From assembly GCA_026709065.1 (NCBI GenBank), contig JAPOTS010000052.1, positions 1-44,807 of the forward strand: DNA of 44,807 bases, read 5' to 3'. Shown in pieces: positions 1 through 44,807 of the stretch (positions within the stretch are counted from its first letter, which is position 1; the number at the start of each line of letters is the position of its first letter). The notes under the pieces were generated by a model. The model saw nothing but the letters and a program-made list of their open reading frames with translations, did no database searches and was not told the origin of the DNA. Position numbers and translations under genes: made by a program. This DNA is from Bacteroidota bacterium. Its GTDB lineage: Bacteria > Bacteroidota > Rhodothermia > Rhodothermales > Bin80.

Positions 1-503
1 AAACTAAGTAATTTTTTCATTAGAATGTGAAATTAGTGAATGATTAACAAACGTACGTAAATATAGTAAAAATGTCTGATCCAAGCAATTGTCAGAGCTC
101 ACTTCACAGATAATTCACAATTCTTTTAAATTGGGCAGTTTTTTCTCGTGATTTGATTCTCCTTAAGTAGCCTGCTTGTATCTATCTTGCGGTTTCATCT
201 GCCTTTACCACAATGCGACCCAGCTTATTTCGCCTGATCGTTCAGCCGTCACTTCCATATCAAATAGATGGCCAAATCATAGTCAGTCAAACCCCATCAT
301 GATCACTTGCTGAGATGACATATTAATGTATGGGACTGATTTTTTGGAATTACATACGGAGTGCCGAGTTGCAATGAAAATAGTGGGGAAGACAAACTGA
401 GATGAGGACACCACAGAAAAGACTCTCAGGGCTATCTGTTTTTATATAACGGAACCCGACAGTGTCGTGACTGTTGAAGAATCTACCCCAAGAACTATGA
501 CCC
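1..503. other. Non-coding left flank
   Basis: No convincing gene is seen here. The stretch is AT-rich at its left end and has several stops in all frames. It presumably holds the promoter of the AAA ATPase that starts at 504, but I could not pick a clear -35/-10 pair. Confidence 0.4.
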
Positions 504-1607
504 ATGCCCCCCACTGATAATCACCATGGCGACCGTGGCCCTAAACCCTATTTCCATGGGCGTAAAAAGATCATTGATGTGTTCAAAGCCGTACTCCATG
601 CGAATAAGCCATCAAAGACGGGTACCACATTTCTGGTTCACGGGGCACCTGGGGCGGGGAAAACAGCCCTACTCGCAGAACTCTGTAAAGTAGCAAAGCG
701 ATGGAAACATGCTCGCATCTCATTGACCGCCTTGCACGACCCAGTCGCAATGGCACAGGCACTTGGGAGGGCGTATGCCATTGACCTCAAGGCTTCTGTT
801 GAGGCAGGAATCATATACGTTAAGGGCGGCATAGTTGAGACGGTTGCAGGGCATGCTACACCCATTGAAATCCTCAAGTGTGCAGCCACCAAGCATGGAC
901 TCATCTTAGTGCTGGACGAAGCCCAAAGGCTCTCTACCTTTGCAGAAGGATCACAGGAGCATGTTCGAGTCAGCGACACACTGGACCTGATCCACAACGG
1001 GGAGTTAGAGATGCCCGTCATGCTGTTGGCGGGCGGGTTAAGCACAACCCTGGATGCGTTCGCGTCTTTTGGCATCTCGCGTTTCACCCGTCAATGCAAA
1101 CCCACGCTGGGGGGCTTGTCCCCACATGATACCAAAACTGTTATCAGAAAATTCCTGCACCACGAGAAGGTGGTGCCCCCTCCGCCCAAATGGATTAATG
1201 CAGTAGCCGAACAAACGCACGGCTGGCCACAGCACATTATTTCCTACGCATCCTCGCTATCCAACCATTTATCTGGCATAACCCCAGACATGTCAGACAA
1301 TGGACTCGGCAGCGTGCTCCAAGCGGGTCAAGAAGAACAGATTGCCTATTACCAAGACAGGTTCAAGGGTATTTTCCCGAGTGCACGCCGTGTGATGGCG
1401 AGACTGTTCGCCAAGAAGCCAACAGGCACGGACATGGACCCTAAATGGATTATTGATGGATTCTCGGAGGCTTACCCCGAGGAAAAAGCAACCGCACTGT
1501 TCAAGCGTGCTCTTGAGCAAGGGATCATTGATGTGCAGATAGATGGGTACTGCAGAATCCCCATCCCCTCGCTACGCTCTTTTCTGATTGATACGTATGG
1601 GCACTAG
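504..1607 (+). CDS. AAA/P-loop ATPase, paralog A (unknown role)
   Basis: A 367-residue ATP-binding protein. Residues 47-54 read GAPGAGKT (Walker A) and 133-140 read LILVLDEA (Walker B), followed by a sensor-1-like strand near 171-180. The C-terminal 100 residues look like a small winged-helix region ending in IPIPSLRSFLIDTYG. The architecture resembles the ORC1/Cdc6- or TniB-like group of AAA ATPases that load partners on DNA or act as regulators, but no partner gene is adjacent. It is clearly homologous along its whole length to the convergent gene at 1883-2995, sharing for example YFHGRK near the N-terminus, the GHA segment near 116 and HGWPQHIISY near 239. Its GC and codon choice look higher than those of the paralog. 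The ATG at 504 is used because the ATG seven bases upstream closes at once in another frame. ATPase activity is likely; the function is not known. Confidence 0.75.
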   Translation: MPPTDNHHGDRGPKPYFHGRKKIIDVFKAVLHANKPSKTGTTFLVHGAPGAGKTALLAELCKVAKRWKHARISLTALHDPVAMAQALGRAYAIDLKASVEAGIIYVKGGIVETVAGHATPIEILKCAATKHGLILVLDEAQRLSTFAEGSQEHVRVSDTLDLIHNGELEMPVMLLAGGLSTTLDAFASFGISRFTRQCKPTLGGLSPHDTKTVIRKFLHHEKVVPPPPKWINAVAEQTHGWPQHIISYASSLSNHLSGITPDMSDNGLGSVLQAGQEEQIAYYQDRFKGIFPSARRVMARLFAKKPTGTDMDPKWIIDGFSEAYPEEKATALFKRALEQGIIDVQIDGYCRIPIPSLRSFLIDTYGH

Positions 1608-1882
1608 CAGGATATTCCGCCGACATCCGAGAGACCCACGCAAAAATAAGAAACGTGACTACGGGAGGCGGTGGCCCCCCGAACGTTGATCCTTCATGCC
1701 CACCTATTTTGGTGCCTCCCCTGTGCCTCGAAAAATCTTTCGCCACTCAGGTAAAGAAGCCCCATTTTTTGCCCTTCCAGTCGGGAGGGTAAATTTTAGT
1801 TGAACACTCCATTCAACCAGTTAAACCAGCTCCCAATAAGATCAGAAGAGTTTTTTGATTGGTTCATTGAGATGGCTTTCTC

Positions 1883-2995
1883 CTAGTTTTGTCCATATTG
1901 ATCCACAAGCCATGAGTGGAGAGAGGGAATGGGGATGCCATAAAGCCCACTGTCGCGCTTATCAATTATTCCTTGCTCAAGCGCTTGCGTGAAGAGATCA
2001 TCCGCTTCTTTTTGAGTAAGGCCACTCTGCTTTAAACCATCTATGATGACTGTACGCTTCGTGGTATGATCTATTGGAACATCCAAAACAGCTCTTGAAA
2101 GAGCTTCCCTCAACTCATTGTCAATATCATGTGCACGCTTTTCATAATACATCTCCCGAGATTTTGCACCCTTTGAAAGCACAAACTCCAATCCCTCATC
2201 TGTCATGAGATGATTGTTTGATTTAAGATACTTCACGGCAGGTGCAATATAGGATATGATGTGCTGGGGCCACCCATGTGCTTGTTCCGCGATGGCCATA
2301 ATCCATGGAAGAGGATCTCCCTGTGCTCTCCCAGCTTTGATAAGCCAGTCTCGGATGACCGCATACTCGGACTCCTTATCAAGCCGCCCAAGTTGCACAG
2401 GACAGTTACGCATAAATCTCGAAATTCCAAGTGAGTTATAAGCCTCCTCAGTTGTTCCCAACCCCGCAGTAAGAAGCACGACCGGACGGCCTATATCTCC
2501 ATTGTGAATCACATCCAATGTATCCCGCACTAAATTTTGCTGATTAGGAGTATTTTTTAGATTTCTTAGGTAATGTGCTTCGTCAAGCACTAAGATCAGG
2601 CCAGTTTTTGGGGCCAAATGCTTGAGTATTTCTTCTGAGCTAGCATGCCCCGCGACACTCTCAACAAACCCACCCTCAACGAACTTTATGCCGCCCTTTA
2701 ATGCATACTCTCTGTCAATTGAGTAAGATTTCACAAGTGCTTGCGCCATTGAGGCGGGAGAATGTAAGTTCTTGATCACAATCTTGGCAACTTCCCATCC
2801 ATCAGACTTTGCCTGTTGAGACAGCACATCAAGTAATGCTGTCTTACCAGCACCCGGAGCTCCTTGTATCAAAAAGGTTGTTCCCTTATTTTTATCTTGA
2901 AAGAGTCTGAGTGCACTCACAAAGGTGATTATGATTTCTTTCCGCCCATGAAAATATTCAGCGGGTCCACGATCAATTATGAAACCTGAGCTCAT
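1883..2995 (-). CDS. AAA/P-loop ATPase, paralog B (unknown role)
   Basis: A 370-residue paralog of the ATPase at 504-1607, facing it tail to tail with about 275 bases between the stops. Walker A GAPGAGKT is at 45-52 and Walker B LILVLDEA at 133-140. The helix with AEQAHGWPQHIISY and the C-terminal IPIPSLHSWLVDQYG segment match the paralog. The two proteins share the motif order and spacing but differ at many surface positions, so this is an old duplication or two separate acquisitions, not a recent copy. No signal peptide or membrane segment is visible, so a cytoplasmic location is expected. The role cannot be read from the sequence; DNA-associated AAA regulators such as TniB-like or ORC1-like proteins are the closest general fit. 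Confidence 0.75.
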   Translation of the reverse strand: MSSGFIIDRGPAEYFHGRKEIIITFVSALRLFQDKNKGTTFLIQGAPGAGKTALLDVLSQQAKSDGWEVAKIVIKNLHSPASMAQALVKSYSIDREYALKGGIKFVEGGFVESVAGHASSEEILKHLAPKTGLILVLDEAHYLRNLKNTPNQQNLVRDTLDVIHNGDIGRPVVLLTAGLGTTEEAYNSLGISRFMRNCPVQLGRLDKESEYAVIRDWLIKAGRAQGDPLPWIMAIAEQAHGWPQHIISYIAPAVKYLKSNNHLMTDEGLEFVLSKGAKSREMYYEKRAHDIDNELREALSRAVLDVPIDHTTKRTVIIDGLKQSGLTQKEADDLFTQALEQGIIDKRDSGLYGIPIPSLHSWLVDQYGQN

Positions 2996-3488
2996 ATAAC
3001 TTAAATTATTGAATAGTTGCTATTGCCAAATCAACTCAATACCCACGCATTAGTTCAGTCCTCAAATCATCTAGATATCCTTTGCAACAGGACAGATATG
3101 CAACGTTCATACCATTCATGGTTTCATATCTCTCTATGTAGTGCGAGTATGGATGCAGAGATGGGCAATGCATCATCCACAGAGTGGAATCCTGTTGAAT
3201 ACCTCTTTTTCAGTAAAGCCTTCAAGACTAGAGTAGTCTCTGGGTAACCATGAATACTGTGCCAGATCAGCTACGCACTATCCACTAAGACCAAACTTAC
3301 AATCACCGCCGAAATGTTAGAAAAATATAGGAAAGGAATAAAAATCAGTCAGAAAAAATTGACAATCTTAACATTTAATACAACTCTGTCTGGACGGGAG
3401 GAACACACCACAAAGCCAAGATAAAGATTCAAATCAGCATATGATTTGAAAGCCTCTGATGAGATGCTATTTTTTTGCCAACACTTTC
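2996..3488. other. Intergenic region between ATPase and RND operon
   Basis: It lies upstream of the minus-strand ATPase and downstream of the minus-strand RND pump. A 76-codon plus-strand frame at 3017-3247 has no recognisable features and is not called. No strong terminator hairpin was found. Confidence 0.4.
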
Positions 3489-6400
3489 CTATCTGTAGCG
3501 AATCCTAAAGAATACACAGTAAAGTGCCGGCACAAGACCAAGCGTTAAGATCGTAGCAAAAATTAGCCCAAACATGATCGCAACCGCCATAGATACAAAA
3601 AGAGGATCCCCTCCCAACCACAGAGGAATTAGACCGCCTACAGTCGTACAAGTCGTCAATACAATGGGACGTAAACGACGCTGAGCGGCTTCAATGATTG
3701 CAGGTCCAGGGGCAAATCCATTTTCTTCAATCTCAATACGGATCCGATCAATTAAAACAATTGCATTGTTGATCACAATTCCTGCCAATGAAATCAGTCC
3801 TAATAAGGTCATAAATCCAAAGGGTTGACGGGCAATTATCAGGCCAATTGCAACCCCTGCGAGGCCAAGTGGAATGGTAAGTAAAATGATGAGAGGCTTA
3901 CGTATTGAGTTAAACTGTCCAACCAATAAGATAAGGATCAAGAGTCCAGCCAAGGGAAGTTTATCTGCGATGGCAGCATTGGCTTCGGCTGAGCTTTCAA
4001 ACGTCCCCCCGATCTCATATGTATATCCAAGTGGCCAAGCATCTTGCTGCTCTGCAAGCCAAGGAGCCAGTTCAGCGATCACCGAAAAGGCCGTCGCACC
4101 AGATGTTGGATCAAGACCTGACAATACCGAGAGCGTTTTGGAGCGATTCCGTCGAAGAATTTTAGAAGGCTCAAACGTAAGCGAAATATCGGCAACCTGA
4201 CTTAAAGCGACATTCTGGCCAGATTGAGCATACACATTAATTGATTCAAGTTTGCCGATATCATCTCTATCCCCGACTTCAGAACGTAACACTACAGGAA
4301 TTGCCTCAGTCCCCTCACGGTATTGCGTGACGACAGAACCTGAGAGTGCAGTTTGTAGCGAAATCGCAATGTCTTGATTGGTAATCCCTGCTCTCTCTGC
4401 CTGCGCCTCGTTAATTTCAACAACCAATTTTTTGGTTTGCTCTCCCCAATTATCGGAGATATTTCGGGTACCAGAAATAGAATTCAATTTATCCTTCACT
4501 TCATCCGCCAATTCAAATAAGATACCCTGGTCTGGCCCATAGAGTCGAATCCCAATAGGGTTCGCATCACCAGGGCCAGATGCCAGTTGCTTGATTGAAG
4601 TTTTGATTTCAGGGTAATTTGTATCAACATATTGTCGTAAACGATCCATTGAGGTCATCAACGATTCTGAATTTGTTGCATTACCTATCAAGACGGCCTG
4701 GCCTGGCCGAGGCTCAGTAGGATTGTAACCCAATGTGAATCGAGGAATTCCTCCACCGATAAAGAAAGCCCAATTACGAAGCCCCTCCCGTGATTCATTT
4801 GCCGACAACTCATTGATGGCAAACGTCTCAATATCATGAATGGCTTCTTCGGTGTAACCAAATGAGGTCCCATAGGGAAGCTCAAAATCTCCAGTAAACA
4901 ATAGCTCTCGACTATTGGGAAAGAAATTTTGCTCAACGAATCCAAAAAGTACAATGGTTAGAATCAGAATCCCAACAGCACCACCAATCGTAACAAATGG
5001 ACGTCTTAATAGTAGCTGTAAGAATGCCCGATAGCGCTGATAAAAAGGAGTATCATATTGATTTTCATCTGACTCCTCTTCAGGGTTTGATTCACGCCTG
5101 CCTTTGACTCTTAAATAGATCACACATAAAAGAGGAATCATAGTCAGAGATAAAACCCATGACGAGAGAAGCGCAATCGCAATGACCTGTGCAAGTGGGG
5201 CAGTATATTCTCCAACTGCACTCTCGGCAAGAACGATCGGAAGGAATGCAGCAATTGTAGTTAGTGACGAGACCAACAGAGGCACGCGGAGCTCTTTTGT
5301 GGAGGCTAATGCTGCAGTTCGCGGAGAGTCTCCTGACTCCATACGAACAAGAATGGACTCACTCATGACGATTGCGTTATCAACAAGCAACCCTAATGCA
5401 ATGATCAACGAAACCAACGACATCTTATCCATGCCGATTCCGAGGAATTGCATGATCATTAATGTGGCTAAGATCGTCATAGGGATTAATGATGCCACCA
5501 CTAATCCTGTCCGTAGCCCTAAAAAAATGAGCATGCATGCCAAAACAATTCCAACCGCTTGAGGAATGGAAGTCACAAAAGTCGATATCGCACGATCCAC
5601 CACACCAGGCTGGAATGATAGAATATCAAAAGAAACACCAATCGGGTACTGTTGCTCAAGGTCTGCAATCGTAGCAGTGATGTTCTCACCTAATTGGATG
5701 ATATTACCCCCTGTTCGCATTGAAATCCCCAAAACCAAAGCCTCATGACCGTTCGCACGAATCCGAACTTGCGGGGGCTCCGCATATCCGCGTTCTACCT
5801 CAGCAACATCACCCAAGAATACAGTCTCCCCTGTGCCAGGTAGCGAAATTAAAGTTTGGCGAATATCCTCAACGGAAGTAAAGTTTCCAGTCGGCTCCAA
5901 TACAATTCGCTCAACTCCAGTTTCCACCTGTCCACCAGAGATGATGATATTACTTGATTGTAGAATGTTTTGTAGTTGAGCTGCCGAGAGTCCTAAGCCA
6001 GATAGACGTGCATTGTCAAAATTCACATAAATCCGCTCTTGTTGAATTCCTCGGATGTCAACTTTTGCAACATCATCAATCTTGAGAAAGATATCTCGCA
6101 CTTGCTCAGCAATTTCTTTCTTCTCTGTTGCAGAAAATCCGTCAGCTGTAAGGGCAATCACCGTACCATATAACTCCCCTAGTTGGTCATCAACAAACGG
6201 AACGACTCCCTGAGGCAATTCACTCGTAACACTCTCAACCTTACGTCGTAGTAAATTCCAAACAGGAGGCAAATCGTTTACTGTTTCTTGTAGAGATACA
6301 GTAATGATTGATAATCCAGTACGAGATTCACTGCTAATATTTTTCACCTCAGGAATCTCTTGAATCACCCGCTCAATCCGATCGGTCACCAACAGTTCAA

Positions 6401-6575
6401 CACGTTCAGGACTTGCACCTGGAAACTGAGCCGTTACAATTGCATTGCGGATTAGAAACCCTGGATCTTCCGCACGGGGAAGCTCCAGATAAGCCGTGAT
6501 ACCAGACAGCGTAATCACTGTCAGTAGCACAAAGGTGGCCACACGGTTATCAATGGCGTACCGAGTAATATTCAT
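3489..6575 (-). CDS. RND efflux permease (AcrB/HAE1-like)
   Basis: A 1028-residue inner-membrane pump of the resistance-nodulation-division superfamily, the usual length for AcrB-like proteins. It exports small molecules from the periplasm or inner membrane using the proton gradient, as a trimer docked to the adaptor and the TolC-type channel encoded just upstream. The N-terminal helix is followed by the porter domain, the TM2-6 block (about 335-490), a second porter half and the TM8-12 block. In TM4 the relay motif reads GLLVDNAIV, with D399 kept and Asn at 400 where AcrB has a second Asp. In TM10 the position of AcrB Lys940 is Asn936 (GIVINNAIV). This is a variant proton relay also found in other RND branches. 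It is last in the operon, 7 bases after the adaptor stop. The substrate is unknown. Confidence 0.93.
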   Translation of the reverse strand: MNITRYAIDNRVATFVLLTVITLSGITAYLELPRAEDPGFLIRNAIVTAQFPGASPERVELLVTDRIERVIQEIPEVKNISSESRTGLSIITVSLQETVNDLPPVWNLLRRKVESVTSELPQGVVPFVDDQLGELYGTVIALTADGFSATEKKEIAEQVRDIFLKIDDVAKVDIRGIQQERIYVNFDNARLSGLGLSAAQLQNILQSSNIIISGGQVETGVERIVLEPTGNFTSVEDIRQTLISLPGTGETVFLGDVAEVERGYAEPPQVRIRANGHEALVLGISMRTGGNIIQLGENITATIADLEQQYPIGVSFDILSFQPGVVDRAISTFVTSIPQAVGIVLACMLIFLGLRTGLVVASLIPMTILATLMIMQFLGIGMDKMSLVSLIIALGLLVDNAIVMSESILVRMESGDSPRTAALASTKELRVPLLVSSLTTIAAFLPIVLAESAVGEYTAPLAQVIAIALLSSWVLSLTMIPLLCVIYLRVKGRRESNPEEESDENQYDTPFYQRYRAFLQLLLRRPFVTIGGAVGILILTIVLFGFVEQNFFPNSRELLFTGDFELPYGTSFGYTEEAIHDIETFAINELSANESREGLRNWAFFIGGGIPRFTLGYNPTEPRPGQAVLIGNATNSESLMTSMDRLRQYVDTNYPEIKTSIKQLASGPGDANPIGIRLYGPDQGILFELADEVKDKLNSISGTRNISDNWGEQTKKLVVEINEAQAERAGITNQDIAISLQTALSGSVVTQYREGTEAIPVVLRSEVGDRDDIGKLESINVYAQSGQNVALSQVADISLTFEPSKILRRNRSKTLSVLSGLDPTSGATAFSVIAELAPWLAEQQDAWPLGYTYEIGGTFESSAEANAAIADKLPLAGLLILILLVGQFNSIRKPLIILLTIPLGLAGVAIGLIIARQPFGFMTLLGLISLAGIVINNAIVLIDRIRIEIEENGFAPGPAIIEAAQRRLRPIVLTTCTTVGGLIPLWLGGDPLFVSMAVAIMFGLIFATILTLGLVPALYCVFFRIRYR

Positions 6576-6582
6576 TCAGTCA

Positions 6583-7704
6583 TCAGAGGTCAAGGAGACG
6601 AACGTTCTGTCCATTCACCAGAGTTGCCAGCCCCGCAGTTGCCACATACTCATTAGCGCTAACTCCATTAAGGATTTCTATACCGTCTGGGGTTAGTGAA
6701 CCAGTTGAAACAGTTCGACGCTCAGCAGTCGCAACTCCTTGAGCATCAACCTGAGAGAGCACAAAGACAAAACGTCCCGATTGATCCTGTTGAACCGCCT
6801 GAGGTGGGACGAAGACACCAGAGGAATCAGAGAGTACATCGATCAGAAACGTAACCTCAGCGGCCATTCCGGGGCGGACACCGACCAAATCGTCATCTCC
6901 GTAAAGCCGTACAATTACGGGAAAGCCTCCAGCTCCAGAAGCAGCAGATCCTACCTCTGTTACCACTGAGTTCAGTGATCTAGACGCAAGCGCCCCAAAG
7001 ACGACCTCTGCTGTATCACCAGCAGCGACACCCCCGATAAATACCTCTGGAACCGTGACTTGTACCTCTGGATTTTGATCGGTATCAATGAGAACGACCA
7101 CAGTTTGACCTATACCCACTGTTTCGTTGACATCAACGTTTACTTGGCTAATGGATCCATTAATTGGGGCGATGAGTTGAGAGTAGGCGACCTGTTGCTG
7201 TGCGAGGCGGAGAGCAGTCTCAGCGGACACCTCAGATGCATTGGCAGATTCAAAAGAGGCACGAATGGCATCTAGATCGCTCATTGATGTATTTCCACTT
7301 TCGTAAAGTGCAACGACGCGCTCATAGTTTGCCTTCGCATTGCGTGACTGTGCACGGGCTTGGGCCAGACCTGCCTCGGCCTGTTGTTGGCGCAGAACCA
7401 AATCACCTGAGTCAAGCCGAACAAGGACTTGGCCTCTACGAACTTGACTCCCGACATCAATCTCAACAGATGTCACTATCCCAGACACACGGAACGCAAG
7501 ATCCTGTTCCGATGCTGCCCGAGCAACACCTGGGAAGGTTCGGGTTAGCTGATTGCCAGCAACGGTTGCCACCGCGTATCGGACGGGCCGAATGATTGGG
7601 CTGGTGTCCTCTTGTTGATTTCCACAGCCGGTTAGGGATAAGCCGCTGACAATCATAAGCAGTGTGGCAATCCATTGATAATAGGGTATGTTTTTATGGT
7701 TCAT
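6583..7704 (-). CDS. RND periplasmic adaptor lipoprotein (HlyD/AcrA-like)
   Basis: A 373-residue membrane-fusion protein that links the RND pump to the outer-membrane channel. The N-terminus has a lipoprotein signal with lipobox LTGC, so Cys27 should be lipidated and anchor the protein to a membrane from the periplasmic side. A barrel-sandwich (biotinyl-lipoyl-like) half motif near 68-95 (FRVSGIVTSVEIDVGSQVRR) is followed by an alpha-hairpin of about 70 residues rich in Ala and Gln, then the second lipoyl half with APINGSISQVNVDVNE, and a beta-barrel/MP domain at the C-terminus. The start overlaps the stop of the upstream fusion protein by 4 bases (ATGA), so translation is probably coupled. 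The ordering adaptor-then-pump is typical of HAE-type systems. Confidence 0.93.
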   Translation of the reverse strand: MNHKNIPYYQWIATLLMIVSGLSLTGCGNQQEDTSPIIRPVRYAVATVAGNQLTRTFPGVARAASEQDLAFRVSGIVTSVEIDVGSQVRRGQVLVRLDSGDLVLRQQQAEAGLAQARAQSRNAKANYERVVALYESGNTSMSDLDAIRASFESANASEVSAETALRLAQQQVAYSQLIAPINGSISQVNVDVNETVGIGQTVVVLIDTDQNPEVQVTVPEVFIGGVAAGDTAEVVFGALASRSLNSVVTEVGSAASGAGGFPVIVRLYGDDDLVGVRPGMAAEVTFLIDVLSDSSGVFVPPQAVQQDQSGRFVFVLSQVDAQGVATAERRTVSTGSLTPDGIEILNGVSANEYVATAGLATLVNGQNVRLLDL

Positions 7705-10160
7705 CGTGCTTGCTCTAAAGCTTGGATGTGTATGTCCAGTTGTTCAATAAAGTTAGCTCTTTCTTCGGGGGATGAGAATGCTTCAAATTGTCCTACGGCA
7801 CGCTCAACTCTCTTCAAGTTAATAAGATAATCAAAGATGGCATTGGTGACTCCTCGCTGACTAATGAGAGCATTCGTCTGTGCTTGAAGAAGATCAACAA
7901 CATTCACTAGTCCTTGTTCATAGGCATCAGTAACAATATCCAATGACTGGCGAGCGGTCTCAGCCGCTGATTCACTTTCGCGGACGACAGCCAAACTAGT
8001 CGCGGCAAATTGAAGCTGAGCGCGAAGATTCTGTTCTATCCCTCGGGACGCTAATTCACGTTGAAGCTGCAATTGAATGAGTCTGGACTTGGATTGATTA
8101 CGCCGTGCATATCGGGCGTTTCCTTGAAAAAGAGGTAGACTCACTGAGACACCTGCTGACCATGGAAAATTAGGAGATTCGGTTGCAGGAAAACCAGTAG
8201 AGGGGGCTTCACTTCCAGCCCCTTCACGTAGGAGATTAGTTGACAAATTGCCCTGAAGTGCAACCGACGGAAGATAAAACGTTTGACGTGTAGACGATAC
8301 GATAAACTCTTGAGCTGCAATGGCAGCATCAAGGCTCCGAATTTCTGGGGAAGCATTAATTGCAACCTCTGATAAGAAGTTCGCCAGTATATTAAATCTG
8401 GATATCTCGGAGAGGTAAGTCGTAGACAGGCTGCCTTCAAGGAGAGCGCGTCCCTCTAAGTCAGATTCTGGTGTAGTGAATGGTTCATTAAGAGGTCGAT
8501 TAAGAATTTGGTTCAGAGCCGTTTCAGCAACAGAGCGTTGAGCAAAAGCCGAGATTCTGTCAGCCCGTCGTCTGGATAATTCACTCGTGAGTCGGAGACG
8601 TTCGCCAGGCCCGGCCGTTCCAATCCGCTCTCTCTGCTCAGCCATTTGTAATGAAGTGAGAGTGAGTTCAAGATTGTCTTGTTGCACTTGCTCAAGGGTT
8701 TTCGTTCGCAAGAGATTTAGATACGCTTCGGCTGCCTGTAGTACCACATCAAGTTCAACGGTTTCCCGAGATTGCTCTCTGGATTGCTGAAGAGATTTCT
8801 GAGCAGATAAGTTGGCATTTGCTCCAGGAGAATACAGCAATTGCTGAAAGGTGAGACGGCTATCAACCGAATGCTGCGGTTGCATGCCAAAGGATGATTC
8901 GGCCACCTCTTTAGAGACGGTGGTTCCTGTCCCTGCAATCTCCAACTGAGGAAGTAGCCCCGAACGTGCAATTCTTACATCTTCTAATCCTACAGCGACT
9001 ACTTGATCCTCTATGGCTAATTCCAAATTAGCCATGCGCGCCTCTTCCATCACGCTTAGGAGCGTGACAGAGCGCTGTATATTCTCTGGGGTTTCAAAGA
9101 GTCTACGCGCATCTAGTGCAAGATTCAGTGGAGGCACAATCGACAGGCTATTGAGTGTGCGCATATTGATCACTAAATCTTCATTTGTGGGGAAGGTTAC
9201 AGGGATTTGACTTGGGTCATCACCAAGAAGGATTCTGTAGATATTGAGTGCGACCCTTCTCGAAAATTGCTGCACATTGATGGATTCAAGTGAGGCGGCA
9301 ATCCCTTTCTCAACATCAGTAGCCGTATAAGAAAATGATGGTAGTCCACGCGCGGTAAGCGCCTGTGCAAGGCGCTGAAATTCATTGATATTCAATTGAG
9401 GTAATGGAGTCAGGTAGACTGCATCAATATCGTCACTCATCTGCTCAAGGGTACCAGAAGTAGTTGCGCCGACAGGTACAGGCACCAGCACAATGTCTTG
9501 CTCTAAGGCAGATTCGACAACATGATTAATAAAGGCTTCGTATGTGATAATCAATACCTCGTCAATCAACAGAGCAACCTTTTCAAAATAGCTAAGCTCA
9601 CGAAATTTGAGTAGATCCCTGATGATTGAACCAGATGGCGGGGCAATATAGGTGAGGTTCTCCACTCCACTTGTACCGTTAGTTTCTGGAAATCCCTGAA
9701 ATGCCGCATCAAAGATACCCCCAGCAATGACGGGTTTTGGCCATGGAGCCCCACGGACTGCAATATCGGATGCAATGATTCCTAAGGTCACGATCATTGT
9801 AACCTCCTCGTCTACCATCAACTCCAGAAGCGCACCCTGTACATCGCTAGATGTGATAAATTGAATATTGGGAAACGAAACACTGAATTCGTCTCGCACG
9901 AGCATCCCTAATTCCTGTTGAGTTAGGTCTCTTATTTCTGTTGCCAATGCGTTGGCAGAATCAGCGATAAATGCAATATGAGATGTAGGAGTTTCAATCT
10001 CTAATTCCTGCGCCTTAACATTGATGACTACAAGGCAGAGCAAGAAGGTGGTCCACACAGTTCGGATGTGCTCAGCCGTCTGATGAATTTTGAAAAAATT
10101 CATTGATAGTGTGAATTTACTTTTGGATTGTGGGATAGAATCTATGGAATCAGTCCGCAT
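7701..10160 (-). CDS. TolC-type outer-membrane efflux protein fused to an ABC_sub_bind-like domain
   Basis: An 819-residue protein with two parts. Residues about 58-345 look like a periplasmic binding protein of the ABC_sub_bind type (Pfam PF04392): HIAFIADSA opens the first Rossmann-like lobe, with a second lobe containing VYLTPLPQLNINEFQ and GLPSFSYTATDVEKGIAAS. Residues about 380-800 are a TolC family channel with two repeats of long Gln/Ala/Leu/Arg-rich helices, each followed by a beta-strand pair; the second reads SAGVSVSLPLFQGN and the last helices include YEQGLVNVVDLLQAQT. Residues 1-50 carry a long n-region and a hydrophobic core ending in VKA before QELE, a likely signal peptide. The ATG at 10160 has a good Shine-Dalgarno AAGGAG eight bases upstream; an internal Met20 is an alternative. 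It is first in the operon and should form the channel for the pump. TolC proteins are normally near 450 residues, so the fused sensor-like lobe is unusual. Confidence 0.88.
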   Translation of the reverse strand: MRTDSIDSIPQSKSKFTLSMNFFKIHQTAEHIRTVWTTFLLCLVVINVKAQELEIETPTSHIAFIADSANALATEIRDLTQQELGMLVRDEFSVSFPNIQFITSSDVQGALLELMVDEEVTMIVTLGIIASDIAVRGAPWPKPVIAGGIFDAAFQGFPETNGTSGVENLTYIAPPSGSIIRDLLKFRELSYFEKVALLIDEVLIITYEAFINHVVESALEQDIVLVPVPVGATTSGTLEQMSDDIDAVYLTPLPQLNINEFQRLAQALTARGLPSFSYTATDVEKGIAASLESINVQQFSRRVALNIYRILLGDDPSQIPVTFPTNEDLVINMRTLNSLSIVPPLNLALDARRLFETPENIQRSVTLLSVMEEARMANLELAIEDQVVAVGLEDVRIARSGLLPQLEIAGTGTTVSKEVAESSFGMQPQHSVDSRLTFQQLLYSPGANANLSAQKSLQQSREQSRETVELDVVLQAAEAYLNLLRTKTLEQVQQDNLELTLTSLQMAEQRERIGTAGPGERLRLTSELSRRRADRISAFAQRSVAETALNQILNRPLNEPFTTPESDLEGRALLEGSLSTTYLSEISRFNILANFLSEVAINASPEIRSLDAAIAAQEFIVSSTRQTFYLPSVALQGNLSTNLLREGAGSEAPSTGFPATESPNFPWSAGVSVSLPLFQGNARYARRNQSKSRLIQLQLQRELASRGIEQNLRAQLQFAATSLAVVRESESAAETARQSLDIVTDAYEQGLVNVVDLLQAQTNALISQRGVTNAIFDYLINLKRVERAVGQFEAFSSPEERANFIEQLDIHIQALEQAR

Positions 10161-10255
10161 TTATCGGTCTCCTTATAATGAATTTACGATAGATGTTTAC
10201 CATAATCCATGATGGAATTCTACTTTCAAGAGTAAAGGATGATGATTAGTAGGGG

Positions 10256-10303
10256 ATTATATCGTGAGTAACAATTTGCAATTTGCAAAAATTATGGTAC
10301 AAT
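10256..10303. promoter_or_regulatory. Possible divergent promoters with repeated TTGCAA
   Basis: Upstream of the efflux operon, two copies of TTGCAA lie 7 bases apart (10276-10281 and 10283-10288). On the minus strand TATAAT (10261-10256) could be the -10 of the efflux operon, though no hexamer is well spaced for its -35. On the plus strand TTGCAA (10276) with a 16-base spacer to an extended -10 (TGG then TACAAT, 10298-10303) is a good sigma-70-like match. The repeated hexamer could also be an operator. None of this is tested. Confidence 0.3.
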
Positions 10304-10421
10304 GCGGTGTTACGTCTATGATTGGCGATGTCTGCGCCATAGTGGGTGTCCGTTTGCGTTGGGAACTCCGAGAACTCTTCAAAAGGATTTGTGAGATGGT
10401 TACTCATAGAGATAAGGCCCA

Positions 10422-12914
10422 TTAGTTGAGAAATTTATAGCTGAATTTGATTAATAGTACATTCACAGGTGGGAGGTCAAATGTATTAAGCAGTTGATTG
10501 GATGTCGTCTGATCATACGGCGAAACCCCAGCGATGTTGAATGGATCCAAGCCATCATCATTAGTGGAGCGTGACTGAGACCACACCACATACAGAACCG
10601 ATCCTGGGCGATATTCCCATCGTGCTACGGTGTTGGTCTGAAATCGGCTAAATGCAAAGTCATACGTTTTCGGCCACCCAGAAATCGGGACAAGTGTATC
10701 ACGATCTTGCAAGGCTTCAATATCTGTATACTGTCCACGCGCTGCAAAAAGCTGACCATAAAATTGGATTGACAGTCGGGGGGAGAGCGTAATCCCAGTC
10801 CGTAACGTGATGTCTGCTGCCTGCGTATTGCGATGTCCAAAAATAGGCACATAATGATTACCGAGAGCATCCCAAGGCTCACGCGCAGCGAGGACTTGAC
10901 TGAGCGCAGCATTGTGGGGCACGGGATGCCAGAATTCGGCTTCTGATGGATCTTCGTCACTTTCTTGGCTGATCAGCAGAGAGGAGCCGTCAAATCGAAA
11001 TGCCTCATTGGCGGCCCATTCAGTGGAATTATGCTCACGGCTGATTTGGGTTTCAATTGACATCGTCAGGTTTGGGGTTACATTCCACAGTAGCTCCAGT
11101 TCAGGGCTCAAAACTGTACCTCCATCACCAAGAACGGTCGTCTCAATAGATGGCTCAAAGATCCATTTACGTCGGGTATCTGTCCGATATTCAAGTTCAA
11201 AGCGCATCTCACGAGGGCGTGCTCGGGGATCCAAGCCTCGAGTTTCAAAATCAGTGTAACCTCCAAACAGATAGTCGGAAAACAAATTGAATTCAATTTC
11301 TTGATAGCCGCGAAGGATCCAATCGGAGAATAAAAATATTCCTAATCCATCTCCAAGAAGTTGATCATAAGAGAAGCCACCTCCGATAAATAAAAAGGCA
11401 GAGGCCCGACGAAAAGGTCCAAATGGATTCCCCCCATTAATTTGATTCTCTACACCTGCAGACAAATTGATATAATTGTCACGACGAAGTCGACCAAGAT
11501 CATTGGTGTTGTAGCCATTACTGATGAGTGCTAGATCAGTAGAAAAATTCCAAATACTTCGTTGACGCTCAAATTCGGTCGTTAATGCAAATCCCTGCTC
11601 TGATTCTCCATCTTCATTCCGGAGAGTGCCGCTAAGTTGTCCAGATAGGCTGTATTGATTATTAAGGATTCGGAAGTCCCAATCTGTTCCTGCGGTATAA
11701 CTCCGCTGGCCGTGAACACTATCATAGAATGTACCAATTCCACCAATATTAGAAAGGTCACCAATGCGCTGGCGTACCCGTGCTACCCCGTAATGATTCT
11801 GGGGTTTGAAGTTGTCACCAGTTGAGGCACCAAGGATCCCAAAGTCTAATCCTCGCGATGTGCGCCCAGAAAGTTTTGTAGCTCCCAAGACCGATGCCTG
11901 CGAGCCCACTCGCCGTGTATACAACAGGGATGCTCCTCGGACGACATTGAAGTTAAACACGGATATGCCTTCGGTAAAGAATGGGCGTCTCTCTGGAAAA
12001 AACGTTTCAAATGCGGTCAGATTCAATTCAGCAGGATCGGCCTCTACCTGACCAAAATCAGGATTGATCGTTGCATCCAAGGTGACGTTAGAAGAGAGTC
12101 CAATTTTGAGATCAGCCCCAATATCGGCGGTCACCGAAGAGGTGGATTCTTCGGAATCACGGAGGGCATTACCAACGGTGTAAGGAGAAACTTGGATATT
12201 TCGTCTGGGTCGAATTTCAACGATGCCCTCAAGGATGCCATATTGTGCAACCGTGCCACTACTGCGGTCGGCTCTTGGGATCAGAACCCAGTCACTGATT
12301 TCTCCAAGACGTGGAATAATGCGCCGAAAATTGATTCCCCAGCGCTGATTCGCAGAATCAGAAAAACGTAACATGGTTAAGGGGATTCGCATTTCAACGA
12401 TCCAGCCTTCGGCCGTTTGCCGGACATCGCTATCCCAGACAGCGTCCCATGAGGTGTCAAAGTCGAATCCTCCCCCAAATCTTCGATTCCCAGTATAAAT
12501 ACCATCGGCTTGGACCCCCGCGGCATTGACGGCAAAATTATAAGCCGTTTTGCGATCAAAATAGGAATCAATAGATGCTATGAACCAGTCGGCTTGGTTA
12601 TAGGCATCGCGGCGGCCAAGATTACGTCGGATGGACTCAGGTTCGGAATCCCGCATGAATGCACTGATAAATACCTGACTTTTTCCATATAGGATACGGA
12701 CTTCTGTTTTTTGTGTGGCAGGGGCCCCTTCGGTGGGAGAATACTGAGTAAAACCCGTCGCAACAGCTGCATCTAGCCAAGCGGGTTCGTTTAAGACACC
12801 ATCAATCTGGATTTCTTGGGTGACGTAAGTCGCCGAGAGAACACACTCTTCGGGGCACAGAGGTGCACCCAATGGTAGAACATTTGTAAAAATAGTTACA
12901 AGCAAGATGAGCAT
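10422..12914 (-). CDS. DUF5916 outer-membrane protein with CBM9-like N-terminal domain
   Basis: An 830-residue exported protein. The N-terminus is hydrophobic (LILLVTIFTNVLPLG) and acts as a signal peptide. Residues about 33-215 form a carbohydrate-binding family 9/DOMON-like beta-sandwich, starting with IQIDGVLNEPAWLDAA and containing VFISAFMRD and GWIVEMRIPLTMLRF, the usual markers of this module. The remainder (about 230-830) is a series of alternating amphipathic strands rich in aromatic residues that ends in KFSYKFLN, as expected for an outer-membrane beta-barrel; this pairing is the DUF5916 arrangement known from Bacteroidota and related phyla. Its substrate is not known; binding of a polymer or a role in surface processing has been supposed for the family. 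It begins 40 bases after the rnhA stop on the same strand. Confidence 0.85.
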   Translation of the reverse strand: MLILLVTIFTNVLPLGAPLCPEECVLSATYVTQEIQIDGVLNEPAWLDAAVATGFTQYSPTEGAPATQKTEVRILYGKSQVFISAFMRDSEPESIRRNLGRRDAYNQADWFIASIDSYFDRKTAYNFAVNAAGVQADGIYTGNRRFGGGFDFDTSWDAVWDSDVRQTAEGWIVEMRIPLTMLRFSDSANQRWGINFRRIIPRLGEISDWVLIPRADRSSGTVAQYGILEGIVEIRPRRNIQVSPYTVGNALRDSEESTSSVTADIGADLKIGLSSNVTLDATINPDFGQVEADPAELNLTAFETFFPERRPFFTEGISVFNFNVVRGASLLYTRRVGSQASVLGATKLSGRTSRGLDFGILGASTGDNFKPQNHYGVARVRQRIGDLSNIGGIGTFYDSVHGQRSYTAGTDWDFRILNNQYSLSGQLSGTLRNEDGESEQGFALTTEFERQRSIWNFSTDLALISNGYNTNDLGRLRRDNYINLSAGVENQINGGNPFGPFRRASAFLFIGGGFSYDQLLGDGLGIFLFSDWILRGYQEIEFNLFSDYLFGGYTDFETRGLDPRARPREMRFELEYRTDTRRKWIFEPSIETTVLGDGGTVLSPELELLWNVTPNLTMSIETQISREHNSTEWAANEAFRFDGSSLLISQESDEDPSEAEFWHPVPHNAALSQVLAAREPWDALGNHYVPIFGHRNTQAADITLRTGITLSPRLSIQFYGQLFAARGQYTDIEALQDRDTLVPISGWPKTYDFAFSRFQTNTVARWEYRPGSVLYVVWSQSRSTNDDGLDPFNIAGVSPYDQTTSNQLLNTFDLPPVNVLLIKFSYKFLN

Positions 12915-12954
12915 GAATCACTCAATGTGTTAAGATGTTGCGTTAATCGTTGGG

Positions 12955-13392
12955 TCAAAGGATACGATTTCGTGCTTTGACGGCAAGTTGATCAACCCGA
13001 TTATTGAGTTTATTGTTGGCGTGTGCTTTAACTTTAATCCATTGAACATCATGAATTTGATTTTGCTTCCACAACTCTTTCCAGAGATCTTGATTTTTGA
13101 CAGGTTGGCGATTTGAAGTTATCCATCCATTGGATTGCCATTTTCGGATCCAATTATTAATAAATGCATGTCTAAGATACTGACTATCTGTATGAAGTTT
13201 TACCGTACAAGGCCGTTTCAGTGCCTGAAGAGCTTTCAAAGCAGCAGTGAGTTCCATGCGGTTATTGGTTGTTTCGGGTTCTCCTCCAGAAATTATTCGC
13301 TCTTTTCCATTATACTTAAGGATAGCAGCCCATCCCCCGCGCCCAGGGTTGTCTTCACAACTCCCATCAGTATAAATCGTTACTGTTTTCAT
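12955..13392 (-). CDS. rnhA: Ribonuclease HI
   Basis: A 145-residue RNase HI, which cleaves the RNA strand of RNA-DNA hybrids such as Okazaki primers and R-loops. All catalytic positions are present: Asp9 (YTDGS), Glu47 (NRMEL), Asp69 (HTDSQY), Asp134 (NRVDQLA), and the loop His124 (VKAHA). The reading frame stays open for 34 more codons upstream, but those would overlap obgE on the other strand and do not resemble the family, so the start is placed at the ATG at 13392, giving the usual family length. Only 11 bases separate its start from that of the divergent obgE, and neither has a clear Shine-Dalgarno site, so each promoter must lie at least partly inside the other gene. Confidence 0.93.
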   Translation of the reverse strand: MKTVTIYTDGSCEDNPGRGGWAAILKYNGKERIISGGEPETTNNRMELTAALKALQALKRPCTVKLHTDSQYLRHAFINNWIRKWQSNGWITSNRQPVKNQDLWKELWKQNQIHDVQWIKVKAHANNKLNNRVDQLAVKARNRIL

Positions 13393-13403
13393 TGTTAGAC
13401 ACA

Positions 13404-14411
13404 ATGCAGTTTGTAGACCATGTGACAATTTACGCAAGAAGTGGGAATGGAGGTGCTGGGAGTGTCGCCTTTCGGAGGGAAAAATTCGTTCCAAAAGGAG
13501 GGCCTGCTGGGGGAGATGGTGGGCGGGGCGGATCGGTAATCATTGAAGCGGATAAACAACTTTATACGCTGTTGGATTTGAGGTACAATCCGCATCAGCG
13601 CGCATCTAATGGAGGGGGAGGCCAAGGGAGTCATCGCGCTGGGAAGGATGGGAAAGACTTGATTCTACGTGTCCCATGTGGCACATTGGTTAAATTATCA
13701 GATACTGATACATTCATTGGTGAAGTTGTCAACCATGGAGATCGCCTTATACTCGTTAAAGGAGGGCGGGGTGGAAAAGGGAATGCATTTTTCAAATCTG
13801 CCACCCATCAAGTCCCTCGTTATGCACAGCCAGGAGAGTCTGGAGAGGAGAAAAAAGTTCAGTTGGAATTGAAAATGTTGGCGGATGTGGGGCTCGTGGG
13901 ATTTCCCAATGTGGGCAAAAGTACACTGGTTGCCTCGGTGTCGGCAGCCCGCCCTAAGATTGCCGATTATCCATTTACAACGCTGGTGCCGTCTCCAGGA
14001 GTTGTGAGTGTGGATGAGTTTCAATCATTTGTAATTGCGGATATTCCAGGAATTATCACTGGAGCGAGTCAGGGGAAAGGGCTAGGATTACGCTTTCTTA
14101 GACATATTGAACGGAATGCAGTACTATTATTTCTAATTCCAGTCACATCAAATGATTATGTAGAGGAGTTCCAGAGCCTAATCCATGAATTATCCTCTTA
14201 TGATCCGAAGCTCTTAGACAAACGCCGAATGATTGCATTGTCCAAAGCGGATTTGCTTCCACAGAATAAACATGCTGATGTTCTCAGAAGAGCGAGAAAT
14301 CAATTTGGACTTCAGGAGCAGGTTTGTTTAATTAGTGCTGTGACCGAATTTGGATTAGAGTCCCTGAAACAGAATTTATGGCAATGTATTCAGAGTCAAT
14401 TGATTGAGTAG
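13404..14411 (+). CDS. obgE: Obg GTPase
   Basis: A 335-residue Obg/CgtA GTPase that binds the 50S subunit and takes part in late ribosome assembly and stress control. The N-terminal glycine-rich Obg fold (about 1-155) carries the runs GNGGAGSVAFRREK and GGPAGGDGGRGGSV. The G domain follows with P-loop GFPNVGKS (166-173), the switch segment with YPFTT, G3 DIPG, and a G4-like SKAD. The TTG at 13392 is in frame, but the ATG at 13404 gives the canonical MQFVDHV N-terminus and is preferred. This is the first gene of a run that continues through rlmB. The C-terminal extension seen in some Obg proteins is absent. Confidence 0.96.
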   Translation: MQFVDHVTIYARSGNGGAGSVAFRREKFVPKGGPAGGDGGRGGSVIIEADKQLYTLLDLRYNPHQRASNGGGGQGSHRAGKDGKDLILRVPCGTLVKLSDTDTFIGEVVNHGDRLILVKGGRGGKGNAFFKSATHQVPRYAQPGESGEEKKVQLELKMLADVGLVGFPNVGKSTLVASVSAARPKIADYPFTTLVPSPGVVSVDEFQSFVIADIPGIITGASQGKGLGLRFLRHIERNAVLLFLIPVTSNDYVEEFQSLIHELSSYDPKLLDKRRMIALSKADLLPQNKHADVLRRARNQFGLQEQVCLISAVTEFGLESLKQNLWQCIQSQLIE

Positions 14412-14412
14412 A

Positions 14413-15393
14413 ATGGCTGAGAACAGTTTTATTGTAGTCTTACAACAGCGCCTTGATGTTTGCTTGGCGCAAGTGGAGGTGATTGGTTCTCGAAGTCAAG
14501 CACAGAAGTTGATTCAAGGGGGGCATGTAACCGTTGATGATAAGGTCATTGTTCGGTCATCACATCAGGTGTTTCCCGATGCAATCATCTCATGGAAATT
14601 CCCCCTTGAGAAACCTCTAAATCTGATTCCTCAGGACTTACCCATTGATATTGTCTATGAAGATGAGTGCCTCATGGTGATCAATAAACCATCGAAAATG
14701 CCCGTGCATCCAGGTGCAGGGAGGCCAACTGGAACGTTAGTCAATGCTCTGTTATACCATGTCGGTTCTGCATTACCGTATCCCAAAGATGCCCCATTTC
14801 GTCCTGGGATCGTTCATCGTCTTGATATGGATACTACGGGTCTTTTAGTCGTAACCAAAAACGAATCTGCACATCGCGCGTTACAGAAGCAGTTTGAAAG
14901 TAGATCTGTGAAAAGACAGTATGTTGGCATTGTTTGGGGAACTCCTGATCCGCGTTCTGACACAATTGATGCTCCTATTGGCAGGTCATCAAAAAATAGA
15001 GTTCTGATGACTGTACGCCCTGATGGTCGTTCGGCTGTAACACACTATGAAACTCATGAGATCTTGGGAGCAGCATCATTAATGCGATTTCAACTCAGCA
15101 CTGGAAGGACACATCAAATACGGGTTCACTTGCACTATGTGGGACATCCTTTGTTAGGAGACGCCGATTATGGTGGCGCTTCCATTAGATGGGGTCCAGT
15201 GACTCGGAACCGAAAAGTGTTCTACAAGAATATATTTGATGTTCTGAATCGCCAAGCCCTTCATGCAAGATCATTAGGATTTATTCATCCCATGACTGGT
15301 AAGTTCATGGAGTTTACCGAGGAGATGCCTGAAGACATGATATGGACCGTAGAGCAGTTGCAGAAAGATACCGCCTATTTCCAATATTCTTAA
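14413..15393 (+). CDS. rluD: RluA-family 23S rRNA pseudouridine synthase
   Basis: A 326-residue RluA/RluD-family enzyme that isomerises uridines to pseudouridine in 23S rRNA. An N-terminal S4 RNA-binding domain (about 10-65, with SRSQAQKLIQGGHVTV) precedes the catalytic domain. The catalytic motif HRLDMDTTGLL places the nucleophilic Asp at residue 138, and RTHQIRVHL near 237 is the second conserved motif. The in-frame TTG at 14404 overlaps the obgE stop; the ATG at 14413, one base after that stop, is the better start. RluD (positions 1911/1915/1917 in Escherichia coli numbering) is the best name because of the S4 domain and length, but RluC or a related member cannot be excluded. Confidence 0.85.
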   Translation: MAENSFIVVLQQRLDVCLAQVEVIGSRSQAQKLIQGGHVTVDDKVIVRSSHQVFPDAIISWKFPLEKPLNLIPQDLPIDIVYEDECLMVINKPSKMPVHPGAGRPTGTLVNALLYHVGSALPYPKDAPFRPGIVHRLDMDTTGLLVVTKNESAHRALQKQFESRSVKRQYVGIVWGTPDPRSDTIDAPIGRSSKNRVLMTVRPDGRSAVTHYETHEILGAASLMRFQLSTGRTHQIRVHLHYVGHPLLGDADYGGASIRWGPVTRNRKVFYKNIFDVLNRQALHARSLGFIHPMTGKFMEFTEEMPEDMIWTVEQLQKDTAYFQYS

Positions 15394-15404
15394 TTCCAAT
15401 ATTC

Positions 15405-16694
15405 GTGAAGAATTCTTTTCAAAATATAGAAGGAACATTTGATATATACCCTGGCGCTCAGCGCGCGACCGAGTGCACCGAGATTTGGAGTTATCTTGAA
15501 GGGATCATTGATGAAATGATGGCTAACTATGGGTATTCTGAAATTCGTACCCCGACGCTAGAGCATACAGGATTGATCGCTCGTGGAGTTGGTCAGACCA
15601 CAGATATCGTCTCTAAGGAAATGTTTGCCTTTGAACGGGGTAATCATAGTTATGTCCTTCGACCAGAAATGACAGCTCCCATCATGCGCGCTTATCTACA
15701 ACATCATTTAGATCAAAATCCGGGGGTTCAACGGTACTATTATATTGGCCCCTGTTTTAGGGCTGAACGCCCTCAGAAAGGACGTTACAGGCAGTTCCAT
15801 CAGTTTGGTGCAGAAGTCATTGGGACCGATGACCCCCGGGCAGATGCTGAGGTGATTGCACTCATGACAGATCTCTATCAGGTCCTTGGAATAGGTGATA
15901 CCACATTAAAGATCAATACTCTTGGCAATGCAGAAGCCAGAGCAACCTATCGAGATGCATTGGTGGGCTATTTAACTCCATTTGCCGAGCAACTCACCCA
16001 AATTAGTCGCGATCGTCTTTCGCAGAACCCGCTTCGAATTTTAGACACAAAAGTTGAAGCAGAGCGAGTAATTTTGGAGAATGCCCCACTCATTACGGAG
16101 TATATTGACGAAGAAAGTGCGATCAACTATGAATCAATTAAGCGGCTCATTTCTTCTGTAGGAATTCCATTTGTTGAAGATCCAATGTTGGTCAGGGGCT
16201 TGGATTATTATTCTCACTTTACCTTTGAGTTTGAAGTCAAAGGGATCGGAGCCCAGAATGCGTTGGCCGGTGGGGGGCGCTATGATTCACTCGCCCCAGA
16301 AATTGGTGCAAAAGCCGCCATCCCAGCGATCGGCTTTGCTGCTGGGGTAGAACGTTTGATTCTAGCGATGGAGAACCAAGACTTATGTAAGGAACATGGA
16401 TCCGTTAAATATGATGTATGGATTATTGCAGTGGGTGACATGGCACATGAAAAGGCATTTCAGGTTGCATCACAGATGCGTAAGTCTCATCTTCGTGTGG
16501 GCATGGAACTCGGTCACCGCTCAATGAAAGCACAACTGCGTTTAGCAAATCGCGCAAATTCAACTTTCGCGATCATTATTGGAGATCAAGAAGTCAAGGC
16601 CGACCGTGCGACTGTCAAAGACATGGAAACAGGGCAGGAGCAGGAAGTCTTTTTTTCAGATCTCGTTGAACGAATCACTAAATCAAGTACATAG
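15405..16694 (+). CDS. hisS: Histidyl-tRNA synthetase
   Basis: A 429-residue class II aminoacyl-tRNA synthetase that charges tRNA-His. Motif 2 is seen in the stretch with GPCFRAERPQKGRYRQFHQFG, preceded by LRPEMTAP of the histidine-ATP pocket. The histidine-A signatures LVRGLDYYS and ALAGGGRYD are both present, and motif 3 lies in AIGFAAGVERL. The C-terminal 95 residues are the anticodon-binding alpha/beta domain. The start is the GTG at 15405, 11 bases after the rluD stop, which gives KNSFQNIEGTFDIYPG, the usual family beginning; the frame is open further upstream but overlaps rluD. The stop is followed directly by the ATG of lgt. Confidence 0.95.
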   Translation: MKNSFQNIEGTFDIYPGAQRATECTEIWSYLEGIIDEMMANYGYSEIRTPTLEHTGLIARGVGQTTDIVSKEMFAFERGNHSYVLRPEMTAPIMRAYLQHHLDQNPGVQRYYYIGPCFRAERPQKGRYRQFHQFGAEVIGTDDPRADAEVIALMTDLYQVLGIGDTTLKINTLGNAEARATYRDALVGYLTPFAEQLTQISRDRLSQNPLRILDTKVEAERVILENAPLITEYIDEESAINYESIKRLISSVGIPFVEDPMLVRGLDYYSHFTFEFEVKGIGAQNALAGGGRYDSLAPEIGAKAAIPAIGFAAGVERLILAMENQDLCKEHGSVKYDVWIIAVGDMAHEKAFQVASQMRKSHLRVGMELGHRSMKAQLRLANRANSTFAIIIGDQEVKADRATVKDMETGQEQEVFFSDLVERITKSST

Positions 16695-17585
16695 ATGTAT
16701 CCTCGCCTTCTTGAAATCCCACTCCCAGTTGAATTTCTGGGAATGGAGTCGATTACGATTTATTCTTTCGGTGCTATGATGGCTATTGCTTTTTTAACGG
16801 CTGCATGGCTGACACGGCGTGAGCTTGATCGGCTGTATTTAACGGGCACGATCGGTTCTGCGAAGATTTCAACCAAGAGTAAGTCGGGCAAAAAACAGGT
16901 TGCCCAAGTAAGCCCCGCCTCTATGGTTGGGACAGTCACTGTCATCGCGGTTGTGGGAGGGGTTGTTGGCGCAAAGATTTTCCATATTCTTGAAAACTGG
17001 GGAGAGTTTATGTTGAATCCAGCTGCCATGATATTTTCGCAGGGAGGATTAACGTTTTATGGGGGATTGATTGTGGCTGCTGGAGGAATCATCTGGTATG
17101 TGCGACAATCAGGAGTCAGCTTATTTCGATTTGTGGATGCGATCTTACCTACAGTCTTACTCGCCTATGGGATCGGGCGTATTGGGTGCCATCTCGCTGG
17201 AGATGGAGATTGGGGGATTCCCGCAGATCCAGATAAACAGCCGGGATTCATTCCTGATTGGCTCTGGGGAGAGACCTATCCGAATAATATTCTGGGACAG
17301 ACCCTTCCAGAATCTGGGGTCTATCCAACATCAATTTATGAATTTGTGATAGCATCGGTCTTATTTGGTGTCCTTTGGAGCTTGCGCAATCATCCGTTTA
17401 AGGCGGGGTGGCTGGCATCCCTGACGATTCTATTTTTTGGTGTAGAGCGTCTTTTGATTGAGCAAATTCGTGTTAATAATTTATTTAATGTATTTGGTTT
17501 AGAGGTCACTCAGGCGGAAGTAATTTCGGTGTTCATGATCATTATTGGAATATTAGGACTTTGTGTATTGACTCGGCGCAAGTAA
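16695..17585 (+). CDS. lgt: Prolipoprotein diacylglyceryl transferase
   Basis: A 296-residue inner-membrane enzyme that moves diacylglycerol from phosphatidylglycerol to the lipobox Cys of prelipoproteins, such as the adaptor and the PEGA protein in this window. About seven membrane segments are visible. The Lgt signature GRIGCHLAGDGDWG gives the essential Arg at 162. The position of Escherichia coli His103 is Tyr122 (GGLTFYGGL), a replacement that is common in other phyla. A charged loop of about 25 residues (50-75) rich in Lys and Ser between the first two helices is longer than in Escherichia coli. It starts on the base after the hisS stop and shares one base with the next gene (TAATG). 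Confidence 0.95.
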   Translation: MYPRLLEIPLPVEFLGMESITIYSFGAMMAIAFLTAAWLTRRELDRLYLTGTIGSAKISTKSKSGKKQVAQVSPASMVGTVTVIAVVGGVVGAKIFHILENWGEFMLNPAAMIFSQGGLTFYGGLIVAAGGIIWYVRQSGVSLFRFVDAILPTVLLAYGIGRIGCHLAGDGDWGIPADPDKQPGFIPDWLWGETYPNNILGQTLPESGVYPTSIYEFVIASVLFGVLWSLRNHPFKAGWLASLTILFFGVERLLIEQIRVNNLFNVFGLEVTQAEVISVFMIIIGILGLCVLTRRK

Positions 17586-18982
17586 TGGTGGAGACCGTTG
17601 CGCCCCAGACCCTTGGAAGTTGGCTCAAAGAAGCTGATCGATGCATCAGCACATGGGAATCACGCTGGGGAGTCTTTGAAACGCATCCTTCTCTACGGGT
17701 TGACCATCAGGTACTGAGCGAAGCTTATGAAATCTATGTGAACCGTCTTGCGGAAAACTATCCATTTTTTCATCCTCGTTACGCAGGGCAGATGCTCAAG
17801 CCGCCCCACCCTGTAGCTATCTTGGGGTATGTAACCGCAATGCGTATCAATCCAAATAATCACGCATTAGATGGAGGTCCGCCCACTGCAGCGATGGAAA
17901 AAGAAGTAGTTGATAAGCTGGCTAAGATGTTCAACTTCCCTGAACACAGCCTCGGACATTTAACCACGAGTGGGACGATTGCTAACCTAGAAGCATTATT
18001 TGTAAGTCGGCAAGAGAATCCAGATAAGATCATAGCAGTCGGTAGTGCAGCACATTATACACATGCCCGTATGGCCAACGTACTGGGCGTTTCTGTTGAG
18101 CATATCCAATCCGATCCTGATGGAAGGATTGATCTTAATTGTCTTGAAGAGCAATTAAGATTGAAGGATATTGGAACTGTGGTGCTCACTGGTGGGAACA
18201 CTGGACTCGGTGCAGTAGATCCAATTCAAGAGGCCGTTCAGCTCTGTAGTCAGTATGGGGTTAGAATTCATGTTGATGCTGCATATGGAGGATTTTTTAG
18301 GTTATTGGCTGGAACCGATAGTCTAAGTGACAGAGTTTCCAATGAGCTTGAGGCGATTGAAGAGGCAGATTCGGTGGTTATAGATCCTCATAAGCATGGG
18401 TTACAACCCTATGGATGCGGTTGTATTTTATTTCGTGATCCAAAGGTGGGCCGCCATTATGTTCATGAATCTCCATACACATATTTTACGAGTGACGAAT
18501 TACATCTTGGAGAAATTAGTTTAGAGTGTTCTCGAGCGGGGGCTGCCGCTGGAGCATTGTGGCTGACGCTTGAGTTATTGCCATTGGCTTCCAACCGTGG
18601 ACTTGGTCCTATAATGGCTATGTGTCTTGACGCCGCTCAGCGCTGGCATGCAGCTTTAGAAGATACCCCACTAAGAAGCTGGGGGAAGCCAGATCTTGAT
18701 ATTGTGGGCTATTTTCCTGATATTGAGACAGGGTTAGCAAGCGAGATTGATCAAGCATCTCAGGCGCTATTTGAGGCTTCAATGGCATCATCAACGGATC
18801 CAATTTTTCTCAGCACGCTTCGTGTAAATTCAAAAGATCTTCATATGCGAATGCCTTCAATCACATTAGATCAACAATATGTGCGTATTCTCAGGAGTGT
18901 TCTTATGAAGCCCGAGCAGGCGAGTGTTGCAGAATCAATAGTAGATACTTTGGTAGGATTTGTAGAATCGGATGTCCGATAA
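17585..18982 (+). CDS. PLP-dependent group II decarboxylase-like enzyme
   Basis: A 465-residue fold-type I pyridoxal-phosphate enzyme of the group II amino-acid decarboxylase family (glutamate, aromatic amino acid, diaminobutyrate decarboxylases). The PLP Lys is at 270 in the motif IDPHKHG, the Asp that pairs with the pyridine nitrogen is in HVDAAYGG (Asp231), and TTSGTIANLEAL near 127-138 is the cofactor phosphate loop. The substrate cannot be told from the sequence; tyrosine/aspartate decarboxylase-like relatives exist. Translation starts at the ATG that overlaps the lgt stop by one base, and the stop lies 11 bases inside rlmB, so it sits within a housekeeping run. A polyamine, beta-alanine or aminolipid role is possible but unproven. 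Confidence 0.82.
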   Translation: MVETVAPQTLGSWLKEADRCISTWESRWGVFETHPSLRVDHQVLSEAYEIYVNRLAENYPFFHPRYAGQMLKPPHPVAILGYVTAMRINPNNHALDGGPPTAAMEKEVVDKLAKMFNFPEHSLGHLTTSGTIANLEALFVSRQENPDKIIAVGSAAHYTHARMANVLGVSVEHIQSDPDGRIDLNCLEEQLRLKDIGTVVLTGGNTGLGAVDPIQEAVQLCSQYGVRIHVDAAYGGFFRLLAGTDSLSDRVSNELEAIEEADSVVIDPHKHGLQPYGCGCILFRDPKVGRHYVHESPYTYFTSDELHLGEISLECSRAGAAAGALWLTLELLPLASNRGLGPIMAMCLDAAQRWHAALEDTPLRSWGKPDLDIVGYFPDIETGLASEIDQASQALFEASMASSTDPIFLSTLRVNSKDLHMRMPSITLDQQYVRILRSVLMKPEQASVAESIVDTLVGFVESDVR

Positions 18983-19721
18983 CTCATTGGTGATCATTGC
19001 AGGTCGCAATGCAGTTCGAGAGGCATTGGAGCGTAGTCCTGCATCCATTGAAAAGGTATATCTTCAAAAAGAAATTAAAGGATTAAATCCAATTCGAAAT
19101 GTGGCAATCAGAGCAGGGATTCCTGTTAAGTTTCTCCCATTGAGTGGATTGCAGCGCTTGGCAGGTGGAGTTATTCATCAAGGAGCAATTGCAGTTGAAT
19201 CTGCCTTTTCATATTGGAATTATAGTAAACTGTTATCCAATATTGCCTCAGACCTTAATATGACTCGTGAGCTTTGCCCACGCATTTTATTATTGGATGG
19301 GATTCAGGATCCTCGGAATTTTGGTGCAATTATTCGATCAGCCGTTGCTTTTGATGTGAAGGGTATTATCGTAAGTTCTCATCATATGGCACCAGTGAGC
19401 ACATCAACAATCAAATCAAGTAGTGGAGCAGCCCTGCGTATTCCGATAGCGCGTGTCGGAAGGCTGGCCGACATTATCCCAGAACTCAAAGAACGGGGGT
19501 ATTATGTTTATGGTGCATCTTCAACGGGAACGATATCAATGTGGGATATTAACTGGCAATGTCCAGTCGTTCTGATCATAGGAAGTGAAGATCGGGGGCT
19601 ATATCCAGATACGGAGCGTCTCTGTGATGAACTCTTCTCAATACCGATGACAGGAGATATAGAATCTCTGAATGCCTCAGTTGCTACTGGAATTGTATTG
19701 GCTGTTGCAAGCCAGCCGTAA
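18972..19721 (+). CDS. rlmB: SpoU/TrmH-family 23S rRNA 2'-O-methyltransferase
   Basis: A 249-residue SPOUT methyltransferase that uses S-adenosylmethionine to methylate a ribose 2'-OH in RNA. The N-terminal substrate-binding domain (about 1-90) begins with IIAGRNAVREAL, typical of RlmB (which makes Gm2251 in 23S rRNA). The three knot motifs are present: QDPRNFGAIIRSA (112-124), IGSEDRGL (203-210) and MTGDIESLNASVATGI (226-241). It is the last gene of the obgE run, overlapping the decarboxylase by 11 bases. A TrmH/RlmH-like tRNA activity cannot be excluded, but the N-terminal domain favours RlmB. Confidence 0.9.
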   Translation: MSDNSLVIIAGRNAVREALERSPASIEKVYLQKEIKGLNPIRNVAIRAGIPVKFLPLSGLQRLAGGVIHQGAIAVESAFSYWNYSKLLSNIASDLNMTRELCPRILLLDGIQDPRNFGAIIRSAVAFDVKGIIVSSHHMAPVSTSTIKSSSGAALRIPIARVGRLADIIPELKERGYYVYGASSTGTISMWDINWQCPVVLIIGSEDRGLYPDTERLCDELFSIPMTGDIESLNASVATGIVLAVASQP

Positions 19722-20574
19722 ACTTGTCACTGAATCAATGAGCGTCTAATTCAAAGCGAATCAGGTTGAAAAGCTGATAATTGTGGTTGATAGGATAGCG
19801 AATCAATCAATGAAGAAATCGTCACAAATTTGAACGATTCTATATCTTCAAGAAAATGTGATAAAGACACAGAGACATGGCCCAATATCTAAGGAGTAGC
19901 TATTCAGATTACAATAGCGGTAGAGGATAGCTAAATTCAACCATTAAGAAAACGTATTTGTGAACTGCACTGAAGACGGATTATGATTAATGTAGAATGA
20001 GATTTACGGCATTCATTAGAAAATCAAAGCGAAGTTTGATCAGTTGCATCAAGAAATGGAAGACATAGTTTCAACTCTGAGTTATTACCCTGCATTGATG
20101 GAATACCGGATGCTGAGCTACATGAGCAACCCTCAACCGGGAAGCCAAATTGTTCACCTATTGGCAACACACCCCTGCGGATGATTCCAACATGATAGAA
20201 TCATCTATGCCAAGATTCAACGGGCATTAGTAGGAATCCTGAATATAGGCATGACATGTCTGCCCCAAGATTCAAGACTTTCAGTGTGTTTATTGGTGGG
20301 AATTATATACCTGAGGGCCGAACGATTTTTCGCCCCGCCACAGAATACAGGAAGCGCTTAACTTGCTTCGTACATATACATACCTTATCTTTGTGAGCAG
20401 GAAATTTATCCATCATTCAGTATGCCACTGACCACCCCGTGCAGCACTCTCGATTATGCAGACTGCGCCTCTCAGTCCACTGCAATTACATGTACAACGG
20501 GGAAGCCTGCCCCCCGCCTTGTATGTGAATACTAGTCAAGTCATTTTCCATCCAGTTAAACTTATTCCACAGTC
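19722..20574. other. Gene-poor left edge of the restriction-modification island
   Basis: About 850 bases without a convincing gene. Both strands are broken by stops; short open stretches around 20040-20300 do not resemble known proteins and may be remnants of something decayed. No tRNA, clear attachment site or terminator was found. The change from the compact obgE-rlmB run to this loose sequence suggests the boundary of an acquired segment. Confidence 0.4.
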
Positions 20575-22140
20575 ATGGATAAACTCAAAATGCAAACCCC
20601 CGATAACCGCCAGAAAAACATCGAAAAAATAGGCGAAATGTTTCCCGAATGCATCAGCGAGGTACGGGATAATTCTTCGGGCAGACTGCAGAAGAAGATC
20701 GACTTCAACCTACTACGTAGTATCTTGGAGGAGCGCAGTTTCACAGGGGATCAGGAAAGGCACGGACTAAATTGGCCTGGAAGAGTGGAATCCTTGGTAG
20801 TGAATACAGTCAGTGCCAGTGCACTCAGACCTGTCAGGGAGGAGAGTCTTCACTTTGAAACAACCCAAAATCTATTTATTGAAGGAGATAATCTTGAAGC
20901 ACTAAAACTCTTGAAAAATATCTATAAAGAAAGAGTCAAGATGATCTACATTGATCCTCCATACAATAAGGGTGCAGATTTGATTTACCGTGACACATTC
21001 GTGCAAGATCAAGAATCCTATGAAATACGTTCTGGAGAGAGAGCACTTGAAGGAGATAGACTTGTTTCCAATCCTGACACAAACGGAAGATTTCATTCAG
21101 ACTGGCTTAACATGATAGTTCCGAGACTTAAATTGTCAAAGGATCTACTTACCCCTGACGGTGCAATTTTCGTATCGATTGATCAGAATGAACACCCCCG
21201 CCTCCGTTTAATCATGGATGAGATATTTGGGGAATCAAATTTCGTAGCTGATATTGTTTGGGCGGCAGGGAGGAAAAATCAGTCCCAACTTGTGTCAGTT
21301 TCGCACGAATACATCGTGTGCTATGCTCGCGACAGAGCATGTCTAAAGAAAGCCAAAGTCAAATGGCGTACACGTAAGCGTGGCCTGGAGGACATTTATT
21401 CCCAGCATGATAGACTGAAGCGCCAACACGGGGATGATTACGACCAAATGACTTTGAAGTTGAAGGAATGGTACGCCAACCTCAATGACGGTGATCCAGC
21501 GAAGGATCACCGTCATTATTGCCATGTAGACGCTCGTGGCATTTACTTTCCAGATAATATATCAAGTCCCTCGGTGGGCGGAAAAAAATACAAAATCAAT
21601 CATCCAGTGACCAAGTTTCCCGTAAAGACCCCTTCCAATGGTTGGCGCTTCCCCCCTGATAAGATGCAGAAAATGATTGATGAAGATCGTATTTGTTTCG
21701 GACTTGACGAGAATTCAGTTCCAAGTCAGAAGAGTTACCTGAAAGACAGAGAATACAGCGTCCCATATAGTGTATTTTACCAAGATGGACGTGGAGCTTC
21801 AAAACGGTTGGCAGAACTGATGGGCGGGAAAGTTTTTCCTTTCCCCAAAGATGAGATCGTGCTTCAGCAACTCATTGAGGGTGTGACGGGAGAAAACGAC
21901 ATCGTTTTGGACTTCTTTGCAGGAACGTCCACAACAGCCCACTCTGTAATGCTCCAAAATGCAGATGATGGAAAAAACAGAAAGTTTATCATGGTGCAAT
22001 TAGACGAGCAGATCAAGGAGGGTGAAATCGCTTTCAAAGCAGGCTTCACCACCATTTCCGCCATCAGCAGAGAGCGTATTCGCAGGGCGGGCAAAAAAAT
22101 GGGGGGGGGGTATTTCATCAAGACTGGAATCAGGATGTAG
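20575..22140 (+). CDS. mod: Type III restriction-modification methyltransferase (Mod), truncated by frame at a G10 run
   Basis: As read, 521 residues of a type III N6-adenine methyltransferase, which modifies one strand of an asymmetric site and supplies sequence recognition to the Mod-Res complex. The beta-class order is present: catalytic DPPYN at 127-131, then target-recognition region (about 230-420), then the SAM-binding DFFAGTSTTAH at 446-456. The frame then enters ten consecutive G (22101-22110) and closes after GGGYFIKTGIRM. Family proteins continue for about 140 further residues, and those are encoded without stops in another frame from 22110 to 22541. One extra G (11) or two fewer (8) would restore the full protein. 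So the gene is either phase-variable and in its off state or carries a sequencing indel. The N-terminal start is the ATG at 20575; Met6 is an alternative. Confidence 0.9.
   Translation: MDKLKMQTPDNRQKNIEKIGEMFPECISEVRDNSSGRLQKKIDFNLLRSILEERSFTGDQERHGLNWPGRVESLVVNTVSASALRPVREESLHFETTQNLFIEGDNLEALKLLKNIYKERVKMIYIDPPYNKGADLIYRDTFVQDQESYEIRSGERALEGDRLVSNPDTNGRFHSDWLNMIVPRLKLSKDLLTPDGAIFVSIDQNEHPRLRLIMDEIFGESNFVADIVWAAGRKNQSQLVSVSHEYIVCYARDRACLKKAKVKWRTRKRGLEDIYSQHDRLKRQHGDDYDQMTLKLKEWYANLNDGDPAKDHRHYCHVDARGIYFPDNISSPSVGGKKYKINHPVTKFPVKTPSNGWRFPPDKMQKMIDEDRICFGLDENSVPSQKSYLKDREYSVPYSVFYQDGRGASKRLAELMGGKVFPFPKDEIVLQQLIEGVTGENDIVLDFFAGTSTTAHSVMLQNADDGKNRKFIMVQLDEQIKEGEIAFKAGFTTISAISRERIRRAGKKMGGGYFIKTGIRM
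21484..21517 (+). repeat. Perfect 14-bp inverted repeat inside mod
   Basis: AATGACGGTGATCC (21484-21497) and its exact reverse complement (21504-21517) flank a 6-base loop, AGCGAA. The stem encodes part of the NDGDPAKDHRHY stretch of Mod. In RNA it would be a very stable hairpin in the middle of a coding sequence; the loop resembles a GNRA-like cap with flanking bases. It is not followed by a T run, so it is not a simple terminator. Confidence 0.85.
22101..22110 (+). repeat. Homopolymeric G10 run in mod (candidate phase-variation switch)
   Basis: Ten consecutive G immediately follow a run of seven A and a T. Slipped-strand mispairing at such runs is the classic basis of phase variation. The reading frame of Mod differs before and after the run. 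Confidence 0.8.
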
Positions 22141-22172
22141 GCTTCCGTGCGTTCAGAATTGATTCTTCAAAC

Positions 22173-22541
22173 ATGAAGGAGGTCTTCTATCGACCAAGCG
22201 AAGTAAATCAAACGCAACTGATAGAATTAATTGACACGATAAAAGATGACAGAACCCACGAGGACATCCTATTTCAAATAATCATTGAAATGGGGATGGA
22301 TCTAAATCTCCCCATCAGAAATGAGATCATATTGGGTAAAACGGTGTTTTTTGTAAATGAAAAAAATATTGTCGCTTGTTTTGATGAAGGAATAACCGAC
22401 GAACTGGCAAAGGAGTTAGCATACAAGTCTCCCCATTGCGCAGTGTTCCGCGACAACGCATTCATCTCGGATGCCGTTAAAATCAATGTTAATCACTTGT
22501 TTGACCAAATATCACCCACCACGAAGTTAAAGATAATTTAA
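22173..22541 (+). CDS. Out-of-frame C-terminal segment of Mod
   Basis: The frame starting with the ATG at 22173 encodes 122 residues, but homology begins further upstream in the same frame at about 22110 (GVFHQDWNQDVGFRAFRIDSSNMKEV). DVGFRxFxIDSSNMKxV followed by an EDRTxEDxLFQ-like stretch and VACFDEGITDELAKELA and YAVFRD-like sequence is the standard C-terminus of type III Mod proteins. It is therefore not an independent gene but the 3' portion of mod, shifted by the G run. No Shine-Dalgarno site precedes the ATG at 22173, so it is unlikely to be translated on its own. It ends 8 bases before res. Confidence 0.9.
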   Translation: MKEVFYRPSEVNQTQLIELIDTIKDDRTHEDILFQIIIEMGMDLNLPIRNEIILGKTVFFVNEKNIVACFDEGITDELAKELAYKSPHCAVFRDNAFISDAVKINVNHLFDQISPTTKLKII

Positions 22542-22549
22542 AACTGCCC

Positions 22550-25500
22550 ATGAATCTTAAATACAAAATCCAAGATTATCAGACGGCCGCGGTTAAAGCC
22601 GTAATTGACTGTTTTAACGGACAGGAGAGGGGAGTCAAATCACCTTACATGATGGATCAAGAAGATCAACAAAACCCTTTATGTTATCAGGAAAATGTTT
22701 ACCGTAACAGTCATTATGCGATAGACCAGAAAAGACTGATTAACAATATACGATCAGTACAGGAGCGTCAACACCTGATACTCTCGGAGACGTTGCAGGA
22801 TTTTAAGACCATTGATGGAAATGGAACATTGAAGAAATCTCTACCGAGTTATGACCCAGGCGCAGAAATCAATCTCGACATTGAGATGGAAACTGGGACT
22901 GGCAAGACGTACTGCTACATTAAAACCATGTTTGAAATGCACAAAAAATATGGTTGGTCAAAGTTCATTGTAATCGTGCCCAGTATAGCGGTACGGGAGG
23001 GGGTCGTTAGTGCATTCAAAAGTATGTCCCAACATTTCATGGAAGACTACGGGCATATTCCTCACTGTTTCATTTTCAATAAAGAAACACTACATGATGT
23101 GCATAGTTTTTCATCAAATCCAGACTTGAATGTTATGATCATTAACATCCAAACCTTTAATACCAGATCGACCAAACGACTCATTTACGAAAAATCAGAT
23201 CAATTCAGGTCCCGTAGCCCAATGGAGGTTCTCAGTGCGAATCGCCCTATACTCATCATGGATGAGCCACAAAAAATGGGTTCCTCCACACTTAAATCCT
23301 TACCCGAATTTAACCCCTTAATGGCGCTCCGCTATTCTGCCACGCATCGCCACCAACACTGCTTGATACATCGCCTTGATGCACTGGACGCTATCAATCA
23401 AAAACTTGTAAAAAAAATATCTGTAATGGGAATCAGCATTTTGGATGACGACCACATTGCCAGTCCATATTTATTCGTTGAGGGTATTGACACATCATCA
23501 ACCCATCCGCCGACCGCGAGGATTGAGATAGAGGTAAAGTTAAGGTCAGGCAAAATTAAACGTCAGATCCGTCGCCTCAAGTCAGGTAGCGATACACACG
23601 CTGATCTCTATTGCATTTCAAATGAACTTTCGCAATACAGGGGCTACATTATTGAAAGCATTGATGCCCGCAAGGATGTTGTTGAATTCAAAAATGGCGA
23701 GAGGATAAAAGTCGGTGAAGCGACGGGAGATGTGACAGAAAAGGACATTCGCAGGTGGCAGATCCGCCAGACGATAATAACACACATGGATAAAGAGAGT
23801 CAGGTTTTTGCACAGGGCGTGAAAGTCCTTTCCCTATTTTTCATTGACGAGGTGAAAAAGTACAGAGACTACGAAAGATCAGATAAGAAAGGTGAGTATG
23901 CACGAATATTCGAGGATGAGTACAAAACACAAATCGAGCAGTATCTTTCTGATGCAACACGAGGCAGTGAGTCATACAGAAATTATTTAATAGAGATTGA
24001 TGCTAGTAAAACACACAACGGTTACTTTTCAGTAGACAAAAAGGGGCGCATGACAAATCCAAACACCATAAGGCGAGGCTCAGAAAAGGGATACTCAAAA
24101 GACCAATCAGCCTACGACCTAATACTCAAAAATAAAGAGGCCCTTTTAACCATTGATGAACCAACTCGCTTTATTTTTTCTCATTCGGCCTTGCGTGAAG
24201 GCTGGGACAACCCCAATGTTTTCGCAATTTGCATGTTAAAGCGTAGTGCCAGCGATATATCTCGTCGCCAAGAGGTAGGACGTGGACTCAGAATTTCGGT
24301 CAATCAGCATGGAGAAAGAACAGACTGCCCTTCAACAGTGCACGAGGTGAATACCCTCAGTATAATTGTTAGCGAGAGCTATGACGATTTCGCCAATGGA
24401 CTTCAATCCGAAATCGCAGACACGCTCTATAACCGCCCGCTTAAAGCCAGTGAGGAGTATTTTTTGGGTAAATCTATTCAGACACCTTCAGGTGTTATAA
24501 AAATCAATGAGACAATGGCTACTCAGATTTCCCACTATTTAATTAAACATGACTTCATTGATGACAGAAAATACATCACTCCCCACTACCGGAAGAATAG
24601 ATCGGAAGACACCCTGCCAAATATGGGGGGCGAGATAGAAAAATATCGTTTAGAAATAATTAAAATTATTGACAACCTGATTGACGGAATCCCCCTGTCT
24701 GATAATGGGCGAAAACGAAAAAACAACTGCCTCAATGAAAATTTTTCAAAAAAAGAATTTCAGGAACTGTGGAACAGAATCAACAAGCAAGCTATCTTCA
24801 AAGTTGCTATTGATCCTGATGAGATCATTGAGAAATGCGTCACGAAATTAAACGAGAAACTAAAAAAGATCAAGCCCCTACAGCTCATAATTGAGAAGGG
24901 TGAACTGAATGATAACCTGACCGAGCAACGGATACGCGAGAAGGGTGGTTTTGCAACCCCACAAAGGTCACCGATTATTAATTTCGCCCCCGCACAATCG
25001 CATGTGAAGTATGACCTAATTGGGCAGGTGGCGAAGAATTCACACATTACCCGAAAGACCTGTGCTACCATCCTTTCAAGACTGGACGGTGAAGCTTTTG
25101 AAGGATTCACGAACAATCCTGAACGCTTCATATCGGAATCATCTGGCATTATCCAAGAGCGGATCGGAGCCATGACTATCAGGGGACTAGTATATGATGA
25201 AACTGACAAGTGCTACAGTACAGATATTTTCACATCTAATGTAGTTGGTCAAGATTTCTCCAATGCTACCGAAAAACTGAGGAAACACATTTATGATTTC
25301 GCAATCACTGACTCTAATGTTGAGAGAGAATTCGCCAGCGCCTTGGATGCTAGCAGTGAAGTTACTGTTTATGCCAAACTTCCCCGCTCGTTCTTAATTC
25401 CCACTCCCGTGGGAAACTACAATCCTGACTGGGCAATTTCATTTAGAGAAGGCAGTCAAAGGTTCCTGTACTTTGTCATAGAAACAAAAGGATCGCTGAA

Positions 25501-25678
25501 ATCATTGCAACTACGACCTATTGAAGATATCAAAATTGAATGTGCTAAAAAATTCTTCAGTCAGGTCAGCCAATGTCCCAACAATGACCAGGTAACATTT
25601 GATGTAGTCACTGATTTCAATGGGTTGTTGCACTTAGTAAAGGCCGTAGTGTCGCCCAATGGTTTACCCAGTAAATAG
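22550..25678 (+). CDS. res: Type III restriction endonuclease subunit (Res)
   Basis: A 1042-residue DEAD-like superfamily 2 helicase fused to a nuclease; with Mod it forms the type III restriction enzyme that cuts unmodified DNA downstream of its site after ATP-dependent sliding. Motif I METGTGKT lies at 113-120, motif II is DEPQ at 238-241 (the form seen in type III Res proteins), motif III-like YSATHR follows, and motif VI reads RQEVGRGLR. The C-terminal PD-(D/E)XK nuclease is seen in NPDWAI and VIETKG, with the catalytic Asp and Glu-x-Lys. The length is normal and there is no frameshift in this copy. It starts 8 bases after the end of the Mod C-terminal frame, so translation is probably coupled to full-length Mod. 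Confidence 0.93.
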   Translation: MNLKYKIQDYQTAAVKAVIDCFNGQERGVKSPYMMDQEDQQNPLCYQENVYRNSHYAIDQKRLINNIRSVQERQHLILSETLQDFKTIDGNGTLKKSLPSYDPGAEINLDIEMETGTGKTYCYIKTMFEMHKKYGWSKFIVIVPSIAVREGVVSAFKSMSQHFMEDYGHIPHCFIFNKETLHDVHSFSSNPDLNVMIINIQTFNTRSTKRLIYEKSDQFRSRSPMEVLSANRPILIMDEPQKMGSSTLKSLPEFNPLMALRYSATHRHQHCLIHRLDALDAINQKLVKKISVMGISILDDDHIASPYLFVEGIDTSSTHPPTARIEIEVKLRSGKIKRQIRRLKSGSDTHADLYCISNELSQYRGYIIESIDARKDVVEFKNGERIKVGEATGDVTEKDIRRWQIRQTIITHMDKESQVFAQGVKVLSLFFIDEVKKYRDYERSDKKGEYARIFEDEYKTQIEQYLSDATRGSESYRNYLIEIDASKTHNGYFSVDKKGRMTNPNTIRRGSEKGYSKDQSAYDLILKNKEALLTIDEPTRFIFSHSALREGWDNPNVFAICMLKRSASDISRRQEVGRGLRISVNQHGERTDCPSTVHEVNTLSIIVSESYDDFANGLQSEIADTLYNRPLKASEEYFLGKSIQTPSGVIKINETMATQISHYLIKHDFIDDRKYITPHYRKNRSEDTLPNMGGEIEKYRLEIIKIIDNLIDGIPLSDNGRKRKNNCLNENFSKKEFQELWNRINKQAIFKVAIDPDEIIEKCVTKLNEKLKKIKPLQLIIEKGELNDNLTEQRIREKGGFATPQRSPIINFAPAQSHVKYDLIGQVAKNSHITRKTCATILSRLDGEAFEGFTNNPERFISESSGIIQERIGAMTIRGLVYDETDKCYSTDIFTSNVVGQDFSNATEKLRKHIYDFAITDSNVEREFASALDASSEVTVYAKLPRSFLIPTPVGNYNPDWAISFREGSQRFLYFVIETKGSLKSLQLRPIEDIKIECAKKFFSQVSQCPNNDQVTFDVVTDFNGLLHLVKAVVSPNGLPSK

Positions 25679-25820
25679 CACATCCCCACAGAACCATGCC
25701 AACGGAACAAGACTGGCACGTTTCCTGTATATGCACACGCAAAGCGCCAACCTCCACCCAAACTAACAAGCCCCTCCTGAAACACCTACAAACTGACGAA
25801 GAGGTGGAATCCATGCCATT

Positions 25821-26775
25821 TTAATGGGAGAATGTCCTCCAGGGGTTACAGGCTTTAAGTCTATGGTATGTCATACGTTTACCCAATATACCCTGCACGA
25901 TCTTCTCCATCTTGTACTCGGTGTCCATACACGCGCGTTATATCTACCCGCAAACTCGTTGATATAGCCTTGCAACTGCCATGACGACAGTGATGATACT
26001 TGCCTTAGAATCCCCGCTTCAACAATGACTAGAACGATTCTATACCATTCGTCTGAGGCATACCGTCAACATCCTGCTTTGCAGAGTGCTTGAAGGCTTG
26101 ATGTTATAGCCCTTCCGTGCATCATACGGAGAGGCTTCATCCGGTGAAGACTGTAGAGCTTTTCTTGGATGAACTGTAAACGAAGTTCGTCAGTGTCTTC
26201 GTATTGGTGCTATTAACCACCATTGCATGTATTTCATTGGATGAGCGTTCTTAAGCACCTAACAACGGCAGTCTTGCCAACGGTGCCTCTGTCTGCATGA
26301 GTTTCTTGTACTCATGCTTGTTCTTTTCTTTTCCACCGATATACGTTTCGTCCACCTCGGTTGGTCCATCAAAGAGAATGAGATGACCATTGTTCCAAGT
26401 CTTACGGATACGCATCGTCAGAGATCATGCCGTCTTCTGTGTGATTCCAAGATCACGATGCAGTTTCATGCTGGATACGCCCTTAATTTCGTGGTAAAGA
26501 TGTAGATGGCAATCGTCCAATTCTGATAACTTCAGTTTGGTATCCTGCATGACGGTCCAATGCGTACACTGAACCGCCTGTGCATGATCTACACCTTTAA
26601 GACATGGATGGGAGGCAGCACCTATCTGAACGTTGGCTCATCCGCAGTGCTGGCAGGTAGGTTTACCGCCCCCGTAGATTACAAACCTCTGATATGTGGT
26701 TTCATTATCGGGAAACATTGGTACGATGTCAACGAAAGACACACCGATATGAAGGCTTTACATGATCCTTTCTGT
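25821..26775 (-). pseudogene. Decayed IS1595/ISXO2-like transposase
   Basis: On the minus strand several frames, broken by stops and shifts, together spell an IS1595-family (ISXO2-like) DDE transposase. In order: MFPDNETTYQRF and a zinc-ribbon piece with CQHCG near 26640-26730; a helical part with KLHRDLGITQKTA; the diagnostic VDETYIGGKEKNKH near 26315-26358; then TNGIESF and YINEFAGRYNAR near 25950-26050; and DTEYKMEKIVQGILGKRMTY close to the end. At least four stop codons or frameshifts are visible, so it cannot make an intact enzyme. I could not identify terminal inverted repeats. It marks the right end of the restriction-modification island. Confidence 0.85.
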
Positions 26776-26892
26776 GCCATGAAATCTGATTGTTTTTTAT
26801 ACAAAAATTCAAGAAAATTTGGCGAAATCCCCTGGTGCTTTGAAAAATAGTTAGGCCTAAGGTATATAAGCTCCTATTATTTCAATTCAAGG

Positions 26893-27972
26893 CTACGCAA
26901 TGGTCACAGACGAGTCAAGGTATACATTCTGAATTGCATTCAAAATTCCAACGCCGTCATTCATCGGTCGTTGAAAAGCCTTACGTCCAGAAATCAATCC
27001 CATACCACCCGCTCGCTTGTTGATGACGGCAGTTTGGACAGCCTGTTGTAGATCATTAGAGCCAGAAGCACCACCAGAGTTGATCAGACCACAGCGACCC
27101 ATATAACAGTTGGCGACTTGATATCTTGTTAGATCAATTGGATGGTCACTTGCTAACTCTGAATAAATACGATTATCAAATTTTCCATAACTTGATCCTC
27201 CATAATTCAGGGCGGCATAACCACCGTTGGAGGTTGGTTGCTTTTGTTTTATGATATCGGCTTCAATAGTGACACCCAAATGGTTTGCCTGACCTGTAAG
27301 GTCAGCGGAGGCCTCATGATTCGTGCCGTCAATCTTGAATGCTGAATTGCGAACATAGCACCATAGAATAGTTATCATACCGAGTTCATGGGCAAAGGAA
27401 AACGCCTCGGTGACCTCTTGGAGTTGACGGTTAGAATTCTCTGAGCCAAAGTAAATAGTTGCACCGACACCAATACAACCCATATCCCACGCATTCTGAA
27501 TACTTGCAAAAGAAATCTGATCGTGCGTGTTAGGATAGCTCAACAACTCATTGTGATTGAATTTGAGAATAAAAGGAATCTTGTGAGCGTACTTGCGTGC
27601 AACTGCGCCTAAAATACCATATGTTGAAGCGACTCCATTGCAACCCCCTTCAATCGCTAAACGAACTATATTTTCAGGGTCAAAATAGAGGGGATTTTTT
27701 GCAAATGATGCTCCAGCGGAATGCTCAATTCCTTGGTCAACAGGGAGAATAGAAACATAGCCAGTTCCAGCCAATCGCCCCGAATTGAAAAGTGTTTGGA
27801 GTGAGCGAAGTACACGAGGGTTACGATCCGATCCTGCCCAGACATCGTCAACAAAATGAGGGCTAGGTAAATGAAGATTTTCACTGGGAATCGTATTGCA
27901 TGTATGGTTAAGTAGACTATCTGCTGAATCTTGAAGGATATCAGTAATTGAAAGGTTCTGATTAATAGACAT
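26893..27972 (-). CDS. fbaB: Class I fructose-bisphosphate aldolase (FbaB/DhnA-like)
   Basis: A 359-residue class I aldolase of the DhnA/FbaB/LsrF superfamily, which uses a Schiff-base Lys to split or form fructose 1,6-bisphosphate. Recognisable parts are [16 protein letters not shown] near 75-90, an active-site [11 protein letters not shown] at 134-144, the [10 protein letters not shown] strand with the predicted Schiff-base Lys at 242, and the C-terminal phosphate-binding SGGASGS and [14 protein letters not shown]. The 350-residue length matches bacterial FbaB-type proteins. It is separated from the FAD oxidoreductase by about 70 bases on the same strand and may be cotranscribed. A 2-amino-3,7-dideoxy aldolase of the same superfamily is a less likely alternative. 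Confidence 0.9.
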
Positions 27973-28043
27973 ATAGAAACTTGTTTTTAAGAATGAAGAA
28001 GTAGTGCATTACAACTGACTGAAAGCTTTTACGCGTAATTGCC

Positions 28044-29090
28044 TCAATTATTCCTTACTCGGAAATTATGTGGAACTTCAGCATTATCATACATCCAAGA
28101 ATGAAGATTCCGTGCAATATATGAGGCTAACAAAATTCCCTTAGATCCTAGACCAGTTATGATCCATATATTTGAAGTTAGTGGACCAACCATCGGTGAG
28201 CGTGTCCCTGGAACACCAACCCGAATGCCTGCAGATACCCCTAGAATGGTGGAGGAATTTAGCCAAGGAATCATCTTTTTGGTTAGGGTAAGAATTTGAT
28301 TGGTTGCCTCAGGTGTTGGGTTGTCATTATCGGGTGAGTGATCATAGCTGGTTCCAAGAATCAATCTTTCATGTTCTGGAACGATATACCCGTAGCCACT
28401 AATTGGTAACGATACTATGACGTGTTCAGGAACAGGGACGTACACAAGTTGACCTTTTATTTTATGGAGATTTAACCTGAGTAACTCTGGAAAGGATGTG
28501 TAGCCTGCTCCCAATGCCAAAATTAATCGTTTAGTGTTTAGAACCTCTCCCGAGTCAAGTGCCACAGAGACATAAGAGTTTCTATCTTTCCAAGCGACAA
28601 CATTTGCATGAATGACCCTATGTGATTTCCTTATTGTTGTTAGGATACAATTCAGCATATCTGGGGTAGCTAAAATCCCTCCAGTGGTAATGGCAGCGCC
28701 ATGCGGAGCTGAGATATATGAATGATCTCGTTTGATTTGATCAGGGGATAGCCATTTGATGTGCTGAGGATTAATTTTCGATTGAGATTTAAACTGCAGG
28801 GTTTGTCGTTGGTCATATGCAGGCCGAAGAATACCGGAAGGATTATATGTACTCAGTGCATTTGCCCGTTTTAAGGTTTCAATCAGATCATCACACACAG
28901 TCTCTGAATTTAAACGCCCTCCCATCCGTAGTCCAGCGAATGGATTCACCAATCCAGCTGCAATAGAGGATGTGGCAGGATTGGTTCCAGTCACTAGTGT
29001 GACCTGAAGGGTTTCAGATAACCATAAAGCGGCAGATGCACCAGCTAATCCAGCACCTGCAATCACAACATCAACGGTTGAATGGGCCAC
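28044..29090 (-). CDS. FAD-dependent oxidoreductase (DAO family)
   Basis: A 348-residue flavoprotein of the D-amino-acid/glycine oxidase (DAO) family. The dinucleotide-binding motif VIAGAGLAGASAALW is at 9-23, followed by SSIAAGLVNP of the FAD pocket. The GYGYIVPEHERLILGTSYDHS stretch and a C-terminal ITGLGSKGILLA close the FAD-binding fold. Family members oxidise amino or imino groups; the substrate (for example glycine, sarcosine or a tRNA-modification base as in the MnmC C-terminal part) is not decidable. It lies directly downstream of a tRNA gene of opposite orientation. The start codon is 48 bases from that tRNA. Confidence 0.82.
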   Translation of the reverse strand: MAHSTVDVVIAGAGLAGASAALWLSETLQVTLVTGTNPATSSIAAGLVNPFAGLRMGGRLNSETVCDDLIETLKRANALSTYNPSGILRPAYDQRQTLQFKSQSKINPQHIKWLSPDQIKRDHSYISAPHGAAITTGGILATPDMLNCILTTIRKSHRVIHANVVAWKDRNSYVSVALDSGEVLNTKRLILALGAGYTSFPELLRLNLHKIKGQLVYVPVPEHVIVSLPISGYGYIVPEHERLILGTSYDHSPDNDNPTPEATNQILTLTKKMIPWLNSSTILGVSAGIRVGVPGTRSPMVGPLTSNIWIITGLGSKGILLASYIARNLHSWMYDNAEVPHNFRVRNN

Positions 29091-29137
29091 GAGTTTGTTG
29101 GAACAGAAGATGTATATTAAGGTATTAAACCTCTAAT

Positions 29138-29212
<75 letters not shown>

Positions 29213-29242
29213 CTTTTTCCTTACAGTATTACGAGCTCACCA

Positions 29243-30277
29243 TTAGCGGCTCACCCTACCTGAGCGGTCTCCTGAAATTAATTTCTCTACCTCCTGAGTC
29301 GTGATGAGGTTAAAATCGCCGGGTATGCTATGCTTCAGACAAGATGCCGCGATTCCAAAATCTAATGCTTTTTGCTCGTTCTCGCTAAATGAAAGTAAAC
29401 CATAAATCAGGCCCCCAACAAATGAGTCGCCCCCACCGACACGATCAATAATTGGTCTAATCTCATAGGAGGCACCTTGGATTAAAGATGATCCATTATA
29501 GAGAACAGCAGACCAAGAGTTATGCGAAGCGCTAAATGAGCTTCGTAGGGTGATGGCAACTCGTTTGCAGCGAGGGAAGCGCTCCATCAACTGCATGCCT
29601 ACGGATTGATAAGACGTTGCATCCAAGTGACCACTGCGAACTTCCACTCCTTCGGGATGAATTCCAAAAACTTTCTGTGCATCTTCTTCATTTCCTATGA
29701 TTAGATCACAATAGGAAACCAGTTCAGACATGACATCAGAGGGCTTTTTGCCCCATTTCCAGAGTTGCGCTCGGTAGTTGAGATCAACAGAAATGGTTAA
29801 GCCGAGGCGAGTTGCTGCTTCAAGTGCAGACTTCATGGTTAACGCAGCGGTTTCAGAAATCGCTGGTGTAATACCTGTCCAATGAAACCACTGAGCTCCA
29901 GAAAAAACGCTGTCCCAATCAATCATCTGCGGTATCATGGTTGCTATTGCTGAATGTGCGCGATCATAAATGACCTTACTCGCACGTGCAGATGCACCCG
30001 TTTCCAAAAAATAGATCCCAAGTCGTTGCCCTCCTCGATCCACAAATTGGGTATCAATTCCAAATTTGCGTAAGGATTGAATGGCAGCATCACCGAGTTC
30101 ATTCTGTGGAACTCTGGATACAAATGAAACTGGGATTCCATAACCGGAGAGTGATACGGCAACATTTGCTTCGGCCCCTCCATAAGTTGCACCAAAATTC
30201 GATGCTTGTATGAACCGCTCATGACCCGGTGGAGAAAGTCGGAGCATGATTTCTCCGAATGTGACACAATGCTTCAT
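29243..30277 (-). CDS. kdgK: PfkB-family sugar kinase, likely 2-dehydro-3-deoxygluconokinase
   Basis: A 344-residue ribokinase/PfkB kinase. The N-terminal substrate motif GGAEANVAVSLSGYG (about 33-47) and the C-terminal ATP/anion-hole motif VGGGDSF (280-286, catalytic base Asp284) are both present; the central region contains DLNYRAQLWKW, a segment typical of 2-keto-3-deoxygluconate kinases. It would phosphorylate KDG to KDPG at C6 in the catabolism of uronates or other sugar acids. No KDPG aldolase is in the window. The SLC13 transporter lies 37 bases upstream on the same strand and may be in the same operon, which could provide organic anions. Other PfkB substrates remain possible. Confidence 0.82.
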   Translation of the reverse strand: MKHCVTFGEIMLRLSPPGHERFIQASNFGATYGGAEANVAVSLSGYGIPVSFVSRVPQNELGDAAIQSLRKFGIDTQFVDRGGQRLGIYFLETGASARASKVIYDRAHSAIATMIPQMIDWDSVFSGAQWFHWTGITPAISETAALTMKSALEAATRLGLTISVDLNYRAQLWKWGKKPSDVMSELVSYCDLIIGNEEDAQKVFGIHPEGVEVRSGHLDATSYQSVGMQLMERFPRCKRVAITLRSSFSASHNSWSAVLYNGSSLIQGASYEIRPIIDRVGGGDSFVGGLIYGLLSFSENEQKALDFGIAASCLKHSIPGDFNLITTQEVEKLISGDRSGRVSR

Positions 30278-30314
30278 GATGTATGATCAAAGTTTAGTTT
30301 TAGATGTGATTTTC

Positions 30315-31796
30315 CTATTTTGCCCAGACCGGAATTTGCCCAATTTCAATTCCAAATATCCAAAGCATCAGTGAGTAAGCACATGCGGTGATCAGGACTA
30401 GGAAAGCGAAGTTGAGAGCAAAGCCAGCACGGGCCATTTCAAAAACTGTAATGCGTTCACTTCCGTAAATAATTGCATTAGGTGGTGTAGCGACAGGGAG
30501 CATAAAGGCACAACTTGCCCCCAATGCAGCAGGGATCGCCATCAATAGGGGACTTTCTCCTACTGCGATTGCTAATGCAGCTAGTACGGGTAAGAATGTC
30601 GCAGTTGTCGCTGCATTACTCGTTATTTCTGTTAGAAATATGATGATCCCGGTGGTAAGAAGAATAATAAGAATGATTGGGAATTGCTCAAGAGGCTGCA
30701 GTGAATCCCCCAGCCATGAGGCAAGACCAGTCCCAGATACTGCACCCGCCAGACTGAGGCCGCCCCCGATTAGAATTAAAGCCCCCCACGGAAGTTTTTT
30801 TACAGTTTCCCAATTTTGAACAAACTCGCCTCGTTTAAGGTCAACAGGTATAATAAACAGTAGAAGTCCTCCGATCATTGCGATTCCAGCATCGGTTAAT
30901 CCAGGAATAAATCCGATTAAAATGGGGCGAACGATCCATAAGAATGCTGTTCCAAGAAATACGATAGCCACAATTTTTTCACCGCGATTCATAGGGCCAA
31001 GGTTGTCTTGCTCTTCTTTGATTAAGTCTGAGCTTCCTATGAGATCATGTGCTTCAAAAGAGTATAAGACTTTTGTGAGGAGGAAAAACACCAGTGGGAT
31101 TCCAAGTATCACAATCGGAGCACCTACGGAGAGCCATTTGCTGAATGTGATGGTATAGCCGTACTCACTTTCAAAAAAAGCACTGATAAATGCATTGGGG
31201 ACCGTTCCAATGAGGGTTCCCATCCCTCCGATATTTGCGGCGTAGGCCACCCCAAGTAGCAAGGCAACCGAAAACTGATGTTTAAATCGATTCGGGCTGT
31301 TTTGAGAATCGGCTAAAGCAATCACAGAAAGTGCGACGGGGAGCATCATAAGAGTTGTGGCGGTATTGCTGACCCACATACTGAGTCCGGCCGTCGCAAT
31401 CATAAATCCTCCAATAAGGGCTTTCGGACCAGACCCTGCTTTTGAGATGATCCAAATTGCAATCCTACGATGTAATCCCCATCGCATCATGCCAAGGGCG
31501 ATGATAAACCCGCCCATGAACAAAAATATGATTGGATGCGCATAGGGAGCGGCAGTATCTTGCATACTGTTTACGCCAATGATGGGGAATAAAACCAAAG
31601 GAAGTAGAGATGTTGCAGGAATCGGTATTGATTCACAGATCCACCATGTGGCCATGAGAAGGGCGATTCCCATGGTATAAAATGCAGGTTCGTCCAGTCC
31701 ACTGGGCGGTGAAATAAATATCATAATCAGTAACCATGATGGACCCAAAAATAACCCAACATATTGCCTCAATCCGTAAGATGTCGTTAATTTCAT
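30315..31796 (-). CDS. SLC13/DASS-family sodium-anion symporter
   Basis: A 493-residue integral membrane transporter of the divalent anion:sodium symporter family, which imports C4-dicarboxylates, citrate or sulfate with Na+. At least eleven hydrophobic segments are present. The first SNT substrate/sodium motif reads MWVSNTATTLMMLP (SNT at 143-145) and the second is EITSNAATTATFLP, both at re-entrant hairpins. The conserved ATPPNAI stretch lies between the last helices. It precedes the KDG-kinase-like gene with a 37-base gap. The substrate cannot be read from sequence; dicarboxylate or sugar-acid-like anions would fit the neighbour. Confidence 0.9.
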   Translation of the reverse strand: MKLTTSYGLRQYVGLFLGPSWLLIMIFISPPSGLDEPAFYTMGIALLMATWWICESIPIPATSLLPLVLFPIIGVNSMQDTAAPYAHPIIFLFMGGFIIALGMMRWGLHRRIAIWIISKAGSGPKALIGGFMIATAGLSMWVSNTATTLMMLPVALSVIALADSQNSPNRFKHQFSVALLLGVAYAANIGGMGTLIGTVPNAFISAFFESEYGYTITFSKWLSVGAPIVILGIPLVFFLLTKVLYSFEAHDLIGSSDLIKEEQDNLGPMNRGEKIVAIVFLGTAFLWIVRPILIGFIPGLTDAGIAMIGGLLLFIIPVDLKRGEFVQNWETVKKLPWGALILIGGGLSLAGAVSGTGLASWLGDSLQPLEQFPIILIILLTTGIIIFLTEITSNAATTATFLPVLAALAIAVGESPLLMAIPAALGASCAFMLPVATPPNAIIYGSERITVFEMARAGFALNFAFLVLITACAYSLMLWIFGIEIGQIPVWAK

Positions 31797-33189
31797 AGGT
31801 CTTTTTGGCTTCTTAATCCATGGTGTGAGAAGGTGGATACTGTTCTATGATACGCTTGATGAAAATGCGTAATGATCGTAAATGTTAATGAAACGTTCCT
31901 TACCATTAATATATACGTATCCAAATAGATTGTATTGACACTGAATCTGCCAGCTTAAAAGTATGAGTATTATTGGCTTTGAATATTTCACCATTAACCG
32001 ATAGATATGCATATCATAATGGAGTTACAGAATGCGTAACAAAACATCATGCCCCAAGTCAGCGGCCGCATTTGTACAGGTGAACGCATGTATAGGTGTT
32101 GATCAGTTACATTTTTCATATTAGTCCTCCACTGAAAGGATGAGGAAAATCAAACCGAAGGCTTGTGATTTCGTTAACGGAGTCAGATAGGAATAATATA
32201 AATTGAACTCTGTGAGCAGAGCGCCATTTTCCGGGCAAAACAGATGGATTGCAATGAATGAGTGTACTGATCTGAATATTTCTCAGTCGAGTTTGAAATT
32301 CGATATTCGGGGGAGTGCATTCTACTTATTGTTCTCAATAAAAGATATGTACATTTTTGGATTAAGAGAATCTCGATAGTCTTAGCTCTGAAAGCAGATT
32401 GAGATAAAGAGATTGATATGTCATTGACTCATTGAGTTTCCAAGTTCAGTGAAAATTGATTCAGTAATCGGTCATTCTACAGACTTAGCTTCTTGGGTCT
32501 CATCAAATCTTCCAATTATACAGTGACAGCTCCTTTAAGTAGTTCTATCAAGAATCTGTAGGTAGAGACCCAGACTATCACGAATGAAGATAATAGCAAG
32601 TCTGAAATTATAAATTTAGTTAACCTCACCTAGTTGATTTGATATTTGGAACTTTCGGTCATTTTCTCCGCTTTTGCGTTGGATGAGGATCATCTGATGC
32701 TGGCAGATGGTTTGGAATAGATACAGCACCTTTTTCCATATCTGTTGCATGAATTTATGATCTACTGATTTTTTGCAGTGCACCTCTACATACCCTACAT
32801 ATTCAGTAATCCATTTCAGATTGAAGGTCACTATTTCTTAGTGAGCTGCTGTGGATGTTAATTCGGAGGAAAAACGAAAAAAGGAACCGCCTTTAATCAT
32901 AGATTATGGATGATATTTTGATAGGGATTGAATTGTTGAGAAAAATTGTGCGTGCATATTCATTTCGGAGAATGGGAGGCATATTGGTGGAAGAAACTTA
33001 ATTAATAATCCTTGAACATCAGCATAACCTCTGCAAAGACATTTGATATTTATTGCACACTCCCTTAATGAAAGTAATCAAGAATACCAAGGAGTGCTAG
33101 AAAGTTTAAGGGTTCTAACAGTATAGAAAACGTAATCATCCCGATTAAATAAATATAAGACCAGATTGATTGGACAATATTTTGTGGGA
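31797..33189. other. Large gene-poor interval
   Basis: Almost 1.4 kb without a recognisable gene. It is AT-rich, with many stops in all six frames. A 71-codon minus-strand frame at 32616-32831 has a Lys/Gln-rich composition and no motif. The left part must hold the promoter of the SLC13 gene; the right part lies beyond the last gene of the seven-gene cluster. I see no CRISPR, tRNA or clear terminator. Confidence 0.4.
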
Positions 33190-34563
33190 CTATACAAGCC
33201 AATGCAGGCTGACAATCAACGATGCTAAGAGTCCGATGAATGCGAAGGAAGGATTGATCAAATTTGCGCGGAGCGGAGGCCCATATATTCGCTTGGTCAG
33301 TGGAAGAAAGATCATGGAAGCAACACTGATTGCTAATAATCCGATCCCAAGAACAGGCAGAAGTTCCATCACATCCGGCGTGGATACAATCATATCTCTC
33401 AGGTAAATATCTGGATTAAAGGCAATCAGCAATGTCGGAAGGTAGACGAAAGCCCAGCCTATTCCAATTGCTCCAAGTATTCGAATCAATCGATTTCCCA
33501 GTGTAGGCTGAAGTGTTACTCTTGAGATACCGTATAGTGTGAGCTGTGAAGCAAAAGTCATGGCAAACGGAATCAGGAACCAATCCTTCCCATCAATCGC
33601 ATAGAGAAACAACCATAATAGTGCACCACTAGTAATTGAAAGCATCGTATACACCGAGTGTGATCGGCGGTCAGTGGAACGAGGCCAGAGTGCCACATAA
33701 AGGATAAAGAACCCGAGGGGAGCGATCAACCAGGGCCAGCCACCCAGAGTAAACGTAGCATAGCCGAAGAGTGAGCAACCGACCAATGCACTGTCATCAA
33801 GCTTACTTCGACGACGCCATGCCAGTGTAAATGCGATTAACACAATGGCAATCATCAAATGAAAAAGAAGTAGCTGTGCGTCTTCTCCAAGGTAGAGCCG
33901 CAAAAAAGCATGAGTGCTGAGAGGAACGAATATATTGTCCAACCCCCGCCATGATATGAGCTCTAGCATCATGACCAACAGAGCGAGAATGGCTGCAATC
34001 AGAATAGACTCAAGTCGCCCCGTGTCGGTAAAGAGCAAAAGAGGAAGGTGAGTGCTGAAAAATGTAACAAGAAAAAAAGCCAGAGAGCCCTCAACACTTT
34101 TTATTCCCTCCGATGTCTGGTATTGCATTTGACCATAGCGTATACCAATCACGGCTGCCGCGGTATCCGCCAAGGACATTGTCAGGACCGGAACCACATA
34201 GAGCAACCATTGACCTTGGCTGATCAGAAATAGAATTACAACCGAGATCACAAAGTAAATTTCCCCGAGGGTGTTGCGCTGTACCCCTCCCATAATGGTT
34301 CCAATACTCCTGCGCATACTGGGGATCAGCCGAGCAGAAACCAGAGTAGCACCAATTAGCCCCCCTGCTATAATCACAGGTAAGGCATCATCAAAGATCC
34401 ATGGCAACGGTAATGCGAACAGCCCTGAACAAACATGAACGGCTTTGCGAAGGATTTCTTGATGCACATTCCATCTCTTTTCAATAATCTTTAGTCCGGC
34501 CAAGAGCAGGGCAAACATGCCGAGAATGACCAATATCGGTAAGAGTGGAAACGCGGTACTCAT
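33190..34563 (-). CDS. Dolichol/phytol-kinase-like membrane protein with extra C-terminal membrane domain
   Basis: A 457-residue integral membrane protein with about a dozen hydrophobic segments. The first 210 residues match the CTP-dependent polyprenol/phytol/diacylglycerol kinase family (Sec59/VTE5/Dgk1): RKAVHVCSG at 39-47, a helix with LADTAAAVIGIRYG containing Asp133, and KSVEGS at 155-160 are the three hallmark motifs. Such enzymes phosphorylate a lipid alcohol with CTP. The remaining 245 residues add six or more helices that I do not recognise. It is last in the seven-gene run and overlaps the DUF3419 gene by one base (TGATG). In this context a prenyl alcohol or lipid glycerol is a sensible substrate, but this is inference. 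Confidence 0.78.
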   Translation of the reverse strand: MSTAFPLLPILVILGMFALLLAGLKIIEKRWNVHQEILRKAVHVCSGLFALPLPWIFDDALPVIIAGGLIGATLVSARLIPSMRRSIGTIMGGVQRNTLGEIYFVISVVILFLISQGQWLLYVVPVLTMSLADTAAAVIGIRYGQMQYQTSEGIKSVEGSLAFFLVTFFSTHLPLLLFTDTGRLESILIAAILALLVMMLELISWRGLDNIFVPLSTHAFLRLYLGEDAQLLLFHLMIAIVLIAFTLAWRRRSKLDDSALVGCSLFGYATFTLGGWPWLIAPLGFFILYVALWPRSTDRRSHSVYTMLSITSGALLWLFLYAIDGKDWFLIPFAMTFASQLTLYGISRVTLQPTLGNRLIRILGAIGIGWAFVYLPTLLIAFNPDIYLRDMIVSTPDVMELLPVLGIGLLAISVASMIFLPLTKRIYGPPLRANLINPSFAFIGLLASLIVSLHWLV

Positions 34564-35699
34564 CAGACATGCGTGTCCGCTACTGGAACGCTGTCGGTTC
34601 CGCTTGCGACAGTCTCAACAATAAAGCGACTGTAGAAAAATGCTTTATCTTGAAGATGAAGTTTTTCGGCAAGTTCTTGGTTAGGAATGAGTCTATGCGC
34701 TAATTCTTCGGGGCGGCTACGAGGTACCAACATATTCCAATATGCGAATCGAGCCCCATCTGTGGAGTGAGTAATTAGCTTTGAAAGTAACTCGTGGAAG
34801 TAGTCGTCAGACATGTATTCAAAAATGTCACTTAGATTATGACAGTCAATCCGTAAGTCGGGTTCGGATTCAAGAAGTTCTTCAATAGATAAACAGTGCC
34901 ATTCAAGCCTGTCAAGATTCTTTTTGATGACATCAAAATTTTCTGGCCTGAGCGCGTGTGGTAAAGCAGTAGGATGATGTCCAGTGAGAATCCATTGAAG
35001 ATAGGGGTTAGTGGTAGGGTCAAGCTCAATCAATGCATGCTTTGCCCGGGCAAGGATACGATCCGAAACGGATCCCTCAACATAGCGGAAAAACTCAGGA
35101 TCTCGCCCCATTCGGCCCATAAAAAATCGGGAGAAGAAAATTCGGAAAAGAAGTTTCCATCGCCTGTTGGCCCAGTGGCGGGAATAAAAGATGCTACGTT
35201 CTTCTTTAGTTCCACCTGAAAGGAGTTGCTCAACCCTGTGGCGAGAATGAATCCAGGGGAGTACTTTCCTCCGAAAAAGTGCAAAGTAATCCTCAAATTT
35301 GCCTGCACTACCAATTCCAGCACGAATTGACTCCAGACGGGCATCCCAGAAATTTCGTGCATCAGGGTCAAGAACATCACGACAGCGGCGATAGAGACTT
35401 TCCCGGTCACTACACTCCCAAGAACCAATCAGTTGCAGAAGTTCCTTATGATCAAGTGTTCGGTAGGCTGCAACGCGAAGCGACAGGCAGGCTAGTTGAG
35501 CCGGATTCATATCTACGGCAATCACACGTGCAGGATTTTGGGTAAGAAGAGAGAGTGAGTTCTCTCCAGCCGAGGCAATAGAAAGGCAGACATCGCCTTC
35601 ACGAACATTGAGTGCCTCAAGGAGAATGTCGGCATCCTCCCAGCATTGGGCATAACGCACAAATGAAAAATCGGCTCGGTCTGCTGCTTCAGTTGTCAT
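34563..35699 (-). CDS. BtaA-like (DUF3419) SAM 3-amino-3-carboxypropyl transferase
   Basis: A 378-residue protein of the DUF3419/BtaA family, in which S-adenosylmethionine supplies a 3-amino-3-carboxypropyl group; BtaA places it on diacylglycerol in betaine-lipid synthesis. Visible landmarks are FVRYAQCWEDADILLEAL near the N-terminus, the SAM-binding Rossmann strand LSIASAGENSLSLL followed by VIAVDMNPAQ, a central aromatic and Arg-rich region with FFSRFFMGRMGRDPEF, and the C-terminal NLSDIFEYMS that is diagnostic of BtaA-like proteins. The partner N-methyltransferase BtaB is not in the window. The gene overlaps its upstream neighbour by 4 bases and its downstream one by 1. The acceptor may not be diacylglycerol here. 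Confidence 0.82.
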   Translation of the reverse strand: MTTEAADRADFSFVRYAQCWEDADILLEALNVREGDVCLSIASAGENSLSLLTQNPARVIAVDMNPAQLACLSLRVAAYRTLDHKELLQLIGSWECSDRESLYRRCRDVLDPDARNFWDARLESIRAGIGSAGKFEDYFALFRRKVLPWIHSRHRVEQLLSGGTKEERSIFYSRHWANRRWKLLFRIFFSRFFMGRMGRDPEFFRYVEGSVSDRILARAKHALIELDPTTNPYLQWILTGHHPTALPHALRPENFDVIKKNLDRLEWHCLSIEELLESEPDLRIDCHNLSDIFEYMSDDYFHELLSKLITHSTDGARFAYWNMLVPRSRPEELAHRLIPNQELAEKLHLQDKAFFYSRFIVETVASGTDSVPVADTHV

Positions 35700-38401
35700 T
35701 GGTCATTTGCAGGTTTTGAGTCCATATCCGATTCAATATTCAGGCTCACTACGCCTTTTGCACCATCCATTTCAACCAAGTCGCCTGTCTTGAGTCGTGA
35801 CGTAACCATCGGGAGTGAGACGATGGCCGGAATTCCCATTTCACGGGCTACGATCGCCGAATGTGAGAGAAGGCTTCCCCGTTCAACAAGAATACCAGCA
35901 GCAGCAGGAAACAGCATGATCCACCCTGGGTCGGTGCGTTCTGCAACCAGAATTTCACCTTGTTGTAACTCGGCTCCTCTCGGATCACGGATAACACGCA
36001 CTTGACCCCGCACAATTCCTGGGCAGCACCCAATACCTTGGAGTCTATCTGATCCCGCACCTTCATCATCTTCTGAAAATGACGCTGTCTTTGATTCGTA
36101 GCGATTTGCAATGTAAGGGGACCCGAAGGTTTCAAAACGTTCGGCCGGGGGATCCATTTCGGCATAACCCTCAAATGCAGTGCGACGAACTGCTGCTAAA
36201 CCACGCAAATCCTGACTTGATGCAGCTCCTTCGGTATAAGAGAGGATTTCGTTAATATCTAGATAAAATACATCTCTTGGGTCATCCAATATTCCTTCGG
36301 CAAAATATCTCTTCCCAACTTCAAGGAAGATACGCCGTACGCGTCCGAAGAGGCGAGTACGCTCAAATCTCAGATTTTCACGGTCACGAACGCGATTGCG
36401 GGCATTGCGAAGCACCCATGCAAAAATAGATCGCCTCAGTGGGTTGTACCCCAACGATGTTCGTACCTTTTTCTCTGCATCTTTGCGAACATCTGACGAG
36501 ATGTCGGTTCCAAATATTTGCCCTTGTGCAAGTCTGGATGCAGCGTGCCCTATAGACCGGATTAATGGTGCAGGATCGTCAAAAAGTGTCGTGGATTCAA
36601 GTTTCAGCTCATCTAAACACCGATCCCCGAATTTGTTAACATATTCGTCGTATAAACGGGATAATTCCTCGTGAGAACGTAACGTCAGCAGGGCCGTCTC
36701 GATTGGCCGATCACAAAGAGCATCTACTAAATCTTTATGTGGAGCCGCCAATTGCGCCATCTCAACGATACGCTTGGCAGGCTCTGCGCTGATCATCCCT
36801 CCCTGATTACACACCAAATTATTTTGTAGAGAACTTTGTTCGTCTTCTTCCTTTGAGCACCATTTCGACGTGAGCCGACCAAGTACTCCGAAGAAAATCA
36901 TTGCAAAAAAATCATTGATCAGTGGTGCATCCCAGCGTGTCAGGAGGGTTCGTTCCAATGTTCGATAATCACCGATCAACTGATCAAGGCGACGGAATTC
37001 AAGAGCTGGATCAGGTGGAAGTAGAGCTTTATTGAGGCGGTCATAGAATCGGTCAATCATATGAGGAAGCCGAGCTTGATTGACCACCATCCCTGCTACA
37101 GTTCGGATCAACCGAAACAGATCAATTAGCTTTGCAGATCGAGTAGAATTGGATGCCAACTTCGTGATTTCCTCGGGAAGACTTTCTCTTACTCCCATCA
37201 TCTGCTCCATGAAACGCTGATTAAACGTATATCCTGGAAGGAGTGCAATGAGACGATACCAGTTCAAAAGGTTGTAATAGATCCGGCCTTGGATCAAACC
37301 GAGCATCCTCCTAAATACCATATCATTGGCCTCAATACTGGCTTTGGGTACCCCTAATAGACGGCAGAACTCACGGTATACCCCCTCATAGGCGTACAGT
37401 GCATAACTAAATGTGAGTGGGGTTGTAATTCCACTGTAGCTCTCTACAATATTGGAATTGTCCCAAATGGCGTGAAGACCATCAGGATCTGGAACTGTCG
37501 TTAGAGAAGTGATAGGTCTTGATTGGAGCAAGTAGAATTCTCCACCACGTATTGACCATTCAATGTCTTGGGGCCGACCAAAATGTAGTTCTGTGCGATG
37601 TGCGAGTTCGGCTATCTTGGTTACCTGTTCATCGGTAAGTGCGGGCTCAGAAGCTGCAGGTTCAACGACTTCCTGTGCAACAAAACCATCACGGAATTTG
37701 GGATCCGGACGGTGCGCTAATATCTTCGCCACAATATCCCGCTCCAAGATCGTTCCATCAAAATGAACACGCCAAGTATCAGCATCGGCATCCCCGCCGA
37801 CTAACGCAGTCCCTAAGCCACGCAACCCAGATACGATAGTCACAGAGCGCTGCCCGGTCACTGGATCAGCACTGAATGCAACCCCGGAAACTTCACTGTC
37901 TACCATGGTCTGCACCAACACAGCGGGTGCTTGGGGTAATCCTTGAAGTTGATTTTCGCGGCGATAGGCCAACAAACGTTCGTTAAATCCAGATCTCCAA
38001 ACATCAATGATTCGTGCCTGTAAATTCTCACGAGTGACAAATAGAAAGCTGTCAAACTGTCCAGCAAAGGAGTGCTCTATACCGTCTTCCTGTACTCCTG
38101 ATGAACGTACTGCAACATAGGAATTTTCATCACTGAGCACACCAATTTGCAACTCTACTTGCTCCAATAGATTAGGATTCAGTATGATCTCATCAAATAT
38201 GGACTGGATTTCGTTTTGGGTTGTCGCCTGAATTAGGTTTTGCTGTTGAGCTGGGGAGAGGCTGGCTTCAAAGGCCTCTGGTACGATAACAAACCACGGG
38301 GGAATTTTTAATCCAGTATCAGCCAATGCAGACAGGGCTCCTGCCTTGCCACCCATTTTTCTGGAATCTGCACCATCTAATGCTGTCAGGACATACGTCA
38401 T
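35696..38401 (-). CDS. PEP-synthase-like phosphotransferase lacking the PEP-binding barrel
   Basis: A 901-residue enzyme from the ATP at 38401. It contains the PPDK/PEP-synthase N-terminal ATP-grasp domain (about 1-310) with VRSSGVQEDGIEHSFAGQFDSF and PQDIEWSIRGGEFYLLQSRP, and at the C-terminus the mobile PEP-utilising domain with catalytic His847 in GSLLSHSAIVAREMGIPAI. The central 450 residues are alpha-helical and do not show the PEP/pyruvate TIM-barrel signatures; this matches the plan of rifampin phosphotransferase and other small-molecule dikinases, in which the middle binds the acceptor. The frame is open 20 codons further upstream, but the ATG at 38401 overlaps the UbiA stop by 4 bases (ATGA) and gives the standard family beginning. 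Likely role: ATP-driven phosphorylation of a pathway intermediate. Confidence 0.82.
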   Translation of the reverse strand: MTYVLTALDGADSRKMGGKAGALSALADTGLKIPPWFVIVPEAFEASLSPAQQQNLIQATTQNEIQSIFDEIILNPNLLEQVELQIGVLSDENSYVAVRSSGVQEDGIEHSFAGQFDSFLFVTRENLQARIIDVWRSGFNERLLAYRRENQLQGLPQAPAVLVQTMVDSEVSGVAFSADPVTGQRSVTIVSGLRGLGTALVGGDADADTWRVHFDGTILERDIVAKILAHRPDPKFRDGFVAQEVVEPAASEPALTDEQVTKIAELAHRTELHFGRPQDIEWSIRGGEFYLLQSRPITSLTTVPDPDGLHAIWDNSNIVESYSGITTPLTFSYALYAYEGVYREFCRLLGVPKASIEANDMVFRRMLGLIQGRIYYNLLNWYRLIALLPGYTFNQRFMEQMMGVRESLPEEITKLASNSTRSAKLIDLFRLIRTVAGMVVNQARLPHMIDRFYDRLNKALLPPDPALEFRRLDQLIGDYRTLERTLLTRWDAPLINDFFAMIFFGVLGRLTSKWCSKEEDEQSSLQNNLVCNQGGMISAEPAKRIVEMAQLAAPHKDLVDALCDRPIETALLTLRSHEELSRLYDEYVNKFGDRCLDELKLESTTLFDDPAPLIRSIGHAASRLAQGQIFGTDISSDVRKDAEKKVRTSLGYNPLRRSIFAWVLRNARNRVRDRENLRFERTRLFGRVRRIFLEVGKRYFAEGILDDPRDVFYLDINEILSYTEGAASSQDLRGLAAVRRTAFEGYAEMDPPAERFETFGSPYIANRYESKTASFSEDDEGAGSDRLQGIGCCPGIVRGQVRVIRDPRGAELQQGEILVAERTDPGWIMLFPAAAGILVERGSLLSHSAIVAREMGIPAIVSLPMVTSRLKTGDLVEMDGAKGVVSLNIESDMDSKPANDQ

Positions 38402-39333
38402 ATCAATTCTCTCCAAATCAGTGGAAGTAGCCCAAGACTCATGTAGAGGACCAATGTCCAAGCCCCCGAATATAGTTCAATCCATTTGCCTGCTCCCTTG
38501 GTCTGCTGGCGCAAAAAATAAATTCCAACAACGATTGCACCGCCAAGGGTGACACTTAGAATGAACAATATCGGCAGGAAAAAATCAATCCGGTGGGCAG
38601 CGATACAGGTACAGATTAGCGCCAGCCCCATGACGATCCACCATATCATCAGCGCCTTTGGCCGTCCCCATACTACCGAATAGGTAGGAACTCCTTTCTC
38701 TTCATCCTCTGGACTCCGAATCTTGCGACCTATGTCAATACCCATACCGTTAAATAGACTTGCCAATAGAAACCAGAAGAGCCCGTCTGGGGCATGCCCT
38801 AACGAAATAAGCCACTCTGTGCCCGTCGCATAGAGATCTACAAGAGGCATGATGGCCATGTGAGTAATCAAGTATGTAAGATGTTTGCCTCGTAGCCACT
38901 TCCCTATAAAGAATTCTTTCCCCATCAAGGCCTGATAGGACCACGTAATCAATAACAGAATAAGTAGCCGGGGATCCAACCACAAAGCCAAACCTATCTG
39001 TACAATGCTACACAGCACAAAGAGAACCACCAGTTCTCGTAAAGTAACCAAGCCTCTGGGAACAGGCCGATAGGGCCTATAGCGGGCATCCTCTTCCTTA
39101 TCTTTGAACTCATCTGAAATGCGTAACTGGAAAAAGAAGAGCAGGCATGTAACAAATGCAACAACTATGGATGCAAGACTAGGCCATCCATTGGATGAGT
39201 GAAGCATCCATGAAAAAGCAACTGCACTAAAAGAGAAGGCAAAAATAACTGGGCCATGTTGAGCAAGAGGAAATCGCTCTTTCTGATAGATCCACCAGCG
39301 ACGAAGGCCTTGTTCATTTTGATGATTCGTCAT
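38398..39333 (-). CDS. UbiA-superfamily prenyltransferase
   Basis: A 311-residue membrane prenyltransferase with seven to nine hydrophobic helices. The first Asp-rich motif is SDEFKDKEED (Asp74, Asp78, Asp82) followed by RPVPRGLVTL, and the second is in DIGRKIRSPEDEEKG (Asp200 and the acidic cluster 209-211) followed by PTYSVVWG. These motifs bind Mg-diphosphate of a prenyl donor. The family includes ubiquinone, menaquinone, chlorophyll and homogentisate enzymes and archaeal digeranylgeranylglyceryl phosphate synthase. The acceptor here is unknown; the quinone-type subfamilies are not specially indicated. It overlaps the HMG-CoA reductase gene by 4 bases and the dikinase-like gene by 4 bases. 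Confidence 0.85.
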   Translation of the reverse strand: MTNHQNEQGLRRWWIYQKERFPLAQHGPVIFAFSFSAVAFSWMLHSSNGWPSLASIVVAFVTCLLFFFQLRISDEFKDKEEDARYRPYRPVPRGLVTLRELVVLFVLCSIVQIGLALWLDPRLLILLLITWSYQALMGKEFFIGKWLRGKHLTYLITHMAIMPLVDLYATGTEWLISLGHAPDGLFWFLLASLFNGMGIDIGRKIRSPEDEEKGVPTYSVVWGRPKALMIWWIVMGLALICTCIAAHRIDFFLPILFILSVTLGGAIVVGIYFLRQQTKGAGKWIELYSGAWTLVLYMSLGLLPLIWRELI

Positions 39334-40619
39334 GCTCCTTGATTGGGTCCTCGCGCCAGTGACTGATGTGCGTTCGTAAAACCATGTGATGAAAGTGCGG
39401 CAGAGATGGATAGTTCACCCGCCAACACCAGTGCGGCACATACTTCGGCTAACGCCGAGGCATTACCTGCTCCTTTCAGTTGGAGAATGTCAAGACAGGC
39501 ACTCTGACTTGGTAGTCCAGTTCCTCCCCCAACCGTACCCACAATGAGATTAGGGAGAGTGACAGACGCATAAAGGGAGTCCCCGTCAGTGCGCTCCATT
39601 CGGGTTATGCCCACCGAGGACTCAGCTACACAAGCGGCATCTTGACCGCAAGCAATAAAGAGAGCTGCCATTCCATTGGCATAATGCCCCTGTAGCCCAA
39701 TATTACCGCTCATGACTCCACCTATGACCCCGGCTTGATAATAATCCATCATCTTACTTGCAGATGTTTTTAGATGATTTTTCAATATTTCGGGAGGGAG
39801 TGTAACTTCTGCAGTGACTTTTTTCCCACGTACATTTTGAAAGGACATATAGGATGCCTTCTTGTCTCCCGAGTGATTGGCTTCAACGAACCAGTATGCG
39901 GGCTGGACGGGTGACTTTTCAAGGATATGGCGGCAAATCGCATCGGTTGCGATAGTGACCATGTTTTGTCCAGAAGCATCCCCTGTAATAAATTCAAAAA
40001 TAAGGTACACATGATTGCCTTCCAGATTGAAGCAAGTCCGTAGCAGTTGACCATGCCTAGTGGTGGATGCGGCGATGTCCTTGAATGAGTCTGCCTGCTC
40101 ACTGGCCCATCCCATAAACTTCCCGACCTCAACTAAATTATCAAAGATAAAAACCGGGGCTCGCGTGACTCCCTCCCACATCATGGCTACGGTAGCCCCA
40201 CCTGCCTTTGTGATTGACTGAGCCCCCCGAGAATAAGAGGCCACTAGCGCAGCTTCTGATGTAGCAAGTGGTACATAATAATCTCCGTTGGCAAAAAGCC
40301 CGCGTACCCGCAGAGGTCCAGCTAATCCAACAGGGACTTTTACGGTGCCAATGAAGTTCTCAATATTATTGCAGTAGGCATTCATCTGCTCACGCGTCAT
40401 GGGATCAAGCAGTTGATGCTTTGCAGACTCATTCGCATCCAGAATGTCCCATCGACGATCCGATTCTTCTGGTGAAATCGTTCCAGGTGCATCCCCACGA
40501 GGGACACTTGGAGGCATATCCTCCTGTGAGGGTAGTAAACTCTGCTCTATTTCTTGCAGAGTGCGTTTTTCAAAAAGACGCCGGAAGAAGCTCCGGACAC
40601 CGCGAAGATCAGCTGACAT
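39330..40619 (-). CDS. Class I-like HMG-CoA reductase
   Basis: A 429-residue soluble 3-hydroxy-3-methylglutaryl-CoA reductase, which makes mevalonate with two reducing equivalents. The class I features are ENFIGTVKVPVGLAGPL near 87-103, LATSEAALVASYSRGA (Glu122), the NADPH loop TGDASGQNMV (212-221), RGKKVTAEV (Lys266), CGQDAACVAESS (Asp327), VGTVGGGTGLPSQSACL, and the C-terminal His418 in NAHQSLAR. All four catalytic residues are therefore present. There is no membrane anchor, as expected in prokaryotes. The first 50 residues are variable. No other mevalonate-pathway gene is in the window. Its start overlaps the ligase stop by 11 bases and its stop overlaps UbiA by 4. Confidence 0.9.
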   Translation of the reverse strand: MSADLRGVRSFFRRLFEKRTLQEIEQSLLPSQEDMPPSVPRGDAPGTISPEESDRRWDILDANESAKHQLLDPMTREQMNAYCNNIENFIGTVKVPVGLAGPLRVRGLFANGDYYVPLATSEAALVASYSRGAQSITKAGGATVAMMWEGVTRAPVFIFDNLVEVGKFMGWASEQADSFKDIAASTTRHGQLLRTCFNLEGNHVYLIFEFITGDASGQNMVTIATDAICRHILEKSPVQPAYWFVEANHSGDKKASYMSFQNVRGKKVTAEVTLPPEILKNHLKTSASKMMDYYQAGVIGGVMSGNIGLQGHYANGMAALFIACGQDAACVAESSVGITRMERTDGDSLYASVTLPNLIVGTVGGGTGLPSQSACLDILQLKGAGNASALAEVCAALVLAGELSISAALSSHGFTNAHQSLARGPNQGA

Positions 40620-42210
40620 GTCGTTTAAGTTTTATTTTGAGTGAAGTATAGTCTATTTTCGCATTATGACGGCGATCCACAGGGATTCTACGAACCCTGA
40701 TAATTCGATCTATATGCGCCCATGAAAGGGTAGTAAATATTTGTTGATCCACATCCGCAGGAGCATGTGATTTCAATTGTATAGCGAGCAAGCGTTCTCC
40801 ATGGAGGCTTGCCAGAGCACTCCGTTTGATAAAGTGCAATTGGCTCGCTGCACATTCTACTGCGAAGGGGTAAGCGACACCATGCTCATCTTGAATAATT
40901 GCACCAGCACGACCTAAAAGCCACAGTCGTCCATGCGGATCAAGATAGCCAGTATCACCGGTTCGATGCCATATTTGATCGTTAACTCGGAATTTGGTCT
41001 CTTCATCGCCGACACCGTTGAGATAACCGGGGAGAACATGATGGCCATGAACGACGATTTCACCTGGATGCGCTGATGGGAGTTCTACTCCAGCAAATTC
41101 TTGCGTGTTCATGGCTGGCAAGGGTGTGCCCCATTGGTTGCTGACAATCTTAAGTTGGATCTGATTCACAGGCATTCCGACGAGTAGTCCTTTTCCTGCA
41201 TACATGGAAGCTCGGTCGTGATCACTTGCCGCGTCCCAGTTGAGGTGTGAAATAGGCTCGGCTTCCGTAGAACCATAAACGACGATCACATCTCCTTTAG
41301 GCATAGCTGCTTGAAGTTTTTGCAAGAGTGGAGGGAAAACGGGAGCACCTCCAGTATAGAGTTTCTGAAGTGAGGCAAGTCCCAAATCTTTTGTCCCATT
41401 TCTTTTTCTCGCATGAGCTCCTTCAAGCAATCTGTCATACAGAGCTGGAGACCCGATGGTCCTAGTTACTTGATGGCGGTCAATCTGTTGAAGTACAGGT
41501 TCTGGTTCAATGAAACCGGGTTGCCGTAGGTCACACTTGGGGATGACCGAGGTCACTCCCGAAGCTAGATTGGCCAGTACAAAGATTGGCAGGGCAGGCA
41601 GGTCAATTTCACGAGGCATCAAATCTATAGACGCGGCCAAAACATCATGTTGTGCCCGAAGAAAGCCATGGGTTCGGACGGCTGCTTTGGGGGTTCCAGT
41701 GCTCCCGCTGGTAAACGTGAGTAAAGCATCGTGAGATGGCGGACAGGGTGTGATTGCGTTTAATGGGTCAAGCCGTTCAAGTTTGGTCCAACGAATGGCA
41801 AAGGGAGCCCATACAGAAGTCACTATATGGTGCTCAATTTGGCGCAAACCTCTGATGAGAAAACGTAGAAGATGTGCTCGCGCGGGGCCTAAGAAGGCCT
41901 TTGGACGAGCGATTTTACAACATTGTTCAATGTGCTTAAATCCAGCCGAAGGATCAAGTACAGTGGCAACGAGACCAAGTCGGAAAATACCAAGGAGTGC
42001 CACATAAAGCTCAATTGAAACTGGTTGAAAGAGAAGAATTCGATCCCCCTTGGACAATCCTGACATACGAAGCAGTGTAGCAGCTCTAGCGGATCGATCT
42101 GCTAGTTGGGCAAAGGTCACTGCACGAGTATTTTCATCGACTCCCTCAATAATAGCAGATTGATCTGGTCGCTTGGCAGTTTGCGAAGTCAGGATATGAC
42201 AGATATTCAT
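40609..42210 (-). CDS. AMP-forming ligase, OleC-like
   Basis: A 533-residue ANL-superfamily adenylate-forming enzyme. Core motifs are LLTFTSGSTGTPKAAVRTHG (P-loop 167-175), VYGSTEAEPI (A5), and WHRTGDTGYLDPHGRLWLLGR (A7-A8). The C-terminal lysine, which completes the adenylation, is Lys518 in VDRRHNAKID, a signature shared with OleC-type olefin beta-lactone synthetases and related fatty acyl-AMP ligases. It would activate a carboxylic acid or beta-hydroxy acid with ATP. The ATG overlaps the upstream GNAT stop by 4 bases, and the stop lies inside the HMG-CoA reductase start. Because OleA, OleB and OleD are not here, hydrocarbon synthesis is not implied. Confidence 0.85.
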   Translation of the reverse strand: MNICHILTSQTAKRPDQSAIIEGVDENTRAVTFAQLADRSARAATLLRMSGLSKGDRILLFQPVSIELYVALLGIFRLGLVATVLDPSAGFKHIEQCCKIARPKAFLGPARAHLLRFLIRGLRQIEHHIVTSVWAPFAIRWTKLERLDPLNAITPCPPSHDALLTFTSGSTGTPKAAVRTHGFLRAQHDVLAASIDLMPREIDLPALPIFVLANLASGVTSVIPKCDLRQPGFIEPEPVLQQIDRHQVTRTIGSPALYDRLLEGAHARKRNGTKDLGLASLQKLYTGGAPVFPPLLQKLQAAMPKGDVIVVYGSTEAEPISHLNWDAASDHDRASMYAGKGLLVGMPVNQIQLKIVSNQWGTPLPAMNTQEFAGVELPSAHPGEIVVHGHHVLPGYLNGVGDEETKFRVNDQIWHRTGDTGYLDPHGRLWLLGRAGAIIQDEHGVAYPFAVECAASQLHFIKRSALASLHGERLLAIQLKSHAPADVDQQIFTTLSWAHIDRIIRVRRIPVDRRHNAKIDYTSLKIKLKRHVS

Positions 42211-43202
42211 CCTGACAAAGTCATCTCGTAGAGGGTATATTCGCGGATAGTTGTCCCGTAGTGGTTTGATATTCTACGAGATAAATTCTCCTCTTGCATC
42301 AGTGCTGCAATCGCTTGATCAAACCCTAATTTTGATGCTGACCTTTGAACATAGTCCATAAGAATTCCACCTATTCCTTTTCCCCCGTAATCTGGATGCA
42401 CTGCCATAGTCTTGATAATCACGGATTTGGTGGATAGAATGTCTTTCGGATCAAGCAGATTTGGAATGGCAAAAATGAAGCCAATGAGGCGGTTTTCGTG
42501 CTCCATCAAAATAACCAATTCGGGGATTATATGTATGCGAATTGGCAAGTACAAAGTTAAAAATTCCTTCAATGGAATGGGGCTATAGAGGAAATTTTGC
42601 TTAAATGCAACTAGGCATAGTTCGTGGATCGCGGCCAGTTCCTCTTCAAAGCGTACCATATTGACTGTCCTCATCGTAATTCCATTACGTTCCAATTCTT
42701 TCAGACGCGCATCGGATCGTGGGTCAACTTTTTTTAGATTTTGATTGATCGTGGAGGTGTATGTAGAGAGGGGGGTGAATCCTGCCTCAGAAAAATGAGA
42801 TGGCCAATCATCTGGATTGTCGGGCTCCAAAAAGAACATAGGCTCCAACCCACGTTTAGTCACAAGCCTGTATCGATGCCATGTAGACTTATCTATCGGG
42901 CCGATGATCCGTTTATGGCCTTTTTGACGATGTAGCTCTGAGGCATGCGACAGGAGTAATGCACCATCATTAATAGTAGTAGCTGCATAGTGTCCGAGGA
43001 TTCCTTCGGCCATTGGTGCACCTTCGGAGTCAAGACGGTCCCACAGTGAACATCGGGCGATCACGGCACCGACATCGTCATGAATGACCAAGTGCAACGA
43101 TGGATTAGTGAGACGAAAAACATGGCTCTCCAGTGGTTTGACCAATCCCTCTTCTAGCCATAGCAAGTCTTCAATTTCTTCAATGATTGAAAAGTATATC
43201 AT
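42207..43202 (-). CDS. GNAT-family N-acyltransferase-like protein
   Basis: A 331-residue protein of the GCN5-related acyltransferase fold. The acyl-CoA pyrophosphate loop is in IKTMAVHPDYGGKGIGGIL (core GGKGIG at 273-278). The N-terminal 150 residues may hold a second, degenerate GNAT half, as the HHFR-like spacing IIGPIDKSTWHRYR and an acidic patch fit a duplicated fold. The substrate is unknown; in this position it may acylate an amino group produced by the pathway. It is the first gene of the seven-gene run. The ATG at 43202 is taken as the start since a candidate promoter lies just upstream. A 4-base overlap joins it to the ligase. Confidence 0.78.
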   Translation of the reverse strand: MIYFSIIEEIEDLLWLEEGLVKPLESHVFRLTNPSLHLVIHDDVGAVIARCSLWDRLDSEGAPMAEGILGHYAATTINDGALLLSHASELHRQKGHKRIIGPIDKSTWHRYRLVTKRGLEPMFFLEPDNPDDWPSHFSEAGFTPLSTYTSTINQNLKKVDPRSDARLKELERNGITMRTVNMVRFEEELAAIHELCLVAFKQNFLYSPIPLKEFLTLYLPIRIHIIPELVILMEHENRLIGFIFAIPNLLDPKDILSTKSVIIKTMAVHPDYGGKGIGGILMDYVQRSASKLGFDQAIAALMQEENLSRRISNHYGTTIREYTLYEMTLSG

Positions 43203-43223
43203 ATAAAATATAGGTCAAAAATT

Positions 43224-43252
43224 ATCCTATCTCATTGAAGAGTTTCTTGCAA
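43224..43252 (-). promoter_or_regulatory. Candidate promoter of the seven-gene cluster
   Basis: On the minus strand, TTGCAA (43252-43247) is separated by 17 bases from TAGGAT (43229-43224). This lies 22 bases before the GNAT start codon. The -35 matches four and the -10 four of the consensus bases, so it is plausible but weak. Confidence 0.35.
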
Positions 43253-43359
43253 TGTCCACGGAAATTTAGATATGGAAGAACAAGATTAAGCTATGGGTTT
43301 TTTGGAAGAAACTCACCTGAAAACTGGCAGGAATAAAATATAAATTTGAAAGTTTTTAA

Positions 43360-43860
43360 TCAGGACGAGCCATTAAGCGTCTTCTTAAGGATGATTGAGC
43401 AGTCATTTTCAGGTATCTGACGAACACCGCGTCTATCACTCAGAGGAATAATGATCGCACCAGATACAGTTATTGCTGCACTAATTACTATAAGGGATTT
43501 ACTAAAACCAAGAAGACCTAATAAGAAAAACGGCGATCCAGCAGCAGCACCAAAAAGTATGCCGGTTACAATATCTCCCCCTAAAACTGCAGGATTGACT
43601 ACGGGAGTGAGATCACAGGTTTCATCCGTGTACCCCTGCTTTGAGAACCTAATAGATGATGGCTCCCGGTTACTGATGTCAAGCGTCATGGGAGTTAACC
43701 CTACTTCGGTAGAATCAATCCAGACAGTCGCGGAACTGGGGATAGTATTGAGAGTAATTGTTTTGGTCTCTGGTAGCAGTAGGTGTCCGCATCCAGTGGT
43801 GAGAGTAAGGAAGCAGACAGTTATACAAGACGTAATTGAGCGAATTCGGATATGAAACAT
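43360..43860 (-). CDS. PEGA-domain lipoprotein
   Basis: A 166-residue putative lipoprotein. The signal has lipobox LTTGC, so Cys24 should be lipidated. Residues about 36-75 form a PEGA module (LNTIPSSATVWIDSTEVGLTPMTLDI, then a basic strand with IRFSKQGYTDE), a surface-layer-like domain of about 40 residues. Residues 90-145 hold two hydrophobic stretches rich in Gly and Ala, so the protein may be held in a membrane as well. It is separated from the GNAT gene by about 150 bases on the same strand. The function is not known. Confidence 0.75.
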   Translation of the reverse strand: MFHIRIRSITSCITVCFLTLTTGCGHLLLPETKTITLNTIPSSATVWIDSTEVGLTPMTLDISNREPSSIRFSKQGYTDETCDLTPVVNPAVLGGDIVTGILFGAAAGSPFFLLGLLGFSKSLIVISAAITVSGAIIIPLSDRRGVRQIPENDCSIILKKTLNGSS

Positions 43861-44528
43861 ACTGATTCAATAAAACTGATAGTAAATGTTAAATTTTTAG
43901 GAGTCCCGTGTTTGAGTGGGTAAAGTTACGGATTTGGATTGAATTTAGGAGGTTCAAACAGATTCAAGATAAAATTATCTTGCTTAATTTGTACTTAAGT
44001 CAATCATTTCAATCATGCACTTATTCATCTCAAATGGTGGTTTCAGCGAAGATTTAACCATTGAGATTCACTCATTTGAACAAATCATTTCACAAAGATA
44101 ATGTGAATCTTGATCATTCAATGATCAAGGGGAGATTGTGCCCATTTAATCAGAAAAACATCTATAATTGGTATGGATACGATCGGGGCGTACATCTTTG
44201 AAAATCATCCGTGAACATTCCAAATCAAATTCTTTATATTCAAGCGGTTGCCAGCGATGCGATATGAGTTCTATTTCATGAGATTTATGAAATAATGAAT
44301 GTATGAGATAACCAATCATTATGTATACAAATAAATTATACATAATAATTACATCGCATGCAAAAAGTTTGCGAAATTTAGTTTGGGAGCATCCCTACTT
44401 ATATGAGTGTTAAGGGCTTAGTGGGAATTACTGTGTAATCAACCAAAATTAACATAAATCAAGCAACGAATTTATAATTCATGGTATGTAGACAGTGCAA
44501 CTGTGAGGAGACGAAGTCTTTCCAGAAG
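43861..44528. other. Intergenic region with one palindrome
   Basis: An AT-rich stretch. A 65-codon minus-strand frame at 44146-44343 has a hydrophobic start but no motif and is not called. The palindrome at 44109-44129 is the only distinct element. Confidence 0.4.
44109..44129. repeat. 9-bp inverted repeat
   Basis: CTTGATCAT and ATGATCAAG are exact reverse complements separated by three bases. No T run follows on either strand, so an operator-like site is more likely than a terminator. It lies about 250 bases upstream of the PEGA lipoprotein start. Confidence 0.6.
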
Positions 44529-44807
44529 TCACCACCGTAATGGAAAATTAACGCCAGTAGTAAATAAGAAGCTTCTATTTTTGCTTCCATCAGAATAGGC
44601 TTCTGTTAGTCCGAAGTCGTAGGCTACATCAACATTCAGAGACAAAGTACGAGATACGGGTATATCCACACCGATGCCTGCCATCACGGATAAGTCTACA
44701 GGATTAACTAAATCTTCTAGCTCGACCTCAATATCAGTACAATTGAGAGGTTGTATATCAATATCTGAGCCTTCAACTGATGCTGATACTGAGCAACCAA
44801 GAGAAAA
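44529..44807 (-). CDS. Outer-membrane beta-barrel protein, C-terminal fragment
   Basis: The window cuts this gene at its 5' side; 92 C-terminal residues are present. Alternating hydrophobic strands are seen (VDLSVMAGIGVDIPV, LSLNVDVAYDFGL, SFLFTTGVNFPLRW), ending in Trp, as for PorT-like or OmpX/OmpW-like small beta-barrels. A loop of about 35 residues between the strands has an acidic patch and two Cys. The start and full length are not visible. Confidence 0.7.
   Translation of the reverse strand, partial: FSLGCSVSASVEGSDIDIQPLNCTDIEVELEDLVNPVDLSVMAGIGVDIPVSRTLSLNVDVAYDFGLTEAYSDGSKNRSFLFTTGVNFPLRW

Follow-up and report, generated by a model that had tools for sequence, protein, structure and literature searches.

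A branch of TolC-type outer membrane factors with a fused TrpX-type periplasmic-binding domain

Introduction

Outer membrane factors are usually seen as passive ducts that are opened by adaptors. RND pumps take up their substrate near the inner membrane, the N-terminus of TolC sits at the equatorial belt, and we know of no opening in the TolC wall. To our knowledge, a direct response to a signal at the outer-membrane end is a level of control not known for any tripartite pump.

A lipoprotein partner of E. coli TolC, YbjP, has been described and lies around the equatorial domain in a 3:3 ratio (PMC13082787, PMC13095208). YbjP is a separate lipoprotein and occurs in some Enterobacterales only. 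Periplasmic-binding (PBP) folds of the TrpX type are known from substrate-binding proteins (SBPs) such as S. pneumoniae SP1069 (3lft), V. cholerae VC_1101 (3lkv) and C. difficile CD0873 (6hni). The ligand-contact residues of the TrpX-type importers are T108, A127, T129, D152 and N233 (PMC9382623), and contact residues of importers of the ABC_sub_bind family are also given in PMC6816091.

The protein described here is encoded in the window, by which we mean the whole 44,807-nucleotide stretch that was analysed (contig JAPOTS010000052.1, from a Rhodothermales genome of the Bacteroidota). A sequence-only reading had claimed that a TolC channel and an ABC_sub_bind-like domain are fused there in one protein. 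This is so: there is a single frame of 819 residues for which both folds are predicted. The protein belongs to a branch within the TolC family that has had no name, here called PBP-OMF, and is not a one-off or an assembly error. Each of the modules is known. The fusion and its breadth appear to be undescribed in the open-access literature searched, in which no paper on a PBP-TolC fusion was found, and the database records carry generic names. Subscription papers or domain-architecture databases may hold a description. A periplasmic-binding domain is not mentioned in the available part of a 2021 review of tripartite pumps.

The gene and its operon

The frame of the fusion gene runs from 10160 to 7701 on the minus strand, and the gene is the first of a tripartite RND pump operon in the order channel, adaptor, permease. 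The features are as follows.

7701..10160, minus strand: PBP-OMF fusion protein, 819 aa (P0001); single frame, ATG start, no internal stop
10011..10160, minus strand: leader at the N-terminus, including the signal peptide (residues 1-50); recognised in the sequence by a hydrophobic stretch
9099..9989, minus strand: type I periplasmic-binding (PBP) domain with two lobes (residues 58-354); profile, predicted fold and Pfam ABC_sub_bind
9069..9164, minus strand: spacer from the conserved N332 to the start of TolC (residues 333-364); overlaps the last helices of the PBP domain
7770..9068, minus strand: TolC-type outer membrane factor domain (residues 365-797); Pfam OEP and TolC structure matches
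6583..7704, minus strand: RND periplasmic adaptor (membrane fusion) protein, 373 aa, lipobox ...LTGC (P0002); TIGR01730 RND_mfp 3.1e-58
3489..6575, minus strand: RND permease, 1028 aa (P0003); PF00873 ACR_tran 3.3e-173

The domain limits first proposed, 58-345 and 380-800, were nearly right and have been corrected to 58-354 for the PBP domain and 365-797 for TolC, with the signal peptide extending to about residue 50. A signal peptide had also been proposed, and a hydrophobic leader is indeed present in residues 1-50, with the signal-peptide-like segment at about residues 30-50. To judge from the sequence, the leader is probably cleaved at ...VKA-Q; an A-Q or S-Q end is common to the leaders of the homologs. 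The gene also holds an internal ATG at residue 20, which is an alternative start. A lipobox was looked for in the N-termini of the fusion protein and its homologs, and neither a lipobox nor its cysteine was found, so that the channel in its mature form probably carries no lipid, as is the case for TolC of E. coli.

The fusion gene and the adaptor gene overlap by 4 bases, and the permease gene lies seven bases beyond the adaptor gene on the same strand. An RND_mfp-type adaptor and an ACR_tran permease thus share the operon with the fusion gene, and the proposal that it heads an RND operon is borne out. The permease also matches the multidrug-type NCBIfam model RND_permease_2, below the cut-off of that model. 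The pump of the window is in other respects an ordinary RND efflux pump, which probably expels toxic compounds. The leader RNA upstream of the fusion gene showed nothing unusual in its fold (z -0.55), and promoter- and terminator-like sites were about as frequent as in shuffled sequence.

Two folds in one chain

Pfam OEP (PF02321) matches the fusion protein at 5.4e-41 with two repeats, and both repeats were present in 20 of 20 homologs (alignment A1). For the other half, Pfam ABC_sub_bind (PF04392) gives 1.5e-6 and covers the second half of the PBP domain only (234-347), with a score of 28.2 bits that is just above the gathering cut-off of 25.9. Since this match alone would make a thin claim, the PBP domain was tested further. 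With a profile (A3) of the PBP halves of 17 homologs, matches that span both lobes were obtained to three PBPs of known structure, namely 3lkv (2.1e-12), 3lft (3.7e-7) and 6hni (2.5e-6).

AlphaFold2, given a 17-row alignment and run for a single chain, predicted the PBP domain alone (residues 56-352) with a pLDDT of 91.3 and the full-length protein with a pLDDT of 82.2. The full-length pTM is 0.67, and the contact between the PBP domain and the channel is putative. The channel part of the model (362-797) matches TolC structures in the PDB with Z of 28-29 over about 400 residues; it shows beta strands and long helices, and Z is 26-29 to TolC, OprM and CusC. The N-terminal part of the full-length model (58-355) matches 3lkv with Z of 25.2 over 285 residues. 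For the PBP domain alone, Z is 25.4 to 3lkv, 24.9 to 6hni and 24.7 to 3lft, with the next group of PBPs at 17.8. Computation therefore shows a PBP fold and a TolC fold in the predicted models. The two-lobe PBP fold that had been claimed from the sequence agrees with these matches at Z of 25 to TrpX-type PBPs, and structure prediction of the domain alone and in the full-length chain confirmed that 58-354 does form such a fold.

The fusion protein has in common with TolC-type outer membrane factors such as E. coli TolC, OprM and CusC the two OEP repeats, the TolC fold and the adjoining adaptor and RND genes. It differs from them in having a PBP domain of about 300 residues between the signal peptide and the channel. 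Compared with the TrpX-type SBPs, the fold is the same in both lobes; however, the fused domain has the ligand residues given in PMC9382623 replaced, lacks adjoining importer genes and is attached covalently to a channel.

Distribution and ancestry

The same two-domain architecture was sought in other genomes and recurs at about 50 other loci. The window's own genome has one copy. Four of the nine other genomes of the genus carry the gene (three full-length, one broken by contig ends) and five lack it, which makes the system accessory. Evenly sampled across the phylum, 395 genomes gave 18 with a match to the PBP half; the matching frame is 793-1013 residues long in 17 of these and is cut by a contig end in the eighteenth. 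When the contigs of named genomes were scanned with the window protein as the single query, no relatives were found, but a three-member alignment recovered about 30 Bacteroidota records. Most are Flavobacteriaceae (Psychroserpens, Aquimarina, Kordia, Flagellimonas, Formosa, Robiginitalea and Leptobacterium); Roseivirga and a Rhodothermaceae MAG are among the others. A plasmid search added Sulfuricurvum kujiense (Campylobacterota) and Cetobacterium somerae (Fusobacteriota), so the fused protein is found in pump operons of three phyla. In the databases the Sulfuricurvum protein is labelled only 'ABC transporter substrate binding protein' and the Cetobacterium protein 'TolC family protein'.

The order channel, adaptor, RND permease is kept in 48 of 51 loci, with gaps mostly of -4 to +60 bases. 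The three exceptions differ in kind. In Sulfuricurvum the fusion gene is followed by a HlyD-type adaptor and then by an ABC-2 exporter instead of an RND pump, which indicates that one channel type serves two motors. The surroundings of locus L040 showed neither adaptor nor permease, and its neighbour is a gene for a GntR/UTRA regulator; locus L095 is cut by a contig end. TetR genes lie upstream of the fusion gene in Sulfuricurvum and in the L043-L046 group, and a MarR-like gene is present at L042. Adjoining regulators of the TetR and MarR types are usual for the efflux of toxic compounds. Some 20 loci, Flavobacteriaceae with few exceptions, have a further gene behind the permease in the same orientation; it is small and potassium-channel-like (Ion_trans_2 6.9e-14, filter T-I-G-Y-G) and is absent from the window.

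How often did the fusion arise? In a tree of the TolC halves 29 fused proteins split from 33 unfused ones with a support of 100, and in a tree of the PBP halves the fused domains form one clade (99) against stand-alone SBPs and kinase domains. The fused PBP tree repeats the main branches of the TolC-half tree. These are quick trees with long branches and mostly Bacteroidota sampling, and they lend support rather than proof. A profile made from 12 fused TolC halves, with Sulfuricurvum and Cetobacterium held out, scored 362 bits for Sulfuricurvum and 254-260 for Cetobacterium, and 145 for the best unfused TolC. Single clades for both halves with similar branching fit one fusion event, and one ancient fusion, with common descent and a degree of transfer after it, would be the simplest reading.

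Where the window gene differs from its nearest relatives, the substitutions cluster at third codon positions, and this holds for the PBP domain, the linker and the channel alike. On this codon pattern the PBP domain is under purifying selection. It evolves faster than the channel. Both lobes are whole in nearly all members at identities down to about 20%, and the Cetobacterium domain lacks one beta-alpha-beta unit of lobe 2. A frameshift or an assembly join between two genes had been named as a possible flaw; it is excluded by the frames of the same length in related genomes together with the third-position substitutions.

The ligand question

At the TrpX contact positions the window protein has I128, G148, F150, P174/P175 and P254, as mapped by sequence-profile alignments at 15-25% identity that may be off by a residue in places. 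None of the importer-type contact residues is generally kept in the fused domains in these profile alignments. Of 16 stand-alone SBPs from the phylum, 15 have the Asp-Asn motif of the importers, against none of 14 fused domains and none of five kinase domains. The loss of the contact residues and of the motif makes an amino-acid ligand for the fused domain unlikely. The candidate reading as an amino-acid importer SBP was rejected since the contact residues are replaced and the window operon encodes RND efflux and not an importer; the four stand-alone relatives examined in the phylum do lie beside genes for the permease and ATPase of an importer.

Loops of the cleft, as placed by the secondary structure of the model, are no more conserved than the other loops of the PBP domain, and the counterparts of the TrpX ligand residues do not exceed the remainder of the domain in conservation. 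Together with the lost TrpX residues this weakens the ligand-gating part of the best explanation. Within the Flavobacteriaceae clade, however, N130, G148, N151 and G253 in the cleft are near-invariant, which speaks against a full loss of function. The alignments are compatible both with a lineage-specific ligand and with none.

The five other multi-domain ABC_sub_bind frames examined in the phylum are all histidine kinases with the domain at the N-terminus, which provides a sensor precedent for the fused domain. The kinases and the fusion proteins have the same Pfam domain as N-terminal module and both lack the Asp-Asn motif, but their PBP clades are separate and the output is a kinase in one case and a channel in the other. 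The sequence-only reading had suggested that the binding module could sense or deliver the substrate. This suggestion is supported in part: sensing has a precedent, though the ligand residues of the family are lost, and delivery is disfavoured for the reasons given below.

How the fused domain may act

Three observations suggest that the PBP domain acts on the channel. Of 47 aligned homologs, which come from three phyla, 46 have 32-34 residues between N332 and the beginning of TolC, whereas a floppy tether would vary. A helix of the N-lobe retains R301 and L305 in all fused proteins whose aligned sequence covers these positions, the reduced Cetobacterium domains among them; R301 is missing from the stand-alone SBPs and kinase domains compared and among these sets occurs only in fused proteins, although it may be structural within the PBP domain itself. 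Finally, the N-terminus of TolC is at the equatorial belt, where YbjP binds. A module round the equatorial domain of an unlipidated TolC has been reported for YbjP and is inferred for the fused PBP, which is part of the same chain.

Our best explanation is that the fusion proteins are a distinct subfamily in which a TrpX-type PBP was fused once and forms a rigid collar in the periplasm that controls or stabilises the channel, with control by a ligand as a possibility. Taken whole, we consider this reading evenly poised between right and wrong. The mature protein would be a trimer like TolC, to extend a single-chain model, and three PBPs would hang as a collar round the equatorial belt just below the outer membrane, each attached to the channel by the spacer of fixed length. 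Most likely the collar would act on the channel, and would control or stabilise either the docking of the channel to the adaptor or channel opening. This action may be modulated, in some lineages at least, when the PBP lobes open and close on a small molecule of the periplasm that is not a free amino acid.

The main rival is a purely structural collar, in which the PBP no longer binds a ligand and serves to place or steady the unlipidated channel at the peptidoglycan or the outer membrane, from a site comparable to that of YbjP in E. coli or of the N-terminal lipid of OprM and CusC. The loss of the TrpX contact residues, the unremarkable cleft loops, the part of lobe 2 missing in Cetobacterium, the lack of a lipobox, the fixed spacer and the location of YbjP at the equatorial domain all agree with such a collar. 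Two whole lobes in nearly all members at such low identities would be a costly scaffold, however, and the near-invariant Flavobacteriaceae residues look like a lineage-specific pocket. The structural collar is a credible alternative that falls short of being probable. A ligand-gated exit duct, in which the three PBPs would close on a periplasmic molecule, perhaps self-made or toxic, and so control docking or opening, is possible but on the unlikely side. In such a duct the outer-membrane end of an RND or ABC pump would itself answer to a signal.

Substrate delivery, in which the PBP would capture the efflux substrate in the periplasm and pass it on, to pump or channel, in the way that SBPs of importers serve their permeases, is improbable. 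The fold does belong to an SBP family and the gene shares an operon with a pump, but the domain is attached near the outer-membrane end, far from the RND entry sites at the inner membrane, lateral entry through the wall of TolC is not known to us, the pocket is poorly conserved and in Sulfuricurvum this type of channel works with an ABC exporter and not with an RND pump. An artefact would be either a false join of two genes, through an error in sequencing or assembly, or an ABC_sub_bind match by chance. Such a reading draws on the narrow Pfam score and has a negligible probability given the same-length relatives at about 50 other loci, the PBP fold at Z of 25 and the third-position coding constraint that runs through the linker.

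Outlook

Since YbjP was recently found on TolC of E. coli, the equatorial site is topical, and a domain fused in one chain offers a genetically simple test of the role of a collar. A conserved subfamily that has a ligand-binding fold at a rigid spacing, is present in three phyla or more and works with two kinds of motor would be evidence that a collar, be it regulatory or structural, can be part of the duct itself.

Variation in the PBP domain

The size of the PBP domain varies among the fusion-type channels. Channels encoded on Cetobacterium somerae plasmids (L030 and L031) are about 75 residues shorter because lobe 2 of their PBP has lost a beta-alpha-beta unit, and ABC_sub_bind was not detected in them by Pfam. 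Their shortened PBP is a natural domain reduction.
L030:6509-8689, channel gene
L031:6401-8572, channel gene

Genes flanking the pump

In the window, a gene on the same strand lies upstream of the fusion gene at a spacing of 261 bases, and two AAA ATPase paralogs, 46% identical, lie downstream of the operon on opposite strands. One of the two has weak TniB-like similarity.
10422-12914, minus strand, DUF5916/CBM9-like outer-membrane-type protein
504-1607, plus strand, AAA ATPase (AAA_22/AAA_16 type)
1883-2995, minus strand, AAA ATPase (AAA_22/AAA_16 type)

In about 20 loci of the pump family, the gene immediately 3' of the RND permease and in the same orientation is potassium-channel-like, with a TIGYG/TLGYG filter; such loci are L038 and about 20 from Flavobacteriaceae. 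Four loci (L049, L089, L092 and L112) have a further downstream same-strand gene of one family.
L038:1626-2297, minus strand, potassium-channel-like (Ion_trans_2)
L084:13562-14239, potassium-channel-like (Ion_trans_2), Flavobacteriaceae example
L049:13569-14648, guanylate cyclase match, example of the further downstream family

One member of the Flavobacteriaceae-type clade, L097, was found in a MAG named Alcanivoracaceae; either the gene has moved into Gammaproteobacteria or the contig was misbinned.

Another apparent ABC_sub_bind fusion

In proteins of 945 residues, an ABC importer permease and two ABC_sub_bind domains appear to share a single chain, and an ATPase gene adjoins the genes of these proteins.
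L078:212-3049, putative permease-ABC_sub_bind protein
L080:3795-6632, putative permease-ABC_sub_bind protein
These proteins appear to be a further unusual fusion of the ABC_sub_bind SBP family within the phylum of the window.

Follow-up and report, generated by a model that had tools for sequence, protein, structure and literature searches.

A conserved bacterial gene cluster with an altered HMG-CoA reductase homologue that may build an undescribed aminolipid

Introduction

HMG-CoA reductase (HMGR) is among the best-studied enzymes in medicine. In the DNA analysed here (44,807 nucleotides, the whole of which is termed the window), a gene for an HMGR homologue lies within a run of seven overlapping genes that also encode a GNAT-like protein, an AMP-forming ligase, a UbiA-superfamily transferase, a PPDK-like enzyme, a DUF3419 protein and a PhyK-like membrane protein. 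A preliminary description read these as a single unit that may make a modified isoprenoid lipid, to which the HMGR would provide mevalonate. The locus raises the question of what such a set of enzymes makes together, and whether mevalonate has any part in it. No description of this gene set was found in searches of open-access journal literature. The analysis below indicates that the cluster probably builds an undescribed amino-lipid.

Results

A seven-gene unit kept together across genera

All seven open reading frames lie on the minus strand between 33190 and 43202 (Table 1), with overlaps in transcription order of 4, 11, 4, 4, 4 and 1 bases, as the preliminary description had reported. The 4-base overlap between the UbiA and PPDK-like genes depends on an ATG at 38401, the longest reading frame starting from a TTG at 38461 (64-base overlap); in a related locus (L045) the homologue of the PPDK-like gene has an ATG start and an identical 4-base overlap with UbiA. 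Junctions in five family relatives are mostly overlapping and some are spaced, for example that between GNAT and ligase (327 bases in L044, 85 in L045).

Table 1. Genes of the cluster in transcription order. All Pfam calls for the six matched proteins exceed Pfam cut-offs.
Feature	Position	Strand	Basis of assignment
GNAT N-acyltransferase-like protein, 331 aa, first in unit	42207..43202	-	PF00583 (Acetyltransf_1) E 9.2e-9
AMP-forming acyl ligase, 533 aa	40609..42210	-	PF00501 (AMP-binding) E 8.7e-52
HMG-CoA-reductase homologue, 429 aa	39330..40619	-	PF00368 (HMG-CoA_red) E 1e-113; residue comparison
UbiA-superfamily transferase, 311 aa	38398..39333	-	PF01040 E 3e-21
PPDK-like dikinase/ligase, 901 aa from ATG at 38401	35696..38401	-	PF01326 (PPDK_N) E 4.1e-57; PF00391 (PEP-utilizers) 5.9e-25
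DUF3419 (BtaA-like) SAM-dependent 3-amino-3-carboxypropyl transferase, 378 aa	34563..35699	-	PF11899 E 1.6e-74
PhyK-like integral membrane protein, 457 aa	33190..34563	-	invariant residues and fold match

The complete set is found at 18 loci, 17 of them in genomes of the window's phylum, where the cluster recurs across many genera, and one on a plasmid of Roseinatronobacter (Alphaproteobacteria). This co-occurrence exceeds chance. Flanks and gene orders differ among the 18 loci. The preliminary description had named random combinations of the genes as evidence against one pathway; the outcome favours a unit, and a single pathway is well supported. A scan of genome contigs turned up one further locus (L004). 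Counting loci of all types, 26 were collected. Distribution is patchy, with the cluster present in 10 of the 395 genomes of the phylum sample and 6 of the 16 of the window's family. The genes are under purifying selection, dN/dS being 0.06-0.17 in 12 of 14 comparisons (the other two were saturated). GNAT is present in 18/18 complete loci, one of its copies (L043) having an in-frame stop close to its start, and its distance correlations are weak (r 0.04-0.42 in a deep set with common descent uncontrolled, which the plasmid locus entered with partial PPDK-like and HMGR sequences). Among plasmids, the 11 DUF3419 matches other than that of Roseinatronobacter are only 25.6-33.8% identical, and a search with the UbiA of one variant locus (L066) returned no match.

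Exchange of the reductase and the kinase

Variant clusters have members of unrelated enzyme families in these two roles, with a thioester/fatty-acyl-type reductase in place of HMGR or a YegS-type kinase in place of the PhyK-like one; in others the HMGR carries a fused APH/EcKL-type kinase. Each of the 24 loci uncut on the relevant side has one of two reductase types and one of three kinase types: HMGR with PhyK in 19, the thioester-type reductase with the YegS type in 2 and with PhyK in 1, and the HMGR-APH/EcKL fusion in 2 (counts refer to the stretches read, the APH type having been sought only in the HMGR-fusion loci). All 18 complete loci have the ligase alongside HMGR, whereas the 3 uncut loci with the other reductase lack it, a pattern that would follow from ligase and HMGR acting one after the other. 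START-like and MMPL proteins are also present in variant clusters. One variant, L066, encodes a PSD-like protein which may be an ordinary phosphatidylserine (PS) decarboxylase, since it passes the cut-off of the PS-decarboxylase model TIGR00163 (119.3 against 111.75 bits). In another, L105, no DUF3419, GNAT or ligase gene occurs within the stretch read.

An HMGR homologue with an altered pocket

The catalytic residues of HMGR (E559, K691, D767 and H866 in human numbering) are kept in 20/20 cluster homologues covering each site. The binding pocket is changed: the S684 column is Glu in all 20 sequences covering it, the K735 column, which adjoins an alignment gap, has no Lys in 20/20, and the DAMGMN motif reads DA[AS]GQN, with Ala or Ser at M655 and Gln at M657 (20/20). 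In the window's own homologue E246 stands at the position of human S684, DASGQN replaces DAMGMN and the Lys is missing at the K735 column. A published account of HMGR lists Ser684 as a pocket residue and Lys735 as an inhibitor contact (PMC3875450). As judged from these residues, the cluster HMGR seems to have changed its substrate, and the window homologue is proposed to be a reductase of an acyl thioester to an alcohol, a function that the literature consulted does not describe in the HMGR family.

The Glu684 type is not confined to clusters. HMGR matches occur in 46 other genomes of the order, the match in one of these (G033) lying within a variant cluster. At the 24 non-cluster loci inspected the HMGR is always a Glu684 type, with no partner gene within 1.5 kb bar weak ligase matches in two; the type is therefore not pathway-specific. 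These neighbourhoods are GC-rich and several groups of open reading frames recur there, the only one given a name being what we take, from its sequence, to be an ArsA-like ATPase (11/24).

Family assignments of the remaining enzymes

Closer comparison supports the preliminary description in so far as the enzymes are of a lipid type and include an aminocarboxypropyl transferase like BtaA, a ligase that activates acyl groups and, probably, a lipid kinase. The ligase falls in the PRK09274 'fatty acid CoA ligase' group and scores 381 bits on NF006754 (cut-off 478). It is OleC-like, but direct membership of OleC was rejected, its 219/850 and 217/900 bits lying far short of the cut-offs. The window UbiA scores 76.3 bits on PF01040 (cut-off 34.2), and an Asp-rich R-x-x-DE-x-KD motif is found in 24 of 25 UbiA sequences examined, L105 being the one in which it was not found. 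Its closest solved structures in a PDB profile search are chlorophyll a synthase (E 3.5e-5) and DGGGP synthase (E 0.0071). The DUF3419 protein scores 251.9 bits on PF11899 (cut-off 28.2), and 28 alignment columns do not vary among 23 homologues from the clusters.

The PPDK-like protein keeps the swivel-domain His and the ATP-grasp motifs, and an LSH motif is present in 24/24 sequences covering it. It scores 775.6 bits on NF004881, below that model's cut-off, and aligns to RedH along its length (residues 24-906). Direct membership of PigC (310 bits, cut-off 1300), RedH (349, cut-off 1350) or Rph (296, cut-off 999) was rejected, all three cut-offs being unmet.

The window's PhyK-like protein has no Pfam or NCBIfam match, even up to E 10. 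Its family has 16 invariant columns over 18 sequences, and in its N-terminal half the protein is similar to lipid kinases that use CTP (phytol/dolichol kinases). The C-terminal half is missing from shorter homologues (~215-240 aa) and no family was found for it; a VTE6/DUF92 identity gained little, DUF92 matching only 1/6 members at E 3.5. One member of the family matches DUF2339 (E 5.9e-4). A full-length AF2 model (6 rows) had a pLDDT of 47.5 and was set aside, and a model of residues 1-250 reached 87.8. The best Foldseek match of the latter is the CDP-DAG synthetase 4q2g (probability 0.99 but E 0.015). In VIA-align the top row has Z 7.9 (170 aligned, rmsd 5.9) and is followed by a designed protein at Z 7.6, with 5guf at Z 5.3 (106 aligned, rmsd 3.4). 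The top value is hardly above that of the designed protein, so the alignment stops short of proving a kinase fold. The dolichol/phytol-kinase assignment leans, besides the fold match, on motifs that we take to be those of such kinases. We take the protein to be a probable lipid kinase, with a fold that fits a cytidylyltransferase too. PDB profile searches with the PhyK-like and DUF3419 families gave nothing useful.

Discussion

A proposed pathway to an aminolipid

From these families we infer every substrate, the order of the PPDK-like, UbiA, DUF3419 and GNAT steps, and the product. The AMP ligase would activate a carboxylic acid to an acyl-CoA, and the HMGR homologue would reduce that thioester to an alcohol by the four-electron chemistry of HMGR on a different acyl group. 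The membrane PhyK-like kinase may then phosphorylate the alcohol, and the PPDK-like enzyme could add a further phosphate or couple the intermediate with ATP. The activated chain, whether alkyl or prenyl, would be moved by UbiA to an acceptor, with oxygen as the probable site of attachment. The DUF3419 enzyme is predicted to add, in the manner of BtaA, a 3-amino-3-carboxypropyl group from SAM, which is perhaps decarboxylated in variants with a PSD-like enzyme, and GNAT would acylate the new amine. The chain could equally be derived from a fatty acid, because variants use a fatty-acyl/thioester-reductase family in the place of HMGR. That the seven genes are one lipid-type pathway, working by this mechanism and making no mevalonate, is a proposal that we regard as evenly poised. 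We hold more tentatively, leaning slightly towards doubt, the broader reading of an undescribed and horizontally mobile class of aminolipids that combines an HMGR-derived acyl-thioester reductase, alkylation by kinase and UbiA, and a SAM-derived aminocarboxypropyl head group, with reductase and kinase exchanged repeatedly for enzymes of unrelated families.

Alternative readings

That the cluster supplies mevalonate for isoprenoids, its HMGR using HMG-CoA (for example from leucine breakdown) and feeding UbiA, is suggested by the Pfam family match and by the retention of all four catalytic residues. However, the pocket is changed in every cluster HMGR, and the thioester-type reductase takes the place of HMGR in variants. 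HMG-CoA synthase was found in 0/12 genomes first tested, the window's included, and in 4/13 later cluster genomes (G698, G678, G706 and G708), leaving it absent from 21/25 overall. The non-mevalonate enzyme DXR is present in all six set-carrying genomes of the window's family. A canonical HMGR coexists with the Glu684 type in four related genomes (G055, G056, G077 and G076), of which the first three have HMG-CoA synthase and lack DXR. Two further genomes, G075 and G069, have HMG-CoA synthase and show only the Glu684 type, so this type could still make mevalonate somewhere. With these two and the four later genomes as exceptions, the earlier claim of mevalonate supply was given up on three grounds (the lost HMG-binding residues, the distribution of HMG-CoA synthase and the canonical paralogues), and we judge this reading highly improbable. 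Very unlikely, too, is synthesis of an archaeal-type ether lipid, with UbiA as a DGGGP synthase acting on GGGP. DGGGP synthase is the second molecule among the PDB profile matches of UbiA, a PcrB/GGGPS homologue scores above cut-off in 14/24 cluster genomes, and beside the L105 variant are a CDP-alcohol phosphatidyltransferase and a protein that resembles CarS but scores below cut-off. However, PcrB/GGGPS occurs in 0/6 genomes of the window's family and is also missing from G706, G765 and G784, and a GGGP-based lipid was rejected as a requirement.

Members of the UbiA superfamily normally require an allylic diphosphate. This, together with the fold and residues of the PhyK-like protein and the proximity of the UbiA profile to chlorophyll a synthase, is consistent with salvage and attachment of a polyprenyl alcohol such as phytol or farnesol, in which the kinases would yield a prenyl diphosphate for UbiA to attach, on the pattern of phytol salvage for chlorophyll and tocopherol, and ligase and reductase would turn prenyl acids back into alcohols. 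We consider this rather unlikely; DUF3419 and GNAT are left unexplained, and the fatty-acyl/thioester-reductase and YegS/DAGK families in variants are as suggestive of acyl lipids as of prenyl lipids. The product could instead be a small-molecule natural product and not a membrane lipid, the PPDK-like protein serving as an ATP-dependent ligase of the PigC/RedH kind and the ligase, HMGR and GNAT leading to a modified acyl amide. The alignment to RedH, the patchy distribution, the changing flanks and the plasmid copy all fit such a product, whereas the membrane kinase, together with the lipid kinases and the PSD-like, START-like and MMPL proteins of variants, suggests lipids, and the RedH and PigC cut-offs are unreached; on balance a small molecule is unlikely.

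Relation to known systems and significance

The aminolipid pathway proposed here shares components with several known systems. Two accounts give BtaA as a DUF3419 SAM-dependent aminocarboxypropyl transferase (PMC10685587, PMC10491745). The cluster shares this enzyme with the BtaA/BtaB synthesis of betaine lipid (DGTS), but none of the seven window genes encodes a BtaB-type N-methyltransferase by Pfam, and six other enzymes are present. EboC is mentioned as the UbiA-family gene of the conserved bacterial ebo operon (PMC9235831), and the window UbiA scores only 14.4 bits on the EboC model (cut-off 250). PigC and RedH (prodigiosin ligases) and Rph (rifampin phosphotransferase) share PPDK_N and the swivel His with the PPDK-like protein, whose scores however reach only between roughly one quarter and one third of their curated cut-offs. 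With phytol salvage and chlorophyll synthase (VTE5/VTE6/ChlG) the cluster shares the pairing of a membrane kinase-like protein and a UbiA transferase, its own UbiA being near chlorophyll synthase, but it lacks chlorin acceptor genes and adds a ligase, a reductase, a SAM transferase and GNAT. The fungal siderophore route through SidI (a mevalonyl-CoA ligase) and SidF (a GNAT) joins an HMGR product, an AMP ligase and a GNAT in a single route; the cluster HMGR looks unlike the HMG type, and the route, which offers no equivalent of UbiA, the kinase or DUF3419, was kept as an analogy only.

If the proposal is right, this bacterial branch of HMGR would be a new family of acyl-CoA-to-alcohol reductases, and annotations that read a Glu684-type gene as part of the mevalonate pathway would need correcting. 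The cluster also predicts an amino-lipid that has not been seen. This prediction should be testable by lipidomics, because the carrier Roseinatronobacter sp. S2 is referred to as an isolate (PMC10508151).

Conservation and distribution of the gene set

The preliminary description had claimed seven overlapping genes, in transcription order GNAT, AMP ligase, HMG-CoA-reductase homologue (HMGR), UbiA, PPDK-like, DUF3419 and phytol-kinase-like (PhyK), and these are present with overlaps of 4, 11, 4, 4, 4 and 1 bases, the 4-base UbiA/PPDK overlap presupposing an ATG start at 38401 for the PPDK-like gene, in line with its homologue at L045. Its family labels stood for six proteins, with Pfam matches to GNAT, AMP-binding, HMG-CoA_red, UbiA, PPDK_N with PEP-utilizers, and DUF3419; the seventh is without a Pfam or NCBIfam match.

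With the window HMGR as query, 52/114 genomes of the order were matched, and six of these, including the window's own, have a close homologue (identity 70-100%) beside the other cluster genes. The set is carried by 6/16 genomes of the window's family. Gene order and strand are constant across these six loci, with some junctions lacking an overlap. The flanks differ, with one flank common to L042 and L043, upstream genes common to the window and L041, and L044 and L045 situated elsewhere. Relatives of the PEGA-domain protein, by protein grouping, lie upstream in L041; none was found in the other four family loci as far as they were read. The cluster genes are under purifying selection, since dN/dS is 0.06-0.17 between the window and L041 and L042 (dS saturated in 2/14 comparisons).

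Beyond the family, a UbiA profile (E 1e-12) matched 10/395 phylum genomes, five being family members and the other five each having partner genes at the same locus; the PPDK model NF004881 (E 1e-120) matched 11/395, one of them (G067) by an orphan gene. At E 1e-150, this model matched 11/298 genomes in the order to which G170 belongs, of which eight have complete sets, two are cut by contig ends and one is a variant. In the class that includes G242 it matched 5/197, of which two have complete sets and three are variants. Among PLSDB plasmids, one record, from Roseinatronobacter sp. S2 (Alphaproteobacteria), carries consecutive UbiA, PPDK-like, DUF3419, PhyK, GNAT and AMP ligase genes, with HMGR spanning the record start.

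In total, all seven genes occur together in 18 loci (the window, L041-L045, L062 with L068, L063, L064, L065, L098, L100-L104, L106 with L110, and L108). With eight further loci (L097 and L099, both cut by contig ends, L066, L107, L109, L067, L105 and L122), the count reaches 26. The search of other genomes proposed earlier therefore found the set kept together, its order fixed in the family but variable beyond, where PhyK is usually followed by GNAT and the ligase and where L106 with L110, and L108, are reshuffled. A START-like gene is added in 8/18 complete loci. Between-family distance correlations across 13 deep loci, in which common descent is uncontrolled, are r 0.47-0.79 among the six families other than GNAT and r 0.04-0.42 where GNAT is involved. 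The seven genes very likely serve one pathway. No description of the set was found in the open-access literature, a scope outside which subscription journals and preprints fall.

Coordinates of individual features
Locus	Positions	Feature
Window	31797-33189	No ORF of 100 aa over the roughly 1.4 kb separating cluster from next downstream gene
Window	43360-43860	Small PEGA-domain protein directly upstream of the unit
G000:C52 (window's genome)	19388-19483	Second, short DXR-like fragment, one internal stop
L043 (G004)	8049-9038	GNAT frame interrupted by in-frame stop close to start
L080 (G067)	8728-11460	Orphan PPDK-like gene, same subfamily, 42% to window; rest of cluster absent from 20 kb read
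L105	8843-11158	HMGR fused to APH/EcKL-type kinase domain, 771 aa, above Pfam cut-offs
L122	11110-13533	HMGR fused to APH/EcKL-type kinase domain, 807 aa, above Pfam cut-offs

The HMGR homologue and mevalonate

The unit had been proposed to provide mevalonate, a reading favoured by the retention of E559, K691, D767 and H866 of human HMGR in 20/20 cluster sequences covering each site. All 20, however, carry Glu in place of S684, Ala or Ser in place of M655 and Gln in place of M657, and none has Lys in the K735 column, which adjoins an alignment gap. Lys735 of the human enzyme is taken here to hold the HMG carboxylate. Ser684 is a listed pocket residue and Lys735 an inhibitor contact in PMC3875450. 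The same Glu684 type is found in all 24 non-cluster HMGRs aligned from the order, and most of their genomes have DXR and lack HMG-CoA synthase. These Glu684/DAAGQN homologues lie at L011-L034 (the HMGR query matched 46 genomes of the order besides the six of the family), and beside 11/24 of them a gene recurs that presumably encodes an ArsA-like ATPase.

DXR is present in 6/6 set-carrying genomes of the window's family, and HMG-CoA synthase was found in 0/12 genomes of the first test (G067, which has the orphan PPDK gene, and 11 cluster carriers). A natural control is provided by G055, G056, G077 and G076, in which a canonical HMGR (S684, K735, DAMGMN) stands alongside the Glu type. In the first three (L111-L113, L116-L118), HMG-CoA synthase and canonical HMGR are present and a DXR match is absent, as if the MEP pathway had been replaced by the mevalonate pathway; in G076, DXR is absent and HMG-CoA synthase was not detected. 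Mevalonate supply retains counter-cases in its favour, as G075 and G069 have HMG-CoA synthase yet only the Glu type was seen, and HMG-CoA synthase occurs in 4/13 later cluster genomes. Nevertheless, the altered pocket, the missing synthase and the canonical paralogue argue against it, and the homologue is quite probably not an HMG-CoA reductase.

Exchange of reductase and kinase

HMGR was not found in the stretches read of L066 and L109, where an NAD_binding_4 (thioester/fatty-acyl reductase) gene occupies its place, adjoined by a YegS/DAGK-type kinase in PhyK's stead, with an extra PS-decarboxylase-like gene; the L109 reductase and UbiA were detected with profiles built from other loci. L107 is a cut-off relative, and L067 combines an NAD_binding_4 reductase with PhyK, a PS-decarboxylase-like gene and an MMPL gene. 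The decarboxylase-like protein of L066 may be an ordinary PS decarboxylase, because it passes the TIGR00163 cut-off. Besides its fusion, L122 has ligase, DUF3419, GNAT, PPDK-like, UbiA and MMPL genes; in L105 only PPDK-like and UbiA were found of the cluster genes. A CDP-alcohol phosphatidyltransferase is also present in L105, as is a CarS match that is weak (E 5.8e-4) and falls short of the cut-off.

All 24 loci uncut on that side pair one reductase with one kinase of these types: HMGR with PhyK in 19, NAD_binding_4 reductase with YegS-type kinase in two and with PhyK in one, and the HMGR-kinase fusion in two (the APH-type kinase having been sought in L105 and L122). The ligase accompanies HMGR in 18/18 complete loci and L122, and is found in 0/3 uncut loci with the NAD_binding_4 reductase. 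From the fusion and the double replacement, the best evidence, we infer that an alcohol made by the reductase would be the substrate phosphorylated by the kinase.

Remaining enzymes and possible product

The solved-structure matches of the UbiA profile are chlorophyll a synthase (E 3.5e-5) and DGGGP synthase (0.0071), both of which alkylate oxygen. A PcrB/GGGP synthase homologue was found in 15/24 cluster genomes (14 above cut-off) and in 0/6 of those in the window's family. The PPDK-like protein keeps the swivel His in 24/24 sequences covering the site; in 25/25 the VRSS motif is conserved, as is the GGK-type motif's Lys. Its alignments to RedH, PigC and Rph all score below the respective cut-offs. 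The DUF3419 protein belongs to a family tied to the betaine-lipid enzyme BtaA, and a DUF3419-annotated locus is treated as a betaine-lipid synthase in PMC10685587.

For the PhyK-like protein, the phytol-kinase label rests on motifs and is kept as an assumption. Its N-terminal half has 16 invariant columns in 18 sequences and an AF2 model with pLDDT 87.8, for which Foldseek ranks CDP-DAG synthetase first (prob 0.99, E 0.015; VIA: Z 7.9, 170 aligned, rmsd 5.9). The model fits a CTP-dependent lipid enzyme, a putative kinase or cytidylyltransferase.

In the best reading of the whole, which has about an even chance of being right, a module leading from acid to alcohol to phosphate would supply UbiA and be joined to an amino head group from SAM. 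As to the product, both a membrane lipid and a small molecule are conceivable, with either a prenyl or a fatty chain.
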